From Pseudomonadota bacterium (GTDB taxonomy: Bacteria > Oederibacteriota > Muellerivitia > Muellerivitales > Muellerivitaceae): a stretch of DNA of 61,363 bases. Shown here one piece after another: positions 1 to 61,363 of the stretch. Location of the stretch: assembly GCA_021324075.1 (NCBI GenBank), contig JAJPJW010000211.1:1-61363 (forward strand), written 5' to 3'. The notes below the pieces were generated by a model. The model was not told the DNA's origin and did not search any database. It saw nothing but the letters and a program-made list of their open reading frames with translations. A program made the position numbers and the translations under genes. Numbering within the stretch: position 1 is the first letter of the stretch; each line of letters begins with the position of its first letter.

Positions 1-1356
1 AAGGGCTATATCTATGCCAACCTCAACCCCAAAATGGATTATGACGACGACGCCAAGACGGTCGATGTCACCTTTGACGTGACCGAAGGCCAGGTGGCCT
101 ATGTGCAGGACATCAAGATCGTCGGAAACTACAAAACCCAGGATTACGTCATCCGCCGCGAGTTGGAAATCGCCCCGGGCGACAAGTTCGAGGCCGCCAA
201 GATCAAGCAATCGGTGGCCGACCTCTATAACCTGGGCTTTTTCGACGAGATCAACCCCGAGGTGGAGCCCGGCGACAGTCCGGACAAGGAGATTCTCGTC
301 TTCCGGGTGAAGGAACGAAAGACCGGTTCCATCAGCGTGGGCGGCGGTTACAGCTCCATCCAGGGACTGGTGGGGAACGTCAAGTTGGAGGAAGCGAACT
401 TGTTCGGTAAGGGGCAGCACGCCAACCTGGACATCGAATTCGGTTCCCTGGTGACCAGCTTCAGCGTGGGCTTCACCGAACCCTGGCTTTTCAACACGCG
501 GACTTCCTTGAGCCTCAACCTTTTCGATACCACCCAATATTGGACTACCGCCGTTCCCAATCCCGACGGCACCAACCAGTTCTACACGGAAAGCCAGTTG
601 GGCGGTTCCATCAGCGTGGGGAGGCGCCTCAGCCGTTTTTGGAGCGTTTTCGGGACCTACGCCCTGCAAAACGTCAATATTTACAACGTCGATTCCAATT
701 TTTCGACGCCTGGAAGCCCCCAGTACATCGCCCCCTCGGACACCACCACCAGCAGCTTGACGCCGCGCATCGTTTACGACAGCCGGGACAATTATTTCGA
801 CCCGACGACCGGCTGGAAGCACCAATTGTCCGTCGAGTTTGCGGGCGGTCCATTGGGCTTCGACAATAACTTCATCAAGGTGATCGCCGATTCGAGCCGG
901 TTCCTGCCCCTGCCCCTGGATTTCGTCATCGGGGAACACGTCAAGCTGGGCGCGGCCCAGGGCTATTGGTTCGCGGGCCGGGGATATACGGACGTCCCCC
1001 TTTATGAAAAGTTTTTTGCGGGCGGCACCGACACGGTCCGCGGTTATAACGAAAGAACCATCGGCCCGGTTTCCGGCGGAAACGCGCTTTTTGTCTCCAA
1101 CACCGAGCTCAAGCACGCCATCGTGGGCCCCTTAAGGGGGGTTGTTTTCTTCGACGCAGGGGATTCCTGGACCAACGCCTGGAGCCTGGACGAATCCCAC
1201 GTCCAATTCGGGGCCGGCTTGGGCATCCGCCTGACGATCCCGGGAACGATCATGGACATCCGGTTGGATTACGGATGGCCCATCGCATCCGACCTTCCCA
1301 CGGCCTCCGCCCCGCCGGGCGGCGTATTGCATTTCAACCTCGGCAATCTCTTCTGA
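1..1356 (+). CDS. bamA: BamA/Omp85 outer-membrane assembly factor, C-terminal part (5' end outside window)
   Basis: The frame is open from base 1, so the gene starts upstream; 451 residues are visible. The first ~90 residues look like the end of one POTRA domain and a complete last POTRA (VxDIKIVGN, then LYNLGFFDEI). The rest is an Omp85 beta-barrel. The diagnostic loop-6 motif VRGY is present near base 1039, and the protein ends in an aromatic residue (NLF), as expected for the barrel's beta-signal. BamA inserts barrel proteins into the outer membrane, which fits the many barrels encoded later in the window. The family is certain; the only alternative is another Omp85 member such as TamA, but the POTRA/barrel pattern and full VRGY context favour BamA. 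surE begins 55 bases downstream. Confidence 0.93.
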   Translation, partial: KGYIYANLNPKMDYDDDAKTVDVTFDVTEGQVAYVQDIKIVGNYKTQDYVIRRELEIAPGDKFEAAKIKQSVADLYNLGFFDEINPEVEPGDSPDKEILVFRVKERKTGSISVGGGYSSIQGLVGNVKLEEANLFGKGQHANLDIEFGSLVTSFSVGFTEPWLFNTRTSLSLNLFDTTQYWTTAVPNPDGTNQFYTESQLGGSISVGRRLSRFWSVFGTYALQNVNIYNVDSNFSTPGSPQYIAPSDTTTSSLTPRIVYDSRDNYFDPTTGWKHQLSVEFAGGPLGFDNNFIKVIADSSRFLPLPLDFVIGEHVKLGAAQGYWFAGRGYTDVPLYEKFFAGGTDTVRGYNERTIGPVSGGNALFVSNTELKHAIVGPLRGVVFFDAGDSWTNAWSLDESHVQFGAGLGIRLTIPGTIMDIRLDYGWPIASDLPTASAPPGGVLHFNLGNLF

Positions 1357-1411
1357 CGCGATTGATTTTGACGGGTTGTTCCATCCCGGCCTTTCGCCTA
1401 TCCTACAGCGT

Positions 1412-2185
1412 ATGAAAATCCTGCTGACCAATGATGACGGTATCGAGGCCCCGGGGCTCCGGGCCCTCTATGAGGCGGTCAAGTCCATGGGGGAAATCGG
1501 GGTTTCGGCGCCGGACCGGCAGGCCAGCGCCACGGGCCATTCCATTTCCTTGAACAAACCTTTCAAGGTCCTTTCACCGGCTTGGCCGGAACTCCCCGCT
1601 TCCTACAGGGTTTCCAGCACTCCCGCCGATTGCGTGAGGACCGCCGTGATGAAGCTGCTGCCCTGGAGGCCCGACCTGGTCATTTCGGGCATCAACCAAG
1701 GGGCCAATTACGGGTCCCTGATCCTTTATTCAGGGACCGTGGCCGCGGCCGCCGAAGCGGTGCTCCTGGGTATTCCGGCCATGGCGATATCACTCACCAG
1801 CCACGTTTACAAGGACTTCAACACCAGCGCCCATTTCGCCCGGAAGATCGCCGAATGGATCGGGGAAAAGGGGCTGGCCCCGGGTGTTTTCCTGAACGTC
1901 AACGTTCCCCCCGTAGAAGAGGGAAGGGTGAAGGGGATCGCCCTGACGCACCAGGGCCAGTTCCGCCACGTAGAAGACCTGGAGGCGCACTCCGAGTTGG
2001 AAGGCCATTTCAACTACATCCTCAACAGCCCCAGCGAGCCGCTTCTCGAGCATCCGGAATCGGATGTGGCCAAGGCAAAGGCGGGATATGTTTCGGTCAC
2101 CCCCTTGCACCTGGATTTGACGGCCAAGCACCATTTCCCCCATTTTTCCGATTGGCCCTGGGAAAACGGGAAGGGAATCGAATAA
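1412..2185 (+). CDS. surE: SurE, 5'/3'-nucleotidase (survival protein)
   Basis: A 257-residue protein starting MKILLTNDDG, the metal-binding signature of SurE (Asp8-Asp9). It also has SATGHSISL and GINQGANYG, other conserved SurE metal and substrate segments. SurE dephosphorylates nucleoside 5'- and 3'-monophosphates in the cytoplasm. The frame is open from 1376, but family alignment places the start at the ATG at 1412, directly before the first beta-strand; no strong Shine-Dalgarno site is seen. Length is usual for the family (about 250). It lies between bamA and a NifU-type gene and may be cotranscribed with the latter, 8 bases away. Confidence 0.93.
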   Translation: MKILLTNDDGIEAPGLRALYEAVKSMGEIGVSAPDRQASATGHSISLNKPFKVLSPAWPELPASYRVSSTPADCVRTAVMKLLPWRPDLVISGINQGANYGSLILYSGTVAAAAEAVLLGIPAMAISLTSHVYKDFNTSAHFARKIAEWIGEKGLAPGVFLNVNVPPVEEGRVKGIALTHQGQFRHVEDLEAHSELEGHFNYILNSPSEPLLEHPESDVAKAKAGYVSVTPLHLDLTAKHHFPHFSDWPWENGKGIE

Positions 2186-2193
2186 GGCGGTTT

Positions 2194-2415
2194 ATGAGGG
2201 AGCGGATTGAAAAGGTCATCCAGGAAATCCGGGACATCCTCCGGGTGGACGGCGGTGATATCGAACTTGTCAAAGTGAGCCGGGACGGTGTTGTCCAAAT
2301 CCGCTTCATTGGGATTTGCGGAACTTGTGGAGGTTCACTGGATACCCTCAGGCGGGGCGCGGAACGAATGCTCAAGGAGCAGGTGCCGGAAGTCAAAGAA
2401 GTTGTGGCGGTCTGA
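2194..2415 (+). CDS. NifU C-terminal-domain protein (Fe-S cluster scaffold/carrier)
   Basis: A 73-residue protein, the size of a lone NifU C-terminal domain. It has the pattern RPYLxxDGGDIEL-like (LRVDGGDIELV at 17-27) followed by GICGTCGGS, giving the conserved CxxC at Cys42/Cys45 that bridges a [4Fe-4S] cluster between two subunits. Such stand-alone domains assemble or deliver Fe-S clusters. The start ATG lies 8 bases after the surE stop. A longer open frame reads upstream through surE, but the upstream part is only a shadow of surE. A possible client in the window is the Fe-S type PurF, but that link is inference. Confidence 0.85.
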   Translation: MRERIEKVIQEIRDILRVDGGDIELVKVSRDGVVQIRFIGICGTCGGSLDTLRRGAERMLKEQVPEVKEVVAV

Positions 2416-2463
2416 ACTTCCAAGATCCGTGCGGTGTTTCCAACCTTTGTTGACTATTTTTTG

Positions 2464-2492
2464 TTGGTGTAAATCCCCACGTCTCTTATACT
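2464..2492 (+). promoter_or_regulatory. Candidate sigma70-type promoter for the purB operon
   Basis: TTGGTG (2464-2469), a 17-base spacer, then TATACT (2487-2492, 5/6 to consensus). It sits in the only gap before purB and leaves a leader of about 115 bases. That leader contains an imperfect hairpin (2563-2582). Confidence 0.5.
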
Positions 2493-2613
2493 GTTTCCGT
2501 TTTCCCCGTCGTTTTCCTTTCCTCGCTCATCGTCGCATTTGAAACAGCCCGGGTTTGTTTCCGGTCCGCCGAAGGCGGGACCGAGAAGAATCTTTTTTTC
2601 AGGGGGAGCCGAC

Positions 2614-3909
2614 TTGATACCGCGTTACACCTTGCCCGAGATGGGCGCCATTTGGTCCGAACAATCCAAGTTCGAATCCTGGCTGAAGGTGGAAATTGCG
2701 GCCTGCGAAGCCTGGGCCCGCCTGGGGCGGATCCCCCCCAAAGACCTGGCCGTCATCAAGAAAAAGGCCAAGTTTTCGGTCAAACGCATTGAAGCCATCG
2801 AACGCAAGACCAACCACGACCTGATTTCCTTCTTAACCTCCGTAGCCGAAAACGTCGGACCTTCCTCCCGTTTCATCCATTTGGGGTTGACCTCCACCGA
2901 CGTCGTGGACACGGCCCAGGCCCTGCAGTTGACCGACGCCTCCGACCTGATTCTCGCCCAACTCAAGAAACTCCGCGAAGTTTTGAAGCGCCAGGCGAAA
3001 AAGCACCGCTATTCCATGATGATCGGGCGCACCCACGGGGTGCACGCCGAACCCGTCACCTTTGGGCTCAAAATGGCCCTTTGGTACGACGAAGTGGGCC
3101 GCCAGGTGGACCGGTTGAACCAGGCCCGGGAGCAAATGGCCGTGGGCATGATTTCGGGGGCGGTCGGTACCTTCGCCAACATTGATCCCAGGGTTGAGAA
3201 GCACGTCTGCCAGCTTCTGGGACTCAAGCCCGCGCCCGTTTCCACCCAGACCCTCCAGCGCGACCGTCACGCCTATTTCCTGTCCGTCCTGGCGGTCATC
3301 GCCTCCTCTTTGGAAAAGTTCGCCACCGAAATCCGCAACCTCCAGCGCACCGAAATCCTGGAAGCGGAGGAGTTTTTTGCCGAGGGCCAGAAGGGCTCGT
3401 CGGCCATGCCCCACAAGCGAAACCCCCTGACCGCCGAACGGGTGGCGGGTTTGGCCCGGGTCATGCGGGGATACGCCCTGACGGCCCAGGAAAATGTGGC
3501 TTTATGGCATGAAAGGGACATCACCCATTCCTCGGCTGAGCGCATCATCCTGCCGGATGCCACCATCCTGCTCCACTACATGCTGGCCAAATTCATCAAT
3601 GTCATGGAAAAACTCAATGTTTACCCCGAAAGGATGAAGCGCAACATCCAACTGACCCGGGGCCTGGTTTCCTCCCAACAGGTGCTTTTGGCCCTGGTCA
3701 AGCGGGGATATACCCGGGAACAAGCCTATGCCATCGTCCAGCGGAACGCCTTGAACGCCTGGAAAAACGAGGCCAATTTCCGGCAATTGCTCGAAGCGGA
3801 TCCGGATGTGGCCAAGGCCCTGACTCCGGCGGAGATTGAAGAATGCTTCAATCTTTCCTATCACATGAAGAACGTGAACTATATCTTGAAGAGGGCTGGA
3901 ATACTCTAA
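2614..3909 (+). CDS. purB: Adenylosuccinate lyase
   Basis: A 431-residue fumarase/aspartase-superfamily enzyme. It acts twice in purine synthesis, cleaving SAICAR to AICAR and adenylosuccinate to AMP, both with release of fumarate. The superfamily signature SSAMPHKRNP is at about residues 263-272, and the flexible-loop and TS-TDVVDT segments are present. The frame extends to 2539, but the TTG at 2614 is preceded by a strong Shine-Dalgarno stretch (AGGGGGAG, 2600-2608). It directly begins the family's conserved N-terminus (IPRYTLPEM), so TTG is preferred. First gene of the purB-S-Q-L-F run; purS starts 10 bases after the stop. Confidence 0.95.
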   Translation: MIPRYTLPEMGAIWSEQSKFESWLKVEIAACEAWARLGRIPPKDLAVIKKKAKFSVKRIEAIERKTNHDLISFLTSVAENVGPSSRFIHLGLTSTDVVDTAQALQLTDASDLILAQLKKLREVLKRQAKKHRYSMMIGRTHGVHAEPVTFGLKMALWYDEVGRQVDRLNQAREQMAVGMISGAVGTFANIDPRVEKHVCQLLGLKPAPVSTQTLQRDRHAYFLSVLAVIASSLEKFATEIRNLQRTEILEAEEFFAEGQKGSSAMPHKRNPLTAERVAGLARVMRGYALTAQENVALWHERDITHSSAERIILPDATILLHYMLAKFINVMEKLNVYPERMKRNIQLTRGLVSSQQVLLALVKRGYTREQAYAIVQRNALNAWKNEANFRQLLEADPDVAKALTPAEIEECFNLSYHMKNVNYILKRAGIL

Positions 3910-3919
3910 GGAGCGGGCA

Positions 3920-4174
3920 ATGGGCTGGCATGTCAGTGTCTATGTGACGTTGAAACCCTCGGTGCAGGACCCCCAAGGCGCCACGGTGCAAAGGGCCCTC
4001 AACCAAATGGGATACCAGGCGGTCCAGGGCGTGCGCATGGGCAAGTTCACCGAGCTGGAATTCGACGGGAAACTTTCCGAGGCGGACGTGAAAAAACAAG
4101 CCGACGAGATCTGCGACAAGCTCCTGGCCAATCCGAACATCGAATCCTACCGCTTCACAGTGGAGAAAAAATGA
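3920..4174 (+). CDS. purS: Phosphoribosylformylglycinamidine synthase subunit PurS
   Basis: An 84-residue protein with the PurS pattern: a beta-strand start ([14 protein letters not shown]), LNQMGY, then [11 protein letters not shown] and a C-terminal half ending in IESYRF. PurS bridges PurQ and small PurL in the three-subunit FGAM synthase of the fourth purine step. A good Shine-Dalgarno site (AAGGAG) precedes the ATG. The stop codon overlaps the purQ start in an ATGA, which suggests translational coupling of the complex subunits. Confidence 0.95.
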
Positions 4175-4869
4175 GGTTTTCCGTCACCGTTTTCCCGGGC
4201 TCCAATTGCGATCACGACTGTGAATACGTGATCCGGGACGTCATGGGCCAGAAAGTCGAGATGGTTTGGCACAAGGAGACCGACTTGAGAAATCCGGATT
4301 GCGTCGTGGTGCCGGGCGGTTTTTCCTACGGCGACTACCTGCGCACGGGGGCCATCGCCCGTTTTTCCCCGGTGATGAAGTCGGTGGCCGATTTTGCGGC
4401 CAAGGGCGGCCTCGTCGTCGGCATCTGCAACGGTTTCCAGATCCTTTGCGAGGCAGGGATGCTTCCCGGGGTCCTCATCCGCAACAAAAGCCTCCAATTC
4501 ATCTGCAAGAACGTTTATATCAAGGTCGAACAAACCGATACCCCCTTTACCAACGCCTGCAAGCCCGGGCAGGTTTTGAAGATCCCCATCGCCCACGGGG
4601 AAGGGAATTACTTCATCGACGCGGAAGGCTTGAAAAAGCTCAAGGACAACCGGCAGATCGTGGTGCGTTATTGCGACCCCGAAGGCCAAGTGACGCCCGA
4701 ATCAAACCCCAACGGGTCCTTGGACGCCATCGCGGGCGTCTGTAACGAAAAACGCAACGTCTTCGGACTCATGCCCCACCCGGACCGCTCGGGCGAGGAT
4801 GTGCTGGGCAGCCATGACGGTCAGGTTATCTGGAAGTCCATATTGGCCGCCAAGGCGGGTGTGGCATGA
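4171..4869 (+). CDS. purQ: Phosphoribosylformylglycinamidine synthase subunit PurQ (glutaminase)
   Basis: A 232-residue class-I glutamine amidotransferase. It supplies ammonia from glutamine to PurL. The nucleophile cysteine is in GICNGFQIL, and the His/Glu of the triad is in LMPHPDR near the C-terminus. FPGSNCDHD and [10 protein letters not shown] are typical PurQ segments. The start overlaps the purS stop (ATGA), and the stop overlaps the purL start (ATGA), so the three subunits are tightly coupled. Confidence 0.96.
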
Positions 4870-7094
4870 CTTCCTCCATCATGGACGTCGAGATAACGCC
4901 CCAGGTCATCAAAGAACACGGCCTCAAGCCCGACGAATACGACCGTATCTGTAAAATCCTGGGCCGCAAACCCAATATCACCGAGTTGGGCCTTTATTCG
5001 GTCATGTGGAGCGAGCATTGCGGTTATAAACATTCCCGGGCCCTCCTTAAAACCCTTCCCACCAAAGGGCCCAAGGTCCTTCAGGGCCCCGGTGAAAACG
5101 CGGGCATCATGGACATTGGTGAAGGTTGGGCGGTGGCTTTCAAAGTTGAATCCCACAACCACCCCTCCGCGATCGAACCTTACCAGGGTGCGGCCACGGG
5201 CGTAGGCGGCATCCTGAGGGACATCTTCACCATGGGCGCGCGCCCGGTGGCCAATTTGAACTCCTTGCGCTTCGGCCCCCTATCCGACCCCAAGGTGAAG
5301 CGGCTTTTCGCCGGGGTGGTCAGGGGCATCGCCGATTACGGCAATTGCATGGGCATTCCCACCATCGCCGGGGAAGTGGTCTTCGACGAGTCCTATACCG
5401 AAAATTGCCTGGTCAACGCCATGTCGGTGGGGTTGGTGCGGCATGAACATATCATCAAGGGCAGGGCTTCCGGTTTGAACAACCCGGTTATTTACATCGG
5501 CGCCACCACGGGCCGGGACGGCATCCACGGCGCCACCTTCGCTTCCACCGAGATCACCGACGAGTCCACCGAAAAACGCAGTGCGGTCCAAGTGGCCGAT
5601 CCTTTCATGGAAAAGCTGCTGATGGAAGCCACCCTGGAACTCATCCACAACGACCTGCTGGTGGGCATCCAAGATATGGGCGCGGCCGGCTTGACCTGCT
5701 CCACCTGCGAAATGGCCAGCCGGGGCGGCGCGGGGATCGAGATCGACGTGGCCAAGGTCCCCCAGCGGGAAAAGGGAATGACGCCTTACGAAATCCTGCT
5801 CTCCGAATCCCAGGAACGCATGCTCTTAGTCGCCAAGCCCGGATGTGAGCAAAAAGTCCACGACGTCCTGGCCAAATGGGACCTGCATGCGGCCACCATC
5901 GGTTTTGTCACCGATACGGGGCGCATGGTGGTCAAGGAAAACGGAAAGGTGGTGGCCGACGTTCCGGCCGACTCCCTGACCGAAGCGCCCATTTACCACC
6001 CGGCCAAGAGTGAACCGGCCATCCTTAAGAAGCACCGTGATTTTGATGAAACCAGCGTTCCGGATTGCAAAAATCCCGGGGAGATCCTTGAGAAGCTCCT
6101 ATCCGACCCCACCATCGCCAGCAAGCGCTGGGTTTACCGCCAATACGACCACATGGTCCGCTCCAATACGCTGGTCCGCCCCGGATCGGACGCCGGGGTC
6201 CTGCGGGTCAAGGGAACGTCCCTCGGACTCGCCATGACCATCGACGGCCTGGGTTCCTATTGCGCCCTGGACCCCTATGAGGGTGCCAAGATCGTGGTGG
6301 CGGAGGCGGCCCGGAACATCGCCTGTTCGGGTGCCGAACCGATCGGGATGACGGACTGTTTGAATTTCGGCAGCCCGGAAAAACCCGAAGTCTATTATTA
6401 CTTCGACCGCGTGATCTCGGGCTTGGGCGACGCCTGCCGGGCCTTCAACATCCCCATTACCGGCGGCAACGTCTCCCTTTATAACGAAAATCCCTCGGGT
6501 GCCATTGATCCCACCCCCATCGTGGGCATGATGGGCCTTTTCTCAGACGTGAATACCGCCGTGACCCAGTGGTTTAAGGACGACGGAGATCCTATTTATT
6601 TACTGGGGGATATCGGGGGAACCATCGGTGGAAGCCGTTACCTGCAGGTGACGCATGGGAAAAAGACCGGCCGCTGCCCTCACCTGGATTTGGAAGCCGA
6701 ACATCGGCTCCACCAGGTTTTGAAAGCCATGGCGGATGCCAAGTTCCTCCAAAGCGCGCACGATTGTTCGGATGGAGGGTTTGCGGTGGCCCTGGCCGAA
6801 TGCTGCTTCACAGGATTGACCCATGAGGAGGCGGCCCGCGGGGCGAAGGTTAGCCTGCCGGGCAAGGGCCGTTTTGACGGGCGCCTCTTCGGCGAAGCCC
6901 AGTCCAGGGTGGTGGTTTCCTGCAAACCGGCCATGGGGGCCCAACTGGAGGCCATGGCCAAGAAATTCGGCGTTCCTTGTGAGAAAATAGGCCAGGTAGG
7001 CGGCAAAGAGCTGGCTGTTGGAAATGAAATGAAAGTTTCAATCGATAAGCTCGCGGATCTTTTTTTCACGAGCATCGAAAAACAAATGGCCTAG
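4866..7094 (+). CDS. purL: Phosphoribosylformylglycinamidine synthase subunit PurL (small type)
   Basis: A 742-residue small-type PurL, the ATP-dependent synthetase subunit of FGAM synthase. It has [10 protein letters not shown] near the N-terminus and the nucleotide/metal motif [22 protein letters not shown] repeated AIRS-like half contains GGNVSLYNE and DCSDGG. The lack of the long N- and C-terminal extensions of proteobacterial PurL agrees with the separate purS and purQ just upstream. Translation is coupled to purQ by a 4-base overlap. Confidence 0.97.
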
Positions 7095-7110
7095 GGCCGG
7101 GGAAAACTCA

Positions 7111-8562
7111 ATGAGTGAAAATGTGAACCAACCTGAAGATCCCGAGGCGAACCGCCGGTTGGATGACGACAAGCCCCACGATCAGTGCGGGGTTTTCGGC
7201 GTTTATGGCCACCCCGAAGCGGCCAAGATCACCTACTTAGGGCTTCATTCCCTCCAGCACCGCGGCCAGGAATCGGCCGGCATCTGCACCATGGACAACG
7301 GCCGCCTGTTCAACCATAAACGCATGGGCCTGGTGGCCGACATTTTCAACGAGGACGCCTTCAAGGAACTGCCGGGCCGGGTAGCCATCGGCCATGTGCG
7401 TTATTCGACCACCGGTTCCAGCCAGCTCCGTAACGCCCAACCCATCGCCGTGGAATACGCAAGGGGAAGCATCGCCATCGCCCATAACGGCAATTTGGTC
7501 AACGCCCGCCGCATCCGGGACGAATTGGAGGCCCGGGGTTCCATTTTCGTGTCCACTGTGGATTCGGAAGTCATCGTCCACCTCTTGGCCCGGTCGACCA
7601 ACCACACCATGATCGAAGGCGTCATCGAATCCCTGAAGCAGGTTCGGGGCGCTTATTCGCTGCTGATGCTCTCGGATGACGGCATGATCGGCGTGAGGGA
7701 CCCACAGGGTTTCCGCCCCCTTTGCCTCGGCAAATTGGGCGACGCCTGGGTCTTGGCTAGCGAAACCTGCGCCTTTGATATCGTGGACGCCAAATATATC
7801 CGGGATGTGGAGCCCGGCGAGATCGTCCTGATCAACGAGAATGGACTGGTTTCCATCAAGCCCTTTGAGAAGACGGCCCACTCCATGTGCATCTTCGAAT
7901 ACATCTATTTTGCCCGGCCCGATTCGCGCATTTACAACACCAGCGTCCAGAAGGTGCGCAAACGCCTGGGGGCCATTCTGGCGCAGGAAGCCTACGTGCC
8001 TGCCGACGTGGTAGTGCCCGTACCCGATTCCTCCAACATGGCGGCTACGGGTTTCTCCGAGGAATCCAAGGTCCCCTATGAATTGGGCCTGATCCGCAAC
8101 CACTATATCGGCCGCACCTTTATTGAGCCCGACCAGACCATCCGGGACTTCGGGGCCCGCCTGAAATACAACCCTGTGAGGGAATCCCTGGAAGGGAAAA
8201 GGGTTATTCTGGTTGACGACTCCATCGTGCGTGGGACCACCATGCGCAAGATCGTCAAGATGATTCGGAACGTGGGCGCCAAGGAAGTGCACCTCCGCAT
8301 CACTTCGCCGCCCATTATCTCACCATGCTTTTATGGGATGGATTTTCCCAGCCGGAAGGAACTGATCGCCGCCACCCACAGCCTGGAGGAGATCCAAACC
8401 TACCTTCGGGTGGACAGCCTGGCTTATTTGTCCGTGGAAGGCATGATGAAGGCCGTCGAGGGAACTCCCCAAGGGCACTGCACGGCCTGCTTCACCGCCA
8501 AGTATCCCGTCCCCTTTGACGAGGAAACAGAGAAATACAGCCTCGAAGCGGCAAAGTGTTGA
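7111..8562 (+). CDS. purF: Amidophosphoribosyltransferase
   Basis: A 483-residue enzyme catalysing the first committed purine step, PRPP + glutamine to phosphoribosylamine. The N-terminal glutaminase begins at Cys26 (DQ-CGVFGVYG), so a 25-residue propeptide must be removed. The phosphoribosyltransferase PRPP loop is VILVDDSIVRGTT. Cysteines in SPCFYGMDF and HCTACFTAKYPVPF match the [4Fe-4S]-binding, Bacillus-type PurF. It follows purL by 16 bases and ends the first purine run. The next gene is convergent. Confidence 0.96.
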   Translation: MSENVNQPEDPEANRRLDDDKPHDQCGVFGVYGHPEAAKITYLGLHSLQHRGQESAGICTMDNGRLFNHKRMGLVADIFNEDAFKELPGRVAIGHVRYSTTGSSQLRNAQPIAVEYARGSIAIAHNGNLVNARRIRDELEARGSIFVSTVDSEVIVHLLARSTNHTMIEGVIESLKQVRGAYSLLMLSDDGMIGVRDPQGFRPLCLGKLGDAWVLASETCAFDIVDAKYIRDVEPGEIVLINENGLVSIKPFEKTAHSMCIFEYIYFARPDSRIYNTSVQKVRKRLGAILAQEAYVPADVVVPVPDSSNMAATGFSEESKVPYELGLIRNHYIGRTFIEPDQTIRDFGARLKYNPVRESLEGKRVILVDDSIVRGTTMRKIVKMIRNVGAKEVHLRITSPPIISPCFYGMDFPSRKELIAATHSLEEIQTYLRVDSLAYLSVEGMMKAVEGTPQGHCTACFTAKYPVPFDEETEKYSLEAAKC

Positions 8563-8585
8563 GCTGAGGGGGAGATCCCAAGAAG

Positions 8586-9851
8586 TTATTTCTCGGCCGA
8601 AACCACCCGGTTGCGGCCTTTTTCCTTGGCTTCGTAAAGAGCGTGGTCGGCCCGCTTGATGACTTCCTCCGGCGTCCTGTGGGTTTTCGTCGTGGACGCC
8701 ACCCCGACGCTGAAGGTGATATGGACTTTTTTGCCCCGGCCTTCACTGCGCCGCGAGAGCAATTTGGAGGCGCTGTAGCCGGCTTTACGCTGCCCCCGCA
8801 AGGTGAACTTGCGTTTTTCCAGGGCGGCCCGGGTCTTTTCCATCATCTCCTGGGCGGCCCCGTGATCCGATTTCTCAAAGACCACACAAAACTCCTCGCC
8901 GCCGTACCGGTAAACCCGGTCTCCCAGGTTTTCGGCCAAATGTTGGGCCACCATCCGCAACACGTTGTCCCCCTCGGCATGGCCGTAAGTATCGTTGAAC
9001 TTCTTAAAGTGGTCGATGTCCACCATGGCCAGGGAGAATTCCCCGTTGAGCGTATGGAGCCGTTCGTCCATGGCCTGGCGGTTGGAAACGGCGGTCAGGG
9101 GGTCCAAATACACCTTCTGCCAATACATGCGCAACAAGGCGTGCAGGAGGATAAGGGTGATGGTGGAGAAGGCTACGACGATATGGAAGCTGGTGGGGAC
9201 CTTGGAAAGGAGGGGCGGGGGAAGAAGACAGACTTGGCTGATGAACAGGAAGGGCACCAGGGTAGTCATCAAAGCCACCAGGAAGTTTTTGACCTTGGGA
9301 TCGTAGAGATAGACCACAATTAGAAAGAAAAGAAGGACGGCTACCAGGCAGAGCCAGGGAAGCCGGCTCCCCTGGGCCGGGTTGGAAGGCCCCCAAAACA
9401 TCAGTTTTTGGTACAGGTCGGGGGCCCAGCTCAAAAGACAGATCAGTAATAGCAGAGGGGAAAGGGACAAAAGGAATCGCGCCAGGCTTAAATCGCTCCA
9501 TAACCGGCTTTCTTTTAAGAAGAAAACGACGCAAAGGGCGAGGGGATAGGCCACAGAGACGATTTGGAGGGTTTCGATGCGCCCCGTTTCCGTGATGACG
9601 AAAAGCCCCGGGCTGCGCAGGTAGAAATAAAAGGACAAAAGAAACAAGGCAGTCCAAAGGATGCGGGTCTGGTTCACCTGCCATCCCAGAAAGGCAATGA
9701 GGATGAGGCCGGCGTAAGGAACCAGAAAAATGGAATTGGCCACGGCTTTGTGGGAAATGATGTCGGGACTGAGCGGGGGCAGAAAATAAAAGAAAAGGGG
9801 GATGGAGCAGACCAGGAGATAGATGCCAGCCCATTTGGTTTTTTCGGACAC
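8586..9851 (-). CDS. Membrane-bound GGDEF protein, probable diguanylate cyclase
   Basis: A 421-residue protein whose first ~250 residues hold about seven or eight hydrophobic membrane helices. No recognised ligand domain is seen. A GGDEF domain follows from about residue 255 (LDPLTAVSNR onward), with an intact active site GGEEF at 317-321. That supports c-di-GMP synthesis from two GTP. The inhibitory I-site position five residues upstream reads NLGD instead of RxxD, so product feedback inhibition may be lost. A ~25-residue basic insertion lies between the GGEEF and the conserved FSVGVA strand. Start is GTG with AAAGGA upstream. The gene is opposite in direction to the purine genes that flank it, so it is not part of their operon. 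Confidence 0.88.
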   Translation of the reverse strand: MSEKTKWAGIYLLVCSIPLFFYFLPPLSPDIISHKAVANSIFLVPYAGLILIAFLGWQVNQTRILWTALFLLSFYFYLRSPGLFVITETGRIETLQIVSVAYPLALCVVFFLKESRLWSDLSLARFLLSLSPLLLLICLLSWAPDLYQKLMFWGPSNPAQGSRLPWLCLVAVLLFFLIVVYLYDPKVKNFLVALMTTLVPFLFISQVCLLPPPLLSKVPTSFHIVVAFSTITLILLHALLRMYWQKVYLDPLTAVSNRQAMDERLHTLNGEFSLAMVDIDHFKKFNDTYGHAEGDNVLRMVAQHLAENLGDRVYRYGGEEFCVVFEKSDHGAAQEMMEKTRAALEKRKFTLRGQRKAGYSASKLLSRRSEGRGKKVHITFSVGVASTTKTHRTPEEVIKRADHALYEAKEKGRNRVVSAEK

Positions 9852-9916
9852 GTTTATTCCTTTGGGTAGACGCGAGAAGGGTTGCTGGCAGACTTAGAGG
9901 CTGGATTCCGGATGAT

Positions 9917-9945
9917 ATTTTAAGTGAGGGAATTCTGCGGAACAA
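9917..9945 (-). promoter_or_regulatory. Possible promoter for the GGDEF gene
   Basis: On the reverse strand TTGTTC (9945-9940), a 17-base spacer and TAAAAT (9922-9917). It lies 66 bases before the GTG start. The -35 match is weak (3/6) and the -10 match is 5/6. Confidence 0.35.
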
Positions 9946-10073
9946 TCACAATTCCTCGCAAATCTTTCCCCGGGCCGGTACAATTGATTCCGCAATTCGA
10001 CATTGACGCGGTAAACCATTAATCCAATTTTCATAACCGTACCGGACTTGAAAATCCGGCCAGGAGGCAGGCC

Positions 10074-11105
10074 ATGAAATCCACCACTTACAAATCTTCC
10101 GGCGTGAATATTGACGCCGGCAATGAAACCGTCGACCGCATCAAAAAGCAGGTCGCCTCGACCTTCAATGAAAACGTCCTTTCGGATATCGGACTCTTTG
10201 GGGGTCTCTACGAATTCAAGGCGAAGAAAATCAAGAAGCCCGTGTTGGTGGCTTCCACCGACGGGGTCGGCACCAAGATCCAGATCGGCGTGGCCATGGG
10301 CAAGTACAAGACCCTGGGACAGGACATGGTGGGACATTCCATCAACGACATCCTGGTGCAAGGCGCCAAGCCCTTGTTTTTCCTGGATTATATCGCGGCG
10401 GGCAAGTTGAGCCCGGCGGTCGTGGAAGAAATTGTGGCGGGAATGGCCGAGGAATGCCGCAAGGCCGGCGTGGCCCTGATCGGCGGCGAGACCGCGGAAA
10501 TGCCCTCGGTTTACCGGGAAGGGGACTACGACATCGCCGGGACCATCGTGGGTGTGGTGGAAAAGAAGAACATCATCCGCGGAGAGGAAGTCGCCCCGGG
10601 GGATATCTGCATCGGATTGCCGTCCGTATCACTCCATACCAACGGTTATTCCCTGGCCCGCAAGATCGTCACCGAAGTGGTGGGGCTCAAATACACGGAC
10701 CGCGTGCCCGAACTTAACGGCATCATTGGGGACATCCTTTTGATCCCGCATAAGTCCTATTTCCATGAAATCTACCCGGTCCTGGACGAGGTCAACATCA
10801 AGGCCATGGCCCATATCACGGGTGGCGGGCTTGTTGACAACCCGCCCCGGGTGCTGCCGGAAGGCTGCCGTATCCGTTTCAAGGAAGGCAGTTGGAAGGT
10901 CCTGCCCGTCATCGATTGGCTCATTAAGCGGGGCAATGTGCCCAAAGAAGACGCCTACCGTACCTTCAATATGGGATTGGGGATGGTGCTGATCGTGGGG
11001 CCCAAAAAGGTGGATAAGGCGCTTCGGAAACTGCGTAAAAACGGGGCCAACCCTTCGGTGGTAGGCGAGGTCGTCGCGGGCAAAAAAGGCGTCGAGTTCG
11101 TTTAA
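10074..11105 (+). CDS. purM: Phosphoribosylformylglycinamidine cyclo-ligase (AIR synthetase)
   Basis: A 343-residue AIRS-family enzyme closing FGAM to AIR with ATP. The start YKSSGVNIDAGN and the motifs STDGVGTKI, HSINDILVQGAKPLFFLDY and GGETAEMP are typical. The C-terminal half has HITGGGL. Start is ATG after a strong Shine-Dalgarno site (CAGGAGG). It is divergent from the GGDEF gene across a 222-base gap, so it needs its own promoter. A TTGACG at 10003-10008 is visible, but no matching -10 box at normal spacing, so the promoter is unresolved. Confidence 0.96.
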   Translation: MKSTTYKSSGVNIDAGNETVDRIKKQVASTFNENVLSDIGLFGGLYEFKAKKIKKPVLVASTDGVGTKIQIGVAMGKYKTLGQDMVGHSINDILVQGAKPLFFLDYIAAGKLSPAVVEEIVAGMAEECRKAGVALIGGETAEMPSVYREGDYDIAGTIVGVVEKKNIIRGEEVAPGDICIGLPSVSLHTNGYSLARKIVTEVVGLKYTDRVPELNGIIGDILLIPHKSYFHEIYPVLDEVNIKAMAHITGGGLVDNPPRVLPEGCRIRFKEGSWKVLPVIDWLIKRGNVPKEDAYRTFNMGLGMVLIVGPKKVDKALRKLRKNGANPSVVGEVVAGKKGVEFV

Positions 11106-11117
11106 AAAGGGCCCTTT

Positions 11118-12884
11118 TTGGAAAACATTCTCCCTGCGCTTCAACGGTGGTTTTGGGCACTGACCCTCACCGCTGTCATCCTGGCGCCTTCCTTCCGGGA
11201 AACGGATTACAAATCCTACGCAGCCTCCATCGGGTTTTTGTTGCTGCTCCTCACACAAGCCTTCCGGCTTTTCAAGAAACCTGAAATTTCCTTTTCGCCC
11301 CTTGAGTTATACCTCGCCCTTTATGTGGGATGGACCTGCCTGTCCTATTTTTGGAGCCCCGTGGGGCTGGCGGCCTCGGAATACCTTGGGAGGTTTTTAC
11401 CCTGTGTGGGTCTTTTTCTGTTGGTTCGACAGGATGGCTTGATCGAAAAGCCCGATTTAAGGTTTTGGTTGGCTGGGATGATCGTGGCCATGCTCCTTGG
11501 GCTGGCGCAAGGCCTCCGCTTTGATTTCATCCCCGCTTATTTCCAGGAAGAGAATGGACGAATTTTTTCAACCTTTGGAAACCCAAATGTTTATGCCGCC
11601 TTTTTGGTTTTAAGTTTTCCAATCCTCTGCTTGGGTTTCTTTCCGAAAAACGATGCGCGCTCAACGGTTATGACCGGGTTCGTCATCATTGTTCTTTTTC
11701 TGAGCCTCTACCTGGCCCAAAGCCGTGCTGGTTTTGTGGGACTTTTGGCTGAGTTTTGTCTTTTGGTCTTTTGGGCATGGCCTCGGATAGCCCGGTTCCA
11801 ATATGGGAAATGGGCTGTTCTTTTTCTTTCAGCGGTTGTTTTGTGTTTTTTATACGAAAAAATCACGGCCTTCGCCTTCCGTCCTACTGAACGGCTGGAA
11901 GTTTGGAAGGGAACCATCCAAATGATGCTGGATAAGCCCGTTCAAGGCTGGGGCATCGGCCAATTCTCCCTTCATTTTCAGCCCTATATGACCGAAGAAC
12001 TTTCAGTCCAAGTGCTCCGGGACAACAGTTTCGCCGAACACGCGCACAATGAGGTGTTGGAGCTGGGCGTGGAATTGGGCTTGGTTGGATGGGTGCTCGC
12101 GGGACTCTTTTGGTTCCGGTTACTGGGGCGGGCAGTCCTTCAATCCCTAAAGCTTCGAAAAGAAGAGGGCCCGCTTCCCATCGGGACGATGGGACTGACC
12201 GCAGGGCTCCTGGGATTGGGCATTACAAACCTGTTTGACTACAACTGTCGCCTGTCCGGGATCGCTTTTCTCCTTTGGCTGTCCGCGGGCTTGCTGGCGA
12301 ACCGGGTTTTCCCTTCGGACAAAATCAAATTAAAAGCGCCTACGGGCGCGGTTTTATGTTTTTTATTGGCTGGTAGCGTCATCTTCGGTTTAGTGGAGGA
12401 AACCAGGCTTTTGACCGCCGTTTTGACGGAAAATTCCCAACGGGATTTTCTCAAGGAGATTCCGTCGGACCTTTCCTTGGAGCAGCAAAAGCTCTTGGAA
12501 GACATTAAAATCCGACCCAACAATCCAGATAATTACCATGAGTTGGGGAATTTATTCGCCAAAGCGGGGAGGCTGGATCAAGCTCAAATCGCCTTTGAAA
12601 AGGAATTGGAATTGAACCCCCGATCGGAAGGCGCCTTTTTGAACCTGGGTAATATCTTTCTATTGACCGCGGACAAAGACCCGGGAAGGCTGGAATTGGC
12701 TAAAGCCTGCTATGAAAGATGCATCCAATTGGATCCTCAAAAAATGGATGGGCATTTTGACCTGGCCTATGTTTATTTTCTCCATAAAGATATGAAAGGC
12801 GCTTTGGGGCAATTGAACGAAGTTTTGAAGATGGACCCGCAAAATGCCAAAGCCCTGGCTCTGAAAAGGCAGATACTTCCATGA
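11118..12884 (+). CDS. O-antigen ligase/polymerase-like membrane protein with C-terminal TPRs
   Basis: A 588-residue protein. About residues 1-440 are a multi-pass membrane region of the O-antigen ligase (Wzy_C) type. Typical segments are FSTFGNPNVYAAFL, AQSRAGFVGLL, and a long periplasmic loop with GWGIGQFS and AEHAHNEVLELGVELG. Members join or polymerise lipid-linked sugars on the periplasmic face, or glycosylate proteins; the substrate cannot be read. After residue ~455 come about three TPRs (NPDNYHELGNLFAKAG, then SEGAFLNLGNIF). Start is TTG, 12 bases after purM. The stop overlaps the next gene's start (ATGA), so the two related genes are coupled. Confidence 0.8.
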   Translation: MENILPALQRWFWALTLTAVILAPSFRETDYKSYAASIGFLLLLLTQAFRLFKKPEISFSPLELYLALYVGWTCLSYFWSPVGLAASEYLGRFLPCVGLFLLVRQDGLIEKPDLRFWLAGMIVAMLLGLAQGLRFDFIPAYFQEENGRIFSTFGNPNVYAAFLVLSFPILCLGFFPKNDARSTVMTGFVIIVLFLSLYLAQSRAGFVGLLAEFCLLVFWAWPRIARFQYGKWAVLFLSAVVLCFLYEKITAFAFRPTERLEVWKGTIQMMLDKPVQGWGIGQFSLHFQPYMTEELSVQVLRDNSFAEHAHNEVLELGVELGLVGWVLAGLFWFRLLGRAVLQSLKLRKEEGPLPIGTMGLTAGLLGLGITNLFDYNCRLSGIAFLLWLSAGLLANRVFPSDKIKLKAPTGAVLCFLLAGSVIFGLVEETRLLTAVLTENSQRDFLKEIPSDLSLEQQKLLEDIKIRPNNPDNYHELGNLFAKAGRLDQAQIAFEKELELNPRSEGAFLNLGNIFLLTADKDPGRLELAKACYERCIQLDPQKMDGHFDLAYVYFLHKDMKGALGQLNEVLKMDPQNAKALALKRQILP

Positions 12885-14947
12885 CGGTCCCCAGCGAAAA
12901 TTCTGTCCCAACCCCGTCCAAACCCCCACTGGCCCCCATGGGATGGGCCATGGCCCTGGAGAAGGCCCCACAGTTCCTGGCGGTTTTGCTTATTTTTACC
13001 CTGCCTTTTATAACTCAGCTTGAAGGTCAAAACCCCCTTTTCCCGAAATTCGCGGTCACCGAAATCATCGTTTATTTCATCCTTGGTTCCTGGGCTCTCC
13101 GTGGTTTTTTGACCGGAAAGCTGATATGGGTTTCTTCAAGGGCCCTTTGGGTGCTCCTGGCTTTCCTGCTTTGGGACACAGTTAGTTTATTTTATTCACC
13201 TTATTCAAAAGCCGGCTTTTTGCAAATGAAAGACGATGTGGTCTATCCCCTGTGGTATGTCCTGTTGAGCTTCACCTGCCTGGAGGCATGGCAGGCGGAA
13301 AACCTGCTTGTTTCTTTTTTAATTTCGGGTTTTGCGACAGCCCTCTGGGCCTTGGGACAAGTTTTCGGACTCGGAGACGGGGGTTGGACGATGGTTGTTA
13401 AAAACCAATTTCAGGGAAGGTCCCTTGCCGGTTTGGGAAACCCCGATTACTTGGCCGGCTTATTAACGATGGTTTGGCCTTTGGCGACGGCGCTTTGGAT
13501 GAGGGCGGCAAGCCGGTTCGCCCAGTCGTTTTGGGGGCTCTTGACGGCCGTTTCATTGCTTGCGATTTTTCTTACTGGAAGCCCGGGTGGATGGTTGGGG
13601 TTAACCGTGGGGACCTTGGTCTTCATGGGGCTTACACTCAAGGAACAGGGATTCCAGGGCTTGAAATGGTTCGCCTTACCAACCCTTTTGATAATGATGT
13701 CTCTTTTTTTGGCTCCCATGTCGAGCGGCCTGAAGGCTTTTTTAACCCCGGCTGGTGAGCCAGCCCAATTCCAATGGCAGGTTTGGCGTGGATCCGTCAC
13801 GCTGATCGAGGAGCGCCCCCTCCTTGGTTTTGGATACGGAAATTTTTCCACGGCCTTTCCATCCCATCGTCCGCCTTACCTGGCGTTGCACCAACCCCAG
13901 CGGGCTTCCGATGTTGGTCATGCCTCGAATTGGCCTTTGGAATGGGCGGCTGAAACGGGGTTCGTCGGTCTTTTCATGCTTTTGGCCTTCTGGTTTTATG
14001 TTTTGGCCCAATGGTGGAAGCTTTATAAAGCCAATGCGATCCCCAAATCCCTGGGGGCTGGGATCTTTGCGGCCATAGGGGGATTGGCCGTGGATAACCT
14101 CCTGGATATGAACAGTTACCTGCCAACAACCTATGTCCCGCTCCTTTTTCTTGCGGCTTTTCCCGTGGCCTTATCCCAAAGGTTTTACCGCATTGAGGGA
14201 TTTCCGCTCCAAAGGAAGGAGTTGGACTTGAGCCGGTGGAAAATTTATCTCCTTCCGGTTTTAGCCCTCTTGATGGCGCTGGTATTTCAAAGGGTTGGAG
14301 AGGCCTTTCAACGCCAGGAAGCCGATTTAGAGCTGAAAAAGGGCTCCGCTGCCGCATCGAGGGGAAACTGGGACGAAGCCTTGGATTTTTACGACAAGGT
14401 TTTGAAACTTGATCCGGACAATATCCCGGCCCGTTATTTTGAGGGAACGGCCTGCCTTGAAAGAAACCATCCGGGCGATTTGGCAAAAGCATTGGGCTAT
14501 TTTGACGCCGTGGAACAAATTACGCCTGATTACAAACTCATCCACTATCAAAAATACCAAACGCTTCTTCGACTGGGGAAAGATGCCGAGGCGAAGGACG
14601 AATTGAAACGTGCCGTCCGCTCCGACCCCATGCTGGTTTACCTATTGGACAACTTCAAGAGGGCCCGCACCCTGGCCGGATCGGGACAACTGGAAGAAGC
14701 ATTAATCATTTATCAAAACCTGTATTTCGACTATCCTACCTGCGTTCCGATGATGGTCAACTTCGCCAACTGCTTCGCAATGGCCGGAAATTTGAAATCG
14801 GCGATCCATCTTTACCAAGAAATACTTCTATTGGATCCGCAAAACGACAAAGCTTTACACAACCTTCAAAAGGTCGTAGAAGCGTGGAAACGGTCGAACG
14901 AAGCGGGCAATTCGGAACCGAACCTATTGGGAAGTGAGTTGGAATAA
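12881..14947 (+). CDS. Second O-antigen ligase/polymerase-like membrane protein with C-terminal TPRs
   Basis: A 688-residue paralogue of the preceding protein with the same plan: about a dozen hydrophobic helices, then TPRs from about residue 485. In the Wzy_C-like core, GRSLAGLGNPDYLAGLL corresponds to the GNPN segment and GFGYGNFSTAF to GWGIGQFS. The periplasmic loop has HASNWPLEWAAETGFVG where the neighbour has HAHNEVLELGVELG. The Asn/Glu substitutions suggest a different acceptor or donor, or altered activity. TPRs include NWDEALDFYDKVLKLDPDN and NLKSAIHLYQEILLLDPQN. Start overlaps the upstream stop by 4 bases. purN follows 33 bases later, so the pair may ride on purine-operon transcription. 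Confidence 0.78.
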   Translation: MTVPSENSVPTPSKPPLAPMGWAMALEKAPQFLAVLLIFTLPFITQLEGQNPLFPKFAVTEIIVYFILGSWALRGFLTGKLIWVSSRALWVLLAFLLWDTVSLFYSPYSKAGFLQMKDDVVYPLWYVLLSFTCLEAWQAENLLVSFLISGFATALWALGQVFGLGDGGWTMVVKNQFQGRSLAGLGNPDYLAGLLTMVWPLATALWMRAASRFAQSFWGLLTAVSLLAIFLTGSPGGWLGLTVGTLVFMGLTLKEQGFQGLKWFALPTLLIMMSLFLAPMSSGLKAFLTPAGEPAQFQWQVWRGSVTLIEERPLLGFGYGNFSTAFPSHRPPYLALHQPQRASDVGHASNWPLEWAAETGFVGLFMLLAFWFYVLAQWWKLYKANAIPKSLGAGIFAAIGGLAVDNLLDMNSYLPTTYVPLLFLAAFPVALSQRFYRIEGFPLQRKELDLSRWKIYLLPVLALLMALVFQRVGEAFQRQEADLELKKGSAAASRGNWDEALDFYDKVLKLDPDNIPARYFEGTACLERNHPGDLAKALGYFDAVEQITPDYKLIHYQKYQTLLRLGKDAEAKDELKRAVRSDPMLVYLLDNFKRARTLAGSGQLEEALIIYQNLYFDYPTCVPMMVNFANCFAMAGNLKSAIHLYQEILLLDPQNDKALHNLQKVVEAWKRSNEAGNSEPNLLGSELE

Positions 14948-14980
14948 GGACCAGGCCGGTTTTAAGAACGGGGTTTTCCA

Positions 14981-15604
14981 TTGATCAAAATCGCGGTGTT
15001 TGCCTCGGGAGGCGGGTCCAATCTCCAGGCCCTTATCGATGCCCAGGAAACAGGCTTGTTTAGGGCCAAAATCGGCCTGGTCTTTTCCAACGTCGCCGAC
15101 GCCAAAGCGTTGGAAAGGGCCGAAAACCACCGGATCGAATCGGTCGCCATCACCAGCAAGGGTTATTCGGGCAGCCGGGAAGACTATGACCAGGAGGTTC
15201 TCCAGCTCTGCCAGGCCAAGAAAATCGACCTTATCTGCCTGGCCGGTTATATGCGGATCCTGACCCCTGCTTTAATCAGGCCCTTCCCGTGGAAGATCAT
15301 GAACATCCACCCGGCTCTTTTGCCGAAATTCGGGGGGGAAGGAATGTACGGCCACCACGTCCACGAAGCGGTCATCAAGGCCAAGGAGAAGGAGTCCGGT
15401 GCCACGGTGCATTTTGTGACCGAGGGGGTGGATGCGGGGCCCATTATCGTGCAGGGAAATGTAAAGGTTTTTCCGAACGACACCCCCCAAAGCCTCGCGG
15501 AAAAGGTCTTGAAGGTGGAGCACCTGATTTATCCCGAAGCGGTCCGGTTGTTTTGTGACGGAAAGATCAAAGTATCGGATGGGCGCGTCAAAATCCTACC
15601 TTGA
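14981..15604 (+). CDS. purN: Phosphoribosylglycinamide formyltransferase (10-formyl-THF dependent)
   Basis: A 207-residue GART enzyme transferring a formyl group to GAR. The start IKIAVFASGGGSNLQALID, the catalytic segment MNIHPALLPKFGG (Asn/His pair) and HEAVIKAKEKESGATVHFVTEGVDAGPII are diagnostic. The TTG start is used because the first beta-strand begins right after it and no ATG lies in range. Length is normal (about 200). It opens the second purine run purN-H-D, 8 bases before purH. Confidence 0.95.
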   Translation: MIKIAVFASGGGSNLQALIDAQETGLFRAKIGLVFSNVADAKALERAENHRIESVAITSKGYSGSREDYDQEVLQLCQAKKIDLICLAGYMRILTPALIRPFPWKIMNIHPALLPKFGGEGMYGHHVHEAVIKAKEKESGATVHFVTEGVDAGPIIVQGNVKVFPNDTPQSLAEKVLKVEHLIYPEAVRLFCDGKIKVSDGRVKILP

Positions 15605-15612
15605 GGTGAGAA

Positions 15613-17187
15613 ATGGCTGAAGACAAAGTAAAGGTCAAACGGGCTTTGATCAGTGTTTCGGACAAATCGGGGCTGATCGATTTTGCCAAGGAACTGGCGG
15701 CCCATGGGGTGGAGCTGATCTCCACCGGCGGCACGGCCAAGGCCATCAAGGAAGCGGGCCTGGCGGTCAAGGACATCTCGGAAGTCACGGGCTTTCCCGA
15801 GATGCTGGACGGCCGGGTAAAGACCCTGCATCCGGTGGTGCACGGGGGACTCCTGTCCCTGCGTGACAACAAGGAGCACATGGAAACCATCGCCAAACAC
15901 AACATCAAAATGATCGACTTGGTTTGCGTGAACCTTTACCCCTTTGAAGCCACCATTTCCAAGCCCAACGTGGAGCTGGACCACGCCATTGAAAACATCG
16001 ATATCGGCGGACCCTCCATGATCCGGTCCGCTTCTAAAAATTACCGCAGCGTGACGGTGGTTACTTCCGCTTCCCAATATGCGGCCGTCACCAAGGAAAT
16101 GAAGGAAAACGACGGTGCCACCACCTTTAAGCTTCGCCAGGAATTGGCAATCGAGGCCTTTGGGAATACCGCCCGGTACGACGGAATGATCCATGAATAC
16201 CTGCACAAACGGCTGTCGGACAAAACTTGGCCGGATGTTTTCACGATGTCGGGCCTGAAGGTCCAGGAAATGCGGTATGGGGAGAACCCGCACCAGCCTG
16301 CGGCGTTTTACAAAGACAAGAACAATCAGTTGCCGACCATCGCCAACGGGAAGCAGCTGCAAGGCAAGGAACTTTCCTACAACAACATCATGGATGCGGA
16401 TGCTTCCCTGATGATCGTTAAGGAGTTTGATGAGCCTGCCGCCACCATCATCAAGCATACAAACCCCTGTGGAACGGCGGTTGGAAAGGACGTAACGGAG
16501 GCATTCGTGAAGGCTTTTGACGCCGATCCTTTGTCCGCCTTTGGCGGGATTGTGGCGGTGAACCGGCACGTGGACGGAAAAACGGCCCTGACTATTTTGG
16601 AAAAGCTGAGTTTTTTTGAAATTATGCTGGCGCCCTCCTATGATCCGGGTGCTTTGAAAGCCTTTGAGGCCCGTAAAAACCTGCGGGTCATGACGGTGGA
16701 AGGACTGGGTCAATCCAAGGAGATGGTGCCGGGTTACCATTTGCGCCGGGTGGAAGGTGGGTTCTTGGTGCAGGATTTCGACCAGGCGCCGGAGGATAAA
16801 ACCCTCTACAAAGTGGTCAGTGACAAGCAGCCCGATCCAAAGCTGGCGAAAGACATGGAATTCGGCTGGAAATTGGTTAAGCACGTGAAATCCAACGCCA
16901 TCGTCCTAGTGAAGGACGGGGTTTCAATTGGAGTGGGTGCGGGCCAGATGAACCGCGTGGGTTCCCTGGAAATCGCCATCCGGCAGGCGGGTGACAAGGC
17001 TAAAGGAAGCGTCATGGCTTCGGATGCGCTCCTGCCTTTCCGGGACAGCGTGGACGCTTGTGCCAAGGCCGGGATCTCCGCCATCATCCAAACGGGGGGG
17101 AGCGTCAGGGACAAGGAGGTCGTTGAGGCCGCCAACCAGCACGGCATCCCGATGATTTTTACGACCTACCGTCACTTCAAACACTGA
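15613..17187 (+). CDS. purH: Bifunctional AICAR formyltransferase / IMP cyclohydrolase
   Basis: A 524-residue enzyme for the last two purine steps. The N-terminal IMP cyclohydrolase domain has ALISVSDKSGL, STGGTAKAI and DGRVKTLHPVVHGG. The C-terminal AICAR transformylase domain has RYGENPHQ and the catalytic Lys-His in IIKHTNPCG, with SAFGGIVAVN. Start ATG follows a GAGGTGAG Shine-Dalgarno site. Long reverse-strand open frames over this gene are shadows. Confidence 0.97.
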   Translation: MAEDKVKVKRALISVSDKSGLIDFAKELAAHGVELISTGGTAKAIKEAGLAVKDISEVTGFPEMLDGRVKTLHPVVHGGLLSLRDNKEHMETIAKHNIKMIDLVCVNLYPFEATISKPNVELDHAIENIDIGGPSMIRSASKNYRSVTVVTSASQYAAVTKEMKENDGATTFKLRQELAIEAFGNTARYDGMIHEYLHKRLSDKTWPDVFTMSGLKVQEMRYGENPHQPAAFYKDKNNQLPTIANGKQLQGKELSYNNIMDADASLMIVKEFDEPAATIIKHTNPCGTAVGKDVTEAFVKAFDADPLSAFGGIVAVNRHVDGKTALTILEKLSFFEIMLAPSYDPGALKAFEARKNLRVMTVEGLGQSKEMVPGYHLRRVEGGFLVQDFDQAPEDKTLYKVVSDKQPDPKLAKDMEFGWKLVKHVKSNAIVLVKDGVSIGVGAGQMNRVGSLEIAIRQAGDKAKGSVMASDALLPFRDSVDACAKAGISAIIQTGGSVRDKEVVEAANQHGIPMIFTTYRHFKH

Positions 17188-17203
17188 CCTGAAGGAAGCC
17201 AGC

Positions 17204-18481
17204 ATGGACATTCTTGTTGTCGGTTCCGGCGGCCGGGAGCATGCCATGTGCTGGTCCCTGGCTAAATCCAAGCGCCAGCCCAAATTGTTTTGCGCGCCCG
17301 GAAACGCCGGCATTTCCAAAATAGCCCAATGTGTGGATATAAAGGCCGAGGATATCGAGGGCCTTGTCAAATGGTGCAAAGACCGCAAGCCCGGCTTGGT
17401 CGTGATCGGCCCGGAAGTGCCCCTTTGCCTGGGATTGGCCGACGAATTGACGAAGGAAGGATTCCAGGTGTTCGGCCCTTCCAAGGCCGGCGCCCAGATG
17501 GAAGGAAGCAAGGATTTCACTAAAAAGCTCCTTCTTGAAAACCATATTCCGACGGCCCGGGCGGCGACCTTTACGGATTATGAAAAAGCCCTGGCCTATG
17601 TGCGGGCCCAGGGTGCCCCCATTGTCATCAAGGCGGACGGCTTGGCGGCAGGGAAGGGAGTCACGGTTTGCGAAACCACAGATCAGGCAGAGCTTGCGCT
17701 TGAAGAAGCGATGAAAAAAAAGGCTTTCGGTGAAGCCGGCTCCAAGGTGGTGATTGAGGAGTTCCTCAAGGGGGAAGAAGCATCCATTTTGGCCTTCGTG
17801 GACGGGGAAACCATCGTCCCCATGGTCAGCGCCCAGGACCACAAGCGGGTTTTTGACGGTGACAAAGGGCCTAATACGGGTGGAATGGGAGCCTATTCCC
17901 CGGCGCCAGTGGTGACGGAAAGCCTGCATGAGGAAATCCTGGATAAAATCCTCAAACCAACGGTTGCCGCCCTTCAACGGATGGGAATTGTTTATAAAGG
18001 GGTTCTCTATGCCGGTTTGATGATCACCCCGGAAGGCCCTAAGGTCATTGAATACAACTGCCGGTTTGGGGACCCTGAAACCCAGGTGGTCCTGCCCCGG
18101 CTAAAAACGGATTTTGTCAACATCTGCATGGCCGTGGCCCAGGGCAAGTTGTCTCATTTGAAGATCGAATGGGATGAAAGGCCGGCGGCCTGCGTTGTCA
18201 TGGCTTCTGAAGGGTATCCAGGGGCTTATCCCAAGGGAAAGGTTATTGAAGGCCTTGAAAAGGCCGCCGCCCATGCCGATTCATACGTCTTTCACGCGGG
18301 TACGGCTCTGGTGGGATACAAAACAGTCACTTCCGGGGGCAGGGTCCTTTGTGTGACGGGTTTGGGGGCCACGATTCAGGAAGCATTGGATCATGCTTAC
18401 CAAGCCGTCGGCGACATCCATTTTGAGGGTGTGCATTTTCGAAAAGACATCGGTTGGCGGGCCCTCACCAGCGGCCGTTAG
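17204..18481 (+). CDS. purD: Phosphoribosylamine-glycine ligase
   Basis: A 425-residue ATP-grasp enzyme joining phosphoribosylamine and glycine. It begins with DILVVGSGGREHAM. ATP-grasp signatures include KADGLAAGKGV and the metal-binding EYNCRFGDPETQ, with the linked TGGMGAYSPAP. Length is normal. It ends the purine cluster; the 139-base gap downstream precedes the tsaC-type gene. Confidence 0.97.
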   Translation: MDILVVGSGGREHAMCWSLAKSKRQPKLFCAPGNAGISKIAQCVDIKAEDIEGLVKWCKDRKPGLVVIGPEVPLCLGLADELTKEGFQVFGPSKAGAQMEGSKDFTKKLLLENHIPTARAATFTDYEKALAYVRAQGAPIVIKADGLAAGKGVTVCETTDQAELALEEAMKKKAFGEAGSKVVIEEFLKGEEASILAFVDGETIVPMVSAQDHKRVFDGDKGPNTGGMGAYSPAPVVTESLHEEILDKILKPTVAALQRMGIVYKGVLYAGLMITPEGPKVIEYNCRFGDPETQVVLPRLKTDFVNICMAVAQGKLSHLKIEWDERPAACVVMASEGYPGAYPKGKVIEGLEKAAAHADSYVFHAGTALVGYKTVTSGGRVLCVTGLGATIQEALDHAYQAVGDIHFEGVHFRKDIGWRALTSGR

Positions 18482-18620
18482 CCCTGTCAAAAGGAACTCT
18501 TCTCTTTGTCCCTTTGGCATAAAAATGGGTGGAAAACTCAGTTTCCTGCTGAAAAATTCAAGTTTCTTTGAGAAAATTGATTAAAGAAATGCGGTGCTGA
18601 GGCCGCGAACGGAAAAGACC

Positions 18621-19274
18621 ATGGGCGAAAAAACCGATTCCAAATCCTTGCCTTACACCCCGGCGAACCTCCAGCAGGTGGCCAAGGTCATTAAAGAGGG
18701 CGGGATTGCCGTTTTCCCAACGGATACCGTTTATGATATCGGCTGTTCGGTGAAAAAGCCGGATGCACTCAAGCGCATATTTAAGATCAAAGACCGCCCC
18801 CTCAATCAGTCCCTTTCCATCCTCATTTCGAGACCCGAAGTGGCCCTCGAAATTGCGGATTTCAAGGATAAGGACCTGGATATTTTGAAGAAGATTTGGC
18901 CGGGTCCCTGGACATTGATCACCCGCGCTAAAGTTCATTTGGCTCCCGGCGGTGTCGGGCCCGATGGAACGGTGGCCCTGCGCTGTCCCGACCATGGGAT
19001 TGCCCTGGAGTTGCTCCGCACGGCTGGGGACACCTTGGCCGTCTCCAGCGCCAATTTTTCCGGTGGAAAAAGTCCCGTCCGGTTCGATGAGGTTGACCCG
19101 GAAATCCTTGAAAAGGTGGATGCGGCCCTGGATGCGGGCGTTTGCCCACTGGGTGGGGAAACCGCCATCGCCAAATTCGACAAGAAACGCCTCTCCATCG
19201 TCCGAACGGGCTGTGTTTCCAAGGAAGAAGTTGCCAGAGTGGAGGCTCTTTTAACCCAGCTTTTACAGGAATAG
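18621..19274 (+). CDS. tsaC: Sua5/YrdC/YciO-family protein, probable threonylcarbamoyl-AMP synthase
   Basis: A 217-residue YrdC-domain protein. It has VFPTDTVYDIG and KIKDRPLNQSLSIL (conserved K-x-R and S-x-N-like residues) and the later SSANFSGG. The family makes threonylcarbamoyl-AMP from threonine, bicarbonate and ATP for t6A37 of tRNAs; YciO-type members are less well defined. An in-frame GTG exists at 18594, but the ATG at 18621 gives a normal N-terminus. Usual TsaC (about 190-210 residues) fits; it lacks the extra Sua5 C-terminal domain. Confidence 0.85.
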   Translation: MGEKTDSKSLPYTPANLQQVAKVIKEGGIAVFPTDTVYDIGCSVKKPDALKRIFKIKDRPLNQSLSILISRPEVALEIADFKDKDLDILKKIWPGPWTLITRAKVHLAPGGVGPDGTVALRCPDHGIALELLRTAGDTLAVSSANFSGGKSPVRFDEVDPEILEKVDAALDAGVCPLGGETAIAKFDKKRLSIVRTGCVSKEEVARVEALLTQLLQE

Positions 19275-19291
19275 AAAACGGGGGAAAAGGG

Positions 19292-19744
19292 TTGGCCAAG
19301 AAAATCCTATTCGTTTGCACCGGAAACACCTGCCGAAGTCCCATGGCCGAGGGGTTGCTCAAGAAAATAGCCAATGACAACCAATTTTCCGTGGAAGTCC
19401 GGTCGGCTGGAATAGCGGCCTTTCCCGGTGTTCCGGTGACGGCCGAAGCGGTCCAGGCTTGCCGGGAAAAGGGGGTGGATATTTCCTCCTACCAAAGCCA
19501 GCCCTTGAGCAAAAACCTGGTGATGGACAGCGACTTGATTTTGACCATGACGGGCAAGCATAAAGAGATGATCCTCAAGAAGATGCCGGCGTTGGAACCC
19601 AAGGTCGCCCTTCTTTCCGAATTCGCCGGGGCCGGGGCGGAAGACGTGGAAGACCCTGTCGGCCAGCCCATCGACGCCTACCGGGCCGTGCTGGGCCAGA
19701 TGGAAGAGTATCTAAAAAAGGCCTTGGACAAGATTAAAAACTAA
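19292..19744 (+). CDS. Low-molecular-weight protein phosphatase (arsenate-reductase-like fold)
   Basis: A 150-residue protein with the P-loop CTGNTCRS (Cys9, Arg15) near the N-terminus and the late acid loop EDPVGQP (Asp-Pro). This is the complete signature of low-molecular-weight tyrosine/arginine phosphatases. It may act as a protein-arginine phosphatase (YwlE type has the same TCRSP segment) or as a tyrosine phosphatase; the Thr in CTGNTCR favours the YwlE group. The frame extends back to 19142 inside tsaC, but the TTG at 19292 sits after a purine-rich stretch and starts the first strand. Next to tsaC and rpiB, a neighbourhood also seen in Firmicutes (established knowledge). Confidence 0.88.
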   Translation: MAKKILFVCTGNTCRSPMAEGLLKKIANDNQFSVEVRSAGIAAFPGVPVTAEAVQACREKGVDISSYQSQPLSKNLVMDSDLILTMTGKHKEMILKKMPALEPKVALLSEFAGAGAEDVEDPVGQPIDAYRAVLGQMEEYLKKALDKIKN

Positions 19745-19754
19745 AAGGAACCAA

Positions 19755-20210
19755 ATGAAAATCGCCATTGGATCGGACCACGCGGGTTTCGATTTGAAAC
19801 AAGTTTTGGTGAAACACCTGACCGAAAAAGGACACCAAGTGAAGGATATGGGTGCTCCCAACGCGGAAGCCAGCGATTATCCCGTTTACGGTGAAAAGGT
19901 GGCAGAGGCGGTGGCTACCCACCAAGCGGATCGGGGAATTGTTGTTTGCGGCAATGGTATCGGCATGTCCATTGTGGCCAATAAGGTACCGGGGGTGAGG
20001 GCGGCGCTGGTTTTCACCGAAAAAATGGCCGAGCAAACACGAAGCCACAATGATTCCAACGTCCTTTCCCTGGCGGGCCGGGACCTCCCTACGGAAACCA
20101 ATTTAAAATTGGCCGACATTTGGTTGAATACGCCGTTCAGCAATGTCGACCGGCACGTCCGCCGCGTCCATGAGATCGAAAACATCGAAAAAGAGCATTT
20201 GAAGCCGTAA
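19755..20210 (+). CDS. rpiB: Ribose-5-phosphate isomerase B
   Basis: A 151-residue RpiB/LacA/LacB-family sugar isomerase interconverting ribose 5-phosphate and ribulose 5-phosphate. IGSDHAGFDLK at the N-terminus and the active-site CGNGIGMSIVANK (Cys base) are clear. It links pentose phosphates to PRPP and so to the purine genes nearby. Start ATG follows AAAAGGA; the next gene starts 10 bases after its stop. Confidence 0.95.
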   Translation: MKIAIGSDHAGFDLKQVLVKHLTEKGHQVKDMGAPNAEASDYPVYGEKVAEAVATHQADRGIVVCGNGIGMSIVANKVPGVRAALVFTEKMAEQTRSHNDSNVLSLAGRDLPTETNLKLADIWLNTPFSNVDRHVRRVHEIENIEKEHLKP

Positions 20211-20219
20211 GGAGGTCCC

Positions 20220-20627
20220 GTGAAAAAGGCGGGCTGGAATGTGTTTCTTTTATTGGTCCTGACCCTCTTGGGTGGTTGTTCGCTTTCACCCGAGGACAAG
20301 GTTGCCAGGGAACAGGCCCTGCAACAGGCGGTTCTTTCCTTCGCGTCGGATGTGGTTCAGGGCGGCTGGCCCCAGGCCTATGCCCTGACCGATGGGTCCC
20401 TTGGGAGTGCGGATCAATTGAAAAACCAGCTCATGAAAAGCTGGGTCCAAGACGCCACCCTTACCAATGGTGACATCACTTCGCTGGCATGGGTAACCGA
20501 CAGCACGGCGAAGGTCAAACTGACCTGGAGTTTCCAGGCCGGCAGCGTACAAAGTTTTTCCAACGAAACCTTCGTCTGGGTATGGAAAGGAAACGGCTGG
20601 AAATATAAGGGAAGGGCTTTGCGGTAA
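20220..20627 (+). CDS. Small lipoprotein, function unknown
   Basis: A 135-residue protein with a lipoprotein signal peptide: basic start, a Leu-rich core and lipobox LGGC (Cys20). The mature part has a helical start followed by beta-strand-rich sequence (KVKLTWSFQAGS, FVWVWKGNGWKYKG). That resembles a small NTF2-like or DUF4878-like fold, but the match is by eye and weak. Start is GTG right after a perfect GGAGGT. Transcription from rpiB should end at the hairpin 20 bases past its stop. Confidence 0.7.
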   Translation: MKKAGWNVFLLLVLTLLGGCSLSPEDKVAREQALQQAVLSFASDVVQGGWPQAYALTDGSLGSADQLKNQLMKSWVQDATLTNGDITSLAWVTDSTAKVKLTWSFQAGSVQSFSNETFVWVWKGNGWKYKGRALR

Positions 20628-20647
20628 AAGCCGGCATCAAAACCAAA

Positions 20648-20680
20648 AAAAGCCACTTGTCGGAAGGACAAGTGGCTTTT
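20648..20680. terminator. Bidirectional intrinsic terminator
   Basis: A 14-base perfect stem (20648-20661 with 20667-20680) and a 5-base loop, with A-tract on the left and T-tract on the right. It can stop both the small lipoprotein gene (+) and rpmB (-), which converge here. Confidence 0.9.
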
Positions 20681-20707
20681 GTGTTTTACCCCGGTTTGGC
20701 AGCCTTT

Positions 20708-20956
20708 TTAAGAAGCCTTTTTGACAGCCTGGCGTTTCTGGACCTTGCCGGAACGCAGGCAACGGGTGCAGACCAAAATGCGTTGGGGGCGGCCATCCAC
20801 GATAGCACGGATGGTTTGAAGATTGGGCATTTGGCGCCGCAGATGCACGCCGGTGATGTTCAACCCGATCCCGCCTTCCTTCTTGGATTTACCGCGACGG
20901 GTGATCTTACGGGCCTTGATGGGGCCCTTGGAACAGATGTCACAAACTTGAGCCAT
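20708..20956 (-). CDS. rpmB: 50S ribosomal protein L28 (zinc-binding type)
   Basis: An 82-residue L28. Four cysteines in two CxxC pairs (CDIC at 5-8 and CTRC near 65-68) mark the zinc-binding (C+) form. An open frame continues 38 residues upstream, but MAQVCDICSKGP is the normal start and has AGAGGAG-like Shine-Dalgarno sequence before it. It is monocistronic, with its own promoter and terminator. Confidence 0.95.
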   Translation of the reverse strand: MAQVCDICSKGPIKARKITRRGKSKKEGGIGLNITGVHLRRQMPNLQTIRAIVDGRPQRILVCTRCLRSGKVQKRQAVKKAS

Positions 20957-20990
20957 GGAACTACTCCTCTTTGATGAGCATAGGGGCGGC

Positions 20991-21020
20991 ATTATACGCA
21001 AAGGATTTTGCAATAAACAA
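20991..21020 (-). promoter_or_regulatory. Promoter for rpmB
   Basis: On the reverse strand TTGTTT (21020-21015), 18-base spacer, perfect TATAAT (20996-20991), 34 bases before the rpmB start. Confidence 0.6.
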
Positions 21021-21089
21021 GCTTTTTTCGCGGCTTTTGCCCATGAAACTTGGGGTCTATGATGGCCCATCCTTCTGAGGTGGTTTGGA

Positions 21090-22037
21090 ATGCTTTCCTT
21101 GCATCAACAACTTGAAAACTGTTTGAAACCGCTCCGTTTGGAGGCAAAGCAGGGATTCACCAACCAATCGGTGATCAAAGGGTTGGACCGCTATTTGATG
21201 GGACAATGCGAAGAACTGCTAAAAGCGGGACAGGTGGATGGGGAGTTTTCAACCTACTTAAAGGCCCTTCGAAGCTCTTTTTCCCAATACATGACCTATT
21301 CTCCCGACGAGAGGCGGGAGTTGGTGGAAAAAACACAGAAGCAAATCACCGACTGGATCAAGAAAATCCCGGCGCCGGCGTTGCCCCCAACAAAGCGGAC
21401 CTCTGCCGAGAAACAAAGCCTTTTGGATCTGGTGCTGCCGTTTGTTTCCAAGGATAAGGTCCGGGCTTTTCACCTGACGGGCCTCAAGACGGTGGAGGAT
21501 TTACTGCATTATCCCCCCAAGTGGGCGGTTAACCGCAGTTCCTTTACCCCGATTGCTCAATGCGAAAACCGGGATGAGCCCTACTTTATCCTGGCCCGTA
21601 TCAACGGTGTTTCCCAAGTGAGGCGCGGGCGCTTGGAAACGGTCAAGGTGGTTTTGCAAGACGCCAGCGGCCATTTAAGCTGGGTGTGGTTCAACCGTCC
21701 TTATTTGAAAAAGGAACTGACCAACGGAAGGTGGGTCCTCCTCCATGAAACGCCCCAAGTTTCCAAATGGGGCCGGCAGGTGGTTGGGAAAGCGGAGACT
21801 TTTGAGTTCCTGGCGCCCGAGGAGGAACAGTCCCTTCGGGACGGCAAGACCCTGGTCTTTTACCCTTCCACGGCCACCTTGACGCAATCCTTTTGGCGGA
21901 AACTCGTTGGAACGGCATTGGATAAATATCGGGACGCCCTTCCTCAAACGACCATGGAAAATTCGCCTTTTGGGGAAAATCGGCTTGGCGGACGCCATTC
22001 GCGAAATCCACCGGCCGGCGGCCTTGGAATCCTTTGA
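21090..22037 (+). CDS. recG: RecG helicase, N-terminal part (before a frameshift)
   Basis: This frame encodes the N-terminal helical extension and wedge/OB domain of RecG, the branch-migrating helicase for stalled forks. Typical segments are LDLVLPFVSKDKVRAFHLTGLKTVEDLLHYPPKW, here broken over 21420-21530, then the OB strands. True RecG sequence runs to about base 21970 (YRDALPQT). The frame then turns into unrelated sequence and stops at 22037. The rest of the gene continues in the +1 frame. The start ATG at 21090 has GAGGTGG upstream. Read with the next entry as one gene. Confidence 0.85.
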   Translation: MLSLHQQLENCLKPLRLEAKQGFTNQSVIKGLDRYLMGQCEELLKAGQVDGEFSTYLKALRSSFSQYMTYSPDERRELVEKTQKQITDWIKKIPAPALPPTKRTSAEKQSLLDLVLPFVSKDKVRAFHLTGLKTVEDLLHYPPKWAVNRSSFTPIAQCENRDEPYFILARINGVSQVRRGRLETVKVVLQDASGHLSWVWFNRPYLKKELTNGRWVLLHETPQVSKWGRQVVGKAETFEFLAPEEEQSLRDGKTLVFYPSTATLTQSFWRKLVGTALDKYRDALPQTTMENSPFGENRLGGRHSRNPPAGGLGIL

Positions 22038-23478
22038 GCAGGCCCGCAAAAGGCTGGCGTTCGAAGAGCTTTTGACCCTTCAAACTTTTCTTATTGTTAA
22101 GCGGAGGGCCATCGAAAAGCGTGAAAAGAGACGACAGTACCAATTTGACGGGGAACGGATTGTTGAATTTAGAAAAACAATCCCTTATGAGCCGACGAAT
22201 GCGCAAAAAAGGGCGGTAAAGGAAATCCGGGAAACCCTCGCAAAGCCCTACCCGATGAACCTCTTATTGCAAGGGGACGTTGGAAGTGGAAAAACCCTGG
22301 TGGCCGCCATCTCCTGCCTTTATGCGGCGGATTCTGGCCTTCAGAGCGCTTTTATGGCGCCCACTGAAATACTTGCCCAGCAACATTATTTGAATTTAGA
22401 GAAACTCATGGCCCCACTTGGAGTGAAAATCCTTTTGTTGACGAGCGATATGCGGTCCAAGACTAAAAGGGAGACATTGGAAGCCCTCGAAAAAGGGAAA
22501 GTTGATGTGGCGGTTGGGACCCACGCCTTATTGGAAGAAGCGGTGAAATTCAAGAATCTTGGTTTTTTGGTGATCGATGAAAGGCACAAGTTCGGCGTCC
22601 TTCAAAGGGCGGCCTTGGAGTCCAAGGGGAAATGGCCTGATTGTCTCATGATGACCGCGACTCCCTTTCCGCGGGCCTTGGTCCTAACGGAGTACGGGGA
22701 TACGGACCTCTCCATTTTGGACGAGTTCCCGAAAGGGCGGAAAGGCATTAAGACCTTCTGGCGAAACGATTCGAAAAGGGATGAAGTCTACCAATTCGCC
22801 AAGGAAAGGATCTTAAAAGGCGAGCAGGTTTTCTGGGTTTTACCGGTGGTTGAGGAATCCAAGACCTTTTTAAAATCCGCGATCCAAATGTACCAACACT
22901 TCCAGAAGGAAATATTCCATGGGTTCAAAGTGGGGTTGTTGCATGGAAAGATGAAAAAGGACGAAAAGGAAGCCGTAATGGATGCCTTTAAGAAAAAAGA
23001 AATCCAGATTTTGGTTTCGACAACGGTGGTGGAAGTGGGAATCGATGTTCCGAACGCCACCCTCATGGTGATCGAACACGCGGAACGCTTCGGCCTGGCC
23101 CAGCTTCACCAACTGCGGGGAAGGGTCGGGAGGGGAAGTGAACAGTCCTATTGTTTCCTATTGACCTCACCGGTCATTTCCGGCGAAGCCATTCAACGAA
23201 TGAAAATCATGGTTTCCACCCTCGATGGCTTCAAGTTATCCGAATTCGACCTTAAAATGCGGGGACCGGGAGAAATCTTCGGCCTTGCCCAGTCTGGCCG
23301 GCGTGAAGGGGGCATTGTTGACTTGAAGCGGGATGTGGATGTGGTGGATGAAGCCCGGAGGGTGGCATTGGAGATCCTGGACAGGGATCCAAAGTTAACG
23401 AGCTTTCAAAATCAAAGCTTGAAATACAGTTTGGATTCGAAGTACCGAAATCTGCTGGATTTGGCCCAAATTTCTTAA
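21907..23478 (+). CDS. recG: RecG helicase, C-terminal part (after a frameshift)
   Basis: RecG homology starts at about base 21979 (KIGLADAIREIHRP); the open frame before that is noise. Present are motif I LLQGDVGSGKT, the Walker B segment DERHKFGVLQR (DEQH in most RecG), TATPFPRAL (motif III), and the helicase C domain with STTVVEVGIDVPNA and QLRGRVGRG (motif VI). The TRG-type C-terminal region follows. Both halves together would give about 790 residues, slightly long for RecG because of the N-terminal extension. All motor motifs are intact, which suggests a functional product or a base-count error rather than an old pseudogene. rsmD starts 10 bases after the stop. Confidence 0.85.
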   Translation: MERHWINIGTPFLKRPWKIRLLGKIGLADAIREIHRPAALESFEQARKRLAFEELLTLQTFLIVKRRAIEKREKRRQYQFDGERIVEFRKTIPYEPTNAQKRAVKEIRETLAKPYPMNLLLQGDVGSGKTLVAAISCLYAADSGLQSAFMAPTEILAQQHYLNLEKLMAPLGVKILLLTSDMRSKTKRETLEALEKGKVDVAVGTHALLEEAVKFKNLGFLVIDERHKFGVLQRAALESKGKWPDCLMMTATPFPRALVLTEYGDTDLSILDEFPKGRKGIKTFWRNDSKRDEVYQFAKERILKGEQVFWVLPVVEESKTFLKSAIQMYQHFQKEIFHGFKVGLLHGKMKKDEKEAVMDAFKKKEIQILVSTTVVEVGIDVPNATLMVIEHAERFGLAQLHQLRGRVGRGSEQSYCFLLTSPVISGEAIQRMKIMVSTLDGFKLSEFDLKMRGPGEIFGLAQSGRREGGIVDLKRDVDVVDEARRVALEILDRDPKLTSFQNQSLKYSLDSKYRNLLDLAQIS

Positions 23479-23488
23479 GAGGCAAATT

Positions 23489-24076
23489 GTGCGCATCATT
23501 GCGGGTAGATTCAAAAGCCGGACGGTTAAAGCGCCCAAGAACATGCGGATTCGTCCCACCTCGGACAAGGTCAAGGGCGCGCTTTTTAACATGCTCGAAC
23601 CTATCGGGGGTTGCAGCGTGGTGGACTTTTATGCCGGCACGGGAAACCTGGGGTTGGAAGCCTTAAGCCGCGGCGCCGGTGAAGTGGTATTCGTTGAAAA
23701 GGCGCCGGACAGCCTGAAACTGATATCAGAGAACCTTCAAAGCTTCGAAATTAATCCACGGAATCCCAACGAACACGTCCGTGTCATCCCCTCCGAGGTT
23801 TCCAAGGCCTTTTATTTGCTCCATCAAGAGGGCAAAAAGTTTGATATTCTACTGGCCGATCCTCCTTATGAAACAGGGATCTTGAAACGCCTTCAACATC
23901 TTTTGATGGAGTACCCGATTTTAAAAGACGGCGGTATTTTCGCTGTCGAGCACGGCCAGAAGGATACGGAACTGGAAGGGAATTTCCCTTACCCCTTGGT
24001 TCGGCAGAAAAAATACGGTGATACGCTTTTAACTTTGTTTAAAAACAGCCCCGATAGTTCCCCGGAAGGCGATTGA
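23489..24076 (+). CDS. rsmD: 16S rRNA m2G966 methyltransferase RsmD
   Basis: A 195-residue SAM-dependent methyltransferase. It begins MRIIAGRFKSR, then RPTSDKVKGALFNML, the SAM site VVDFYAGTGNLGLEALSRGA, and the catalytic ADPPY motif (N/DPPY). It modifies G966 of 16S rRNA in the small subunit. Start is GTG with AAGAGG upstream. It precedes coaD, the very common rsmD-coaD pair. Confidence 0.94.
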   Translation: MRIIAGRFKSRTVKAPKNMRIRPTSDKVKGALFNMLEPIGGCSVVDFYAGTGNLGLEALSRGAGEVVFVEKAPDSLKLISENLQSFEINPRNPNEHVRVIPSEVSKAFYLLHQEGKKFDILLADPPYETGILKRLQHLLMEYPILKDGGIFAVEHGQKDTELEGNFPYPLVRQKKYGDTLLTLFKNSPDSSPEGD

Positions 24077-24087
24077 GAGGACAAAAC

Positions 24088-24573
24088 TTGGCGAAGAAAA
24101 CAATCATCGGACTTTATCCCGGGTCCTTCGATCCTGTCACCAACGGCCATTTGGACATTGCCCAAAGGGCCCATAAAATCTGTGATCAATTGCATATTGC
24201 GGTAGTGGCCAATCCCTCAAAAAAAGTCCTTTTTTCGGTGGAGGAAAGGGTTGATTTCTTGAAAAAAACAACCCGGCATTTGCCGAAGGTGGTCATCTCC
24301 TCCTTCAACGGTCTTTTGGTGGATTACGCCCGCCACATCAAAGCCGGCATGATTTTCCGGGGTTTGAGGGCTGTAGCCGATTTCGAGTACGAATTCCAAA
24401 TGGCCCTCATCAACCGGAGCCTTTACCACGGTATTGAAATTGTTTTTTTGGTCCCAAACGAGAAGTTCATTTTCCTCTCCTCCAGCGCCATCAAAGAAGT
24501 CGCCATGCTCAAAGGCGATGTCAGCGGATTCGTCCCGGCGGTGGTTGAAAAAGCCTTGCGCAAGATTTATTAA
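24088..24573 (+). CDS. coaD: Phosphopantetheine adenylyltransferase
   Basis: A 161-residue nucleotidyltransferase making dephospho-CoA from 4'-phosphopantetheine and ATP. GLYPGSFDPVTNGHLDI holds the T/HxGH site, and the C-terminal EKFIFLSSSAIKEVA holds the ISSS-like site. An in-frame TTG overlaps the rsmD stop at 24073, but the TTG at 24088, 7 bases after GAGAGG, gives the standard N-terminus. CoA production fits the fatty-acid operon that follows. Confidence 0.94.
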   Translation: MAKKTIIGLYPGSFDPVTNGHLDIAQRAHKICDQLHIAVVANPSKKVLFSVEERVDFLKKTTRHLPKVVISSFNGLLVDYARHIKAGMIFRGLRAVADFEYEFQMALINRSLYHGIEIVFLVPNEKFIFLSSSAIKEVAMLKGDVSGFVPAVVEKALRKIY

Positions 24574-24655
24574 TCATCCTGACGGTTTTATTTTCTGATC
24601 CCTAGCGTTCCTTGTTAAACCCCTTGTAAACAGGCCCTGAAATAAGGGTATTTTC

Positions 24656-24685
24656 TTGACACCCCAAGAGCGGCATTCCTATAAT
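24656..24685 (+). promoter_or_regulatory. Consensus sigma70 promoter of the yceD-rpmF-plsX-fab operon
   Basis: Perfect TTGACA (24656-24661), 18-base spacer, perfect TATAAT (24680-24685). A leader of about 110 bases runs to the yceD start. No terminator is apparent before maf, so one transcript could cover about 7.7 kb. Confidence 0.85.
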
Positions 24686-24804
24686 CCCCCCTGCTTTTAA
24701 GGCGGTCCCGGGTTGTCACCCTCCATTTTTGGCCTTAAATTGAAGCAAATCGAATGGATTGCGAACAGCAAAAGGCTGTGGCATGGAAGGGAGGCGGCGC
24801 AAAG

Positions 24805-25320
24805 ATGTTGAAGGTTGAAATGCGCTCGCTGGAACAAGAAGACCTTGTTTTAGAGGAAAAAGACTGGGCCCAGGCTTTGGGGATCGAGTTAACCCCCGAA
24901 TTGTGCCGGGAACCGCTTGAAATCTATTGTGAGCTCTCCAAAAACGGGGATGTGATTTCAGCCAAGGGCTGGGTTCAAAGCAAAATGGTCCTGGAATGTG
25001 ACCGTTGCCTGAAAGGTTTTGAAAGCTGGTTTAAGTCTTTTTTCGAAGTCCATTACCGGCCCCAATGCCAGGAAATGGAAACCGAAGAGGAGTTTCCCGA
25101 AGAGCAATTCGAAGTTGTGTATTTTGACGGGGATATCCTGGATATCGCCGACCAGATCCGCCAGACCGTGCTGTTGTCCGTCCCTATGAGGGCCCTCTGT
25201 CGTGATGACTGTCGGGGCCTTTGCGGCGGCTGTGGATGTGACTTGAATGTGGAATCCTGCCAGTGCCAGGAACCGCCCGCCGATCCCCGGTGGGATGCAC
25301 TAAAAAAACTGAAATTTTGA
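24805..25320 (+). CDS. yceD: YceD/DUF177 family protein
   Basis: A 171-residue DUF177 protein. It has the middle segment VLECDRCLKGFE, and the cysteine-rich C-terminal pattern CRDDCRGLCGGCGCDLN with a final CQC, likely a metal site. DUF177 proteins are nearly always encoded before rpmF and are implicated in 23S rRNA synthesis or processing in other bacteria. An upstream in-frame ATG (24754) exists, but the ATG at 24805 follows GGGAGGCGG and gives the family's N-terminus. Confidence 0.88.
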   Translation: MLKVEMRSLEQEDLVLEEKDWAQALGIELTPELCREPLEIYCELSKNGDVISAKGWVQSKMVLECDRCLKGFESWFKSFFEVHYRPQCQEMETEEEFPEEQFEVVYFDGDILDIADQIRQTVLLSVPMRALCRDDCRGLCGGCGCDLNVESCQCQEPPADPRWDALKKLKF

Positions 25321-25365
25321 GATGTCAAAATTAACGTTTTAAATTTGTGATTTTTGGAGGTTGTC

Positions 25366-25548
25366 ATGGCTAATCCAAAGCGTCGGCATTCCCGCCAGCG
25401 CCGGGACAAGCGCCGCACTAATTGGAAGATCAAGACGAATTCGCTCTCGGTTTGCCCCCAGTGCAAAAGCGCCAAATTGCCCCATCGGGTCTGTCCTACC
25501 TGCGGTTACTACAAAGGCAAAGAAGTCGTCAGCGTTGATATTGCCTAA
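25366..25548 (+). CDS. rpmF: 50S ribosomal protein L32
   Basis: A 60-residue L32 starting MANPKRRHSRQRRDKRR. It has a zinc ribbon: CPQC and CPTC, Cys30/33/43/46. Start ATG follows a strong GGAGGTT. The yceD-rpmF-plsX order is conserved across bacteria. Confidence 0.96.
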   Translation: MANPKRRHSRQRRDKRRTNWKIKTNSLSVCPQCKSAKLPHRVCPTCGYYKGKEVVSVDIA

Positions 25549-25560
25549 CCAACCCTAACA

Positions 25561-26616
25561 ATGAGAATTGCCCTTGATGCCATGGGTGGCGACTTCGCCC
25601 CGCGGGAAACCGTCCAAGGGGCCGTCCTCGCCGTGCAGGATGCGGAAGTCCTCGGCATGGCCAACCACGATTTGGAAGTCGTGCTGGTTGGGCGCAAAGA
25701 GGACATTGAGAAGGAACTTTCCGGAGCCGGGAAATACCCCCAAAAATCCATTTCCATCCTGGACGCAAGGGAAGTGGTGGAAATGGGGGAAAGTCCCGCC
25801 CAGGCCTGCAAACAGAAAAGGGATTCTTCGGTCGTCCGCTGCGCCGAGCTTGTCAAAAAAGGCCAAGTGGCGGCCACCGTATCGGCGGGTAATTCGGGTG
25901 CAACCATGGCCGCGGCCTTGATGATGTGCGGCCGGCTTGATGGTGTCCTCCGCCCCGCTATTGTCACCATGGTTCCCAGCGTTCAGGGCATCTCGGTCCT
26001 GGTGGATGCGGGCGCCAATGTGGATTGCAAGGCCAAGCATCTTCTTCAGTTCGCCTTGATGGGCGACGTTTTCGCCCGCACGGTGTTGAATTTCAAGAAT
26101 CCCCGGGTCGGGTTGCTTTCCATTGGGGAAGAGGAAACCAAAGGCAATGAGTTGGTTTTCGAAGCACAGGCCCTTCTGAAAAAAGTTCCCTTGAGCTATA
26201 TCGGCAATGTAGAAGGCCGGGATATCGTCAACGGTAATTGCGATGTGACGGTTTGCGACGGCTTTGTCGGCAATGTGACCTTAAAAGCCATCGAAGGCGT
26301 AGGGGAACTGGTTTATAAACTTCTCAAGAAGGAAATGAGCTCGAACCTTTTTACTTTGGTGGGAGGGCTTCTGGCTGCACCCGCTTTCCGGAGGTTTAAG
26401 CGCAGCATTGATTATAAGGAATACGGCGGAGCGCCCCTTTTGGGCATCGATGGACTGAGCCTGATTTCACACGGTAAATCAAACTCGGTGGCCATTAAGA
26501 ACGCCATCCGGGCCACATTGCGCTGTGTCAACAAGGACATGAACGGGTTCTTGAAGGACCAAATCCTCAAATACGGGCAGGTCATAGACAAGCCCGAACC
26601 GAAAGCGGGAAACTAA
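25561..26616 (+). CDS. plsX: Acyl-ACP:phosphate acyltransferase PlsX
   Basis: A 351-residue PlsX making acyl-phosphate from acyl-ACP for phospholipid synthesis. It has MRIALDAMGGDFAPRETVQGA, SAGNSGA(T)MAAAL, and the later CDGFVGNVTLK and GAPLLGIDG. The start ATG lies 12 bases after rpmF and lacks a clear Shine-Dalgarno site. Translation may be coupled. Confidence 0.95.
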   Translation: MRIALDAMGGDFAPRETVQGAVLAVQDAEVLGMANHDLEVVLVGRKEDIEKELSGAGKYPQKSISILDAREVVEMGESPAQACKQKRDSSVVRCAELVKKGQVAATVSAGNSGATMAAALMMCGRLDGVLRPAIVTMVPSVQGISVLVDAGANVDCKAKHLLQFALMGDVFARTVLNFKNPRVGLLSIGEEETKGNELVFEAQALLKKVPLSYIGNVEGRDIVNGNCDVTVCDGFVGNVTLKAIEGVGELVYKLLKKEMSSNLFTLVGGLLAAPAFRRFKRSIDYKEYGGAPLLGIDGLSLISHGKSNSVAIKNAIRATLRCVNKDMNGFLKDQILKYGQVIDKPEPKAGN

Positions 26617-26617
26617 C

Positions 26618-27610
26618 TTGAGCCATAAAATCCACGCAGGCTTCTTGGGAACGGGGTCCTACCTTCCGGAGAAGATCCTGACCAACCAGGACATGGAAAA
26701 AATCGTCGAGACGTCCGATGAATGGATCGTTACCCGAACCGGGATCCGGGAACGCCATGTGGCCGCGCCCAACCAATTCACTTCGGATATGGCGGTCGAG
26801 GCGGCCAAGGTCGCCCTGGCGGACGCCAAGCTCAAAGCTACGGATTTGGATTTGATCATCGTGGCCACCATTACTCCCGACACGCCCACCCCGGCCACCG
26901 CTTGCTGGGTGCAAAGCAAACTGGGAGCTTTCCAGGCCGCCGCCTTTGACTTGTCGGCGGCTTGTTCAGGATTTGTCTACGGCTTGACGGTGGCCAAGGC
27001 ATTCGTCGAAAGCGGGACTTACAAGCATATCCTTCTGATTGGTGCCGAAAAGCTGACCGCTTTTATCGATTGGAAGGATCGGGGCACTTGTGTTCTTTTC
27101 GGCGACGGCGCCGGGGCCACTATTATCGGGCCGGTGGATGAAGGCCACCACCAGATCCTTTCCTCTTTCATGGCGGCCAACGGCAACGAGGCCGATCTTT
27201 TAAAGATCCCCGGTGGGGGGTGCCGCGTTCCAAGTTCCAAAGAATCGATCGAACAAAGCCTCCACACGCTTAAAATGGAAGGCAAAGAAATATTCAAAAC
27301 GGCCGTGAAAGTCATGAGCGAAGCGACCCTGGAGGCCGCCCAAAGGGCGGGGTTGAAACTCGAAGACTTTTCATTGGTTATTCCTCACCAAGCCAACATC
27401 CGCATCATCCAGGCCATTGGTGAAAGGCTGAAGCTGGATCCGAACAAACTCTTTATCAACCTGGACAAGATCGGCAATACTTCCGCGGCTTCGGTCATCA
27501 TCGCCCTGGATGAGGCTATTAAAAAGGGTAGGGTAAAGAAAGGCGACCATTTGGCCCTTGTGGCTTTTGGGGCGGGCACCACCCTGGCCTCTTGCGCGGT
27601 CAGGTGGTGA
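26618..27610 (+). CDS. fabH: Beta-ketoacyl-ACP synthase III
   Basis: A 330-residue KAS III starting fatty-acid synthesis from acetyl-CoA (or a branched acyl-CoA) and malonyl-ACP. The catalytic triad is visible: Cys116 in SAACSGF, His in IPHQANIRI and Asn in GNTSAAS. ETSDEWIVTRTGIRERH is the conserved N-terminal segment. Start is TTG, one base after the plsX stop. fabD starts two bases after its stop. Confidence 0.96.
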   Translation: MSHKIHAGFLGTGSYLPEKILTNQDMEKIVETSDEWIVTRTGIRERHVAAPNQFTSDMAVEAAKVALADAKLKATDLDLIIVATITPDTPTPATACWVQSKLGAFQAAAFDLSAACSGFVYGLTVAKAFVESGTYKHILLIGAEKLTAFIDWKDRGTCVLFGDGAGATIIGPVDEGHHQILSSFMAANGNEADLLKIPGGGCRVPSSKESIEQSLHTLKMEGKEIFKTAVKVMSEATLEAAQRAGLKLEDFSLVIPHQANIRIIQAIGERLKLDPNKLFINLDKIGNTSAASVIIALDEAIKKGRVKKGDHLALVAFGAGTTLASCAVRW

Positions 27611-27612
27611 CC

Positions 27613-28536
27613 ATGAAACAAGCTTTCGTATTCCCGGGACAAGGTTCCCAATCCGTAGGGATGGGGAAAGACCTTTTTGAAAACTATCCCGAATGCCGCG
27701 AGGTTTTTGAAAAGGCCGACCAGGCCTTGGGTTTTTCACTCTCGGGCCTTTGTTTTGAGGGGCCGGAGGAAGAATTGAAGAAAACAACCAATACCCAACC
27801 CGCCCTTTTGACTTGTTCTACGGCAGTCCTGGCCGTGCTTCGAAAAAACAACGTCCCATTTGAAGCCGTTTCCGGCCACAGCCTGGGGGCCTATAGCGCC
27901 CTCGTGGCTGCCCAAGCCCTGGCTTTCGTGGATGCAGTCAAATTGGTCCGCAAGAGGGGGGAATTGATGGAGGAGGCGGGGAAAGGCCGAGGCACAATGG
28001 CCGTGATCCTGAACCTGGAAGAGGACAAAGTGGCCCAAGCCTGCCGGGAAGCCTCTTCGCAGGGCGTTGTGGAACCTGCCAACGTCAATTGCCCTGGCCA
28101 AATTGTGATTTCCGGGGAAAAGGCCGCCGTAGCGGCAGCTTGCGAAAAAGCCAAGGCCCTGGGGGCCAAAAGGGCCATGGAGCTTCCTGTCAGCGGCCCC
28201 TTTCATAGTTCCCTCATGAAACAGGCGGCGGACGGACTCTCGAAAATCCTCGAGACCGTTCAGTTTTCCGCGCCACAAGTCACCTATTATTCCGATATTG
28301 ACTCGATTCCCATGGGCGACCCGGCTTTGATAAAGGCGAGCCTGGTCCGGCAATTGATGGCTCCAGTGCAATGGATTAAAACAATCGAAAATATGAACCG
28401 GGACGGTTTTACGGCCTTTGTGGAGGTCGGCCCCGGCAAGGTTTTGAACGGCCTTATCAAGAAGATTTCCAAAGATGCCGTGGTCGCAAACGCCGGCGAT
28501 GTGGAATCCATTAAGCAGGTTGGCGAGGCAAAATGA
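27613..28536 (+). CDS. fabD: Malonyl-CoA:ACP transacylase
   Basis: A 307-residue transacylase loading malonyl groups onto ACP. FPGQGSQSVGMG and the nucleophile elbow GHSLGAYSA (Ser90) are present, with the catalytic His in SGPFHSSLM. The frame is open from 27592, inside fabH, but the ATG at 27613 starts the conserved region. The stop overlaps fabG in an ATGA. Confidence 0.96.
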   Translation: MKQAFVFPGQGSQSVGMGKDLFENYPECREVFEKADQALGFSLSGLCFEGPEEELKKTTNTQPALLTCSTAVLAVLRKNNVPFEAVSGHSLGAYSALVAAQALAFVDAVKLVRKRGELMEEAGKGRGTMAVILNLEEDKVAQACREASSQGVVEPANVNCPGQIVISGEKAAVAAACEKAKALGAKRAMELPVSGPFHSSLMKQAADGLSKILETVQFSAPQVTYYSDIDSIPMGDPALIKASLVRQLMAPVQWIKTIENMNRDGFTAFVEVGPGKVLNGLIKKISKDAVVANAGDVESIKQVGEAK

Positions 28537-29276
28537 ACTTAAAAGATAAAACCGTGGTTGTAACCGGCGGAAACCGGGGCATTGGAAAAGCCATCGCTTT
28601 GGCCTTTGCCCAACAAGGGGCGGCCGTAGCCATTTGCGGCACCAATGAAACGACTTTAAAAGAAACATCCGCTGAAGTCGAAAGGGTCGGCGCGGCCAAG
28701 AGTCTTGGCCACAAAGTCGACGTTTCAAAAGAAGATCAAGTTGAGGCTTTCACAAAATCCGTCCTTGAAGCCTTTGGCAAGGTTGATATCCTCGTCAACA
28801 ACGCGGGGATCACGAAGGACAACCTGCTCCTCCGCATGAGCGAACAGGACTGGGAAGACGTATTGAACATCAACCTCAAAAGCGCTTTTTTAATGACCAA
28901 ACACTTCGTGAAACCCATGATGAAGGCCCGGCGGGGCCGGATCATCAACATCACTTCCGTCAGCGGGGTCAAAGGAAACGCGGGCCAGGCCAATTATGCC
29001 GCCAGCAAAGCGGGGTTAATTGGGCTGACCAAGACGACCGCCAGGGAATTTGCCAGCCGGGGCATTACCTGCAATGCCATCGCGCCAGGATTCATCCAGA
29101 CGGATATGACGAGTGCACTGGGAGAAAAAGCATTGGCTGAAGTGACCACCCAAATTCCTCTAGGGTTTTTAGGCGAAACATCGGATATCGCCAATACGGT
29201 TTTATTTTTTGCCTCGGACGAAGCCAGGTATATTACGGGACAAGTTATTTGCGTTGATGGTGGAATGGTGATATAA
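28533..29276 (+). CDS. fabG: 3-oxoacyl-ACP reductase
   Basis: A 247-residue short-chain dehydrogenase reducing beta-ketoacyl-ACP with NADPH. The cofactor loop is TGGNRGIG, NNAG follows, and the catalytic residues are Ser142, Tyr155 and Lys159 (NYAASKAG). The C-terminus reads ARYITGQVICVDGGMVI, typical of FabG. Coupled to fabD by a 4-base overlap. Confidence 0.96.
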   Translation: MNLKDKTVVVTGGNRGIGKAIALAFAQQGAAVAICGTNETTLKETSAEVERVGAAKSLGHKVDVSKEDQVEAFTKSVLEAFGKVDILVNNAGITKDNLLLRMSEQDWEDVLNINLKSAFLMTKHFVKPMMKARRGRIINITSVSGVKGNAGQANYAASKAGLIGLTKTTAREFASRGITCNAIAPGFIQTDMTSALGEKALAEVTTQIPLGFLGETSDIANTVLFFASDEARYITGQVICVDGGMVI

Positions 29277-29298
29277 GGGTCTGCTTTTCGCAGGGCTG

Positions 29299-29326
29299 TT
29301 GAAAAGGGCCGTTTTTTGCATAAGAT
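29299..29326 (+). promoter_or_regulatory. Possible internal promoter for acpP
   Basis: TTGAAA (29299-29304), a 16-base spacer and TAAGAT (29321-29326), in the 78-base fabG-acpP gap. acpP is often boosted by an extra promoter because ACP is abundant; this candidate is weak. Confidence 0.3.
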
Positions 29327-29354
29327 GGGCACAATTTTCATGGAGGTGAAAAAG

Positions 29355-29591
29355 ATGGCTATTGAAGATAAGGTGAAGGAAATCATCGTCGATCAACTGG
29401 GCGTGGAACCCGAGCAGGTGAAGCCCGAAGCCTCCTTTATCGATGACCTGGGCGCGGATTCATTGGACACCGTCGAATTGGTCATGGCTTTTGAGGAAGA
29501 GTTCGACCTGGAAATTCCCGATGAAGATGCCGAGAAGATCAAATCGGTCGGGGACGCAATCAACTACATTAAGTCCAAAGCCTCGGAGTAA
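29355..29591 (+). CDS. acpP: Acyl carrier protein
   Basis: A 78-residue acidic protein. The phosphopantetheine-attachment Ser36 sits in [19 protein letters not shown], and [13 protein letters not shown] is typical. It carries growing acyl chains for FabH, FabD, FabG and FabF. The start ATG follows a perfect GGAGGTG; earlier in-frame ATGs at 29316-29340 lack such a site. Confidence 0.97.
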
Positions 29592-29615
29592 ATTTCCCTG
29601 TCGCCGGAGGAAGCC

Positions 29616-30860
29616 TTGAAAAGAGTCGTCATCACCGGTTTGGGGGCAGTCACCCCCAACGGAAACAACCCCACTGATTTTTTTACCAACATTTGCGATG
29701 GGAAAAGCGGCATTGGAACGATCACCCGTTTCGATCCTTCACGCGTTCCCAGCAAAATCGGCGGGGAGGTCAAGGACTTCGACCCGGTCAAGTTCGGTAT
29801 CGAGAAAAAAGACGTCCGCAAGATGGATTATTTCGTCCAGTTCGCCGTGGCGGCCAGCCTGCAGGCTGTTGCCGATGCCAAGCTGGACATGGGCAAGGAA
29901 GACAAAACCCGCGTTGGGGTCCTGATCGGTTCCGGCATCGGGGGGCTTCCTGTTTTGGTGGAACAACACGCCCGACTCATTGAAAAGGGGCCGGACCGGG
30001 TGTCCCCATTCCTGATTCCCATGATGATCATCAACATGGCCTCGGGAATGACTTCCATTTATCTTCAGGCTCAGGGGCCGAACACCTCGACGGTTTCCGC
30101 TTGCTCTTCGGGAGCCCATGCCATCGGGGAAGCGATGCGTTGGATCCAAAAAGGGGAAGCCGACGTCGTTATTGCGGGCGGGACGGAAGCCTGCATCACC
30201 GAATTGGGATATGCCGGCTTTTGCAACATGAACGCCCTTTGCATGGACTTCAACGACAGCCCCACGAAGGGAAGCAGGCCTTTCGACAAAAACCGTTGTG
30301 GTTTTGTCATGGGGGAAGGCGCCGGCATTGTGGTGCTGGAGTCCCTCGAGCATGCCCAAGCCCGTGGCGCCAAGATCTACGCGGAAGCCATTGGCTATGG
30401 AACCACCTCGGACGCTTACCACATGACCACGCCCGCCGAAAACGGCGAAGGTGCCGCCCGGGCGATGCAACTGGCTTTGAAGGACGCAAAAATGGGCCCG
30501 GAAAAAATTGACTATATCAACGCCCACGGTACTTCCACACCCTATAACGACAAGTTTGAGACCATGGCGATCAAGACTGTGTTTGGGGAACAGGCCAAGA
30601 AGGTTGCCATCTCTTCAACCAAATCCAGCACGGGACATCTTTTGGGCGCCGCGGGCGGAATCGAGTACGTTGCCTGTGTCATGGCCATTCAAAAGGGAGT
30701 ATTGCCCCCCACCATCAACCTGGAGTTTCCAGATCCGGATTGCGATTTGGATTACATCCCGAATCAAAAGCGCTCCCAAACCGTAAATATTTGCCTTTCC
30801 AATTCCCTGGGATTTGGCGGCCACAATGTCTCTCTCATTGTTCAAAAATTTAATTCCTAA
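29616..30860 (+). CDS. fabF: Beta-ketoacyl-ACP synthase II
   Basis: A 414-residue condensing enzyme extending acyl chains. The nucleophile is Cys163 ([16 protein letters not shown]), and the two histidines are in [11 protein letters not shown] and [27 protein letters not shown] starts the protein. Start is TTG with the strong site CCGGAGGAAG. The 3' end overlaps the rnc start by about 35 bases. Confidence 0.96.
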
Positions 30861-31629
30861 AAAAAAGAGCGACGCGAGCCGAATTGAAGTCGCCCTAGAA
30901 AAATCCAGGCTTGACCAGCTCAAGCAATTCTCAAAAAAGCTTCAAGTTCCACTAGGTGATGGCCAGCTTTTGAACGAAGCGCTCACTCACAAGTCCTATA
31001 CCCACGAACGGAAGATGAACCCCAGTTACAACAATGAGAAATTGGAGTTTTTGGGGGATTCGGTTTTAGGGCTTGTCATCAGCCAGCATGTGTTTGAAAC
31101 CTATCCGGGAGTGACGGAAGGCGGCCTTTCCAAGGTCAAAAGCGTGGTTGTCAGCGCCCAGGTTTTAAGCGAGAAGGCGGCTGGTTTTGGCCTGGGTGAC
31201 TTCATCCTTCTGGGGAAGGGTGAGGAAAAGTCCGGCGGGCGGGTCCGGACCTCCCTCCTGGCGGATGCCCTGGAAGCTGTCATCGGGGCTGTTTACCTTG
31301 TGGGTGGGCTTTCGGAGGCGCGAAAATTGGTCCTGAGTCTGTTGAAAGACGACGTCGGCAAGGTTTTTTCGGGCCGGATCGAAAAAGACCACAAAACACT
31401 TCTCCAAGAATATTTTCAAAAGACCCAAAAGACCGCCCCCCGTTACGAGGTTGTCAGGGAGTGGGGACCGGATCACAATCGAAATTTTGAAGCGGCATGC
31501 ATCATTGGCGGAAAGACACTGGCTACCGGAACGGGGAAAAATAAAAAGGAAGCGGAACAACTGGCCGCACAGGAAGCCATCCGAAAGCTTAAAATCCAGG
31601 TCTCCACGCCCAGCGACCACAAAATTTAA
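30826..31629 (+). CDS. rnc: Ribonuclease III
   Basis: A 267-residue RNase III cutting double-stranded RNA (rRNA processing). The signature [14 protein letters not shown] is at about residues 70-83, and [12 protein letters not shown] carries the second metal ligands. A double-stranded RNA-binding domain ends it ([10 protein letters not shown], then [13 protein letters not shown]). The start is uncertain: ATG 30826 or TTG 30814, both inside fabF, giving a ~30-residue basic N-terminal extension beyond the usual start. fabF-rnc adjacency is common. Confidence 0.93.
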
Positions 31630-31639
31630 GGGAATACCA

Positions 31640-31894
31640 ATGTCTAAAGGAGCAGGAGTGACCCTTTTGATGATTCTTCTGGGGGGGATCCTGGGAGGAT
31701 ATGTCGGCGAACTACTGGGCCTGGTGGTTCCATCGGGCTTCCTTCACGACCTTTTTATGAAAGGTTTTTCCCTGGGCTTTGATTCACCGATCATTCTTGA
31801 TCTTCGGGTGATTGTTTTGACATTCGGTTTTAAAATCTTCCTCAATCTTTTCGGCGTGGTTGGAATGATCGCCGGACTTTATTACTCCAAATAA
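31640..31894 (+). CDS. Small membrane protein, DUF4321-like
   Basis: An 84-residue protein with two hydrophobic helices (TLLMILLGGILGGYVGELL near the N-terminus, and FLNLFGVVGMIAGLYY at the end). The pattern GGILGGYVGELLG and the position next to maf match DUF4321, a small family of unknown function. Start ATG follows AAGGGA. maf starts two bases after the stop. Confidence 0.75.
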   Translation: MSKGAGVTLLMILLGGILGGYVGELLGLVVPSGFLHDLFMKGFSLGFDSPIILDLRVIVLTFGFKIFLNLFGVVGMIAGLYYSK

Positions 31895-31896
31895 CC

Positions 31897-32490
31897 TTGA
31901 AGGCCCGACCTAAGTTGGTTTTAGCTTCGCAATCGCCCCGCCGCAAAGCAATCCTCGGTTTGACGGGTATCCCATTTAAGGTTGTAACACCCAAAGACGT
32001 CATTGAAACTCCCCACCCCGGAGAAACCCCTTCCCAGTTGGTCCGTCGGCTTGCCCTCGAAAAAGCCAAGGCCGTGGCGCGGTTTATGCCCGGCTCCCTG
32101 GTTTTGGGGGCGGATACGGTCGTGGTTTGGCGGGGAAGAATATTTGGAAAACCTAAAAATCGCCCGGAGGCTCTTCAAATGATAAAGCGCCTCCAGGGCG
32201 GGTCTCATTTTGTATGGACGGGTGTGGCGCTGGTTGGGAAAGGCACGGATGTTATCGACGCCCACGTAGAAAAGACCGAGGTTTTCTTGAGGAAATTATC
32301 AGTCCAAGAACTGGACACCTATCTTTCAACGCCGGAACCCTATGACAAGGCGGGTGGTTACGCCATCCAAGGAACGGCCGGCAAATGGATTGAAAAATGG
32401 GAAGGGGATTATTTTAACGTCATGGGCCTTCCACTGGGGTGGGTGCTTGAAGAAGCTGACCGGCACCTTAGCCGTTCAGGAAAGTTTTGA
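31897..32490 (+). CDS. maf: Maf-family nucleoside triphosphate pyrophosphatase
   Basis: A 197-residue Maf protein hydrolysing non-canonical or dTTP/UTP nucleotides. Signatures are LVLASQSPRRKAIL, the GADTVV motif and KAGGYAIQG. Start is TTG with no clear Shine-Dalgarno site, probably coupled to the DUF4321 gene. Its last 23 bases overlap the 3' end of the reverse foldase gene. Confidence 0.93.
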   Translation: MKARPKLVLASQSPRRKAILGLTGIPFKVVTPKDVIETPHPGETPSQLVRRLALEKAKAVARFMPGSLVLGADTVVVWRGRIFGKPKNRPEALQMIKRLQGGSHFVWTGVALVGKGTDVIDAHVEKTEVFLRKLSVQELDTYLSTPEPYDKAGGYAIQGTAGKWIEKWEGDYFNVMGLPLGWVLEEADRHLSRSGKF

Positions 32491-33931
32491 CCCCCATTTT
32501 TTTGCGCTGTGAACCCAGGAAATCTTGAAGCCATGTTTGTTGCCGTTCATAATTCATTCGTTGGGTCATTTCGGCCCTTTCCTGGTCGGAGGGAGCCTTC
32601 GAATGGCCCCTTTCATGTGCATCGATAATTTGGAAGAAATACTCCTTTTGATGGATCGAAAGGGGGCCTTTCCATTCCTGGGGATAAAGCCCCGCCAGTT
32701 CGGTGGCGGCATCCTTTGAGTCTGCAACATGGGGAACACCCGTATTCCGATCGAACCAATCGGTGACGGTCAGGGCAAGTCCCAGGTCCTTGGCGGCTTT
32801 TTCCAAAGAGTCTTTTTCCTTCAACTTGCCCGCAAGTTGCTCCGCGATGGCGGCCATTTTTTCGGTGGCCTTCTGCTTGCGGTATTGCTCCTCGACCTTG
32901 GCTCGGACTTCCTCAAACGAGCTTTTGTAAGCGCTTTGGTAATCCTCGATTTGGGCGATGTCATAACCATTTTGGAGTTTGAATGGTTTTGTGACTTCGC
33001 CTTTTTTCAGGCCGAAAATGTTGTCTTCCATGTCCTTGGGAAGAGTTCCGCGATCAATCCAGCCGATTTCACCTCCCAGCTTTTTTGTCTGCTCGTCCTG
33101 GGAATATTTTTGGGCGAGATCCTGAAACTTGGCCTTGCCCGAAAGGACCTGTTGCCGGTAATCGCCCAAGTTTTTTTGGACCGCTTCGGGGTTTTGGAAT
33201 CCTTCGTTTTGGGCCGGTGCTAGGAAAATATGGCGGATTTTCACCTTTTCGGGATGGTCGTATTGGCTCCGGGTGTTTTCATAAAATTCTTTTAACGCAT
33301 CCTCGGTTGGCTTGACGCTTTTTTCATAGGTGGATTCGTCCAGCACAATAAATGCGGCCTTTATGTCGCGGTTCAATAGGGAGATATAGTTGTCCAACTC
33401 CCCGGGTGTAAAAAGAATGCCGTCCAAAAGAACGGAACGGATTTTTCCTACGAGGAGATCGCGTCGCTGGGAATCCTCGAACTGTTGGATGGTCATTTGG
33501 TTCATTTGGAGGACTTGAGCATATTTTTCCTTGTCAAAATTCCCATTTTTATCCATGAAATAGGGTTGGCGGCGAATATTGGCGGCCAATTCCTCGTCGG
33601 AAACGGTGATGTTCAGTTTATTGGCGGTTGATTGCAAAATCAGATTGTCCACCAAGCTATCCAATACCTGTCCCTGAAGGCGCTGGGACTCTTCGCTGGT
33701 TGGCCCTTCGGGTTCGGCTGCGTAGATTTTTTCAACCAAGGGTTGATAGGCCTTGTTAAATTCTTCCCGGGTAATCCCGTTATCCCCGACTTTGGCCACG
33801 AGGTTGGGATCATTTTTGCCCCCGGCCGTATATTTCATGCCGAACACGAAGAAGATACTTCCGACGAATACGGCAACCAGAAACCAAAGTACGACATGCA
33901 TGGTTTTTTTGTCTCGCAATGTGCGCATCAT
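32468..33931 (-). CDS. PpiD/SurA-type peptidyl-prolyl isomerase, membrane-anchored
   Basis: A 487-residue foldase. One membrane helix (VVLWFLVAVFVGSIFFVFG) follows a short basic cytoplasmic start, then a SurA_N-like helical region (GITREEFNKAYQPL, FEDSQRRDLL). A parvulin PPIase domain begins near residue 235 (KIRHIFLA through KYSQDEQTKKLGGEIGWIDRG), and a C-terminal helical part follows. This is the PpiD layout, an inner-membrane periplasmic chaperone for secreted and outer-membrane proteins. That fits the neighbouring barrel genes. The ATG at 33931 has GGAGG six bases upstream; the longer frame to 34045 does not. Confidence 0.88.
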   Translation of the reverse strand: MMRTLRDKKTMHVVLWFLVAVFVGSIFFVFGMKYTAGGKNDPNLVAKVGDNGITREEFNKAYQPLVEKIYAAEPEGPTSEESQRLQGQVLDSLVDNLILQSTANKLNITVSDEELAANIRRQPYFMDKNGNFDKEKYAQVLQMNQMTIQQFEDSQRRDLLVGKIRSVLLDGILFTPGELDNYISLLNRDIKAAFIVLDESTYEKSVKPTEDALKEFYENTRSQYDHPEKVKIRHIFLAPAQNEGFQNPEAVQKNLGDYRQQVLSGKAKFQDLAQKYSQDEQTKKLGGEIGWIDRGTLPKDMEDNIFGLKKGEVTKPFKLQNGYDIAQIEDYQSAYKSSFEEVRAKVEEQYRKQKATEKMAAIAEQLAGKLKEKDSLEKAAKDLGLALTVTDWFDRNTGVPHVADSKDAATELAGLYPQEWKGPLSIHQKEYFFQIIDAHERGHSKAPSDQERAEMTQRMNYERQQTWLQDFLGSQRKKMGVKTFLNG

Positions 33932-34001
33932 GGAAGGCCTCCAGAGTTTGGGGTTCCCATGGGAGGGAACGAAATCGCTGAGCTTTGAGTAAAACCCGCG
34001 C

Positions 34002-34029
34002 ATTATAACAAGGTCTTTCATGTGAACAA
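34002..34029 (-). promoter_or_regulatory. Promoter for the PpiD-type gene
   Basis: On the reverse strand TTGTTC (34029-34024), a 16-base spacer and perfect TATAAT (34007-34002), 70 bases before the start. It is divergent from the promoter at 34117. Confidence 0.55.
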
Positions 34030-34116
34030 TCCCAACTTGGCTCAAAACAACTGTTTAGTCGGATGGAATTCATTTCGAACCCGAGGTGGATAGCCGGCAG
34101 CTTGGATTTGGCGGAA

Positions 34117-34147
34117 TTGACAGTAAAGGCGGTCCACATGGTATAAT
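34117..34147 (+). promoter_or_regulatory. Strong sigma70 promoter of the envelope island
   Basis: Perfect TTGACA (34117-34122) and perfect TATAAT (34142-34147) with a rather long 19-base spacer. The next gene starts at 34176, leaving a leader of about 20 bases. Confidence 0.75.
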
Positions 34148-34175
34148 CGTTAAACCTTTAGACCCTCAAGGCCCC

Positions 34176-35930
34176 ATGCGATTCGAGTTCCTGAAATTTA
34201 AGTTCTTGGCCCTTTTAGTGGTCGGTTTTTCTTTTCTCTTGTCCCCCTCTTTTTCCCATTCCGACAGCGTCAGCACAACCGGCGTTCAGTTTTTGGAAAT
34301 ACCCGCCGGGGTGCGCGGAGCGGGTATGGGTGGAATGTTCACGGCTGTAGCGGACGATGTTAGCACGATGTATTGGAATACCGCCGGCTTGGCCCAACTG
34401 GACCACATCGAACTGAACCTCCTGCATGTCGTTTACTTCGCTGATACAAATTATGAGTTCTTGGGAGCGGCGCTGCCGATTCAATCCGGAAGCACGCTGG
34501 GGTTGAGCGCGGCGTTTGATTTTGTGCCTAGTTTCAATTCGACGAACAACCCCTCCGCCGTCCCTGGAAGCGCCAACGATTTGGCCATTGCCCTTGGTTA
34601 CGGCCAGACCTTTGGGGACAATTTTGCCCTTGGTATTGGGGGCAAGTTCATCTCCAGCAACCTCGTCACTTATTCCGCTATTGGAGAGGCCGTGGATGCG
34701 GGCCTTTTGCTCTATACGCAGAACAAGGACCTGACCTTGGGGTTATCGGTCCAAAACGTGGGGCAAATTTCGAACTTTTCCGATTATTCTTCCCAGGAAA
34801 AACTCCCGATGGTCTATCGAGCGGGGTTGACTTACCGTTTTCAGCAACCGGGGCCGATTCATTTCCTGGCGGGCGTGGACCTGCAAAAGCCGATCGATAA
34901 CGACGCGGTCGTGCAAACGGGCGGCGAAGTTTGGTGGGGCGACAAATCTTTCGCGGTTGCACTCCGAGGTGGATACAGTTTAAACCCCTTGAATCAGGAT
35001 TTGGGAAGCGGTGTTGGGGCCTCCGTGGGGGCGGGTGTTCGAGTATCGGATTTTGAATTAAATTACGCCTTGGTGCCTTTTGGGGTTTTGGGAGACACCC
35101 AACGGTTTTCCCTGACCTACCGGTTTGGTTTTGATGAGGGCGAAAGCCATCAGCAAGACCAAACGAAAAAAACATCGGCGGTGGAAATCAAACCCCAAAT
35201 CGCTGATTATCAAACGGGGACATTAAAACAGGCGACTTTTGACATCAAACCCCAGGCCCGGACTGATATCAAGAACTGGACTTTGGAGATTACCGATCCC
35301 AAGGGCAATGTATTAAGAAGCTACAGCGGAAAGGGCGTTCCGCCCCGCCAGATTGCATGGGATGGAAAGGATAACAACGGCAACGTGGTCGCCGGAGGAA
35401 TATTTGCTAATTACAACCTGAGAACCGTGGACGTCCGCGGCCAACAGGTTGTGGCAAGCGATCCCATTTTTAAAGTTGCAAAAGTTTCGGCTAAGGAAGC
35501 CCCCTTGCTGGCTTCGGTGTCCATGGAACCACGGGTTTTTGCAGCTCCATCTATTCCTGAATCAATCCAACCGGTTGGAATGTCGGGCGCCATGAAAGTG
35601 CCAAGCATTTCCTTCGATGAGAAAAGTTCAAGGCTCACCCCGGAATTCGAAAATTACCTTGATCAAGTTGCCCGCCTCATCCGTCGGTATCCGAATTGCA
35701 GGGTTTATATCGAGGGCCATTCTTACGATGAAGGAACGGAGCAGCAAGCTCTTCTACTTTCTCAGAATCGGGCCGACCGGGTTTTAAGGTATTTGGTAGA
35801 AAAGGGAAGAGTTTCACCGGATAATCTCTACTCGCGCGGCCATGGCGCTTCGACTCCGATGGATACGGGTGATACGGAGGAGGCCCGTGGTAAAAACCGA
35901 CGAGTTGATATCATCATTATCACGAAATAA
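34176..35930 (+). CDS. PorV/PorQ-like outer-membrane barrel fused to FlgD-like and OmpA domains
   Basis: A 584-residue protein with a signal peptide (cut near FSHS|DS). The barrel begins with the PorV/PorQ hallmark: VQFLEIPAGVRGAGMGGMFTAV split by VADDVSTMYWNTAGLAQL, covering about residues 30-325. A FlgD-like Ig module follows (ITDPKGNVLRSYSGKG, then AWDGKDNNGNVVAGGIF). The end is an OmpA peptidoglycan-binding domain (ISFDEKSSRLTPEF, VYIEGHSYDEG, SQNRADRVLRYL, GKNRRVDI). It would tie an outer-membrane barrel to the cell wall. The ATG at 34176 is preferred over the open frame from 34086, because the latter crosses the promoter. Barrel plus OmpA in one chain is unusual for this family. Confidence 0.82.
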   Translation: MRFEFLKFKFLALLVVGFSFLLSPSFSHSDSVSTTGVQFLEIPAGVRGAGMGGMFTAVADDVSTMYWNTAGLAQLDHIELNLLHVVYFADTNYEFLGAALPIQSGSTLGLSAAFDFVPSFNSTNNPSAVPGSANDLAIALGYGQTFGDNFALGIGGKFISSNLVTYSAIGEAVDAGLLLYTQNKDLTLGLSVQNVGQISNFSDYSSQEKLPMVYRAGLTYRFQQPGPIHFLAGVDLQKPIDNDAVVQTGGEVWWGDKSFAVALRGGYSLNPLNQDLGSGVGASVGAGVRVSDFELNYALVPFGVLGDTQRFSLTYRFGFDEGESHQQDQTKKTSAVEIKPQIADYQTGTLKQATFDIKPQARTDIKNWTLEITDPKGNVLRSYSGKGVPPRQIAWDGKDNNGNVVAGGIFANYNLRTVDVRGQQVVASDPIFKVAKVSAKEAPLLASVSMEPRVFAAPSIPESIQPVGMSGAMKVPSISFDEKSSRLTPEFENYLDQVARLIRRYPNCRVYIEGHSYDEGTEQQALLLSQNRADRVLRYLVEKGRVSPDNLYSRGHGASTPMDTGDTEEARGKNRRVDIIIITK

Positions 35931-35953
35931 TTCGAGGAAAGGTTTTCAGCGAA

Positions 35954-37171
35954 TTGCTTAAGCCCATTTCCGTCTTTTTCCCAATGACTGCCCTTCTTTG
36001 CCTGGCTTTTTTAGGCGGTTGCCAATACCTGGGTGGATCCATTGAAACGGCTGCTGATTTGGACAAAGACGGCAAAAGCAGCCAGGCTATCCAAGCCTAC
36101 GAAAGTTATTTGACCCACCATCCTTCCTCTACTCTTACGGCCCGAATCGAATACCGGATTGCCAAAAATTATGAAATTCAATCGGATTATATGCATGCCA
36201 TCCAGTCCTATGAAAAAGTCGTGCAAGACTTTCCCCGGACCGATGAGGAATTGCACGCCCTATTGGATCTGGCGACACTTTATAGAGACAAACTCAAGAA
36301 TCCCACCAAAGCCATGGATTACAACCAAAAAGCCTACGATCGTTACATGGAAAATGTCCAAATCCGTGACGCAATCCAGTCATTGATCGATGCACAATAT
36401 TCCACCGCGACAGCGATGTATGTCGGGAAGAATTACAAAAATGCCGGGGAGACGCTTAACAACGTTTATAAGACCTTTCCTTTGATTTTCATCCAGGCCG
36501 ACACCAGGGCCAAAATCGATTCGTTGGCAGACCGTGCTCGGCGCGCGCAAGACATCGCCGCTGCCAGCGTCGATTGGATCGTCCTGAAGAACGAACTGCC
36601 GTTTAATAAAAGCTTTGAGGGGGATTTTGCTCCGGCACAAGATGAACAAGTGATGCAATCCCCCGATGGCGGTTTTTTAGCTGAAAGAAAGCGTGCGTCG
36701 AACGGGACGTTCTATCTTTTCGTTGCAAAAGTTTCCGACAAAAGCGACGATGCCGTTTTTCACCCGCTGACCCAAAGCTTTGGGGCGGAAATGCCGGCCT
36801 GGACCTTGGATGGGCGATATTTGGTTTATTGGCAAACGGTTGGAAAAACACGGAAACTGCAAAAAACGGATATCAGGACTAAAATCACCCAAACGCTTTT
36901 TAGTTCCCGCAGCAACTACCTCGGAATTCATCCCGCCTACCACCCGGCAGGGAACAAGATCGCCTATGTGTATGCCGGAAGGGTTTGTTTGGTTAACACG
37001 GATGGGGCGGGCTATAAACAGTTGTTGAAAACGAGCCAAATGCTTGACTATACTGCCGAATTGTCATGGTCATCCGACGGAACCATGATCCGGTACCGTC
37101 AGGTGAACAAACACAAGAAACCCAATGATGAATTGTTGGTTTTGGATGTTTCGGCCCCCAATAATCCGTGA
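35954..37171 (+). CDS. Lipoprotein with TPR half and PD40/TolB-like half
   Basis: A 405-residue protein. Its signal ends in a lipobox, LGGC (Cys23). The N-terminal half is helical TPR-like (SSQAIQAYESYLTHHPSS, YMHAIQSYEKVVQDFP), resembling BamD/YbgF outer-membrane lipoproteins. The C-terminal half has beta-propeller-like PD40 repeats (PAWTLDGRYLVYW, PAYHPAGNKIAYVYAGRV, LSWSSDGTMIRYRQV). Start is TTG with AGGAAAGG about 11 bases upstream. Likely an envelope scaffold; no specific function can be assigned. Confidence 0.75.
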   Translation: MLKPISVFFPMTALLCLAFLGGCQYLGGSIETAADLDKDGKSSQAIQAYESYLTHHPSSTLTARIEYRIAKNYEIQSDYMHAIQSYEKVVQDFPRTDEELHALLDLATLYRDKLKNPTKAMDYNQKAYDRYMENVQIRDAIQSLIDAQYSTATAMYVGKNYKNAGETLNNVYKTFPLIFIQADTRAKIDSLADRARRAQDIAAASVDWIVLKNELPFNKSFEGDFAPAQDEQVMQSPDGGFLAERKRASNGTFYLFVAKVSDKSDDAVFHPLTQSFGAEMPAWTLDGRYLVYWQTVGKTRKLQKTDIRTKITQTLFSSRSNYLGIHPAYHPAGNKIAYVYAGRVCLVNTDGAGYKQLLKTSQMLDYTAELSWSSDGTMIRYRQVNKHKKPNDELLVLDVSAPNNP

Positions 37172-37193
37172 ATTCAAAGTGAAGAGGCGCCTT

Positions 37194-38975
37194 GTGAACA
37201 CCCTGGTTCGCTTTTTTTTGCTTTCTTTTTTTGCGCTTAGCCCTCTTCGGGCATTCGCCCAGGAAGGGAATGAATCCATTTACCTTCAGGCCATCAAGGC
37301 GGATCCCAACAACGAAACGGCCCATCTGAACCTCGGAATCATCTACCTCAACTCCCAAAAATTTGACCAAGCGGTGCCTGAATTTCAAAAATGCATCCAA
37401 TTGAAACCTTCTGATTCGCAGGCCAAGGAACTCTTGGAACTTTGTTTGGGGATGACAGCCCTCAGTAAGGGCGACTATTCGAGTGGAATGGAGCATTTCC
37501 AGAATGTTCTCAAGGTTAATCCGGATAATAAGGATGCGAAGCGCTTGTTGGTTCAGTGCCAAGCCAAAGTTTACCTTGATGAAAAGAAATATTCCCAAGC
37601 AGTAACGGCCTTAAATCAAATAGTCCAAGACGATCCCAAAAATTACTTCGCCTATAAAAACCTGGGTTTTATCTATTTCCAGGAAAAGGACTATAAAAAA
37701 TCCGTGGACTGTTGGGAACATGCGGTCAAACTGCAGCAAGATTCCCAGATATATCAAGCTCTCGGCTTTTCTTTTTATAACTTGGGTGATTTCAGTAATG
37801 CGATTGAGAATTATAAGAAATCTATCCAATTGGAAACCGCCAAGGATCCCAAGGATCAGGATGCAAATGCATTGGATCAGACTTATTACAATTTGGGCGT
37901 TGCCTATCTGGACAATGCCTCTTACGACGAAGCCGCCGATGCGTTTGGAAATGCGTTCAAGGTAAATCCAAAGGATTCCAATGCGGCGGTGAACCAAGCC
38001 AATGCCATCCAGGGCGCCATAGACACCCATTTGAAAAACGCAGCCAATTTCATGTTGAACAGCCAGTACAGCGATGCCATATCGGAAGCGAACAAGGTCC
38101 TGAAACAAGACCCCAATAACAAGCAGGCCCAGGGGTTTATCCAAGATGCCCAAGCCAAAATGGGAGTTGAAGTGGATAAACATTACGCCGCGGGTAAGGG
38201 TTATCTAAAAAAAGGGAACAGCATCCAGGCGCTGAATGAGTGGAATTTGGCCCTCACCATGGATCCCAGCAACCAAAAGATCCAGAATGCGATCAAAACA
38301 TTAAAGGTGAACAGAAATTCACGGGTCAAGGCTTTGATTGCTGAAGGGGATCAGTATTACCAGGCTGAGGATTATTCCAACGCGCTTGTCAGTTACAACA
38401 AAGCCAAGGAAATCGACCCCCATAGTTCGCTGGTGAAATCCAAGTTGAAGAAACTGCTGACCAAGCAGAGTAGTGAAGTGGACGGTGTCTACAGAAATGC
38501 CATGAAGGCTTACTCCAAGGGAGACCTGAAAAGTGCCGGGAAATATATCTCTCTTGCCAAGGAGTTGTCACCGTCGGATGAAAAAATCGGCAACGCCTTC
38601 TTCAAAATCCAAAAAGATATAACGGTTAAAATAAAAAGCCTGGACGCTGACGGGGTTTCGCTTTTCAATAGCGGGGACAAAGAAAAGGCAAAGGCCAAAT
38701 TCCAGGAGGTCCTGAAGCTTAAATCGAGCGATGAAACGGCCAATGATTATGTCAAGCAGATGACGGGTCAACAATCCCAGGAAAAAGTGGACGCGGAAAA
38801 AGTGAAAAGCCTCTACTATGAGGGAGTGAATTTATACATTAATGGGAAGATCCATGAAGCCATTGAAAAGTGGGATGAATGCCTGAAACTCGACCCCAAC
38901 AACAGCAATGCCCAAAGCAATAAAAATAAGGCCATGGTAAAGCTACAATCCATTGAAAAACTGAGCCATAATTAA
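37194..38975 (+). CDS. Periplasmic TPR-repeat protein
   Basis: A 593-residue protein with a signal peptide ending AFA|Q. It is almost entirely tetratricopeptide repeats, for example TAHLNLGIIYLNSQKFDQAV, NYFAYKNLGFIYFQEKDYKK and a final YYEGVNLYINGKIHEAIEKWDECLKLDPNN split by its turn. I count roughly a dozen, some degenerate. Such proteins act as scaffolds. The open frame reaches 37125 inside the upstream gene; GTG 37194 follows GAGG and starts the signal peptide, GTG 37179 is the alternative. Same direction as and directly after the PD40 lipoprotein, so probably the same operon. Confidence 0.78.
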   Translation: MNTLVRFFLLSFFALSPLRAFAQEGNESIYLQAIKADPNNETAHLNLGIIYLNSQKFDQAVPEFQKCIQLKPSDSQAKELLELCLGMTALSKGDYSSGMEHFQNVLKVNPDNKDAKRLLVQCQAKVYLDEKKYSQAVTALNQIVQDDPKNYFAYKNLGFIYFQEKDYKKSVDCWEHAVKLQQDSQIYQALGFSFYNLGDFSNAIENYKKSIQLETAKDPKDQDANALDQTYYNLGVAYLDNASYDEAADAFGNAFKVNPKDSNAAVNQANAIQGAIDTHLKNAANFMLNSQYSDAISEANKVLKQDPNNKQAQGFIQDAQAKMGVEVDKHYAAGKGYLKKGNSIQALNEWNLALTMDPSNQKIQNAIKTLKVNRNSRVKALIAEGDQYYQAEDYSNALVSYNKAKEIDPHSSLVKSKLKKLLTKQSSEVDGVYRNAMKAYSKGDLKSAGKYISLAKELSPSDEKIGNAFFKIQKDITVKIKSLDADGVSLFNSGDKEKAKAKFQEVLKLKSSDETANDYVKQMTGQQSQEKVDAEKVKSLYYEGVNLYINGKIHEAIEKWDECLKLDPNNSNAQSNKNKAMVKLQSIEKLSHN

Positions 38976-38997
38976 CGTCAATCTTGGGAATGATTGT

Positions 38998-39027
38998 TTG
39001 ATGAAATTTTGAAAAAGTTTCTATGTT
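38998..39027 (+). promoter_or_regulatory. Possible promoter for tRNA-Gly
   Basis: TTGATG (38998-39003), 18-base spacer, TATGTT (39022-39027), 14 bases before the tRNA 5' end. Confidence 0.35.
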
Positions 39028-39041
39028 TCCGGTTTTTTTAA

Positions 39042-39118
<77 letters not shown>

Positions 39119-39139
39119 TTTTTAAAAATCCTCTGCTTT

Positions 39140-40642
39140 TTGATTTACCAAGCCGCGTTGTTCTTTCCGCTGCCCCTGGTTCTTTACGCCCAAGTAACCA
39201 CCGATTTCCAAAGGCCTTTTGACCAGGGCCGGGTTATTGAGCTTCCAGGTACTTCGGAATATCAGGGCGATCTCCAGCAAGAAATTGAATGGGAATCTGA
39301 TTTTCCCCGCGTTCACACCCTGGAAGGGATCCTCAATCAAGAAATTGGTTGGGTTCCAACGTCCACGGGAACTGACAGTGCATCGGCTCAAGCTTTGTTT
39401 GAGGGTATCCCCTATCCTTTCCCTTCTTCCAATTTATTGACTTGGGTGCCAGCCTTCCGAAATTTTGAACTGCTTAATTTTCCGGCTTCGGGATGGTGGG
39501 GACCCTCTTCCGCCGTGGGTGCGGTTCAAATCCGCTTACCGGACGAAACAAATGTCTCAAGATCCACCTTTGGGGGGTGGGGCGGTTCCGGCGGAGTCTG
39601 GGGGGGCGAAGGCGACTATGAGAATCCGGACTTTTCCATGGAGGGGTCTTTTCAACACGGTTCGCCAAATTCTTTCGCCTCGACCGATGCGCTTAATATT
39701 CTCTTTGGTTCGAACTTAACAACCAATGATTCCTTAAAAATAAAAACAGGATTCTTGGGGGCTGAGTGGTTTGGCGGCGACAATTGGTATTCCTGGTTCG
39801 GGAGTCTGAAATGGGAAAGCGCCAATTTCCAATCCCTTGAGTTTAAGCCTTTTGTTCAATCCGCCGAACTGAACGGGGTGACCGTTCAAGAGGTTGGCAG
39901 TGACCTCAATTATCACTTCACCATGGGCGGATTGGTGGAGAGCCAGTTGGGATTTGGCTTAAGCCATGATGATTTCTCAGTGGGAGCGGAATCTCTCAAC
40001 AAGGGATATGTCCAAAACCTTGAAATTATAAATGTGTTGGACGACTTCAAGTTGAATATGGCTTTTCGAATGGATTTTTCCAGCACTATGGAGGGTATGT
40101 TCAGCACCACACTGGGCTCCCAATACCGGCTTGGAGATTTTTCAATCATTGGGAGTTATTCAAAGTCGGTCGAGCCGTTATCGCTAACCGATGTAATACA
40201 CGGAGATTTGGGGATCCTGTATCAACCCACGGATTCTTTTTTGGCGGCATTCCGAGTTCTAACCGAAATGTTTGAAAACAGTTGGTGGACGGGTGGCCGG
40301 GCTAAAATCGAATACGACCTTAGCGGTAATGTCCTTGGTTTGCTCCGGGAACTTAAATTTCGAGTTGAAAATCAATTCTTGGAAAGCTCCTCCGGCGGCA
40401 CGCTACTGGATACCGCTGGAAGGGTTGAGTGGAGCTTTGACCAACCTCTGACATTTTGGTTTGAAGCGCGTGGATTTTCAGAACGGAATTTCTATACGGA
40501 CGGCGGCATTGACTGCCTTATCACAAGACAAACAAAAATTTATGCTTCCATTGTGAACATCGGGAATTATCCCGCTTTTTGGCCGGATTCGACGACCCCC
40601 GAAGGACGGATCGCCTGGTTGGGGATAGAAACCGGCTTTTAA
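39140..40642 (+). CDS. TonB-receptor-like outer-membrane barrel with plug-like N-terminus
   Basis: About 500 residues. After a hydrophobic leader (ending near VLYA|Q) comes a plug-like domain: LEGILNQEIGWVPTSTG, ALFEGIPYP and PASGWWGPSSAVGAVQIRLP, which parallel the plug pattern of TonB receptors. The remainder is alternating beta-strand sequence ending in ETGF, a barrel-type C-terminal Phe. No TonB box is seen, and it is short for a 22-strand receptor. The start is uncertain: TTG 39140 is proposed. The open frame runs back through tRNA-Gly (to 39023), which cannot be coding there, and no Shine-Dalgarno site is visible. Confidence 0.6.
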   Translation: MIYQAALFFPLPLVLYAQVTTDFQRPFDQGRVIELPGTSEYQGDLQQEIEWESDFPRVHTLEGILNQEIGWVPTSTGTDSASAQALFEGIPYPFPSSNLLTWVPAFRNFELLNFPASGWWGPSSAVGAVQIRLPDETNVSRSTFGGWGGSGGVWGGEGDYENPDFSMEGSFQHGSPNSFASTDALNILFGSNLTTNDSLKIKTGFLGAEWFGGDNWYSWFGSLKWESANFQSLEFKPFVQSAELNGVTVQEVGSDLNYHFTMGGLVESQLGFGLSHDDFSVGAESLNKGYVQNLEIINVLDDFKLNMAFRMDFSSTMEGMFSTTLGSQYRLGDFSIIGSYSKSVEPLSLTDVIHGDLGILYQPTDSFLAAFRVLTEMFENSWWTGGRAKIEYDLSGNVLGLLRELKFRVENQFLESSSGGTLLDTAGRVEWSFDQPLTFWFEARGFSERNFYTDGGIDCLITRQTKIYASIVNIGNYPAFWPDSTTPEGRIAWLGIETGF

Positions 40643-40691
40643 GGGAAGCATTTCTTGACCCCTTTGCAAAGGCCATGTTAGGTTGCTTGTT

Positions 40692-41618
40692 ATGAAGTGG
40701 TTCTTTTATCTAACCTGTTTTTTGCCATTGACGGCCGCCTTTCCGCTCTGGGCGCAGGACTCCGGCACGACCGGGGCCGACATTTTGAAAGTCCCCATAG
40801 GAGTCCGTCCCGTCGCCTTGGGCGGAAGTTATTCAGCCCTTGGGGATGACGTCTATGTAATGGATTACAACCCCGCTGGCCTTGCCCGCGTTTCAAAATA
40901 CAGTCTTGGAATCGATCATGTTCAGGGGTTTGCGGACGTACAAATAGAATCCCTGAGCGCGGCGATACCCACCCGGAATTATGGAAATTTAGGTGCCCAA
41001 ATTATTTTTCGGCATATGCCTGTCATCCAAAACACCCTCGCGACCGACCCTACCATTTCAGCTGATGATTTTGTCGTAAGTTTTGCGGACGGCCAACAAT
41101 TCGGCAAAATTGCCGTGGGCGGCGCCTTCAAGACAATTGTTTCGACGCTTGGGGAAAAACAAGCATTCACCAATGCCATTGACCTTGGGTTTAAAATCCA
41201 ACTTTGGGACACGGATTTTGCGGCAGTAGTGCAAAATGTGGGGCCGGATGTCCAATTTCAACCCAATTCCCAGGCCTCGGACCCTTTGCCTCTGACATTT
41301 CGACTGGGTGTAGCAAGGCCTCTGATCGTTTCACCCGCTTCCACGCTTTTAACTTCAGCGGAAGTCTTTAACGTGCGCGATGAAGGGACCCAGGCTTCGG
41401 TAGGGTTTGAATATTGGCACCGAAGCGTTTTGGCCATTCGTGCCGGTTATCGTTTCAGCGACGCCGGAAATCTTGAGGGAGGTTTTTCGGCCGGCGCCGC
41501 CCTTCGTTACAATATCGGAAGATTGCAGTATGAGATCGGTTATGCCTGGCGCCCGGCCCAAGTGAGTTCCAGCTTTATTGCCAGTTCGCATTTATTTGGC
41601 CTGCTTTTCTGGTATTGA
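40692..41618 (+). CDS. PorV/PorQ-like outer-membrane barrel
   Basis: A 308-residue protein with a signal peptide (LWA|QD). It has the family hallmark ILKVPIGVRPVALGGSYSAL followed by GDDVYVMDYNPAGLARV, then alternating strands to a C-terminal aromatic (FWY). It matches the length of a lone PorV/PorQ (UPF0164-type) barrel, in contrast to the fused one at 34176. In type IX secretion, PorV shuttles cargo C-terminal domains; whether this lineage has that system cannot be told from the window. Start ATG 40692; TTG 40683 is possible. Confidence 0.78.
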   Translation: MKWFFYLTCFLPLTAAFPLWAQDSGTTGADILKVPIGVRPVALGGSYSALGDDVYVMDYNPAGLARVSKYSLGIDHVQGFADVQIESLSAAIPTRNYGNLGAQIIFRHMPVIQNTLATDPTISADDFVVSFADGQQFGKIAVGGAFKTIVSTLGEKQAFTNAIDLGFKIQLWDTDFAAVVQNVGPDVQFQPNSQASDPLPLTFRLGVARPLIVSPASTLLTSAEVFNVRDEGTQASVGFEYWHRSVLAIRAGYRFSDAGNLEGGFSAGAALRYNIGRLQYEIGYAWRPAQVSSSFIASSHLFGLLFWY

Positions 41619-41644
41619 GACAAGTCCATCCAGCTGACAAAAGC

Positions 41645-41673
41645 TTGACAACATCCTGCCCGATGAATAAACT
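41645..41673 (+). promoter_or_regulatory. Promoter for rplU-rpmA
   Basis: Perfect TTGACA (41645-41650), 17-base spacer, TAAACT (41668-41673, 4/6), 54 bases before the rplU start. Confidence 0.6.
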
Positions 41674-41726
41674 CTTAGACTCTTTGGCCCTTTTTGTCGT
41701 GGGTCCATTTTTAGCGGGAGGAATTC

Positions 41727-42041
41727 ATGTACGCTGTCATTAAAACCGGTGGCAAACAATACCGGGTTTCCGAAGGCGATGTTATTACAGTGGACCGGGT
41801 CAAAGGTAACCCCGGAGACCCCATTGAATTTGCCCATGTCCTTTTATTGGAAAACAACGGCCAGTTGAAGATTCAAAAAAGTGAAGTTAAAAGCATAAAG
41901 GTTGTTGGAAAAATTGTCAGCTCAACTCAGGGAAAGAAAATCAGGGTTTTTCGTTATCGCCGCCGGAAAAACACCATGAAGACCAAGGGCTCCAGGCCGA
42001 AGTTAACGACCGTTTCGATCGAAAAAATCCAAACTGCTTAA
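41727..42041 (+). CDS. rplU: 50S ribosomal protein L21
   Basis: A 104-residue L21 beginning MYAVIKTGGKQYRVSEGD. It has the conserved basic segment FRYRRRKNTMKTKGSRP, where most L21 have FKYKRRKNYRKKxGHRQ. Start ATG follows GGGAGGA. It forms the conserved rplU-rpmA-obg cluster. Confidence 0.97.
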   Translation: MYAVIKTGGKQYRVSEGDVITVDRVKGNPGDPIEFAHVLLLENNGQLKIQKSEVKSIKVVGKIVSSTQGKKIRVFRYRRRKNTMKTKGSRPKLTTVSIEKIQTA

Positions 42042-42068
42042 AAGCAATTTTGTTCAAGGAGAATTGTC

Positions 42069-42329
42069 ATGGGGCAACATAAAGCGGGCGGGTCAACACA
42101 AAATGGCCGGGACAGTCACAGCCAGCGTCTGGGAATAAAAGCCTTTGGCGGTAATTTCGTCACGGCGGGAAGCATCCTGGTCCGCCAGCGCGGCTTACGG
42201 TACAAACCCGGGCAAAACGTCGGCGTTGGCAAGGACGACACCTTATTTGCGAAAACTTCCGGATTGGTTACTTTTCGGGAATTCAAAAAGGGATCAAAAA
42301 TGGTCAGCATCGAGCCCCAAAAGGCTTGA
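42069..42329 (+). CDS. rpmA: 50S ribosomal protein L27
   Basis: An 86-residue L27 with [18 protein letters not shown]. The N-terminus is MGQHKAGGS rather than the common MAHKKGGGS. There is no Prp-cleaved extension as in Firmicutes. The N-terminal tail reaches the peptidyl-transferase centre, so its composition matters. Start ATG follows AAGGAGA. Confidence 0.97.
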
Positions 42330-42341
42330 GAGAACCGTTGT

Positions 42342-42372
42342 AAAAAACCTCGCCTTTGGGCGGGGTTTTTTT
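42342..42372 (+). terminator. Intrinsic terminator after rpmA
   Basis: Stem 42343-42354 with 42359-42370 (GC core CCTCGCC/GGCGGGG with one G-T pair), 4-base loop and a run of seven T. It lies between rpmA and obg, so obg is either reached by read-through or has its own start. Confidence 0.85.
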
Positions 42373-42405
42373 GTTTAAGGGCAGTTTTAAAAGAAAGCTA
42401 TAACG

Positions 42406-43698
42406 ATGATAACGGATGAAGCGACGATTACGGTCCAGGCGGGCGCCGGTGGAAATGGATGCCTCAGCTTCCGCCGTGAAAAATATGTCCCGCGAGGCGG
42501 CCCCGACGGAGGGAACGGAGGCCGTGGCGGTGATATTTTCTTGGAGGCCCGAACGGATGTGGGCACCTTGGTGGATTTTATTTATCGTCCGCTTTACGAG
42601 GCCCGTCACGGGGAACATGGTAAAGGCAAAAATAAGCACGGGAGAGATGCCGAAGCGATTACGATCCGGGTTCCGGTCGGGACATTAGTGTGGGACGCGC
42701 AACAGAATTTAATCACCGACATGAATGAAGATAAAATGCGGTTTCTCATCGCCCGAGGCGGAAGAGGCGGCAGGGGAAACACAACCTTTACAACCTCGAC
42801 CCAGCAAGCCCCGCGATTGGCCGAAAGAGGGGAACCGGGGGAAATTAAAGTTCTCCGCTTGGAACTCAAGCTGTTGGCCGATGTCGGCCTTGTCGGGTTT
42901 CCAAACGCGGGGAAGTCGACCCTCTTGTCCCATGTCACCCATGCCCGCCCCAAAATTGCGGACTATCCTTTCACAACCCTCGAACCTCAATTGGGTGTGG
43001 TGCGCCTTTCGGATGGCCGAAGTTTCATCATGGCGGATGTTCCTGGTTTGATCGAGGGGGCAAGCCACGGAAAGGGTCTGGGGATAAAGTTTTTGAGGCA
43101 CTTGGAGCGGACCAAAGTTCTCCTCCATTTGGTTGAAGTGGCTACTCTCGAGAGCTTTTCCGAGCTGGAGACAAGGATTAAAACCATCCGCCGCGAATTA
43201 AAAGAGCACAGCCCGAAATTTTTAAAGATGCCCGAACTGATGGTGATGACGAAGATTGACGCCGTCTCCAAGAACGACTATCGAAAGTGGATGGAAAAAT
43301 TGGCGAAGAAGGGGCTGAAAGTATTGCCGATTTCGGCGGTGACGGGTGAAGGGTTGGGCCCGTTACTGGAAGAAACCTGGAAATTATTGTCGGCAAAAAA
43401 TGAAGAGCCGCAAGTTGTAAAACCGTTGGAAGAACGGGTTTATCAAGCCAAGGCAAGGTTCAGCATCGAAAAAAATGATACGGCTTTCGTTGTCACCGGT
43501 GACGAAATAAAAAAATGGGTGGCGATGACCAATTTTAACAGCCGTGATGCGGTGGAGAGGTTTCAAAAAATTCTCGGTAGAATGGGTGTCATTAAAGAAC
43601 TGAAGAAGATGGGAGTCCGGGAAGGCGATAACATATTTTGCGAAGACCATGAGTTCGTATTTGAGTCGGACAATATGGGGGATTATCGTGGTAACTGA
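42406..43698 (+). CDS. obg: Obg/CgtA GTPase
   Basis: A 430-residue Obg GTPase of 50S assembly and stress control. The glycine-rich Obg fold comes first (GGPDGGNGGRGGDIFLEA), then the G domain with G1 GFPNAGKST, G3 DVPGLIEGA, G4 TKID (NKxD in most) and G5 SAVTGEG. An OCT-like C-terminal domain follows. Start ATG 42406; Shine-Dalgarno sequence is weak. Its end overlaps proB by 11 bases. Confidence 0.96.
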   Translation: MITDEATITVQAGAGGNGCLSFRREKYVPRGGPDGGNGGRGGDIFLEARTDVGTLVDFIYRPLYEARHGEHGKGKNKHGRDAEAITIRVPVGTLVWDAQQNLITDMNEDKMRFLIARGGRGGRGNTTFTTSTQQAPRLAERGEPGEIKVLRLELKLLADVGLVGFPNAGKSTLLSHVTHARPKIADYPFTTLEPQLGVVRLSDGRSFIMADVPGLIEGASHGKGLGIKFLRHLERTKVLLHLVEVATLESFSELETRIKTIRRELKEHSPKFLKMPELMVMTKIDAVSKNDYRKWMEKLAKKGLKVLPISAVTGEGLGPLLEETWKLLSAKNEEPQVVKPLEERVYQAKARFSIEKNDTAFVVTGDEIKKWVAMTNFNSRDAVERFQKILGRMGVIKELKKMGVREGDNIFCEDHEFVFESDNMGDYRGN

Positions 43699-44833
43699 CC
43701 GAAAAAAGCACCTTTCGCACGTCAAACGGGTTGTGGTGAAGGTTGGAAGCAGCCTTTTAACGGACTCCCGCCGCATGAAAATCCGAAATGGATTTCTGGA
43801 AAGTTTGGCAAGACAGATCAAAATCCTTCAAAAACGGGGGGTCAGCTGCGTCGTAGTGACTTCCGGCGCCATCGCGGCCGGGATGTTTGAGTTGGGCTTT
43901 ACACAACGCCCCAAGAATATGTCCCAACTTCAGGCTCTGGCCGCCGTTGGGCAAAGCAATTTGATGCATGCCTACGACGCGACATTTCGCCGCTTTGGGT
44001 TGCGAGTGGCACAGATACTTTTGACCCGGGACGATTTGTCGGATCGAGGGCGCTATTCCAATGCTCATAGCACTTTTTTGGAGCTCTTTCATTTTGGAAT
44101 CATTCCCGTGGTCAATGAGAATGACACGGTAGCTGTTGAAGAAATCAGGTTCGGCGACAACGACACCTTGGGAGTATTGGTTTCTCATTTATGCGAGGCG
44201 GATCTCTTGATTCTTTTGACGGATAAGGACGGTTATTTCAACGAAGACCCGCTTGTTAATCCCAACGCCAAGCTGATTTCCGATATTTACCAGTGGGACG
44301 AAAAATTGGTGCAAGGAGCGGGACGGTCTGGGTCCCACGTTGGAACGGGCGGAATGCTGACAAAAATAAAGGCCGCCCAAAATATGATGCGTTCAGGAAT
44401 CCCGATGGTGATCGCCAATGGTTCGAGCCCATCGGTCTTACCTGGAATTCTTGATTCCAAGAAAATCGGGACTTTTTTCCATCCCGCGGCTCAAAAAATG
44501 GCCAGTCGAAAACGTTGGCTGGCATGGAGTGTTAAGGCCCGGGGCGAGATGATGATTGATCCAGGTGCCGAAAAAGCTTTGATGGAAAAAAATAAGAGTC
44601 TGCTTCCCGCAGGAATCAGGAAAGTCTTGGGAACCTGGGAAAAAGGGGATATAGTTCGGATCGTAACAATGGAAGGCAAGGAAATCGCCAAGGGCATTTC
44701 TAACTATTCGTCCCATGATTTGGATATGGTTAAGGGCTTAAGGACCGATATCCTGGTCAAAAAGTTGGGGCCGGGATCGGTGGCAGAAGTCGTGCACCGG
44801 GATAATATGGTCAAAACCAGTAACGGTGTTTAG
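43688..44833 (+). CDS. proB: Glutamate 5-kinase
   Basis: A 381-residue amino-acid kinase making glutamyl-5-phosphate, the first step to proline. RVVVKVGSSLLTD, VVTSGAIAAG, NENDTVAVEEIRFGDND and GTGGMLTKIKAA are standard. A C-terminal PUA domain runs from about residue 285 to the end. GTG 43688 with GGGGGA upstream is proposed; the open frame extends to 43649 within obg. proA, often next in this cluster, is absent here. Confidence 0.95.
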   Translation: MVTDRKKHLSHVKRVVVKVGSSLLTDSRRMKIRNGFLESLARQIKILQKRGVSCVVVTSGAIAAGMFELGFTQRPKNMSQLQALAAVGQSNLMHAYDATFRRFGLRVAQILLTRDDLSDRGRYSNAHSTFLELFHFGIIPVVNENDTVAVEEIRFGDNDTLGVLVSHLCEADLLILLTDKDGYFNEDPLVNPNAKLISDIYQWDEKLVQGAGRSGSHVGTGGMLTKIKAAQNMMRSGIPMVIANGSSPSVLPGILDSKKIGTFFHPAAQKMASRKRWLAWSVKARGEMMIDPGAEKALMEKNKSLLPAGIRKVLGTWEKGDIVRIVTMEGKEIAKGISNYSSHDLDMVKGLRTDILVKKLGPGSVAEVVHRDNMVKTSNGV

Positions 44834-44950
44834 CCGAGCCTGCACGAATATAGGTTTCATTTGCGGTTAAAACCATTTAAAATGAAATGATTTTGACAAA
44901 TAGTCGAAATTTGCAAAACACGAAAGATTGAATTACTTCGGGATTGATCC

Positions 44951-45517
44951 ATGGCTAAAAAAAATTACTATGAAATTTTCAAACTCTACCCGCCCATTGA
45001 TTTAGGCCAACTTCAGGAAACCTACAAACAACTCATTTTTGAGCACCATCCAGACCGAAATCCCACCAAGGCTGAATGGGCGATTGAACAAACAATGGAA
45101 ATTGTGGAGGCCTATAACGTCCTGAGCGATCCGCAAAAAAGGGAATTGTATAATTTTCAGGTGAAAACAGACATTCGGCGGGAAATCGGGGAATTGTTCG
45201 GAATAAAGAAGGGGTTGCTTAAAATAAAGAAATCCAAGGAAGAATTGGAAGCGGAAGAGCATTTTCAAAAGGGAATAGCCTTTTTTGAGGATAAAGACAG
45301 CTGGAACCAAGCTCAGCATGAATGGGTAACTTGTATTAAGTTAATACCCGGTTTTGTCAACGCCCATTACAATTTGGGTGTTTTATACGGTTATCAAGGA
45401 AATTTTAAGGATGCCGTAGCCTGCCTCGAAAGGGCCATAAAATACAATTCTGGCGACTATGAGGCAAAAAAAACCCTCAGCACTGCGATGGGCTTCGTAT
45501 ATGGCAAGAAAGTTTAA
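44951..45517 (+). CDS. J-domain protein with TPR-like tail
   Basis: A 188-residue protein. Residues ~4-70 are a J domain with the essential HPD (33-35) in IFEHHPDRNP and the helix IV segment AYNVLSDPQKRELYNF. There is no Gly/Phe, zinc-finger or substrate-binding domain of DnaJ. Instead residues ~95-180 form two TPR-like repeats (SWNQAQHEWVTCIKLIPG and FKDAVACLERAIKYNSGDYE). It stands 15 bases before an Hsp70, so it is likely that protein's dedicated co-chaperone; this is inference from context. Confidence 0.85.
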   Translation: MAKKNYYEIFKLYPPIDLGQLQETYKQLIFEHHPDRNPTKAEWAIEQTMEIVEAYNVLSDPQKRELYNFQVKTDIRREIGELFGIKKGLLKIKKSKEELEAEEHFQKGIAFFEDKDSWNQAQHEWVTCIKLIPGFVNAHYNLGVLYGYQGNFKDAVACLERAIKYNSGDYEAKKTLSTAMGFVYGKKV

Positions 45518-45532
45518 CTAAACGGGGATGGA

Positions 45533-47296
45533 ATGGCCGATAAGACCTTAGCAGTTGGAATTGATCTGGGAACCACGAACTCCTGCGTTGCTTACTTAAA
45601 CGGTGGGGAACCGCAGGTTATACCCAATTCGGATGGTTATTCCACCACGCCATCAGTGGTGGCCTTTACGGCCCAAAAGAACTGGCTTGTCGGCTTGGAT
45701 GCCAAGCACCAGGCCGTTACAAATCCGCACGGCACTGTCGCTTCGATCAAAAGGTTTATTGGACGAAAACTCACCGATGAAGATGTTCAAAAGGATAAAA
45801 GCCTTGTTCCCTACAACATCGAGGGTTCTGAAAACGGCGATATTCGTGTCCGTCTGGATGACCAGCTTAAATCACCGGAAGAAATTTCCGCCATTATCCT
45901 CCAAAAAATCAAACAGGACGTTGAGACGCGGGTCGGGGAAACCGTAACAAACGCAGTGATCACGGTGCCTGCTTATTTCAACGATTCCCAACGCCAAGCC
46001 ACCAAGGACGCCGGGAAAATTGCTGGATTCGAAGTTTTACGCATCATTAATGAGCCAACGGCCGCTGCTTTGGCTTATGACTTTGACACCAAAAAGAACC
46101 AGAAAATTGCCGTTTATGACCTGGGGGGCGGCACCCTGGACGTCACGATTTTAGAGCTTTTGAACGGGCTTTACCGGGTTTTGGCCACCTGTGGTGACAC
46201 TCATTTAGGCGGGGATGATTTTGACCAGGCCATTATGCAATGGGTTCTTGAGAAATTTATAGCCGAGCATGGAGTCGACTTGCGGCAGGAACCCGTGGCA
46301 TTGCAACGTCTGCGGGAGGCGGCTGAAAAAGCAAAATGCGATCTGTCTTCCGCGGCCGCCGTCGACATCAATCTTCCGTTTATCACCAAAAAAGAGGGGA
46401 CGCCGATAAATTTGTCCTACAACTTGACCCGGGCGGATTACGAGACGCTTGTTGGGGCCTTAGTTGAAAGAACATTGGAACCCTGCAAGAAAGCCCTGCG
46501 CGACGCCAACTTAACTCCGACGGATCTTAACGAAGTGCTACTGGTGGGCGGAATGACCCGTATGCCCAAAGTGAGGGATACGGTCCGTCGATTCTTTAAC
46601 AAGGAACCCAATACCAAGGTAAACCCCGATGAAGCGGTAGCCTTGGGAGCTTCCATCCAAGCAGGAATCATCAACGGAAATGTGCGAAACGCGTTGTTGC
46701 TCGACGTCACGCCCTTGTCATTGGGGGTTGAAACCCTTGGCGGCACTTTCAGCGTCATCATTCCCCGGAATACGACCGTTCCCACCAAAATGAGCAAACT
46801 TTACTCGACCGTGAAGGACATGCAAACCTCCGTGAATGTCAAGGTGTTGCAAGGTGAATCCAAGGCCGCCAACAATAACAAGACACTGGGCTTTTTTTCC
46901 TTTGTGGGGATTCCCCCCGCTCCAGCCGGCACCATTCAAATCGAGGTAACCTTTTCCATCGATTCCAACGGCATTGTCCATGTTACAGCAAAAAATGTGG
47001 CAACCGGACAAATGCAACAAATGAAGGTATCGGCCACAAGCGGATTGAGCAAAGAAGAGCTCGAAAAACTTGTCCAGGCCGCCAAGGGACGGGTTATTTC
47101 CGCAGCGCCCAAGGAAGAAAAGGAGGCAAAGCCCGCGCCGGCAAATACCAAGAAGGCGGAATCCACCCCTCCCACCCAATCGCCCTTAGTTTCAGCTCCT
47201 TCGGGCGCCGGTTCTGATAAAAGCGACGGGGAAGTCCTGACCGGGGACATGATCAACTTCCTCCTGAAAGATCCGGACGAGACATCCCACCAATGA
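45533..47296 (+). CDS. Hsp70 (DnaK-type) chaperone lacking the C-terminal lid
   Basis: A 587-residue Hsp70. The ATPase domain is complete (GIDLGTTNSCVAY, VITVPAYFNDSQRQATKDAGKIAG, YDLGGGTLDVTILEL, LVGGMTRMPKV). The interdomain linker LLLDVTPLSLGVET and the beta substrate-binding domain follow, to about residue 500. After GLSKEELEKLVQAAKGRV the helical lid of DnaK is missing. In its place is a ~75-residue Pro/Ala/Ser/Lys-rich stretch and the short end GDMINFLLKDPDE. Normal DnaK is about 610-640. Probably a specialised paralogue with rapid substrate exchange. Its stop overlaps nadD in an ATGA. Confidence 0.93.
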   Translation: MADKTLAVGIDLGTTNSCVAYLNGGEPQVIPNSDGYSTTPSVVAFTAQKNWLVGLDAKHQAVTNPHGTVASIKRFIGRKLTDEDVQKDKSLVPYNIEGSENGDIRVRLDDQLKSPEEISAIILQKIKQDVETRVGETVTNAVITVPAYFNDSQRQATKDAGKIAGFEVLRIINEPTAAALAYDFDTKKNQKIAVYDLGGGTLDVTILELLNGLYRVLATCGDTHLGGDDFDQAIMQWVLEKFIAEHGVDLRQEPVALQRLREAAEKAKCDLSSAAAVDINLPFITKKEGTPINLSYNLTRADYETLVGALVERTLEPCKKALRDANLTPTDLNEVLLVGGMTRMPKVRDTVRRFFNKEPNTKVNPDEAVALGASIQAGIINGNVRNALLLDVTPLSLGVETLGGTFSVIIPRNTTVPTKMSKLYSTVKDMQTSVNVKVLQGESKAANNNKTLGFFSFVGIPPAPAGTIQIEVTFSIDSNGIVHVTAKNVATGQMQQMKVSATSGLSKEELEKLVQAAKGRVISAAPKEEKEAKPAPANTKKAESTPPTQSPLVSAPSGAGSDKSDGEVLTGDMINFLLKDPDETSHQ

Positions 47297-47916
47297 AATC
47301 TGTCGGTCTTTTTGGGGGGACCTTCAATCCCATACACTATGGGCATTTGGCCATCGCGGAGGAAGTTCGCTCGAAACACAATCTGGACAAAGTTATCTTT
47401 ATTCCGACCAGTTTACCGCCCCACAAGGAACCCGAAGATTTGGCCGACGCCCATAAGCGTTCCGTGATGGCTTATCTAGCGACTGTGAGCAATCCTTGTT
47501 TTGAGGTTTCAACTTATGAGGCCGACCGGGGTGGGAAATCCTACACCATCGATACGGCCCGGCATTTTTACAATATTTTCGGAGAAAAGGTTGAACTTTA
47601 TTTCATTATTGGGGCGGATATGCTGGTAGAAATCGCCTCCTGGAAAAGCATTGGCGAACTTCTTGATATTTGCCGGTTTATTGCCGTTTCCAGACCAGGT
47701 TATGATGTCCGGAAGATCCTGAACCAGCATTATTTGTCGGCGCAAAGCCATTCCACCGCTTCTAAGATTCTTGAGCGAATTTCTATCGAGGAAACAGCCA
47801 TGCTGGATATCAGCGCTACCGGAATTCGCCGCCGCATTAAGGAATGGAAGAGCATAAAATACCTGGTGCCCGAACCCGTGGAACAATTCATCCATAACCA
47901 GCAACTTTACCGGTAA
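47293..47916 (+). CDS. nadD: Nicotinate-nucleotide adenylyltransferase
   Basis: A 207-residue nucleotidyltransferase making deamido-NAD from NaMN and ATP. GLFGGTFNPIHYGHL holds the T/HxGH site, with SLPPHK and the C-terminal ISATGIRRRIKE. It belongs to the usual obg-proB/A-nadD-rsfS neighbourhood. Start ATG overlaps the Hsp70 stop by 4 bases. Confidence 0.95.
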   Translation: MKSVGLFGGTFNPIHYGHLAIAEEVRSKHNLDKVIFIPTSLPPHKEPEDLADAHKRSVMAYLATVSNPCFEVSTYEADRGGKSYTIDTARHFYNIFGEKVELYFIIGADMLVEIASWKSIGELLDICRFIAVSRPGYDVRKILNQHYLSAQSHSTASKILERISIEETAMLDISATGIRRRIKEWKSIKYLVPEPVEQFIHNQQLYR

Positions 47917-47925
47917 GGCGGTCAC

Positions 47926-48192
47926 GTGAACCTTGTCAATTTCATGGAAGAAGCCATAAAAAATTGCCTCGAAGAACTTTTGGCAAGTGCGCCCTACAAT
48001 TCAACCCGGTTTGAAGAAAAGGAGAAGTTGGATGTGATGGCCTATGCGCTGAACCGCCTTCCGCCACGTTATGTGGTGACGGAGAAGGGCCACCTTTACA
48101 CCCGGGTTGACGAGTTGAAGCAGCAATTCAAGACCGACATCGTCGTGGAACTTTCAAAGGCCATCAAACATGTTAAAGCCAATCCCCGTTAG
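47926..48192 (+). CDS. ComFB-like small protein
   Basis: An 88-residue protein with the hallmark ALNRLPPRYVVTEKGHLYTR preceded by EKEKLDVMAY. This matches the late-competence ComFB family by eye. Family members are small dimeric proteins; some in cyanobacteria bind c-di-GMP, but the function here is unknown. Start GTG has AAGGCGG upstream. It lies between nadD and rsfS with about 9-base spacings, so it is translated from the same message. Confidence 0.72.
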   Translation: MNLVNFMEEAIKNCLEELLASAPYNSTRFEEKEKLDVMAYALNRLPPRYVVTEKGHLYTRVDELKQQFKTDIVVELSKAIKHVKANPR

Positions 48193-48201
48193 GAAGGGTT
48201 C

Positions 48202-48543
48202 TTGAGTCCCGATCCTGCCGCCCTCCTCCATAAGATTGTCAGTACACTCGAGGATAAAAAAGCCCTGGATGTCCGCGTTTTGGACGTTCGGGAAATAGTT
48301 TCTTACGCGGATTTTATGGTCATCTGCTCCGGCAGTTCCACGACTCATGTTTCTGCATTGGTTTCGAGCGTTGAAGACGCCTTCACGAAAAAAGAAGGCC
48401 CTCTTTTCATCAATTCTTCAAAAGACGACAGTTGGTGGATTTTGGATTTCGTCGACATTGTGGTGCACGTGTTCCGGGAGGATGTGCAACGCTATTACGA
48501 TTTGGAAGGTTTGTGGAGCGACGCGAAAAGGGTGGCTCTGTAA
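48202..48543 (+). CDS. rsfS: Ribosome silencing factor RsfS
   Basis: A 113-residue RsfS (Iojap) protein that binds L14 and blocks subunit joining in starvation. LDVREIVSYADFMVICSGSSTTHVSAL, broken here by its loop, then DDSWWILDFVDIVVHVFREDVQRYYDLEGLW are typical. Start TTG follows AGGAAGGG. Last gene before a strong terminator. Confidence 0.94.
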   Translation: MSPDPAALLHKIVSTLEDKKALDVRVLDVREIVSYADFMVICSGSSTTHVSALVSSVEDAFTKKEGPLFINSSKDDSWWILDFVDIVVHVFREDVQRYYDLEGLWSDAKRVAL

Positions 48544-48576
48544 AAGCCGGGACGGGGATTCCCCCGTCCCGGCTTT
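48543..48576. terminator. Bidirectional intrinsic terminator
   Basis: A 15-base perfect stem (48543-48557 with 48562-48576), 4-base loop, ending in AAA/TTT. It separates rsfS (+) from the NHL-repeat gene (-), which converge. Confidence 0.88.
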
Positions 48577-48582
48577 CCGTGG

Positions 48583-49545
48583 TTAATTTAAGGTGTATTT
48601 GACGATCCGGGAATTCCCATTGTCGACAACATAGATATTGCCGTTCGAGTCGATGGCCATGCTGTTGGGGCCATTTAACCCCTGCGTGGTATTGGGTGTG
48701 TTCCCCCATTGGGTCAGGTAAGAGCCGTTCGCATTGAACACTTGGATGCGGTTGTTCCCACTGTCGACGACATAGACGTTTCCGTTGGCATCCAATTTGA
48801 CGTCGGTCGGCCCGTAAAATTGGCCGGATTGCGAGCCGGATTTCCCCCAGACGGACACGGTTCCTGTGGCGGCGTTTAATTTAACGATGTTATCGGGATT
48901 GTAATTGGCGACATAAACATTTCCCGAACCGTCTTCGGTGGCCGCGATGGGGTAGTCGAAAATACCGTTCGTTGCCCCCGATACGCCCCATTGCCCGATC
49001 AATTGGACGGTTGAGTTGAACTCGTAAACTTCATCCGAATTATCGGCAACATACATGTTCCCGGCGTTGTCGAATGAAATTCCAGTGGGGTAGACGAATA
49101 GGGAATAGCCGTCGGGTCCCGGGGGCATCAATTCGTTGACGATATTCCCGCTTAAGTCATATTCCACGACCCTGGCATTCGAGGAATCCGCGACAAAGAC
49201 GTTGTTGTTGTGGATGGCGATGCCACTGGGTTGGTCCAATGTATCGGTTCCAGTATTTCCCCATTGGGTCAAGAGGTTTCCGTTCGAATCCAATTTGAAG
49301 ACTTCGTTTGAACTCATATCCGTAACATAAAAATTTCCATTTGCATCGACAGCGATGCATTGGGGATTTGAGAAGGATATGGTGCCCGCCTTGTTCCAAG
49401 CGGCCTTATAAATGGGACTGGGGATTTTGGCGGTTGTGGTGATGGCCGTGGTAGTGGGAGTGAGTGGATTCATGACATGGCCACAACCAAAGGGCCCGAG
49501 AAGACTCAAAGTCATCAAAGCTGTTAAAGAGAAACTCTTTTTCAT
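48583..49545 (-). CDS. NHL-repeat beta-propeller lipoprotein
   Basis: A 320-residue protein with a lipoprotein signal (lipobox PFGC, Cys21). A Thr/Pro-rich linker follows (about residues 26-45), then six or so NHL repeats, e.g. NPQCIAVDANGNFYVTDMSSNEV and GPTDVKLDANGNVYVVDSGNNRIQVF taken as pattern, covering the rest. This should form a propeller on the outer-membrane surface or in the periplasm. Its Thr-rich linker is a miniature of the one in the giant protein at 50101, whose gene is divergent from it. ATG start with GAGAAGG upstream. Confidence 0.85.
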   Translation of the reverse strand: MKKSFSLTALMTLSLLGPFGCGHVMNPLTPTTTAITTTAKIPSPIYKAAWNKAGTISFSNPQCIAVDANGNFYVTDMSSNEVFKLDSNGNLLTQWGNTGTDTLDQPSGIAIHNNNVFVADSSNARVVEYDLSGNIVNELMPPGPDGYSLFVYPTGISFDNAGNMYVADNSDEVYEFNSTVQLIGQWGVSGATNGIFDYPIAATEDGSGNVYVANYNPDNIVKLNAATGTVSVWGKSGSQSGQFYGPTDVKLDANGNVYVVDSGNNRIQVFNANGSYLTQWGNTPNTTQGLNGPNSMAIDSNGNIYVVDNGNSRIVKYTLN

Positions 49546-50100
49546 AAATCACCTTCTCCCTTGGATTTGGCAGATCTGGAATCCGCCGACAATCCCTTAG
49601 AGGGCAACAGTGGTGCCAATCCGGCAAAGGAAAATTTCCAATAAATGAACGGTTTTTATGGGGAAGAAAATGCGACAGGTGGGTTTAAAGGGACCGGCTG
49701 GGGAAAAATTACTCAATGAGCGGAAGCACCAGAGGAGTAATCAGCCCGGGTGTATTTAGATGGTGCCAAAACATAGACCGTCTCGGAACTCCACTTTACC
49801 AAGCTTTTAAGGGCCTGTTACCCGGACCTGTATAAGATCGTGTTATATTGAGGCCTTGTTTTGTCGTTTTTGCCCCTAAATATTGGGTTTTTCTCACTTG
49901 TTTTTAAAAAAAATGGCGATAAAATCAATAAAGCTCAAAGGTAACGCTTTTACCTTGATGGTTTCGGTGGGGGTCGCACCGTGCGGTGTAATTCTTTTTT
50001 AAATTTTAACGTTTATACATGGTCTGGGAATAGGTCCCTCGATGCGTCCTTTTTCCAATCCTTTACTTCCTTTTGCAAATATCAAATTAAAATTCCTCTT
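49546..50100. other. Divergent intergenic region, 555 bases
   Basis: No gene is supported here. It separates the reverse NHL-repeat gene from the giant surface-protein gene. TATATT at 49844-49849 is a possible -10 box, but no good -35 box is at 16-18 bases. At 49935-49985, just ahead of the coding region, two adjacent small hairpins occur. The first is AAGGTAA/TTACCTT around a 5-base loop; the second is CGGTG/CACCG around a 7-base loop. I could not match them to a known riboswitch class. Confidence 0.5.
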
Positions 50101-53100
50101 ATGACTTTTTCTTTACGGTTTTTCTTTAGTTGCACCCTTGTTTTTTGGAGTACGACCTTGCTCGCGGAAGCCCAAACCGCCTGCCCCAACTGGATCGCCG
50201 TCGGTAGTGCCACCATAGCCGGATCCGCAGTAACCCTGACCCCCAACGCAGGCGGACAAAGTGGCGCTTGCTGGAACAGCACGCCCATCGACCTCAACCA
50301 AAATTTCACCTTGGCCTTCAATGAATATTTTGGAACAGGGGGAGGCGCCGACGGGATCGCCTTTGTCCTGCAGGACGACATCCGTACAACTGCGGCCATC
50401 AGCGGCAATGGGCAGCCCTGCGGTTTTTGCCTGGGATACGGCGGAATCAATCCCATTACGCCGTCCGTGGCTTTTTCCATCAACGACTATCAGGACAACG
50501 GTGTTCTAAAGCCGTGGCAAAACGGGGTGACGATCCAAAGTTGTGGTTACGTTGGGGCGGGGAATTCCTGTCCCTATACCTTTACCAGTACAATCCAAAA
50601 TAACGCCACCCATGCCGTCACCGTTTCTTGGAACAGCGCCACAACGACCCTGACCTACACCATCGTGGACTCGGCCGGGGTGGCCCAATCCATGACCTAT
50701 GTCCGGGACCTGGTCAATACCGTGTTTGGCGGACAAAACCTAGTTTATTACGGATTCACTGCGGCCACCGGCGGCGCTTCCAGTCTCCAGTACATTACCA
50801 ACGCAACCTGCAATACGCCGACGCCCACTCCTGCCTGTTCAAGCGGCACGACTTTCGGCTTGAGTACGGTTGGAGGGACCGCCAGCGGCAATGAAGTCAA
50901 TATCCAGGACAGCACCCGTTACAATTTGGCGAGTTCTGCGACGATCACGAGCATGGCGATCAACCTCACGGCTGCCACGGGAGTAACTGGAGTCGTTGGA
51001 ATTTACGCCGATAATGCCGGGACCCCGGGGAATCTCATCACTCAAAGTTCCCAGCAACAGCTTGTTGCAGGCTGGAATCAGCTGAGTGTTGCCCCGGCTC
51101 CTTTGGTCGCTGGAAGCTATTGGCTTGCCTTTTATATGAGCGCTGGAACCGGAAACGTCGCCTTTAATGCGGGGGCCGCAAACAGCGAGTATTTTGTAAA
51201 TGAAACGGGAGGGCCCTTCAACAGCCTGCAAACTCCCTTTGGGGCGGGGACCGCCGGGACAAAGAATTTTTCCATTTATGCGGTTGGATGTATCGGCCCT
51301 GTGGCAACCCCGACTTTTACACCGACGATCACACCGACGATCATTCCTTGTTCCAGGACTATGAACAAGGCCGTAAGTATTATTGCGGCGGCAAATACCA
51401 CCAGTTTGACGCTGCCGTTGACGATTACAACGGGCCTCGCCAATCCCTTACTGGTTGTACAAATAAGTGATGAATCCAATGCAACCGGCATAACCTCGGC
51501 CACTTATAACGGCGTTAATTTGACCCTCGCGATGGGAGTGACCAGTAGCAATGGCGATGCTTGCTGGACTTATTATGAACCGGGGCCCAGCCTTCCGACA
51601 GACGGCCTCGCGCACAATATCATTGTCAATTTTAGCGGTTCCCATATTGCGGCCATGGGGGCCATGGTTCTTACGGGTGTCGCCCAAACCGCGCCGATCA
51701 TCGGAAATTCGGTGGCATTTCAACAGACGACGAACGTCACGAACCCCAATACGACCATCACGACGACCCAGCCCAATTCATTTATCATCGGCTTCGCCCA
51801 TTCCTACAACAATACCGCCATTACTGCCAGCAGCCCTCAAACCGTTGCCTGGACCGAAACCAACGCGGCCCGACACTGGGCGGGAGACTACCAACTGACC
51901 AACGGCACTGGTTCCTATCCCGTGTCCTATACAACGGGGAATATTCATACGGATATTCAAGCCATCGAATTTTACCCTTCCAGCTGTAACCCGACCGCAA
52001 CCCCGACGAAAACACCGACGAATACAACGACCAAAACCCCAACCTTTACCCCGTCCAGCACGGCCACCAACAGCCCCACGCTTACGCCCACCTTTACCCC
52101 GACCTTGACGGCGACTTATACGGCTACGAACACTCCAACGAGCACCACGACGAACACTACGACGAGTACAGCCACCAATACCACTACGAAGACCGCCACC
52201 AGCACCGCCACCTTTACTGCCACGAATACCCCGACCAATACCGCCACGAATACAACAACGACTACACCTACAAACACTGCCACCAATACCCCAACCAACA
52301 CGGCAACCAGCACAACGACTAACACAACTACCAGCACCGCGACCAATACGGCTACAAAGACTGCGACCAGCACCACAACCACTACGGCTACAAATACCAC
52401 TACCAATACTGCCACGAATACGCCGACCAATACGGCGACGAACACTGCAACTAATACACCCACCAATACCGCTACCAACACAGCTACCAATACGATGACC
52501 AACACGGCTACTAGTACTGCGACGAATACGGCTACAAGCACGGCCACCTTTACTACCACTAGTACCCCGACCAATACACCCACCAGCACGGCTACTAACA
52601 CTCCAACGAATACGGCAACCAATACAACGACTAATACTGCGACGAAGACCGCCACTACCACCGCTACGAACACGGCAACGAACACGACCACCAATACAGC
52701 GACGAATACCGCGACTAGCACTGCAACTAACACACCTACCAATACGACTACAAGCACTCCGACCAACACGGCTACGAATACGGCCACAAACACCGCTACA
52801 AATACGGCTACCAACACCACCACCAGCACGGCAACTAATACGACCACAAACACAGCCACTAATACTGCAACTAACACACCCACCAATACGACTACAAGCA
52901 CTCCAACCAACACGGCTACGAATACAGCTACTAATACTGCGACCAATACGGCGACGAAGACCGCTACCAGTACCGCCACCAATACAGCGACGAATACCGC
53001 CACTAACACCGCCACAAACACGGCTACCAACACGACGACCAATACCGCTACGAACACTGCCACAAACACTGCTACCAATACGACTACGAGCACTCCAACC

Positions 53101-56100
53101 AACACGGCTACGAATACGGCCACCAACACTGCGACTAGTACAACCACAAATACTGCAACGAACACGGGAACCAATACGGCCACAAGCACCCCAACCAATA
53201 CTGCTACGAATACGGCCACAAACACTGCAACCAGTACAGCTACAAATACCGCTACGAACACCGCTACTAATACAGCGACAAATACGACGACGAAAACCGC
53301 TACCAGCACTGCTACAAATACACCCACCAATACGGCCACCAACACCGCCACGAATACTGTTACGGACACAGCCACAAATACTGCGACCAACACGCCTACC
53401 AATACAGCTACCAGTACAGCCACGAATACCGCTACCAATACCCCCACGAATACATTCATCCATACGGCCACGAATACGGCGACGAGTACCCCGACCAGTA
53501 CGCCGACCAATACAACTACAAATACTCCCACCAGCACCACTACCAATACGGCTACGAATACAGCTACCGAAACGGCCACCAATACAGCGACCAATACACC
53601 AACAAATACACCGACCAATTCGGCGACGAACACTGCTACCAATACCGCTACAAATACTGCTACGAATACAGCCACCAATACGGCCACGGATACGGCAACT
53701 TACACGGCTACAAATACCGCTACGAACACGGCCACCAATACAGCTACTAACACAGCAACCAACACGGCCACTACCACCGCAACTAATACGGCGACAAATA
53801 CACCCACGAATACCACCACCAATACGGCTACGGACACGGCCACCAATACGCCGACGTATACGGCAAGCAACACTGCTACGTTGACGGCGACAAACACACC
53901 CACCAGCACAGCGACCAACACCACGACGAATACGGCTACCACTACCCCCACGAATACGGCAACCAACACGACGACCAATACCGCCACCAACACGCCAACG
54001 AATACTCCGACGAATACTGCTACGAATACAGCCACCAATACGGCGACCAATACCGCCACGAATACGGCCACGAACACGACCACTGATACTCCGACGAATA
54101 CGACCACGAACACCGCCACGGATACCCCGACGAACACCGCGACCAATACGGCCACTAATACGGCTACGAATACCGCCACGAGTACGGTCACCAATACGAC
54201 AACGAATACTCCGACGAATACGGCCACGAACACCGCCACGAATACCCCGACGAACACTGCTACCAATACGGCTACTAATACGGCTACGAATACCACTACC
54301 GCCACGGCCACCCAGACAACCACCGATACGCCGACGAATACACCGACTAATACCGCCACGGACACGGCCACCAACACACCGACCCAGACGGCCACAAATA
54401 CGGCTACTGACACGACTACGGAGTCCCCCACCAACACGGCCACTTCAACAGCAACAAACACTCCGACCGATACGGCGACCAACACGGCTACGAATACCGC
54501 CACTTCTACGGCCACGAACACAACCACTGATACTCCGACGAATACGCCGACTCACACCGCTACCGATACAGCCACCAACACCGCCACCAATACGACCACC
54601 AATACGGCTACATTCACCCCCACCAACACAGCGACCAACACGACAACGAATACTCCGACGAATACGGCCACGAGCACCGCCACAGATACCGCGACGAACA
54701 CTGCGACCAACACAGCGACCAGCACTACAACCAATACCGCCACCAGCACCACCACGAATACGCCGACCAATACGGCCACCTCAACCATCACCAGCACGCC
54801 CACCGTTACAGCTACGGCAACGCCGACCGATACGGGAACGCTTCCGCCGACCGCTACACCTACGAACACCGCGACCAATACTCCGACAGGTACTCCCACC
54901 AATACGGCCACGAATACGGCCACCAGCACGGCCACTAATACTGCGACCAATACGCCAACGAATACGGCAACTAATACCGCGACCAATACAGCCACCAATA
55001 CCGCGACTTCTACAACGACAAATACAGCCACCAATACCCCCACTGATACGGCCACCAGTACCACTACCAATACCGCCACACCAACAGCCACAAACACTGC
55101 GACGGCAACGGCCACCGATTCGCCCACCGAGACAGCTACGGGCACTCCAACCAACACAGCCACCGCTACAGCCACCCCCACAACCACAAATAGCCCGACA
55201 TCGACAGCTTCGAGCACGCCAACAGGCACGGCCACCAATACCGCCACTTCAACTTGTACTTATACGACGACCGCCACCGCCACCGGCACAGCCACCGCCT
55301 CTCCTAGCTCCACCACGACCAATACTTCCACCACTACCGCCACAGCTACGGCCACCAACACTTGCACTTCAACCTGCACCTCGACGCCGACGAATACCGC
55401 GACCCAAACAGCCACTTCAACCGCCACCGGGACCTTTACTTCCACGCCGACCTTTACGGCGACCTACACGCTCACGAATACGGCGACTTCCACCGCCACC
55501 AGCACCATCACCCTTACGCCTACCGTCACGGCCACTTCCACGATTACAGGAACTCCCACGAACACCCATACGCCCGGTTGCGGCCTCCAAATGGTCCAGA
55601 TTTACGACGACAGGGGCGAGCAGGTTGCTTCCATTTGCGGGTCGCTGTCCTTCTCGGGAGGGAGTACTTTCTCAATGTCTCTTTCCAATTTCGCACCCAA
55701 CTCAAACGGCCCTGGCGGGACTATCTCGATTTATTTGAATGGCCAAACAGTCGGGACGTGGAATGGTACGAAAGACAGCGGAGATTGGGTACCGAACGGG
55801 TTTTACCATTTTGTCTTGGTGGAACACTCGCCCGACGGGAGCACTGTCCAAATGGAAAGGGATGCCTTTATATCAACTTATCACGGCGAATCGATATCCC
55901 TGGTTGCTTGGCCCAACACGGCTCACCCTGGGCAAATGGTCAATTTCAACGCTTCTTTTGCTGGAACACCTGCGGATTCCCAAAGTAAAATGAAAATCTA
56001 TACAGCCGACGGGGAATTGGTCCAAACCGTCAGCTTTACAGTCGGAACCGCCCTTTGGGACTTGAGAAACCCCTCCGGCCAAGTTGTCGCATCCGGGCTT

Positions 56101-56181
56101 TATTTGGCTGTCTTGGACGGGGTCGATCCATTAAACGGCCAATCCCTTAACAAAGTCGTTAAAGTGGTAGTCACTCACTGA
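50101..56181 (+). CDS. Giant secreted lectin-like protein with Thr/Asn-rich repeat stalk and FlgD-like C-terminus
   Basis: A 2026-residue protein. Signal peptide at 1-25 (LAEA|Q). Residues ~26-240 resemble an L-type (legume-like) lectin: NFTLAFNEYFGTGGGADGIAFVLQ, SVAFSINDYQDNG, VTVSWNSATTTLTYTIVD. Two further beta-sandwich-like regions follow (~244-397 and ~419-630). Residues ~631-1823 are a low-complexity stalk of TNT-A/P-TNT repeats, about half Thr, likely O-glycosylated. The last ~200 residues hold FlgD-like Ig modules (TWNGTKDSGDWVPNGFYHF, LWDLRNPSGQVVASGLYLAVLDG), like sorting-type C-terminal domains. Start ATG 50101 begins the signal peptide; the frame is open from 49981. A probable surface adhesin; secretion route is inferred. 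A PorV-like gene follows 17 bases later. Confidence 0.8.
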   Translation: MTFSLRFFFSCTLVFWSTTLLAEAQTACPNWIAVGSATIAGSAVTLTPNAGGQSGACWNSTPIDLNQNFTLAFNEYFGTGGGADGIAFVLQDDIRTTAAISGNGQPCGFCLGYGGINPITPSVAFSINDYQDNGVLKPWQNGVTIQSCGYVGAGNSCPYTFTSTIQNNATHAVTVSWNSATTTLTYTIVDSAGVAQSMTYVRDLVNTVFGGQNLVYYGFTAATGGASSLQYITNATCNTPTPTPACSSGTTFGLSTVGGTASGNEVNIQDSTRYNLASSATITSMAINLTAATGVTGVVGIYADNAGTPGNLITQSSQQQLVAGWNQLSVAPAPLVAGSYWLAFYMSAGTGNVAFNAGAANSEYFVNETGGPFNSLQTPFGAGTAGTKNFSIYAVGCIGPVATPTFTPTITPTIIPCSRTMNKAVSIIAAANTTSLTLPLTITTGLANPLLVVQISDESNATGITSATYNGVNLTLAMGVTSSNGDACWTYYEPGPSLPTDGLAHNIIVNFSGSHIAAMGAMVLTGVAQTAPIIGNSVAFQQTTNVTNPNTTITTTQPNSFIIGFAHSYNNTAITASSPQTVAWTETNAARHWAGDYQLTNGTGSYPVSYTTGNIHTDIQAIEFYPSSCNPTATPTKTPTNTTTKTPTFTPSSTATNSPTLTPTFTPTLTATYTATNTPTSTTTNTTTSTATNTTTKTATSTATFTATNTPTNTATNTTTTTPTNTATNTPTNTATSTTTNTTTSTATNTATKTATSTTTTTATNTTTNTATNTPTNTATNTATNTPTNTATNTATNTMTNTATSTATNTATSTATFTTTSTPTNTPTSTATNTPTNTATNTTTNTATKTATTTATNTATNTTTNTATNTATSTATNTPTNTTTSTPTNTATNTATNTATNTATNTTTSTATNTTTNTATNTATNTPTNTTTSTPTNTATNTATNTATNTATKTATSTATNTATNTATNTATNTATNTTTNTATNTATNTATNTTTSTPTNTATNTATNTATSTTTNTATNTGTNTATSTPTNTATNTATNTATSTATNTATNTATNTATNTTTKTATSTATNTPTNTATNTATNTVTDTATNTATNTPTNTATSTATNTATNTPTNTFIHTATNTATSTPTSTPTNTTTNTPTSTTTNTATNTATETATNTATNTPTNTPTNSATNTATNTATNTATNTATNTATDTATYTATNTATNTATNTATNTATNTATTTATNTATNTPTNTTTNTATDTATNTPTYTASNTATLTATNTPTSTATNTTTNTATTTPTNTATNTTTNTATNTPTNTPTNTATNTATNTATNTATNTATNTTTDTPTNTTTNTATDTPTNTATNTATNTATNTATSTVTNTTTNTPTNTATNTATNTPTNTATNTATNTATNTTTATATQTTTDTPTNTPTNTATDTATNTPTQTATNTATDTTTESPTNTATSTATNTPTDTATNTATNTATSTATNTTTDTPTNTPTHTATDTATNTATNTTTNTATFTPTNTATNTTTNTPTNTATSTATDTATNTATNTATSTTTNTATSTTTNTPTNTATSTITSTPTVTATATPTDTGTLPPTATPTNTATNTPTGTPTNTATNTATSTATNTATNTPTNTATNTATNTATNTATSTTTNTATNTPTDTATSTTTNTATPTATNTATATATDSPTETATGTPTNTATATATPTTTNSPTSTASSTPTGTATNTATSTCTYTTTATATGTATASPSSTTTNTSTTTATATATNTCTSTCTSTPTNTATQTATSTATGTFTSTPTFTATYTLTNTATSTATSTITLTPTVTATSTITGTPTNTHTPGCGLQMVQIYDDRGEQVASICGSLSFSGGSTFSMSLSNFAPNSNGPGGTISIYLNGQTVGTWNGTKDSGDWVPNGFYHFVLVEHSPDGSTVQMERDAFISTYHGESISLVAWPNTAHPGQMVNFNASFAGTPADSQSKMKIYTADGELVQTVSFTVGTALWDLRNPSGQVVASGLYLAVLDGVDPLNGQSLNKVVKVVVTH
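51993..55572 (+). repeat. Coding tandem repeat, 6/12-base period (Thr-Asn rich)
   Basis: About 3.6 kb built from the hexamer ACN-AAY (Thr-Asn) and ACN-(GCN/CCN/ACN) in alternation, so the period is 6 and 12 bases. The third codon positions vary freely (ACA, ACC, ACG, ACT all used), so neighbouring units are rarely identical as DNA although the protein is monotonous. Interruptions such as Lys, Ser, Asp, Phe-Ile-His and Tyr are scattered, and the last third shifts to Ser/Pro/Gly-richer units. On the reverse strand it opens long Val/Ala-rich frames that are artefacts. Confidence 0.95.
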
Positions 56182-56198
56182 AAGGAGTGAAGGAATCC

Positions 56199-57635
56199 AT
56201 GAGGATTCCGAATTTAAACCTTTACATGAAAACAAAGTCCAACCTTCAACGCCTTGTGGTTTTTTCCTTCTTTTTTTACCTTTCTGGTTCTCCATGTCAT
56301 GCGCTTTTTGACCGGGGCGGAATCCTTGGTGTGGGCACCCGTGCTATGGGCTTGAGCGGCGCATTCACGGCCGTCGCCGACGATTCAAGCGCCGCCTATT
56401 GGAACCCAGCCGGATTGGTCCAGATAAACCAACCCCAGATCTTGGGAATGTACGGCTCCTATTTGAACGACAAAAATCGGAACCTCTATTTTTCATTTCA
56501 ATACCCGCTTCCCGACGACATCCACTTGGCCATCAGTACCAATAATCTTTTTTACACGGATATTTCGGGGTCCCACGAGGACCAATACACGGGATCGGTG
56601 GCGATTCCGATGGATTTTGTCACCGAAAAGCGCCTGCTCTTTGGGGCAAACTTTCGTTATCTTTTTGCGGATACGGGCGCTAGCGGAGGGGGTACGGTCC
56701 AAGGTACGGGTGTGGACCTGGGGTTCCTTTATCGACAACCCTTCAAGGACAACACCGAGTTGAAGGCCGGCTTGGTTTTGACAGACCTTTCGACGGCCGT
56801 CCGATATGACAGTACGGGGGTGGAACAACCCGTTCCGTCCGTTTTAACACTCGGCTTAGCCTATCATTTCGACCCTTACACCCTGGTTTCGTCGGATATG
56901 CCGTGGACGCTTTCCAACGACAGCCTTTTCGGAGGCGAAGACGTTCGAATTCGGGGCGGGGTAGAGCATTGGTTTTTTGATGGCCGCCTTGGGCTAAGGG
57001 CGGGGTTCATCAGCTTCGTTACCCTTTCGGGTGAATTCAGCATCGGTGCCAGTTACCGTTCCGCCGACTGGTCGGTTGATTATGCCTATGCCAATCACCC
57101 GGACCTGGGTAACGATCACCGACTTTCGGCAAGCTATTATTTCGACGCCGGGCCCCCTGGACAAATCGAACCAAAACCCTATATGGTCCAATCCCTGGTT
57201 GGAGATGGGAAAATCTACTTGAAGTGGGATATTCCCGAGGGGAGCAAGGCCGACGGATTCCTGGTTTATTTCCGGACCGATGATATGAAGGACTTCCAAA
57301 GGGCCAAGCAGGAACTGCTCCAAACAAAGTATTGCCTGCTCCGGGGCGCCAAAAACGGAATGAGCTACCACATCATTATTCGGTCGGTCGTGGAAGGCCA
57401 GGAGAAATACGCCTGCAATGAATGGGTTGTGACGGCCCGCCCCATCCTGGATGACGCCAAGAAATATTATGACGAAGGCGTGAGTGATTTTAACCAGGAC
57501 AAAATTTCATCCGCTCTTTATCAAGCCCATAAAGCGGAAGAGTTCGACCCTAATAATTACGATATCAAGAACCTGATCCGAAAATTGGAAACGACCCACC
57601 ATGATGGGCTGGTTCCGGAAGAAGACCGTCCTTAA
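56199..57635 (+). CDS. PorV/PorQ-like outer-membrane barrel with FN3-like and TPR-like tail
   Basis: A 478-residue protein with a signal peptide (about residues 10-33). The barrel starts with the hallmark GILGVGTRAMGLSGAFTAV followed by ADDSSAAYWNPAGLVQI and runs to about residue 315. A fibronectin-III-like module follows (IYLKWDIPEGSKADGFLVYF), then a short TPR-like helical end (ALYQAHKAEEFDPNNYDIK). Start ATG 56199 after AAAGGAG; GTG 56187 and ATG 56226 are alternatives. Its position 17 bases after the giant protein, with no terminator between, indicates one operon and a likely partnership, possibly cargo anchoring or export. Confidence 0.8.
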   Translation: MRIPNLNLYMKTKSNLQRLVVFSFFFYLSGSPCHALFDRGGILGVGTRAMGLSGAFTAVADDSSAAYWNPAGLVQINQPQILGMYGSYLNDKNRNLYFSFQYPLPDDIHLAISTNNLFYTDISGSHEDQYTGSVAIPMDFVTEKRLLFGANFRYLFADTGASGGGTVQGTGVDLGFLYRQPFKDNTELKAGLVLTDLSTAVRYDSTGVEQPVPSVLTLGLAYHFDPYTLVSSDMPWTLSNDSLFGGEDVRIRGGVEHWFFDGRLGLRAGFISFVTLSGEFSIGASYRSADWSVDYAYANHPDLGNDHRLSASYYFDAGPPGQIEPKPYMVQSLVGDGKIYLKWDIPEGSKADGFLVYFRTDDMKDFQRAKQELLQTKYCLLRGAKNGMSYHIIIRSVVEGQEKYACNEWVVTARPILDDAKKYYDEGVSDFNQDKISSALYQAHKAEEFDPNNYDIKNLIRKLETTHHDGLVPEEDRP

Positions 57636-57676
57636 GCCGGATCGAAAGCCCTTTCCAGATGGCTTTAATTCATTGC

Positions 57677-57705
57677 TTGTCATCCGCTGGGACATCCCCT
57701 AAAAT
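57677..57705 (+). promoter_or_regulatory. purA: Promoter upstream of purA
   Basis: TTGTCA (57677-57682), 17-base spacer, TAAAAT (57700-57705): 5/6 at both boxes. Transcripts would start near 57712, before the hairpin terminator at 57728-57758. Confidence 0.6.
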
Positions 57706-57716
57706 AAACGGGAATT

Positions 57717-57782
57717 ATGCATCGGACAACTCCGCCAGGAAAGGCGGAGTTTTTTTTTGCCCAGCTAAAATTTATTTCCTAA
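57717..57782 (+). other. Possible 21-codon leader ORF across the terminator
   Basis: ATG at 57717 to TAA at 57780-57782, encoding MHRTTPPGKAEFFFAQ and five more residues. It runs through the whole terminator hairpin and ends 9 bases before the purA start. GGGA lies just upstream, too near for an ideal ribosome site. Coding status is speculative. Confidence 0.2.
57728..57758 (+). terminator. Intrinsic terminator before purA (operon end or attenuator)
   Basis: Stem AACTCCGCC (57728-57736) with GGCGGAGTT (57743-57751), loop AGGAAA, then an unbroken T-run to 57758. It may simply end the giant-protein/PorV operon. Because a good promoter lies upstream of it and downstream of the PorV stop, it may also act as an attenuator for purA. 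Confidence 0.85.
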
Positions 57783-57785
57783 TAG

Positions 57786-59096
<1,311 letters not shown>

Positions 59097-59159
59097 TCAT
59101 TTGTTTTGCAATTCAAGGCCAAAAAGTATATTTTTTGAGCCTTGCCCGGGGTCTTGGGT

Positions 59160-59235
59160 GAGTCGTTAGCTCAGTTGGTAGAGCACCACACTTTTAATGT
59201 GGGTGTCCCGGGTTCGATCCCCGGACGACTCACCA
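59160..59235 (+). tRNA. tRNA-Lys (anticodon TTT)
   Basis: A complete cloverleaf: acceptor GAGTCGT pairs with ACGACTC, D-arm TAGCTCAGTTGGTAGAGCA, anticodon stem CCACA/TGTGG with loop CTTTTAA, T-arm CCGGGTTCGATCCCCGG. CCA is encoded. A TATATT at 59127-59132 might be its -10 box, but no well-spaced -35 box is seen. Confidence 0.97.
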
Positions 59236-59281
59236 AGGGCCTTGGCCACACCCACCTTATTGGTTCTCCTCAAAACCTTCC

Positions 59282-59311
59282 TTGCATCTGTTCGTGAATT
59301 TCATTTATAAC
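59282..59311 (+). promoter_or_regulatory. Possible promoter for the 59.3-60.2 kb pair
   Basis: TTGCAT (59282-59287), 18-base spacer, TATAAC (59306-59311), 29 bases before the next ATG. Confidence 0.4.
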
Positions 59312-59340
59312 TAACCGTATTTATTATTTGGGCGGGGTCC

Positions 59341-59613
59341 ATGGTTCGAATCAAGCTAAACATTGCGCTGTTGGGTGTTTGTACTTTTTTAATTTTTGCC
59401 TCAGTTCCTGCATTTTCCGCGGATTCAAAACCACAGACCGTAAACGGGGTTTCACCCCCCCACTCAAAAAAGGCTTCCAAACACCATTCGCGTCACAAAA
59501 GTAAAAAAATAAGCAATCCATCAAATCCGAGCTCTATGGATTCCCAGGAAGAAGTGACGGATCAAAGAGAAGTCTCCCAGCAATCCGATCATTCCGAGAC
59601 CAAGAGAAAATAA
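59341..59613 (+). CDS. Small exported basic/Ser-rich protein, unknown
   Basis: A 90-residue protein with a signal peptide (cut near AFSA|DS). The mature ~63 residues are Lys/His/Ser-rich (KKASKHHSRHKSKK) and then acidic-polar (SQEEVTDQREVSQQ), without predicted structure. No family is recognised. GGCGGGG upstream of the ATG could serve the ribosome. The thioredoxin-like gene starts 16 bases after it and may be cotranscribed. Confidence 0.6.
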   Translation: MVRIKLNIALLGVCTFLIFASVPAFSADSKPQTVNGVSPPHSKKASKHHSRHKSKKISNPSNPSSMDSQEEVTDQREVSQQSDHSETKRK

Positions 59614-59629
59614 ATTCAAAGGAGGGCAT

Positions 59630-60214
59630 ATGGCCGCCACACCGTCGACGATGCTGGCTTTAGGAACCCAGGCACCCGATTTTCACTTGCCGGACGTGGT
59701 CACGGGACAAAAACGGTCCCTTCGGGATTTCGTGAAAAACAAAATTTTATTGGTGATGTTCATTTGCCGCCACTGCCCCTATGTCAAGCACGTGCAAGAC
59801 CAATTGGCCCGAATTGGGGAAGAGTACGTCCCGAGAAACGTCGGAATGGTTGCCATCAGTTCTAACGACGCGGGCAACTATCCTGATGATTCGCCCGAAA
59901 GCTTGAGGGAAATGGCAAGAACCTTGAAGTTCAATTTTCCTCTTTGTTATGACGAAACCCAGGAGGCCGCAAAAGCTTATCGGGCCGCTTGTACCCCCGA
60001 ATTTTACCTCTTCAACGAAGAACGCAAATTGGCCTACCGAGGGCAGTTGGACGATAGCAGGCCAAAAAACGATCTTCCAGTGACTGGTAAGGATCTGCGG
60101 GCCGCCCTGGAGGCCGCTTTGACGGGAAGAGAACCAATGATGGAACAGAAACCTGGAATCGGTTGCAACATCAAGTGGAAACCGGGCAATGAGCCGGATT
60201 ATTACAGCCACTAG
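59630..60214 (+). CDS. Thioredoxin-like (AhpC/TSA-fold) protein
   Basis: A 194-residue protein. APDFHLPDVVTGQKRSLRDF is the usual AhpC/TSA opening; the redox centre is Cys46-Arg-His-Cys49 followed by PYVKHV; the cis-Pro segment is ACTPEFYLF. The end GIGCNIKWKPGNEP is typical of a widespread thioredoxin-family group of unknown physiological role. No signal peptide, so cytoplasmic. Start ATG follows AAAGGAGG. Confidence 0.88.
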   Translation: MAATPSTMLALGTQAPDFHLPDVVTGQKRSLRDFVKNKILLVMFICRHCPYVKHVQDQLARIGEEYVPRNVGMVAISSNDAGNYPDDSPESLREMARTLKFNFPLCYDETQEAAKAYRAACTPEFYLFNEERKLAYRGQLDDSRPKNDLPVTGKDLRAALEAALTGREPMMEQKPGIGCNIKWKPGNEPDYYSH

Positions 60215-60259
60215 GTTCTGAGACGACCATCTTTCTCGAATTTCCACTTTCTTCGTAGT

Positions 60260-61363
60260 ATGATGGACGACACTTCTAGCCCTTCAGGGGTTGACTTGAA
60301 CGTCCCAAACCAGCTCAAAACCTTTTTGGATGATGTCCTGCTCAAGGCCATCAGTGAAATCGGCGAGGGCGTCGTTCTTTTGGACCTGCCGAGGATCATT
60401 TTCGCCAACGAAGCCTTTTGCGCCATCACGGGATTTTCAGAGGAAGAGCTGCTTTCCCTCCCTTCCTTTTTTGAGATGGTTCCGGAAGCCGGCCGGGACG
60501 CCATTAGAACCAAAATCAACGGCCACATCCAAAGCCATAAAACCTTCGGCCAATATGAGACCGTCATCCACGGCAAGTCCGGAAAATTAATTGATATCGA
60601 GTTGACGGTCAACACCATCAAAGGCCAATCCCAAAACCAGGTTGTTTCCATTGTTCGGAATGTAACTGAACAGAAAAAACTGAAGGAAGTCCTCGTCCAC
60701 CAGGGGCTTCAATACAAGCTCTTATTCCACAGCAATCCCAATCCGATGTGGATCTACGACTTGGACAGTTTGAAGATTTTAGCCGTCAATGCGGCAGCCG
60801 TTCAAAAATACGGCTATTCGGAACGCGAGTTCCTTTCCTTGAACCTCAAGGACCTGCGGCCCGCCGAAGAAATCCCCGAGCTTCTTAAACGAGTCGATGA
60901 GTACAAGGAAAACCTTTCCGTCGTAAAAGAAATGGTGCGGCATAAATTGAAAAAGGGGACAGTCATTGACGTGGAGGTGATGTCCCATCCGATTGATTTT
61001 GAAGGCCGCAAGGCACGGGTTGTCATGGTGACGGACATGACGGACCACAAAAAAGCCCAAAACGCCTTGCAGGAGAGTGAAGAGCGGCTGCGAAATGTCG
61101 TTACGAGCGCGCCGATTGCCCTTTTTGCGATGGACCGAAACGGCCTTTTTACCCTTTCGGAAGGGAGTGTTTTGAGCGCCCTCCATTTGAATCCGGACAA
61201 TGTGGTTGGACGGTCGGCCTTTGATATTTACCGTGAAAATCCCAAAATGATCCAGGGGCTTCGCAGGGCGCTGGCGGGTGAAAATTTTATTGTTTTGATC
61301 GAAGAGGAATCCTCGGTTTTCGAAATCCATTTTTCCCCCATTAAAACCCCGAAAGGGGAAGTG
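60260..61363 (+). CDS. Multi-PAS sensor protein, N-terminal part (3' end outside window)
   Basis: The frame is open from ATG 60260 (or 60263) to the last base, 368 codons. Three PAS domains are visible. The first is ~25-140 (EIGEGVVLLDLPRIIFANEAFCAITGFSEEELL read in pieces, ending IVRNVTEQKKLKE). The second is ~148-265 (NPMWIYDLDSLKILAVNAAAVQKYGYS, ending MVTDMTDHKKAQNAL). The third starts at ~270 (ERLRNVVTSAPIALFAMDRNG). No signal peptide or membrane helix occurs so far. The output domain (histidine kinase, GGDEF or phosphatase) lies beyond the window. No clear Shine-Dalgarno site. Confidence 0.85.
   Translation, partial: MMDDTSSPSGVDLNVPNQLKTFLDDVLLKAISEIGEGVVLLDLPRIIFANEAFCAITGFSEEELLSLPSFFEMVPEAGRDAIRTKINGHIQSHKTFGQYETVIHGKSGKLIDIELTVNTIKGQSQNQVVSIVRNVTEQKKLKEVLVHQGLQYKLLFHSNPNPMWIYDLDSLKILAVNAAAVQKYGYSEREFLSLNLKDLRPAEEIPELLKRVDEYKENLSVVKEMVRHKLKKGTVIDVEVMSHPIDFEGRKARVVMVTDMTDHKKAQNALQESEERLRNVVTSAPIALFAMDRNGLFTLSEGSVLSALHLNPDNVVGRSAFDIYRENPKMIQGLRRALAGENFIVLIEEESSVFEIHFSPIKTPKGEV

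What the first reader, a model, noticed from the sequence alone, without database searches (positions are those of the whole stretch)
21960..21990. Apparent +1 frameshift inside recG at TTTTGGGGAAAA
RecG homology leaves one frame at about 21970 and resumes in the +1 frame at about 21979. The junction is a run of three 4-base homopolymers (21968-21979). All helicase motifs downstream are intact, so the gene does not look decayed. Either one base is extra in the assembly, or the strain carries a recent mutation, or the ribosome shifts frame here.
Basis: seen in the sequence. Interest (0 to 1): 0.6.

Follow-up and report, generated by a model that had tools for sequence, protein, structure and literature searches.

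The report
One-base frame break in recG assembly
The recG DNA-repair gene of this uncultured bacterium is split by one surplus base that none of its relatives carry; it is most likely a sequence-consensus slip or else a recent ordinary mutation, and nothing suggests a programmed ribosomal frameshift.

Summary
RecG homology runs in one frame to 21974 and resumes in the +1 frame at 21976, inside TTTTGGGGAAAA (21968-21979). The window is a contig of a 228-contig draft genome (98% complete) whose relatives are 'candidate division FCPU426' MAGs. In the five family members with a readable full recG the two halves abut in one frame; those five and a sixth, truncated copy have exactly one base fewer in the run. 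All 42 other genomes with a full-length RecG hit show one open frame without internal stops. The break is therefore private to this assembly, not a conserved recoding site, and no +1 signal is present. Helicase motifs and dN look normal, so the lesion is very recent or artefactual. In about 166 kb of comparable coding DNA recG is the only internal frame break. However, the same assembly carries an in-frame TAG about one third into prfA (RF1, essential in E. coli), absent from every relative with a full-length hit. That moderately favours consensus error (about 0.58) over a real recent indel (about 0.37); recoding about 0.04. Raw reads would decide.

The parts
21090..22037 (+). recG 5' part, frame 0: N-terminal region and wedge domain; after 21974 the frame-0 reading is non-homologous and ends at TAG 22035-22037
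21968..21979 (+). TTTTGGGGAAAA run holding one base more than in every readable family relative; frame switch between 21974 and 21976
21976..23478 (+). recG 3' part, +1 frame: helicase domains 1 and 2 and C-terminal domain, motifs intact (the mechanical ORF opens at 21907)
20708..20956 (-). rpmB (ribosomal protein L28), divergent neighbour, conserved in relatives
   Evidence: identified as L28 from own knowledge of the sequence
23489..24076 (+). rsmD-like methyltransferase (Cons_hypoth95), conserved next to recG in relatives
24073..24573 (+). coaD-like cytidylyltransferase, conserved downstream in relatives

Best explanation
An ordinary recG whose frame is broken in this one assembly by a single surplus base in a run of short homopolymers. 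Most likely the base is an error of the consensus (sequencing, low coverage or strain mixing in a metagenome assembly), and the living organism has an intact recG. Shown: the break, its privacy to this genome, and the otherwise normal gene. Inferred: that the base is not in the living genome.
For: One base more than all six readable family members, in a homopolymer context. All 42 other genomes with a full-length RecG hit have one frame without stops. No further lesion in about 2.4 kb, all checked helicase motifs kept, and dN to outgroups equal to that of congeners. Locus order rpmB-recG-rsmD-coaD is intact. No second recG copy in the genome. The same assembly shows an in-frame TAG within prfA (RF1), at about codon 120-127, absent from all other full-length relatives; a premature stop in a gene essential in E. 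coli suggests residual consensus errors. PMC3711429 expects BLASTp-validated singleton frame transitions to be sequencing errors rather than genuine indels.
Against: The assembly is otherwise clean: recG is the only internal frame break, with no internal nonsense codon, in about 166-168 kb of coding DNA comparable with relatives. A 4-base homopolymer is not a strongly error-prone context for short reads (own knowledge). No reads or coverage were available.
Confidence: 0.58

Rival explanations
1. A real, recent one-base insertion in the sampled strain that inactivates recG: a young pseudogene giving a truncated 315-aa protein with N-terminal region and wedge but no motor domains.
For: Homopolymer runs are natural indel hot spots (own knowledge). 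The assembly is otherwise clean at base level. recG is dispensable in laboratory E. coli (own knowledge). A very recent event would leave the rest of the gene as conserved as seen.
Against: recG is kept intact in every relative with a full-length hit. No sign of relaxed selection or a second lesion. The unexplained TAG in prfA suggests consensus errors in this assembly.
Confidence: 0.37
2. Ribosomal +1 frameshifting, programmed or merely tolerated: tRNA-Gly reading GGG (21972-21974) re-pairs one base downstream with GGG (21973-21975) and AAA is read next, so some full-length RecG is made.
For: Perfect re-pairing on GGGG is geometrically possible, and a tRNA-Gly(CCC) exists at 39042-39116. Rescue of indels in G runs by low-level frameshifting is known (PMC5009743).
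Against: Not conserved even in congeners. The A-site codon is GAA, not a stop. No A/T run of 8 or more for transcriptional slippage. Downstream RNA folds no better than shuffles (z 0.20). The tRNA-Gly(CCC) anticodon loop has the normal 7 bases. None of the near matches to a four-C version of its anticodon arm coincides with a tRNA gene listed.
Confidence: 0.04
3. Two separately translated proteins (a split RecG), the motor half starting at an internal start codon.
For: The +1 ORF contains TTG codons near the break.
Against: No relative has a split gene; the halves abut exactly with only one base between them, as an indel would give, not as an evolved gene split would.
Confidence: 0.01

Closest known systems
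RecG (ATP-dependent DNA helicase; TIGR00643 / NF008168; structures 1gm5 Thermotoga maritima, 9wm0)
   Same: Wedge domain, helicase motifs, C-terminal domain 3; long N-terminus, about 800 aa in relatives, close to the 780 aa of T. maritima RecG.
   Different: In this assembly the reading frame is broken between the wedge domain and the helicase part.
Singleton frame transitions (sequencing error or indel mutation) in the classification of PMC3711429
   Same: Homology-validated break, no conserved site in homologues, homopolymer context.
   Different: Nothing of note; reads were not available to choose between error and mutation.
Programmed +1 frameshifting as in bacterial prfB (RF2)
   Same: Direction of shift (+1) only.
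   Different: No conservation, no stop codon in the A-site, no SD-like stimulator seen just upstream by eye.

Membership tests
RecG helicase | Wedge domain in the 5' part | tested here: met
   PF17191 at 7.5e-14
RecG helicase | SF2 motor motifs and RecG C-terminal domain | tested here: met
   PF00270, PF00271, PF19833; motifs conserved; NF008168 711 bits for the 3' part alone against a cut-off of 718
RecG helicase | One continuous reading frame | tested here: not met
   Two ORFs in different frames in this assembly; continuous in relatives
Programmed +1 ribosomal frameshifting | Frameshift site conserved in homologues | tested here: not met
Programmed +1 ribosomal frameshifting | Stop or hungry codon in the A-site with an upstream SD-like stimulator | tested here: not met
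   A-site codon GAA; upstream sequence GGAAAATTCGCCTTTT read by eye, no formal scan
Programmed transcriptional slippage | Long A or T run (about 8 or more) | tested here: not met
   Longest run at the junction is 4
Programmed frameshifting | Trans-frame protein product | not testable with these tools
   No proteomics or reporter
Pseudogene | Relaxed selection or multiple lesions | tested here: not met
   No other break; dN to outgroups same as congeners; a very recent pseudogene would not show these
Sequence consensus error | Reads disagree with the consensus | not testable with these tools
   No reads or coverage held

The most novel reading that the evidence does not exclude
The surplus base is real and fixed, and the organism makes RecG by an unusually efficient +1 slip of tRNA-Gly on GGGG, possibly helped by altered decoding in this lineage; the in-frame UAG in its RF1 gene would then be a second recoded position.
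Probability: 0.02. Interest if true: 0.65.

Novelty: not a real feature. Interest (0 to 1): 0.08.

Why it matters
Mainly as quality control: recG in this assembly should be annotated as frame-disrupted and probably an assembly artefact, not as a loss of RecG or a recoding site. If the base proved real, it would be an ordinary recent loss-of-function mutation; only a proven trans-frame product would be of wider interest.

Tried and rejected
Programmed +1 or -1 frameshifting and transcriptional slippage: rejected for lack of conservation and signals. Suppressor tRNA with an enlarged anticodon loop: the window's tRNA-Gly(CCC) is normal, and no four-C relative of it lies at a tRNA gene; most of the genome's 42 tRNAs could not be read (six could). 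Error-riddled assembly: not so, recG is the only internal break in about 166-168 kb; other candidate breaks and in-alignment stops were upstream-neighbour, antisense or gene-end effects. Second intact recG copy: none. Papers on recG recoding: none found that describes it, and recG is not mentioned in the main text of the GeneTack survey. Two attempts with wrong coordinates gave errors.

Full report
Observation. The 12-base run TTTTGGGGAAAA is at 21968-21979 and occurs once in the window. Frame 0 from ATG 21090 gives 315 aa that match RecG up to residue 291 of the ORF (NF008168 profile position 292; wedge domain PF17191), then runs non-homologously to TAG 22035-22037. The +1 frame matches RecG from profile position 296 to 794, with DEAD, Helicase_C and RecG domain 3. 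The break falls between the wedge domain and the helicase part, as judged from domain matches and from alignment of an intact relative to T. maritima RecG 1gm5.

Origin. The window is contig C17 of a 3.57-Mb, 228-contig genome, 98% complete and 1.4% contaminated. Its close relatives carry titles 'MAG: candidate division FCPU426 bacterium'. No second recG exists in the genome; the only other match (C177) is 36% identical over part of the helicase region, consistent with the related helicase Mfd.

Relatives. In 59 searched genomes, each of the 42 with a full-length RecG hit has one open frame of 690 aa or more with no internal stop (ORF lengths for loaded loci). DNA alignment of six family members (two congeners at 82-83% amino-acid identity over the helicase part) shows exactly one base fewer than the window in the run in all six. 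Using window codons up to 21974 and from 21976, the two halves lie end to end in the same frame in the relatives (L032-L035, L064). Residues on both sides of the junction are recognisable: window ENSPFG / KIGLADAIREIHRP, congeners ENSSFG-TMGLADAIQEIHRP and ENPSLG-KINLADAIQEIHRP. The neighbourhood rpmB-recG-rsmD-coaD is conserved.

Not recoding. A programmed site should be conserved; this one is absent even from congeners. There is no A-site stop, no long poly-A/T run, no significant downstream structure (z 0.20), and the tRNA-Gly(CCC) has a normal 7-base anticodon loop. A +1 re-pairing on GGGG is conceivable, so low-level rescue cannot be excluded, but nothing points to it. The classification in PMC3711429 requires a conserved site in a cluster of five or more genes for programmed frameshifting, and treats validated singletons as probable sequencing errors.

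Error or mutation. Motifs are intact, and dN from the window to the family outgroups (N part 0.34-0.40; C part 0.16-0.18) equals that of the congeners (0.35-0.41; 0.15-0.18), so there is no sign of long-term decay. To gauge assembly quality I compared 0.81 Mb of this genome with 0.95 Mb of a congener and 0.23 Mb of other family members. About 166-168 kb of coding DNA was comparable, and recG was the only internal frame break. The remaining candidates are upstream-neighbour effects (for example L068, where one gene stops just before the next one starts), and no internal nonsense codon was found. So the consensus is generally good. However, profile searches show that prfA (RF1) in this genome (C36:21700-22752) has an in-frame TAG, absent from every other full-length prfA hit in 28 relatives. 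Searching with two parts of E. coli RF1 places it in the N-terminal part, near codon 120-127, since the downstream open frame is 233 aa (the codon number is my estimate from these spans). RF1 is essential in E. coli (own knowledge), and TAG is a normal stop here (67 of 378 confident genes). A consensus error is the simplest reading of the prfA stop, which modestly raises the same explanation for recG.

Verdict. It is a one-base frame break private to this assembly: error about 0.58, real recent indel about 0.37, recoding about 0.04, split gene about 0.01. These probabilities are judgement, not computation. Reads over 21960-21990 would decide it.

Noticed in passing
G000:C36:21700-22752 (own genome, outside the window): prfA (RF1) carries one in-frame TAG at about codon 120-127, absent from all other full-length prfA hits in relatives; consensus error, nonsense mutation or recoding.
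   Followed up: partly
window 39042-39116: tRNA-Gly(CCC) overlaps the start of a mechanical 539-aa ORF (39023-40642) that has no Pfam match; the true start of that gene, if it is one, must lie downstream.
   Followed up: no
window 24754-31629: Conserved cluster downstream of recG: yceD-like, plsX-like and, by position and the matches obtained, a fatty-acid synthesis operon including a ketoacyl synthase at 29616-30860.
   Followed up: no
window 49981-56181: A 2066-aa ORF with a very low codon-usage score for its length (score 23 over 2078 codons), unlike the neighbouring genes; possibly a large repetitive or foreign protein.
   Followed up: no

Follow-up and report, generated by a model that had tools for sequence, protein, structure and literature searches.

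A lectin-headed stalk protein and its adjoining PorV-family barrel as a probable cargo-plus-carrier unit of type IX-related export in candidate division FCPU426

The gene order of the locus studied here raises the question whether a giant stalked lectin protein and the outer-membrane barrel encoded directly behind it work together, and by which route such a protein could reach the cell surface. The locus lies in a window of 61,363 nucleotides (the whole stretch of DNA that was analysed), which is part of a 3.57-Mb assembly that is 98% complete. The source genome is candidate division FCPU426, a group that was linked with Goldbacteria (PMC7031533). The initial annotation had proposed a cargo-plus-anchor unit, belonging either to a relative of type IX secretion (T9SS) or to an independent export route. 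We conclude, with a probability of about two in three, that the two genes form a cargo-plus-carrier unit of an SprA-based, type IX-related export route. A conserved gene pairing, a sorting-like domain and an SprA homologue support such a unit; binding and export are inferred from these features.

The features of the locus are collected in Table 1. The barrel gene starts 17 bp after the cargo gene, and this spacer contains AAAGGAGTG, a good ribosome-binding site. No terminator-like site was found between the two genes, the sole strong one being located past the barrel gene. The neighbours of the cargo gene at the locus are the barrel gene and an adenylosuccinate-synthase-like gene.

Table 1. 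Features of the cargo and barrel genes, with positions in the window and the evidence for each assignment.
Feature	Position	Strand	Evidence
Cargo gene, 2,026-aa stalked surface protein	50101..56181	+	Open frame, translation; same-genus orthologue 46% identical over head
Probable Sec signal peptide, residues 1-25, ...LLAEA|Q	50101..50175	+	Inferred from sequence by eye
L-type (legume-like) lectin head, residues 33-234	50197..50802	+	PF18483, E 1.9e-27, 97 bits, cut-off 78.3
Thr-rich stalk, T-N-T-A/P repeats, residues 607-1841	51919..55623	+	Thr content; tandem repeats
First C-terminal Ig-like module, residues about 1826-1932	55576..55896	+	AlphaFold2 model; weak CHU_C-like match
Terminal 7-strand sorting-type domain, residues about 1933-2026	55897..56178	+	FlgD_ig, PorZ and PorU/PorZ profile matches; model
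Conserved Lys2021 in terminal domain	56161-56163	+	Alignment of paired domains
Ribosome-binding site of barrel gene, AAAGGAGTG	56182..56190	+	Sequence
PorV-family outer-membrane barrel gene, 478 aa	56199..57635	+	NF033709 PorV_fam, PorV profile, Foldseek
14-strand beta-barrel, residues 80-314	56436..57140	+	AlphaFold2 model
Fibronectin-III/Ig-like tail domain, residues 328-412	57180..57434	+	Model; profile matches to Fn3 PDB structures
Three-helix TPR-like tail, residues 418-469	57450..57605	+	Model; TPR-like inferred from sequence
Intrinsic terminator 3' of barrel gene	57728..57751	+	9-bp GC-rich stem, then T run

The lectin-like head assumed for the cargo protein was confirmed by the Pfam match listed in Table 1. 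An apparent loss of the lectin from the orthologue of the same genus (G001), where Pfam gave no match, was ruled out, because direct comparison showed the two heads to be orthologous with 46% identity. The Thr-rich stalk is present as described, with a length of about 1,235 residues, which is somewhat above the approximately 1,190 residues claimed before. Threonine accounts for 635 of the 1,235 stalk residues and for 95% of alternate positions, and the tandem repeats have periods of 12, 36 and 72. All four Thr codons are present in the stalk, therefore the repeat is maintained at the protein level and does not result from recent DNA duplication.

For the C-terminus, FlgD-like modules and a sorting-like end pattern had been described. 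Both were recovered: the region matches FlgD_ig (PF13860) with 35.7 bits (cut-off 27), the AlphaFold2 model of residues 1826-2026 (mean pLDDT 89) shows two Ig-like sandwiches with seven strands in the final one, and the pattern 'GLY..DG...KVVKVVV' is present in the cargo protein and kept in its orthologues. The PorZ C-terminus of NCBIfam matches the terminal domain with an E value of 4.6e-7; the T9SS tail model TIGR04183 (18 bits, cut-off 23) and CHU_C (18.5 bits over the C-terminal region, cut-off 27) stay below their thresholds, and other genes in the source genome score above the cut-off of PF18962. A profile built from 18 such domains was then compared with the PDB, and the C-terminal domain (CTD) of PorU ranked highest (E 1.3e-9), followed by the CTD of PorZ (5.8e-8) and FlgD (5.5e-7); gingipain CTDs and the CTDs of solved SprA translocon structures matched more weakly. 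PorU was also the top Foldseek match of the terminal-domain model. Thus, the domain is not restricted to a resemblance with FlgD Ig modules, as T9SS sorting domains fit better than FlgD both by profile and by Foldseek. WD-repeat designs and propellers, suggested as relatives by a phmmer search of a single CTD sequence against the PDB, were judged spurious. Type A CTDs carry an almost invariant and functionally important lysine near the C-terminus (PMC10994853). The position of Lys2021 is occupied by lysine in 27 of the 33 paired domains and by lysine or arginine in 30 of them.

The barrel was described as PorV/PorQ-type, and PorV is indeed its best PDB relative by both profile and fold. It scores 85.5 bits (E 4.8e-24) with the PorV/PorQ family model NF033709 (PorV_fam), just below the cut-off of 90 bits, and 26.8 bits with the PorV equivalog model NF033710, whose cut-off of 250 is not reached. 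Other genes of the source genome exceed the PorV-family cut-off, 11 in one stretch. The barrel sequence alone found no match in the PDB by phmmer; PorV was detected only with a profile, built from 35 relatives, for which the top PDB sequence was PorV 6h3i_F (E 5e-29). Foldseek ranked PorV from two T9SS translocon structures (8gl6_F, 6h3i_F) first, followed by TbuX and FadL. No match to the PorP/SprF family was obtained in the search with curated models. The AlphaFold2 model of the whole chain has a mean pLDDT of 85.5. An insertion of about 80 residues in the C-terminal half of PorV is missing in the barrel family of the window, which therefore has shorter loops; the insertion may or may not belong to the loops by which PorV holds a CTD. 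The Fn3/Ig-like domain of the tail is presumably periplasmic, and long tails were also found in eight of the ten complete paired barrels of the source genome.

If the two genes form a unit, their pairing should extend beyond this locus. In all five relatives in which both genes are contained in the sequence, two of which belong to other families (one within the order, one elsewhere in the phylum), the orthologue of the barrel gene follows that of a Thr-rich protein with the same terminal domain, and in four of them the adenylosuccinate-synthase-like gene comes next after the barrel or one gene further. Of the approximately 20 PorV-family genes examined in the source genome, 12 are located immediately behind a gene with a sorting-type domain at its end. 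An independent Pfam match was present in the upstream gene of nine of these pairs; for the remaining three (C94, C201, C11), which lack such a match, the tail was judged by eye, and for this reason the smaller count is also given. Nine pairs would arise by chance with P about 7e-11 at a background of 2% and 2e-7 at 5%. Across 80 barrel-bearing loci from many phyla, the domain is located at the end of 21 of 47 genes upstream of non-flagellar barrels vs. 12 of 647 other open reading frames (Fisher P 4e-19; 3e-15 after removing the orthologues of the window). Of 33 PorV-family genes from five further genomes of the phylum, 22 are paired. Cargo-barrel adjacency is far above chance; every orthologue with upstream sequence is paired, as are most of the PorV-family genes examined phylum-wide, so that the conserved pairing anticipated in the initial annotation was found. 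Among the other cargos with a barrel gene behind them are a subtilase, a CBM9+PA14 protein and Fn3 arrays. The source genome also contains several PorV-family genes without an adjoining cargo, and about 50 stretches matching FlgD_ig or Por-type tails are scattered over it, of which about a dozen are paired.

Terminal domains and barrels also diverge in parallel. Over 33 pairs their distances are correlated (Mantel r 0.54, P 2e-4, permutation within genomes), and nearest neighbours are concordant in 15 of the 33 pairs (permutation mean 2). The correlation is not significant within the source genome only (r 0.15, P 0.17). We did not accept it as proof of binding, since duplication of the genes as a unit explains it equally well and the signal fades without close copies (r 0.18, P 0.19 under the strictest filter for close duplicates). 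Co-inheritance of a gene pair would lead to correlated divergence of domain and barrel even if the two proteins do not bind.

The source genome encodes an SprA/Sov homologue, an open reading frame of 2,021 aa which matches TIGR04189 in four collinear blocks with 207.6 bits (cut-off 200). The presence of this translocon component favours a type IX relative over an independent route, the two options between which the initial annotation had left the choice. Searched alone against the PDB by phmmer, the SprA frame found no relative. A Skp/OmpH-like gene is located about 10 kb upstream of sprA on the same contig. SprA matches were obtained in 40 of the 45 genomes of the phylum and in 24 of the 25 high-quality ones; in the six-frame search the cut-off was exceeded in three of the 45. 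Matches in other phyla that were limited to positions of about 590-690 of the model resemble a shared short domain and were not counted. A search for PorU, which the initial annotation had also called for, gave a result that was not foreseen there. The C25 peptidase family PF01364, to which the catalytic part of PorU belongs, was not detected in the source genome or in its order, and the same search found it in four of the 45 genomes of the phylum. Matches to the PorU model are almost confined to the CTD region, as is the sole one listed for the source genome, and the presence of PorU was therefore rejected for this genome, in which no catalytic domain was found. GldM/PorM (TIGR03517, PF12081) gave no match either, but these models are equally silent in genomes with a clear SprA and their silence is not evidence of absence.

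Several results count against a cargo-plus-carrier unit: terminal domain and barrel score below curated T9SS-tail and PorV cut-offs, the barrel family lacks the PorV insertion, the co-divergence signal fades without close duplicates, and GldM/PorM gave no match. Three other explanations were weighed against such a unit. The locus might belong to an ordinary type IX system, with a type A signal on the cargo, a shared PorV and a divergent sortase, in which case the adjoining barrel would be a member of the PorV family but not dedicated to its neighbour. SprA would be expected there, and the PorV-family genes without a cargo as well as the many unpaired tail stretches would fit. This explanation is nevertheless unlikely in our view, because a C25 peptidase was not found by a search that detects the family elsewhere in the phylum, because adjacency of cargo and barrel is strongly enriched and conserved, and because the barrel stays below the PorV equivalog cut-off. 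An even smaller probability is given to a FadL-like transporter for a ligand that the lectin binds, such as products of glycan breakdown, with the Ig modules serving just to fasten the stalk to the barrel or the cell. PorV is a member of the FadL fold group, the fold ranking continues with TbuX and FadL after PorV, and a lectin head suits glycan binding. However, profile and fold searches both place PorV clearly ahead of the other relatives, cargos as diverse as those found here do not resemble one ligand class, and SprA occurs throughout the phylum.

Least probable appears a route in which the PorV-like barrel delivers the cargo independently of SprA. The PorV-family genes outnumber any single translocon, and five of the 45 genomes of the phylum are without an SprA match. 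Against this stands the nearly complete occurrence of SprA in the high-quality genomes. Moreover, PorV is described as leaving the SprA pore together with its substrate, thus as a carrier and not as the pore itself (PMC10994853), and the passage of a chain of 2,000 residues through a 14-strand barrel of the FadL type seems unlikely.

For the preferred cargo-plus-carrier unit, the following order of events can be proposed. The giant lectin protein would pass the inner membrane via Sec. Its C-terminal sandwich, along with the cognate PorV-like barrel from the gene just downstream, would then be recognised at the SprA translocon. Cargo and barrel might next exit the translocon jointly, as PorV does with type A substrates. 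Because no PorU-type sortase was found, the domain would stay uncut and the barrel would remain bound to it as a non-covalent anchor. The lectin head would be displayed on its long stalk, with the Fn3/TPR tail of the barrel pointing towards the periplasm. The simplest reading of the barrel is a dedicated carrier which doubles as anchor. This anchoring of the cargo, like the energy source of the proposed route and the function of the lectin, is what we infer from the model as a whole.

According to a review from 2024, no T9SS genes occur outside the FCB phyla (PMC11285876). A search of the open-access literature (incomplete, without preprints) found neither SprA nor cargo-PorV pairs described for FCPU426/Goldbacteria, in line with the view that a type IX-like unit had not been described for this lineage. 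Here, an uncultivated phylum shows a near-universal SprA homologue and many cargo-barrel pairs, with no sortase in most genomes. The many pairs in this group suggest a sortase-less version of type IX secretion, with one carrier per cargo, beyond the phyla where the system is described. More tentatively, and with somewhat less than an even chance, FCPU426/Goldbacteria and related phyla may possess a reduced type IX system without sortase, with a separate PorV-family carrier for every paired cargo that also serves as its permanent anchor. Such a system would add a third arrangement to type A with PorV and type B with PorP, possibly near the ancestral state. If the pairs do bind, many proteins from metagenome-assembled genomes labelled as 'FlgD-like' or 'PorV/PorQ family' would become predictable secreted cargo with known partners. 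The pairs would also provide natural one-to-one material for tests of carrier-cargo recognition and a view of a type IX system without covalent anchoring.

Compared with known systems, the locus combines PorU/PorZ-like domains, PorV-like barrels, a type B gene layout and SprA, and no sortase was found. It resembles type IX secretion; as only part of the defining set was confirmed, we class it as a variant rather than a full member. The Ig-like domain of FlgD, a scaffold of the flagellar hook cap, shares the Pfam match with the cargo protein but ranks under PorU and PorZ in the profile search. Here, the match is limited to the Ig part and lies at the C-terminal end of a protein of 2,026 aa, with no flagellar gene context.

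In Bacteroidota, type A cargo proteins have one PorV in common, and PorU cuts and re-anchors them, whereas for a type B cargo the gene directly downstream encodes a dedicated PorP/SprF barrel, which stays as its anchor (PMC12618676, PMC9143113, PMC10994853). With the type A system of Flavobacterium and Porphyromonas the locus shares a related domain fold, the conserved C-terminal lysine, a PorV-like barrel and SprA. It differs from it in having, instead of a single shared PorV, about 20 PorV-like barrels, many of which are paired with a cargo, and no PorU was found. The gene layout is that of type B pairs like SprB-SprF and PG1035-PorP, where a large repetitive adhesin is directly followed by the gene of its own 14-strand carrier barrel and where pairs are one-to-one and the CTD is uncut (PMC12618676, PMC9143113); the uncut CTD is proposed here. 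Unlike in type B, the barrel belongs to the PorV family and the domain is PorU/PorZ-like and not of the CHU_C type.

Among solved structures, the CTDs of PorU and PorZ are most closely related to the domain family of the window. In the attachment complex of Porphyromonas gingivalis, both proteins retain their own CTDs, held by PorV and PorQ, respectively, and in porU mutants substrates are still found on PorV with their CTD uncut (PMC5562754, PMC7463736). PorZ-PorQ and PorU-PorV are machine parts encoded once, unlike the many diverse cargos found here in a genome with no detected sortase. What they have in common with the proposed unit is that a barrel of the PorV/PorQ family non-covalently holds a surface protein whose C-terminal sandwich is not cleaved off (PMC5562754, PMC7463736).

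A flagellar gene cluster in the assembly that holds the window contains two tandem genes of the PorV family of outer-membrane barrels, which are neighbored by flgF/flgG-like genes. The same gene pair was found across the phylum, with further examples at loci L074-L076, L081, L083, L086 and L087. A domain resembling the sorting-type C-terminal domain lies in the middle of the first of the two proteins. The linkage of a pair of PorV-type barrels to the flagellum was not anticipated.

Coordinates of the PorV-family features described in this section
Location	Feature	Protein length
Window 34086-35930	Single fusion ORF	614 aa
Window 40683-41618	Third PorV-family gene of the window
L079:7642-11377 (G000:C129)	Flagellar cluster with PorV-family pair	~715-730 and ~520 aa

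Three near-identical pairs of cargo and barrel genes are present in genome G009, on contigs C169, C154 and C28 (loci L213, L217 and L219), and represent a recent triplication of the entire unit. The records of loci L119 and L121 are titled "Spirochaetia" and "Candidatus Methylomirabilis". These titles look misassigned, since the matches of both genomes to SprA, the type IX translocon, are identical to those of the phylum genomes G034 and G043.

Within the window, the third PorV-family gene has PorQ as its nearest relative and is preceded by a gene for another predicted outer-membrane-like protein; no cargo domain lies upstream of it. The fusion ORF encodes a barrel of the PorV/PorQ type together with two further domains, one of them FlgD-Ig and the other an OmpA/Pal-like domain that binds peptidoglycan, and resembles PorP and PorE united in a single chain.
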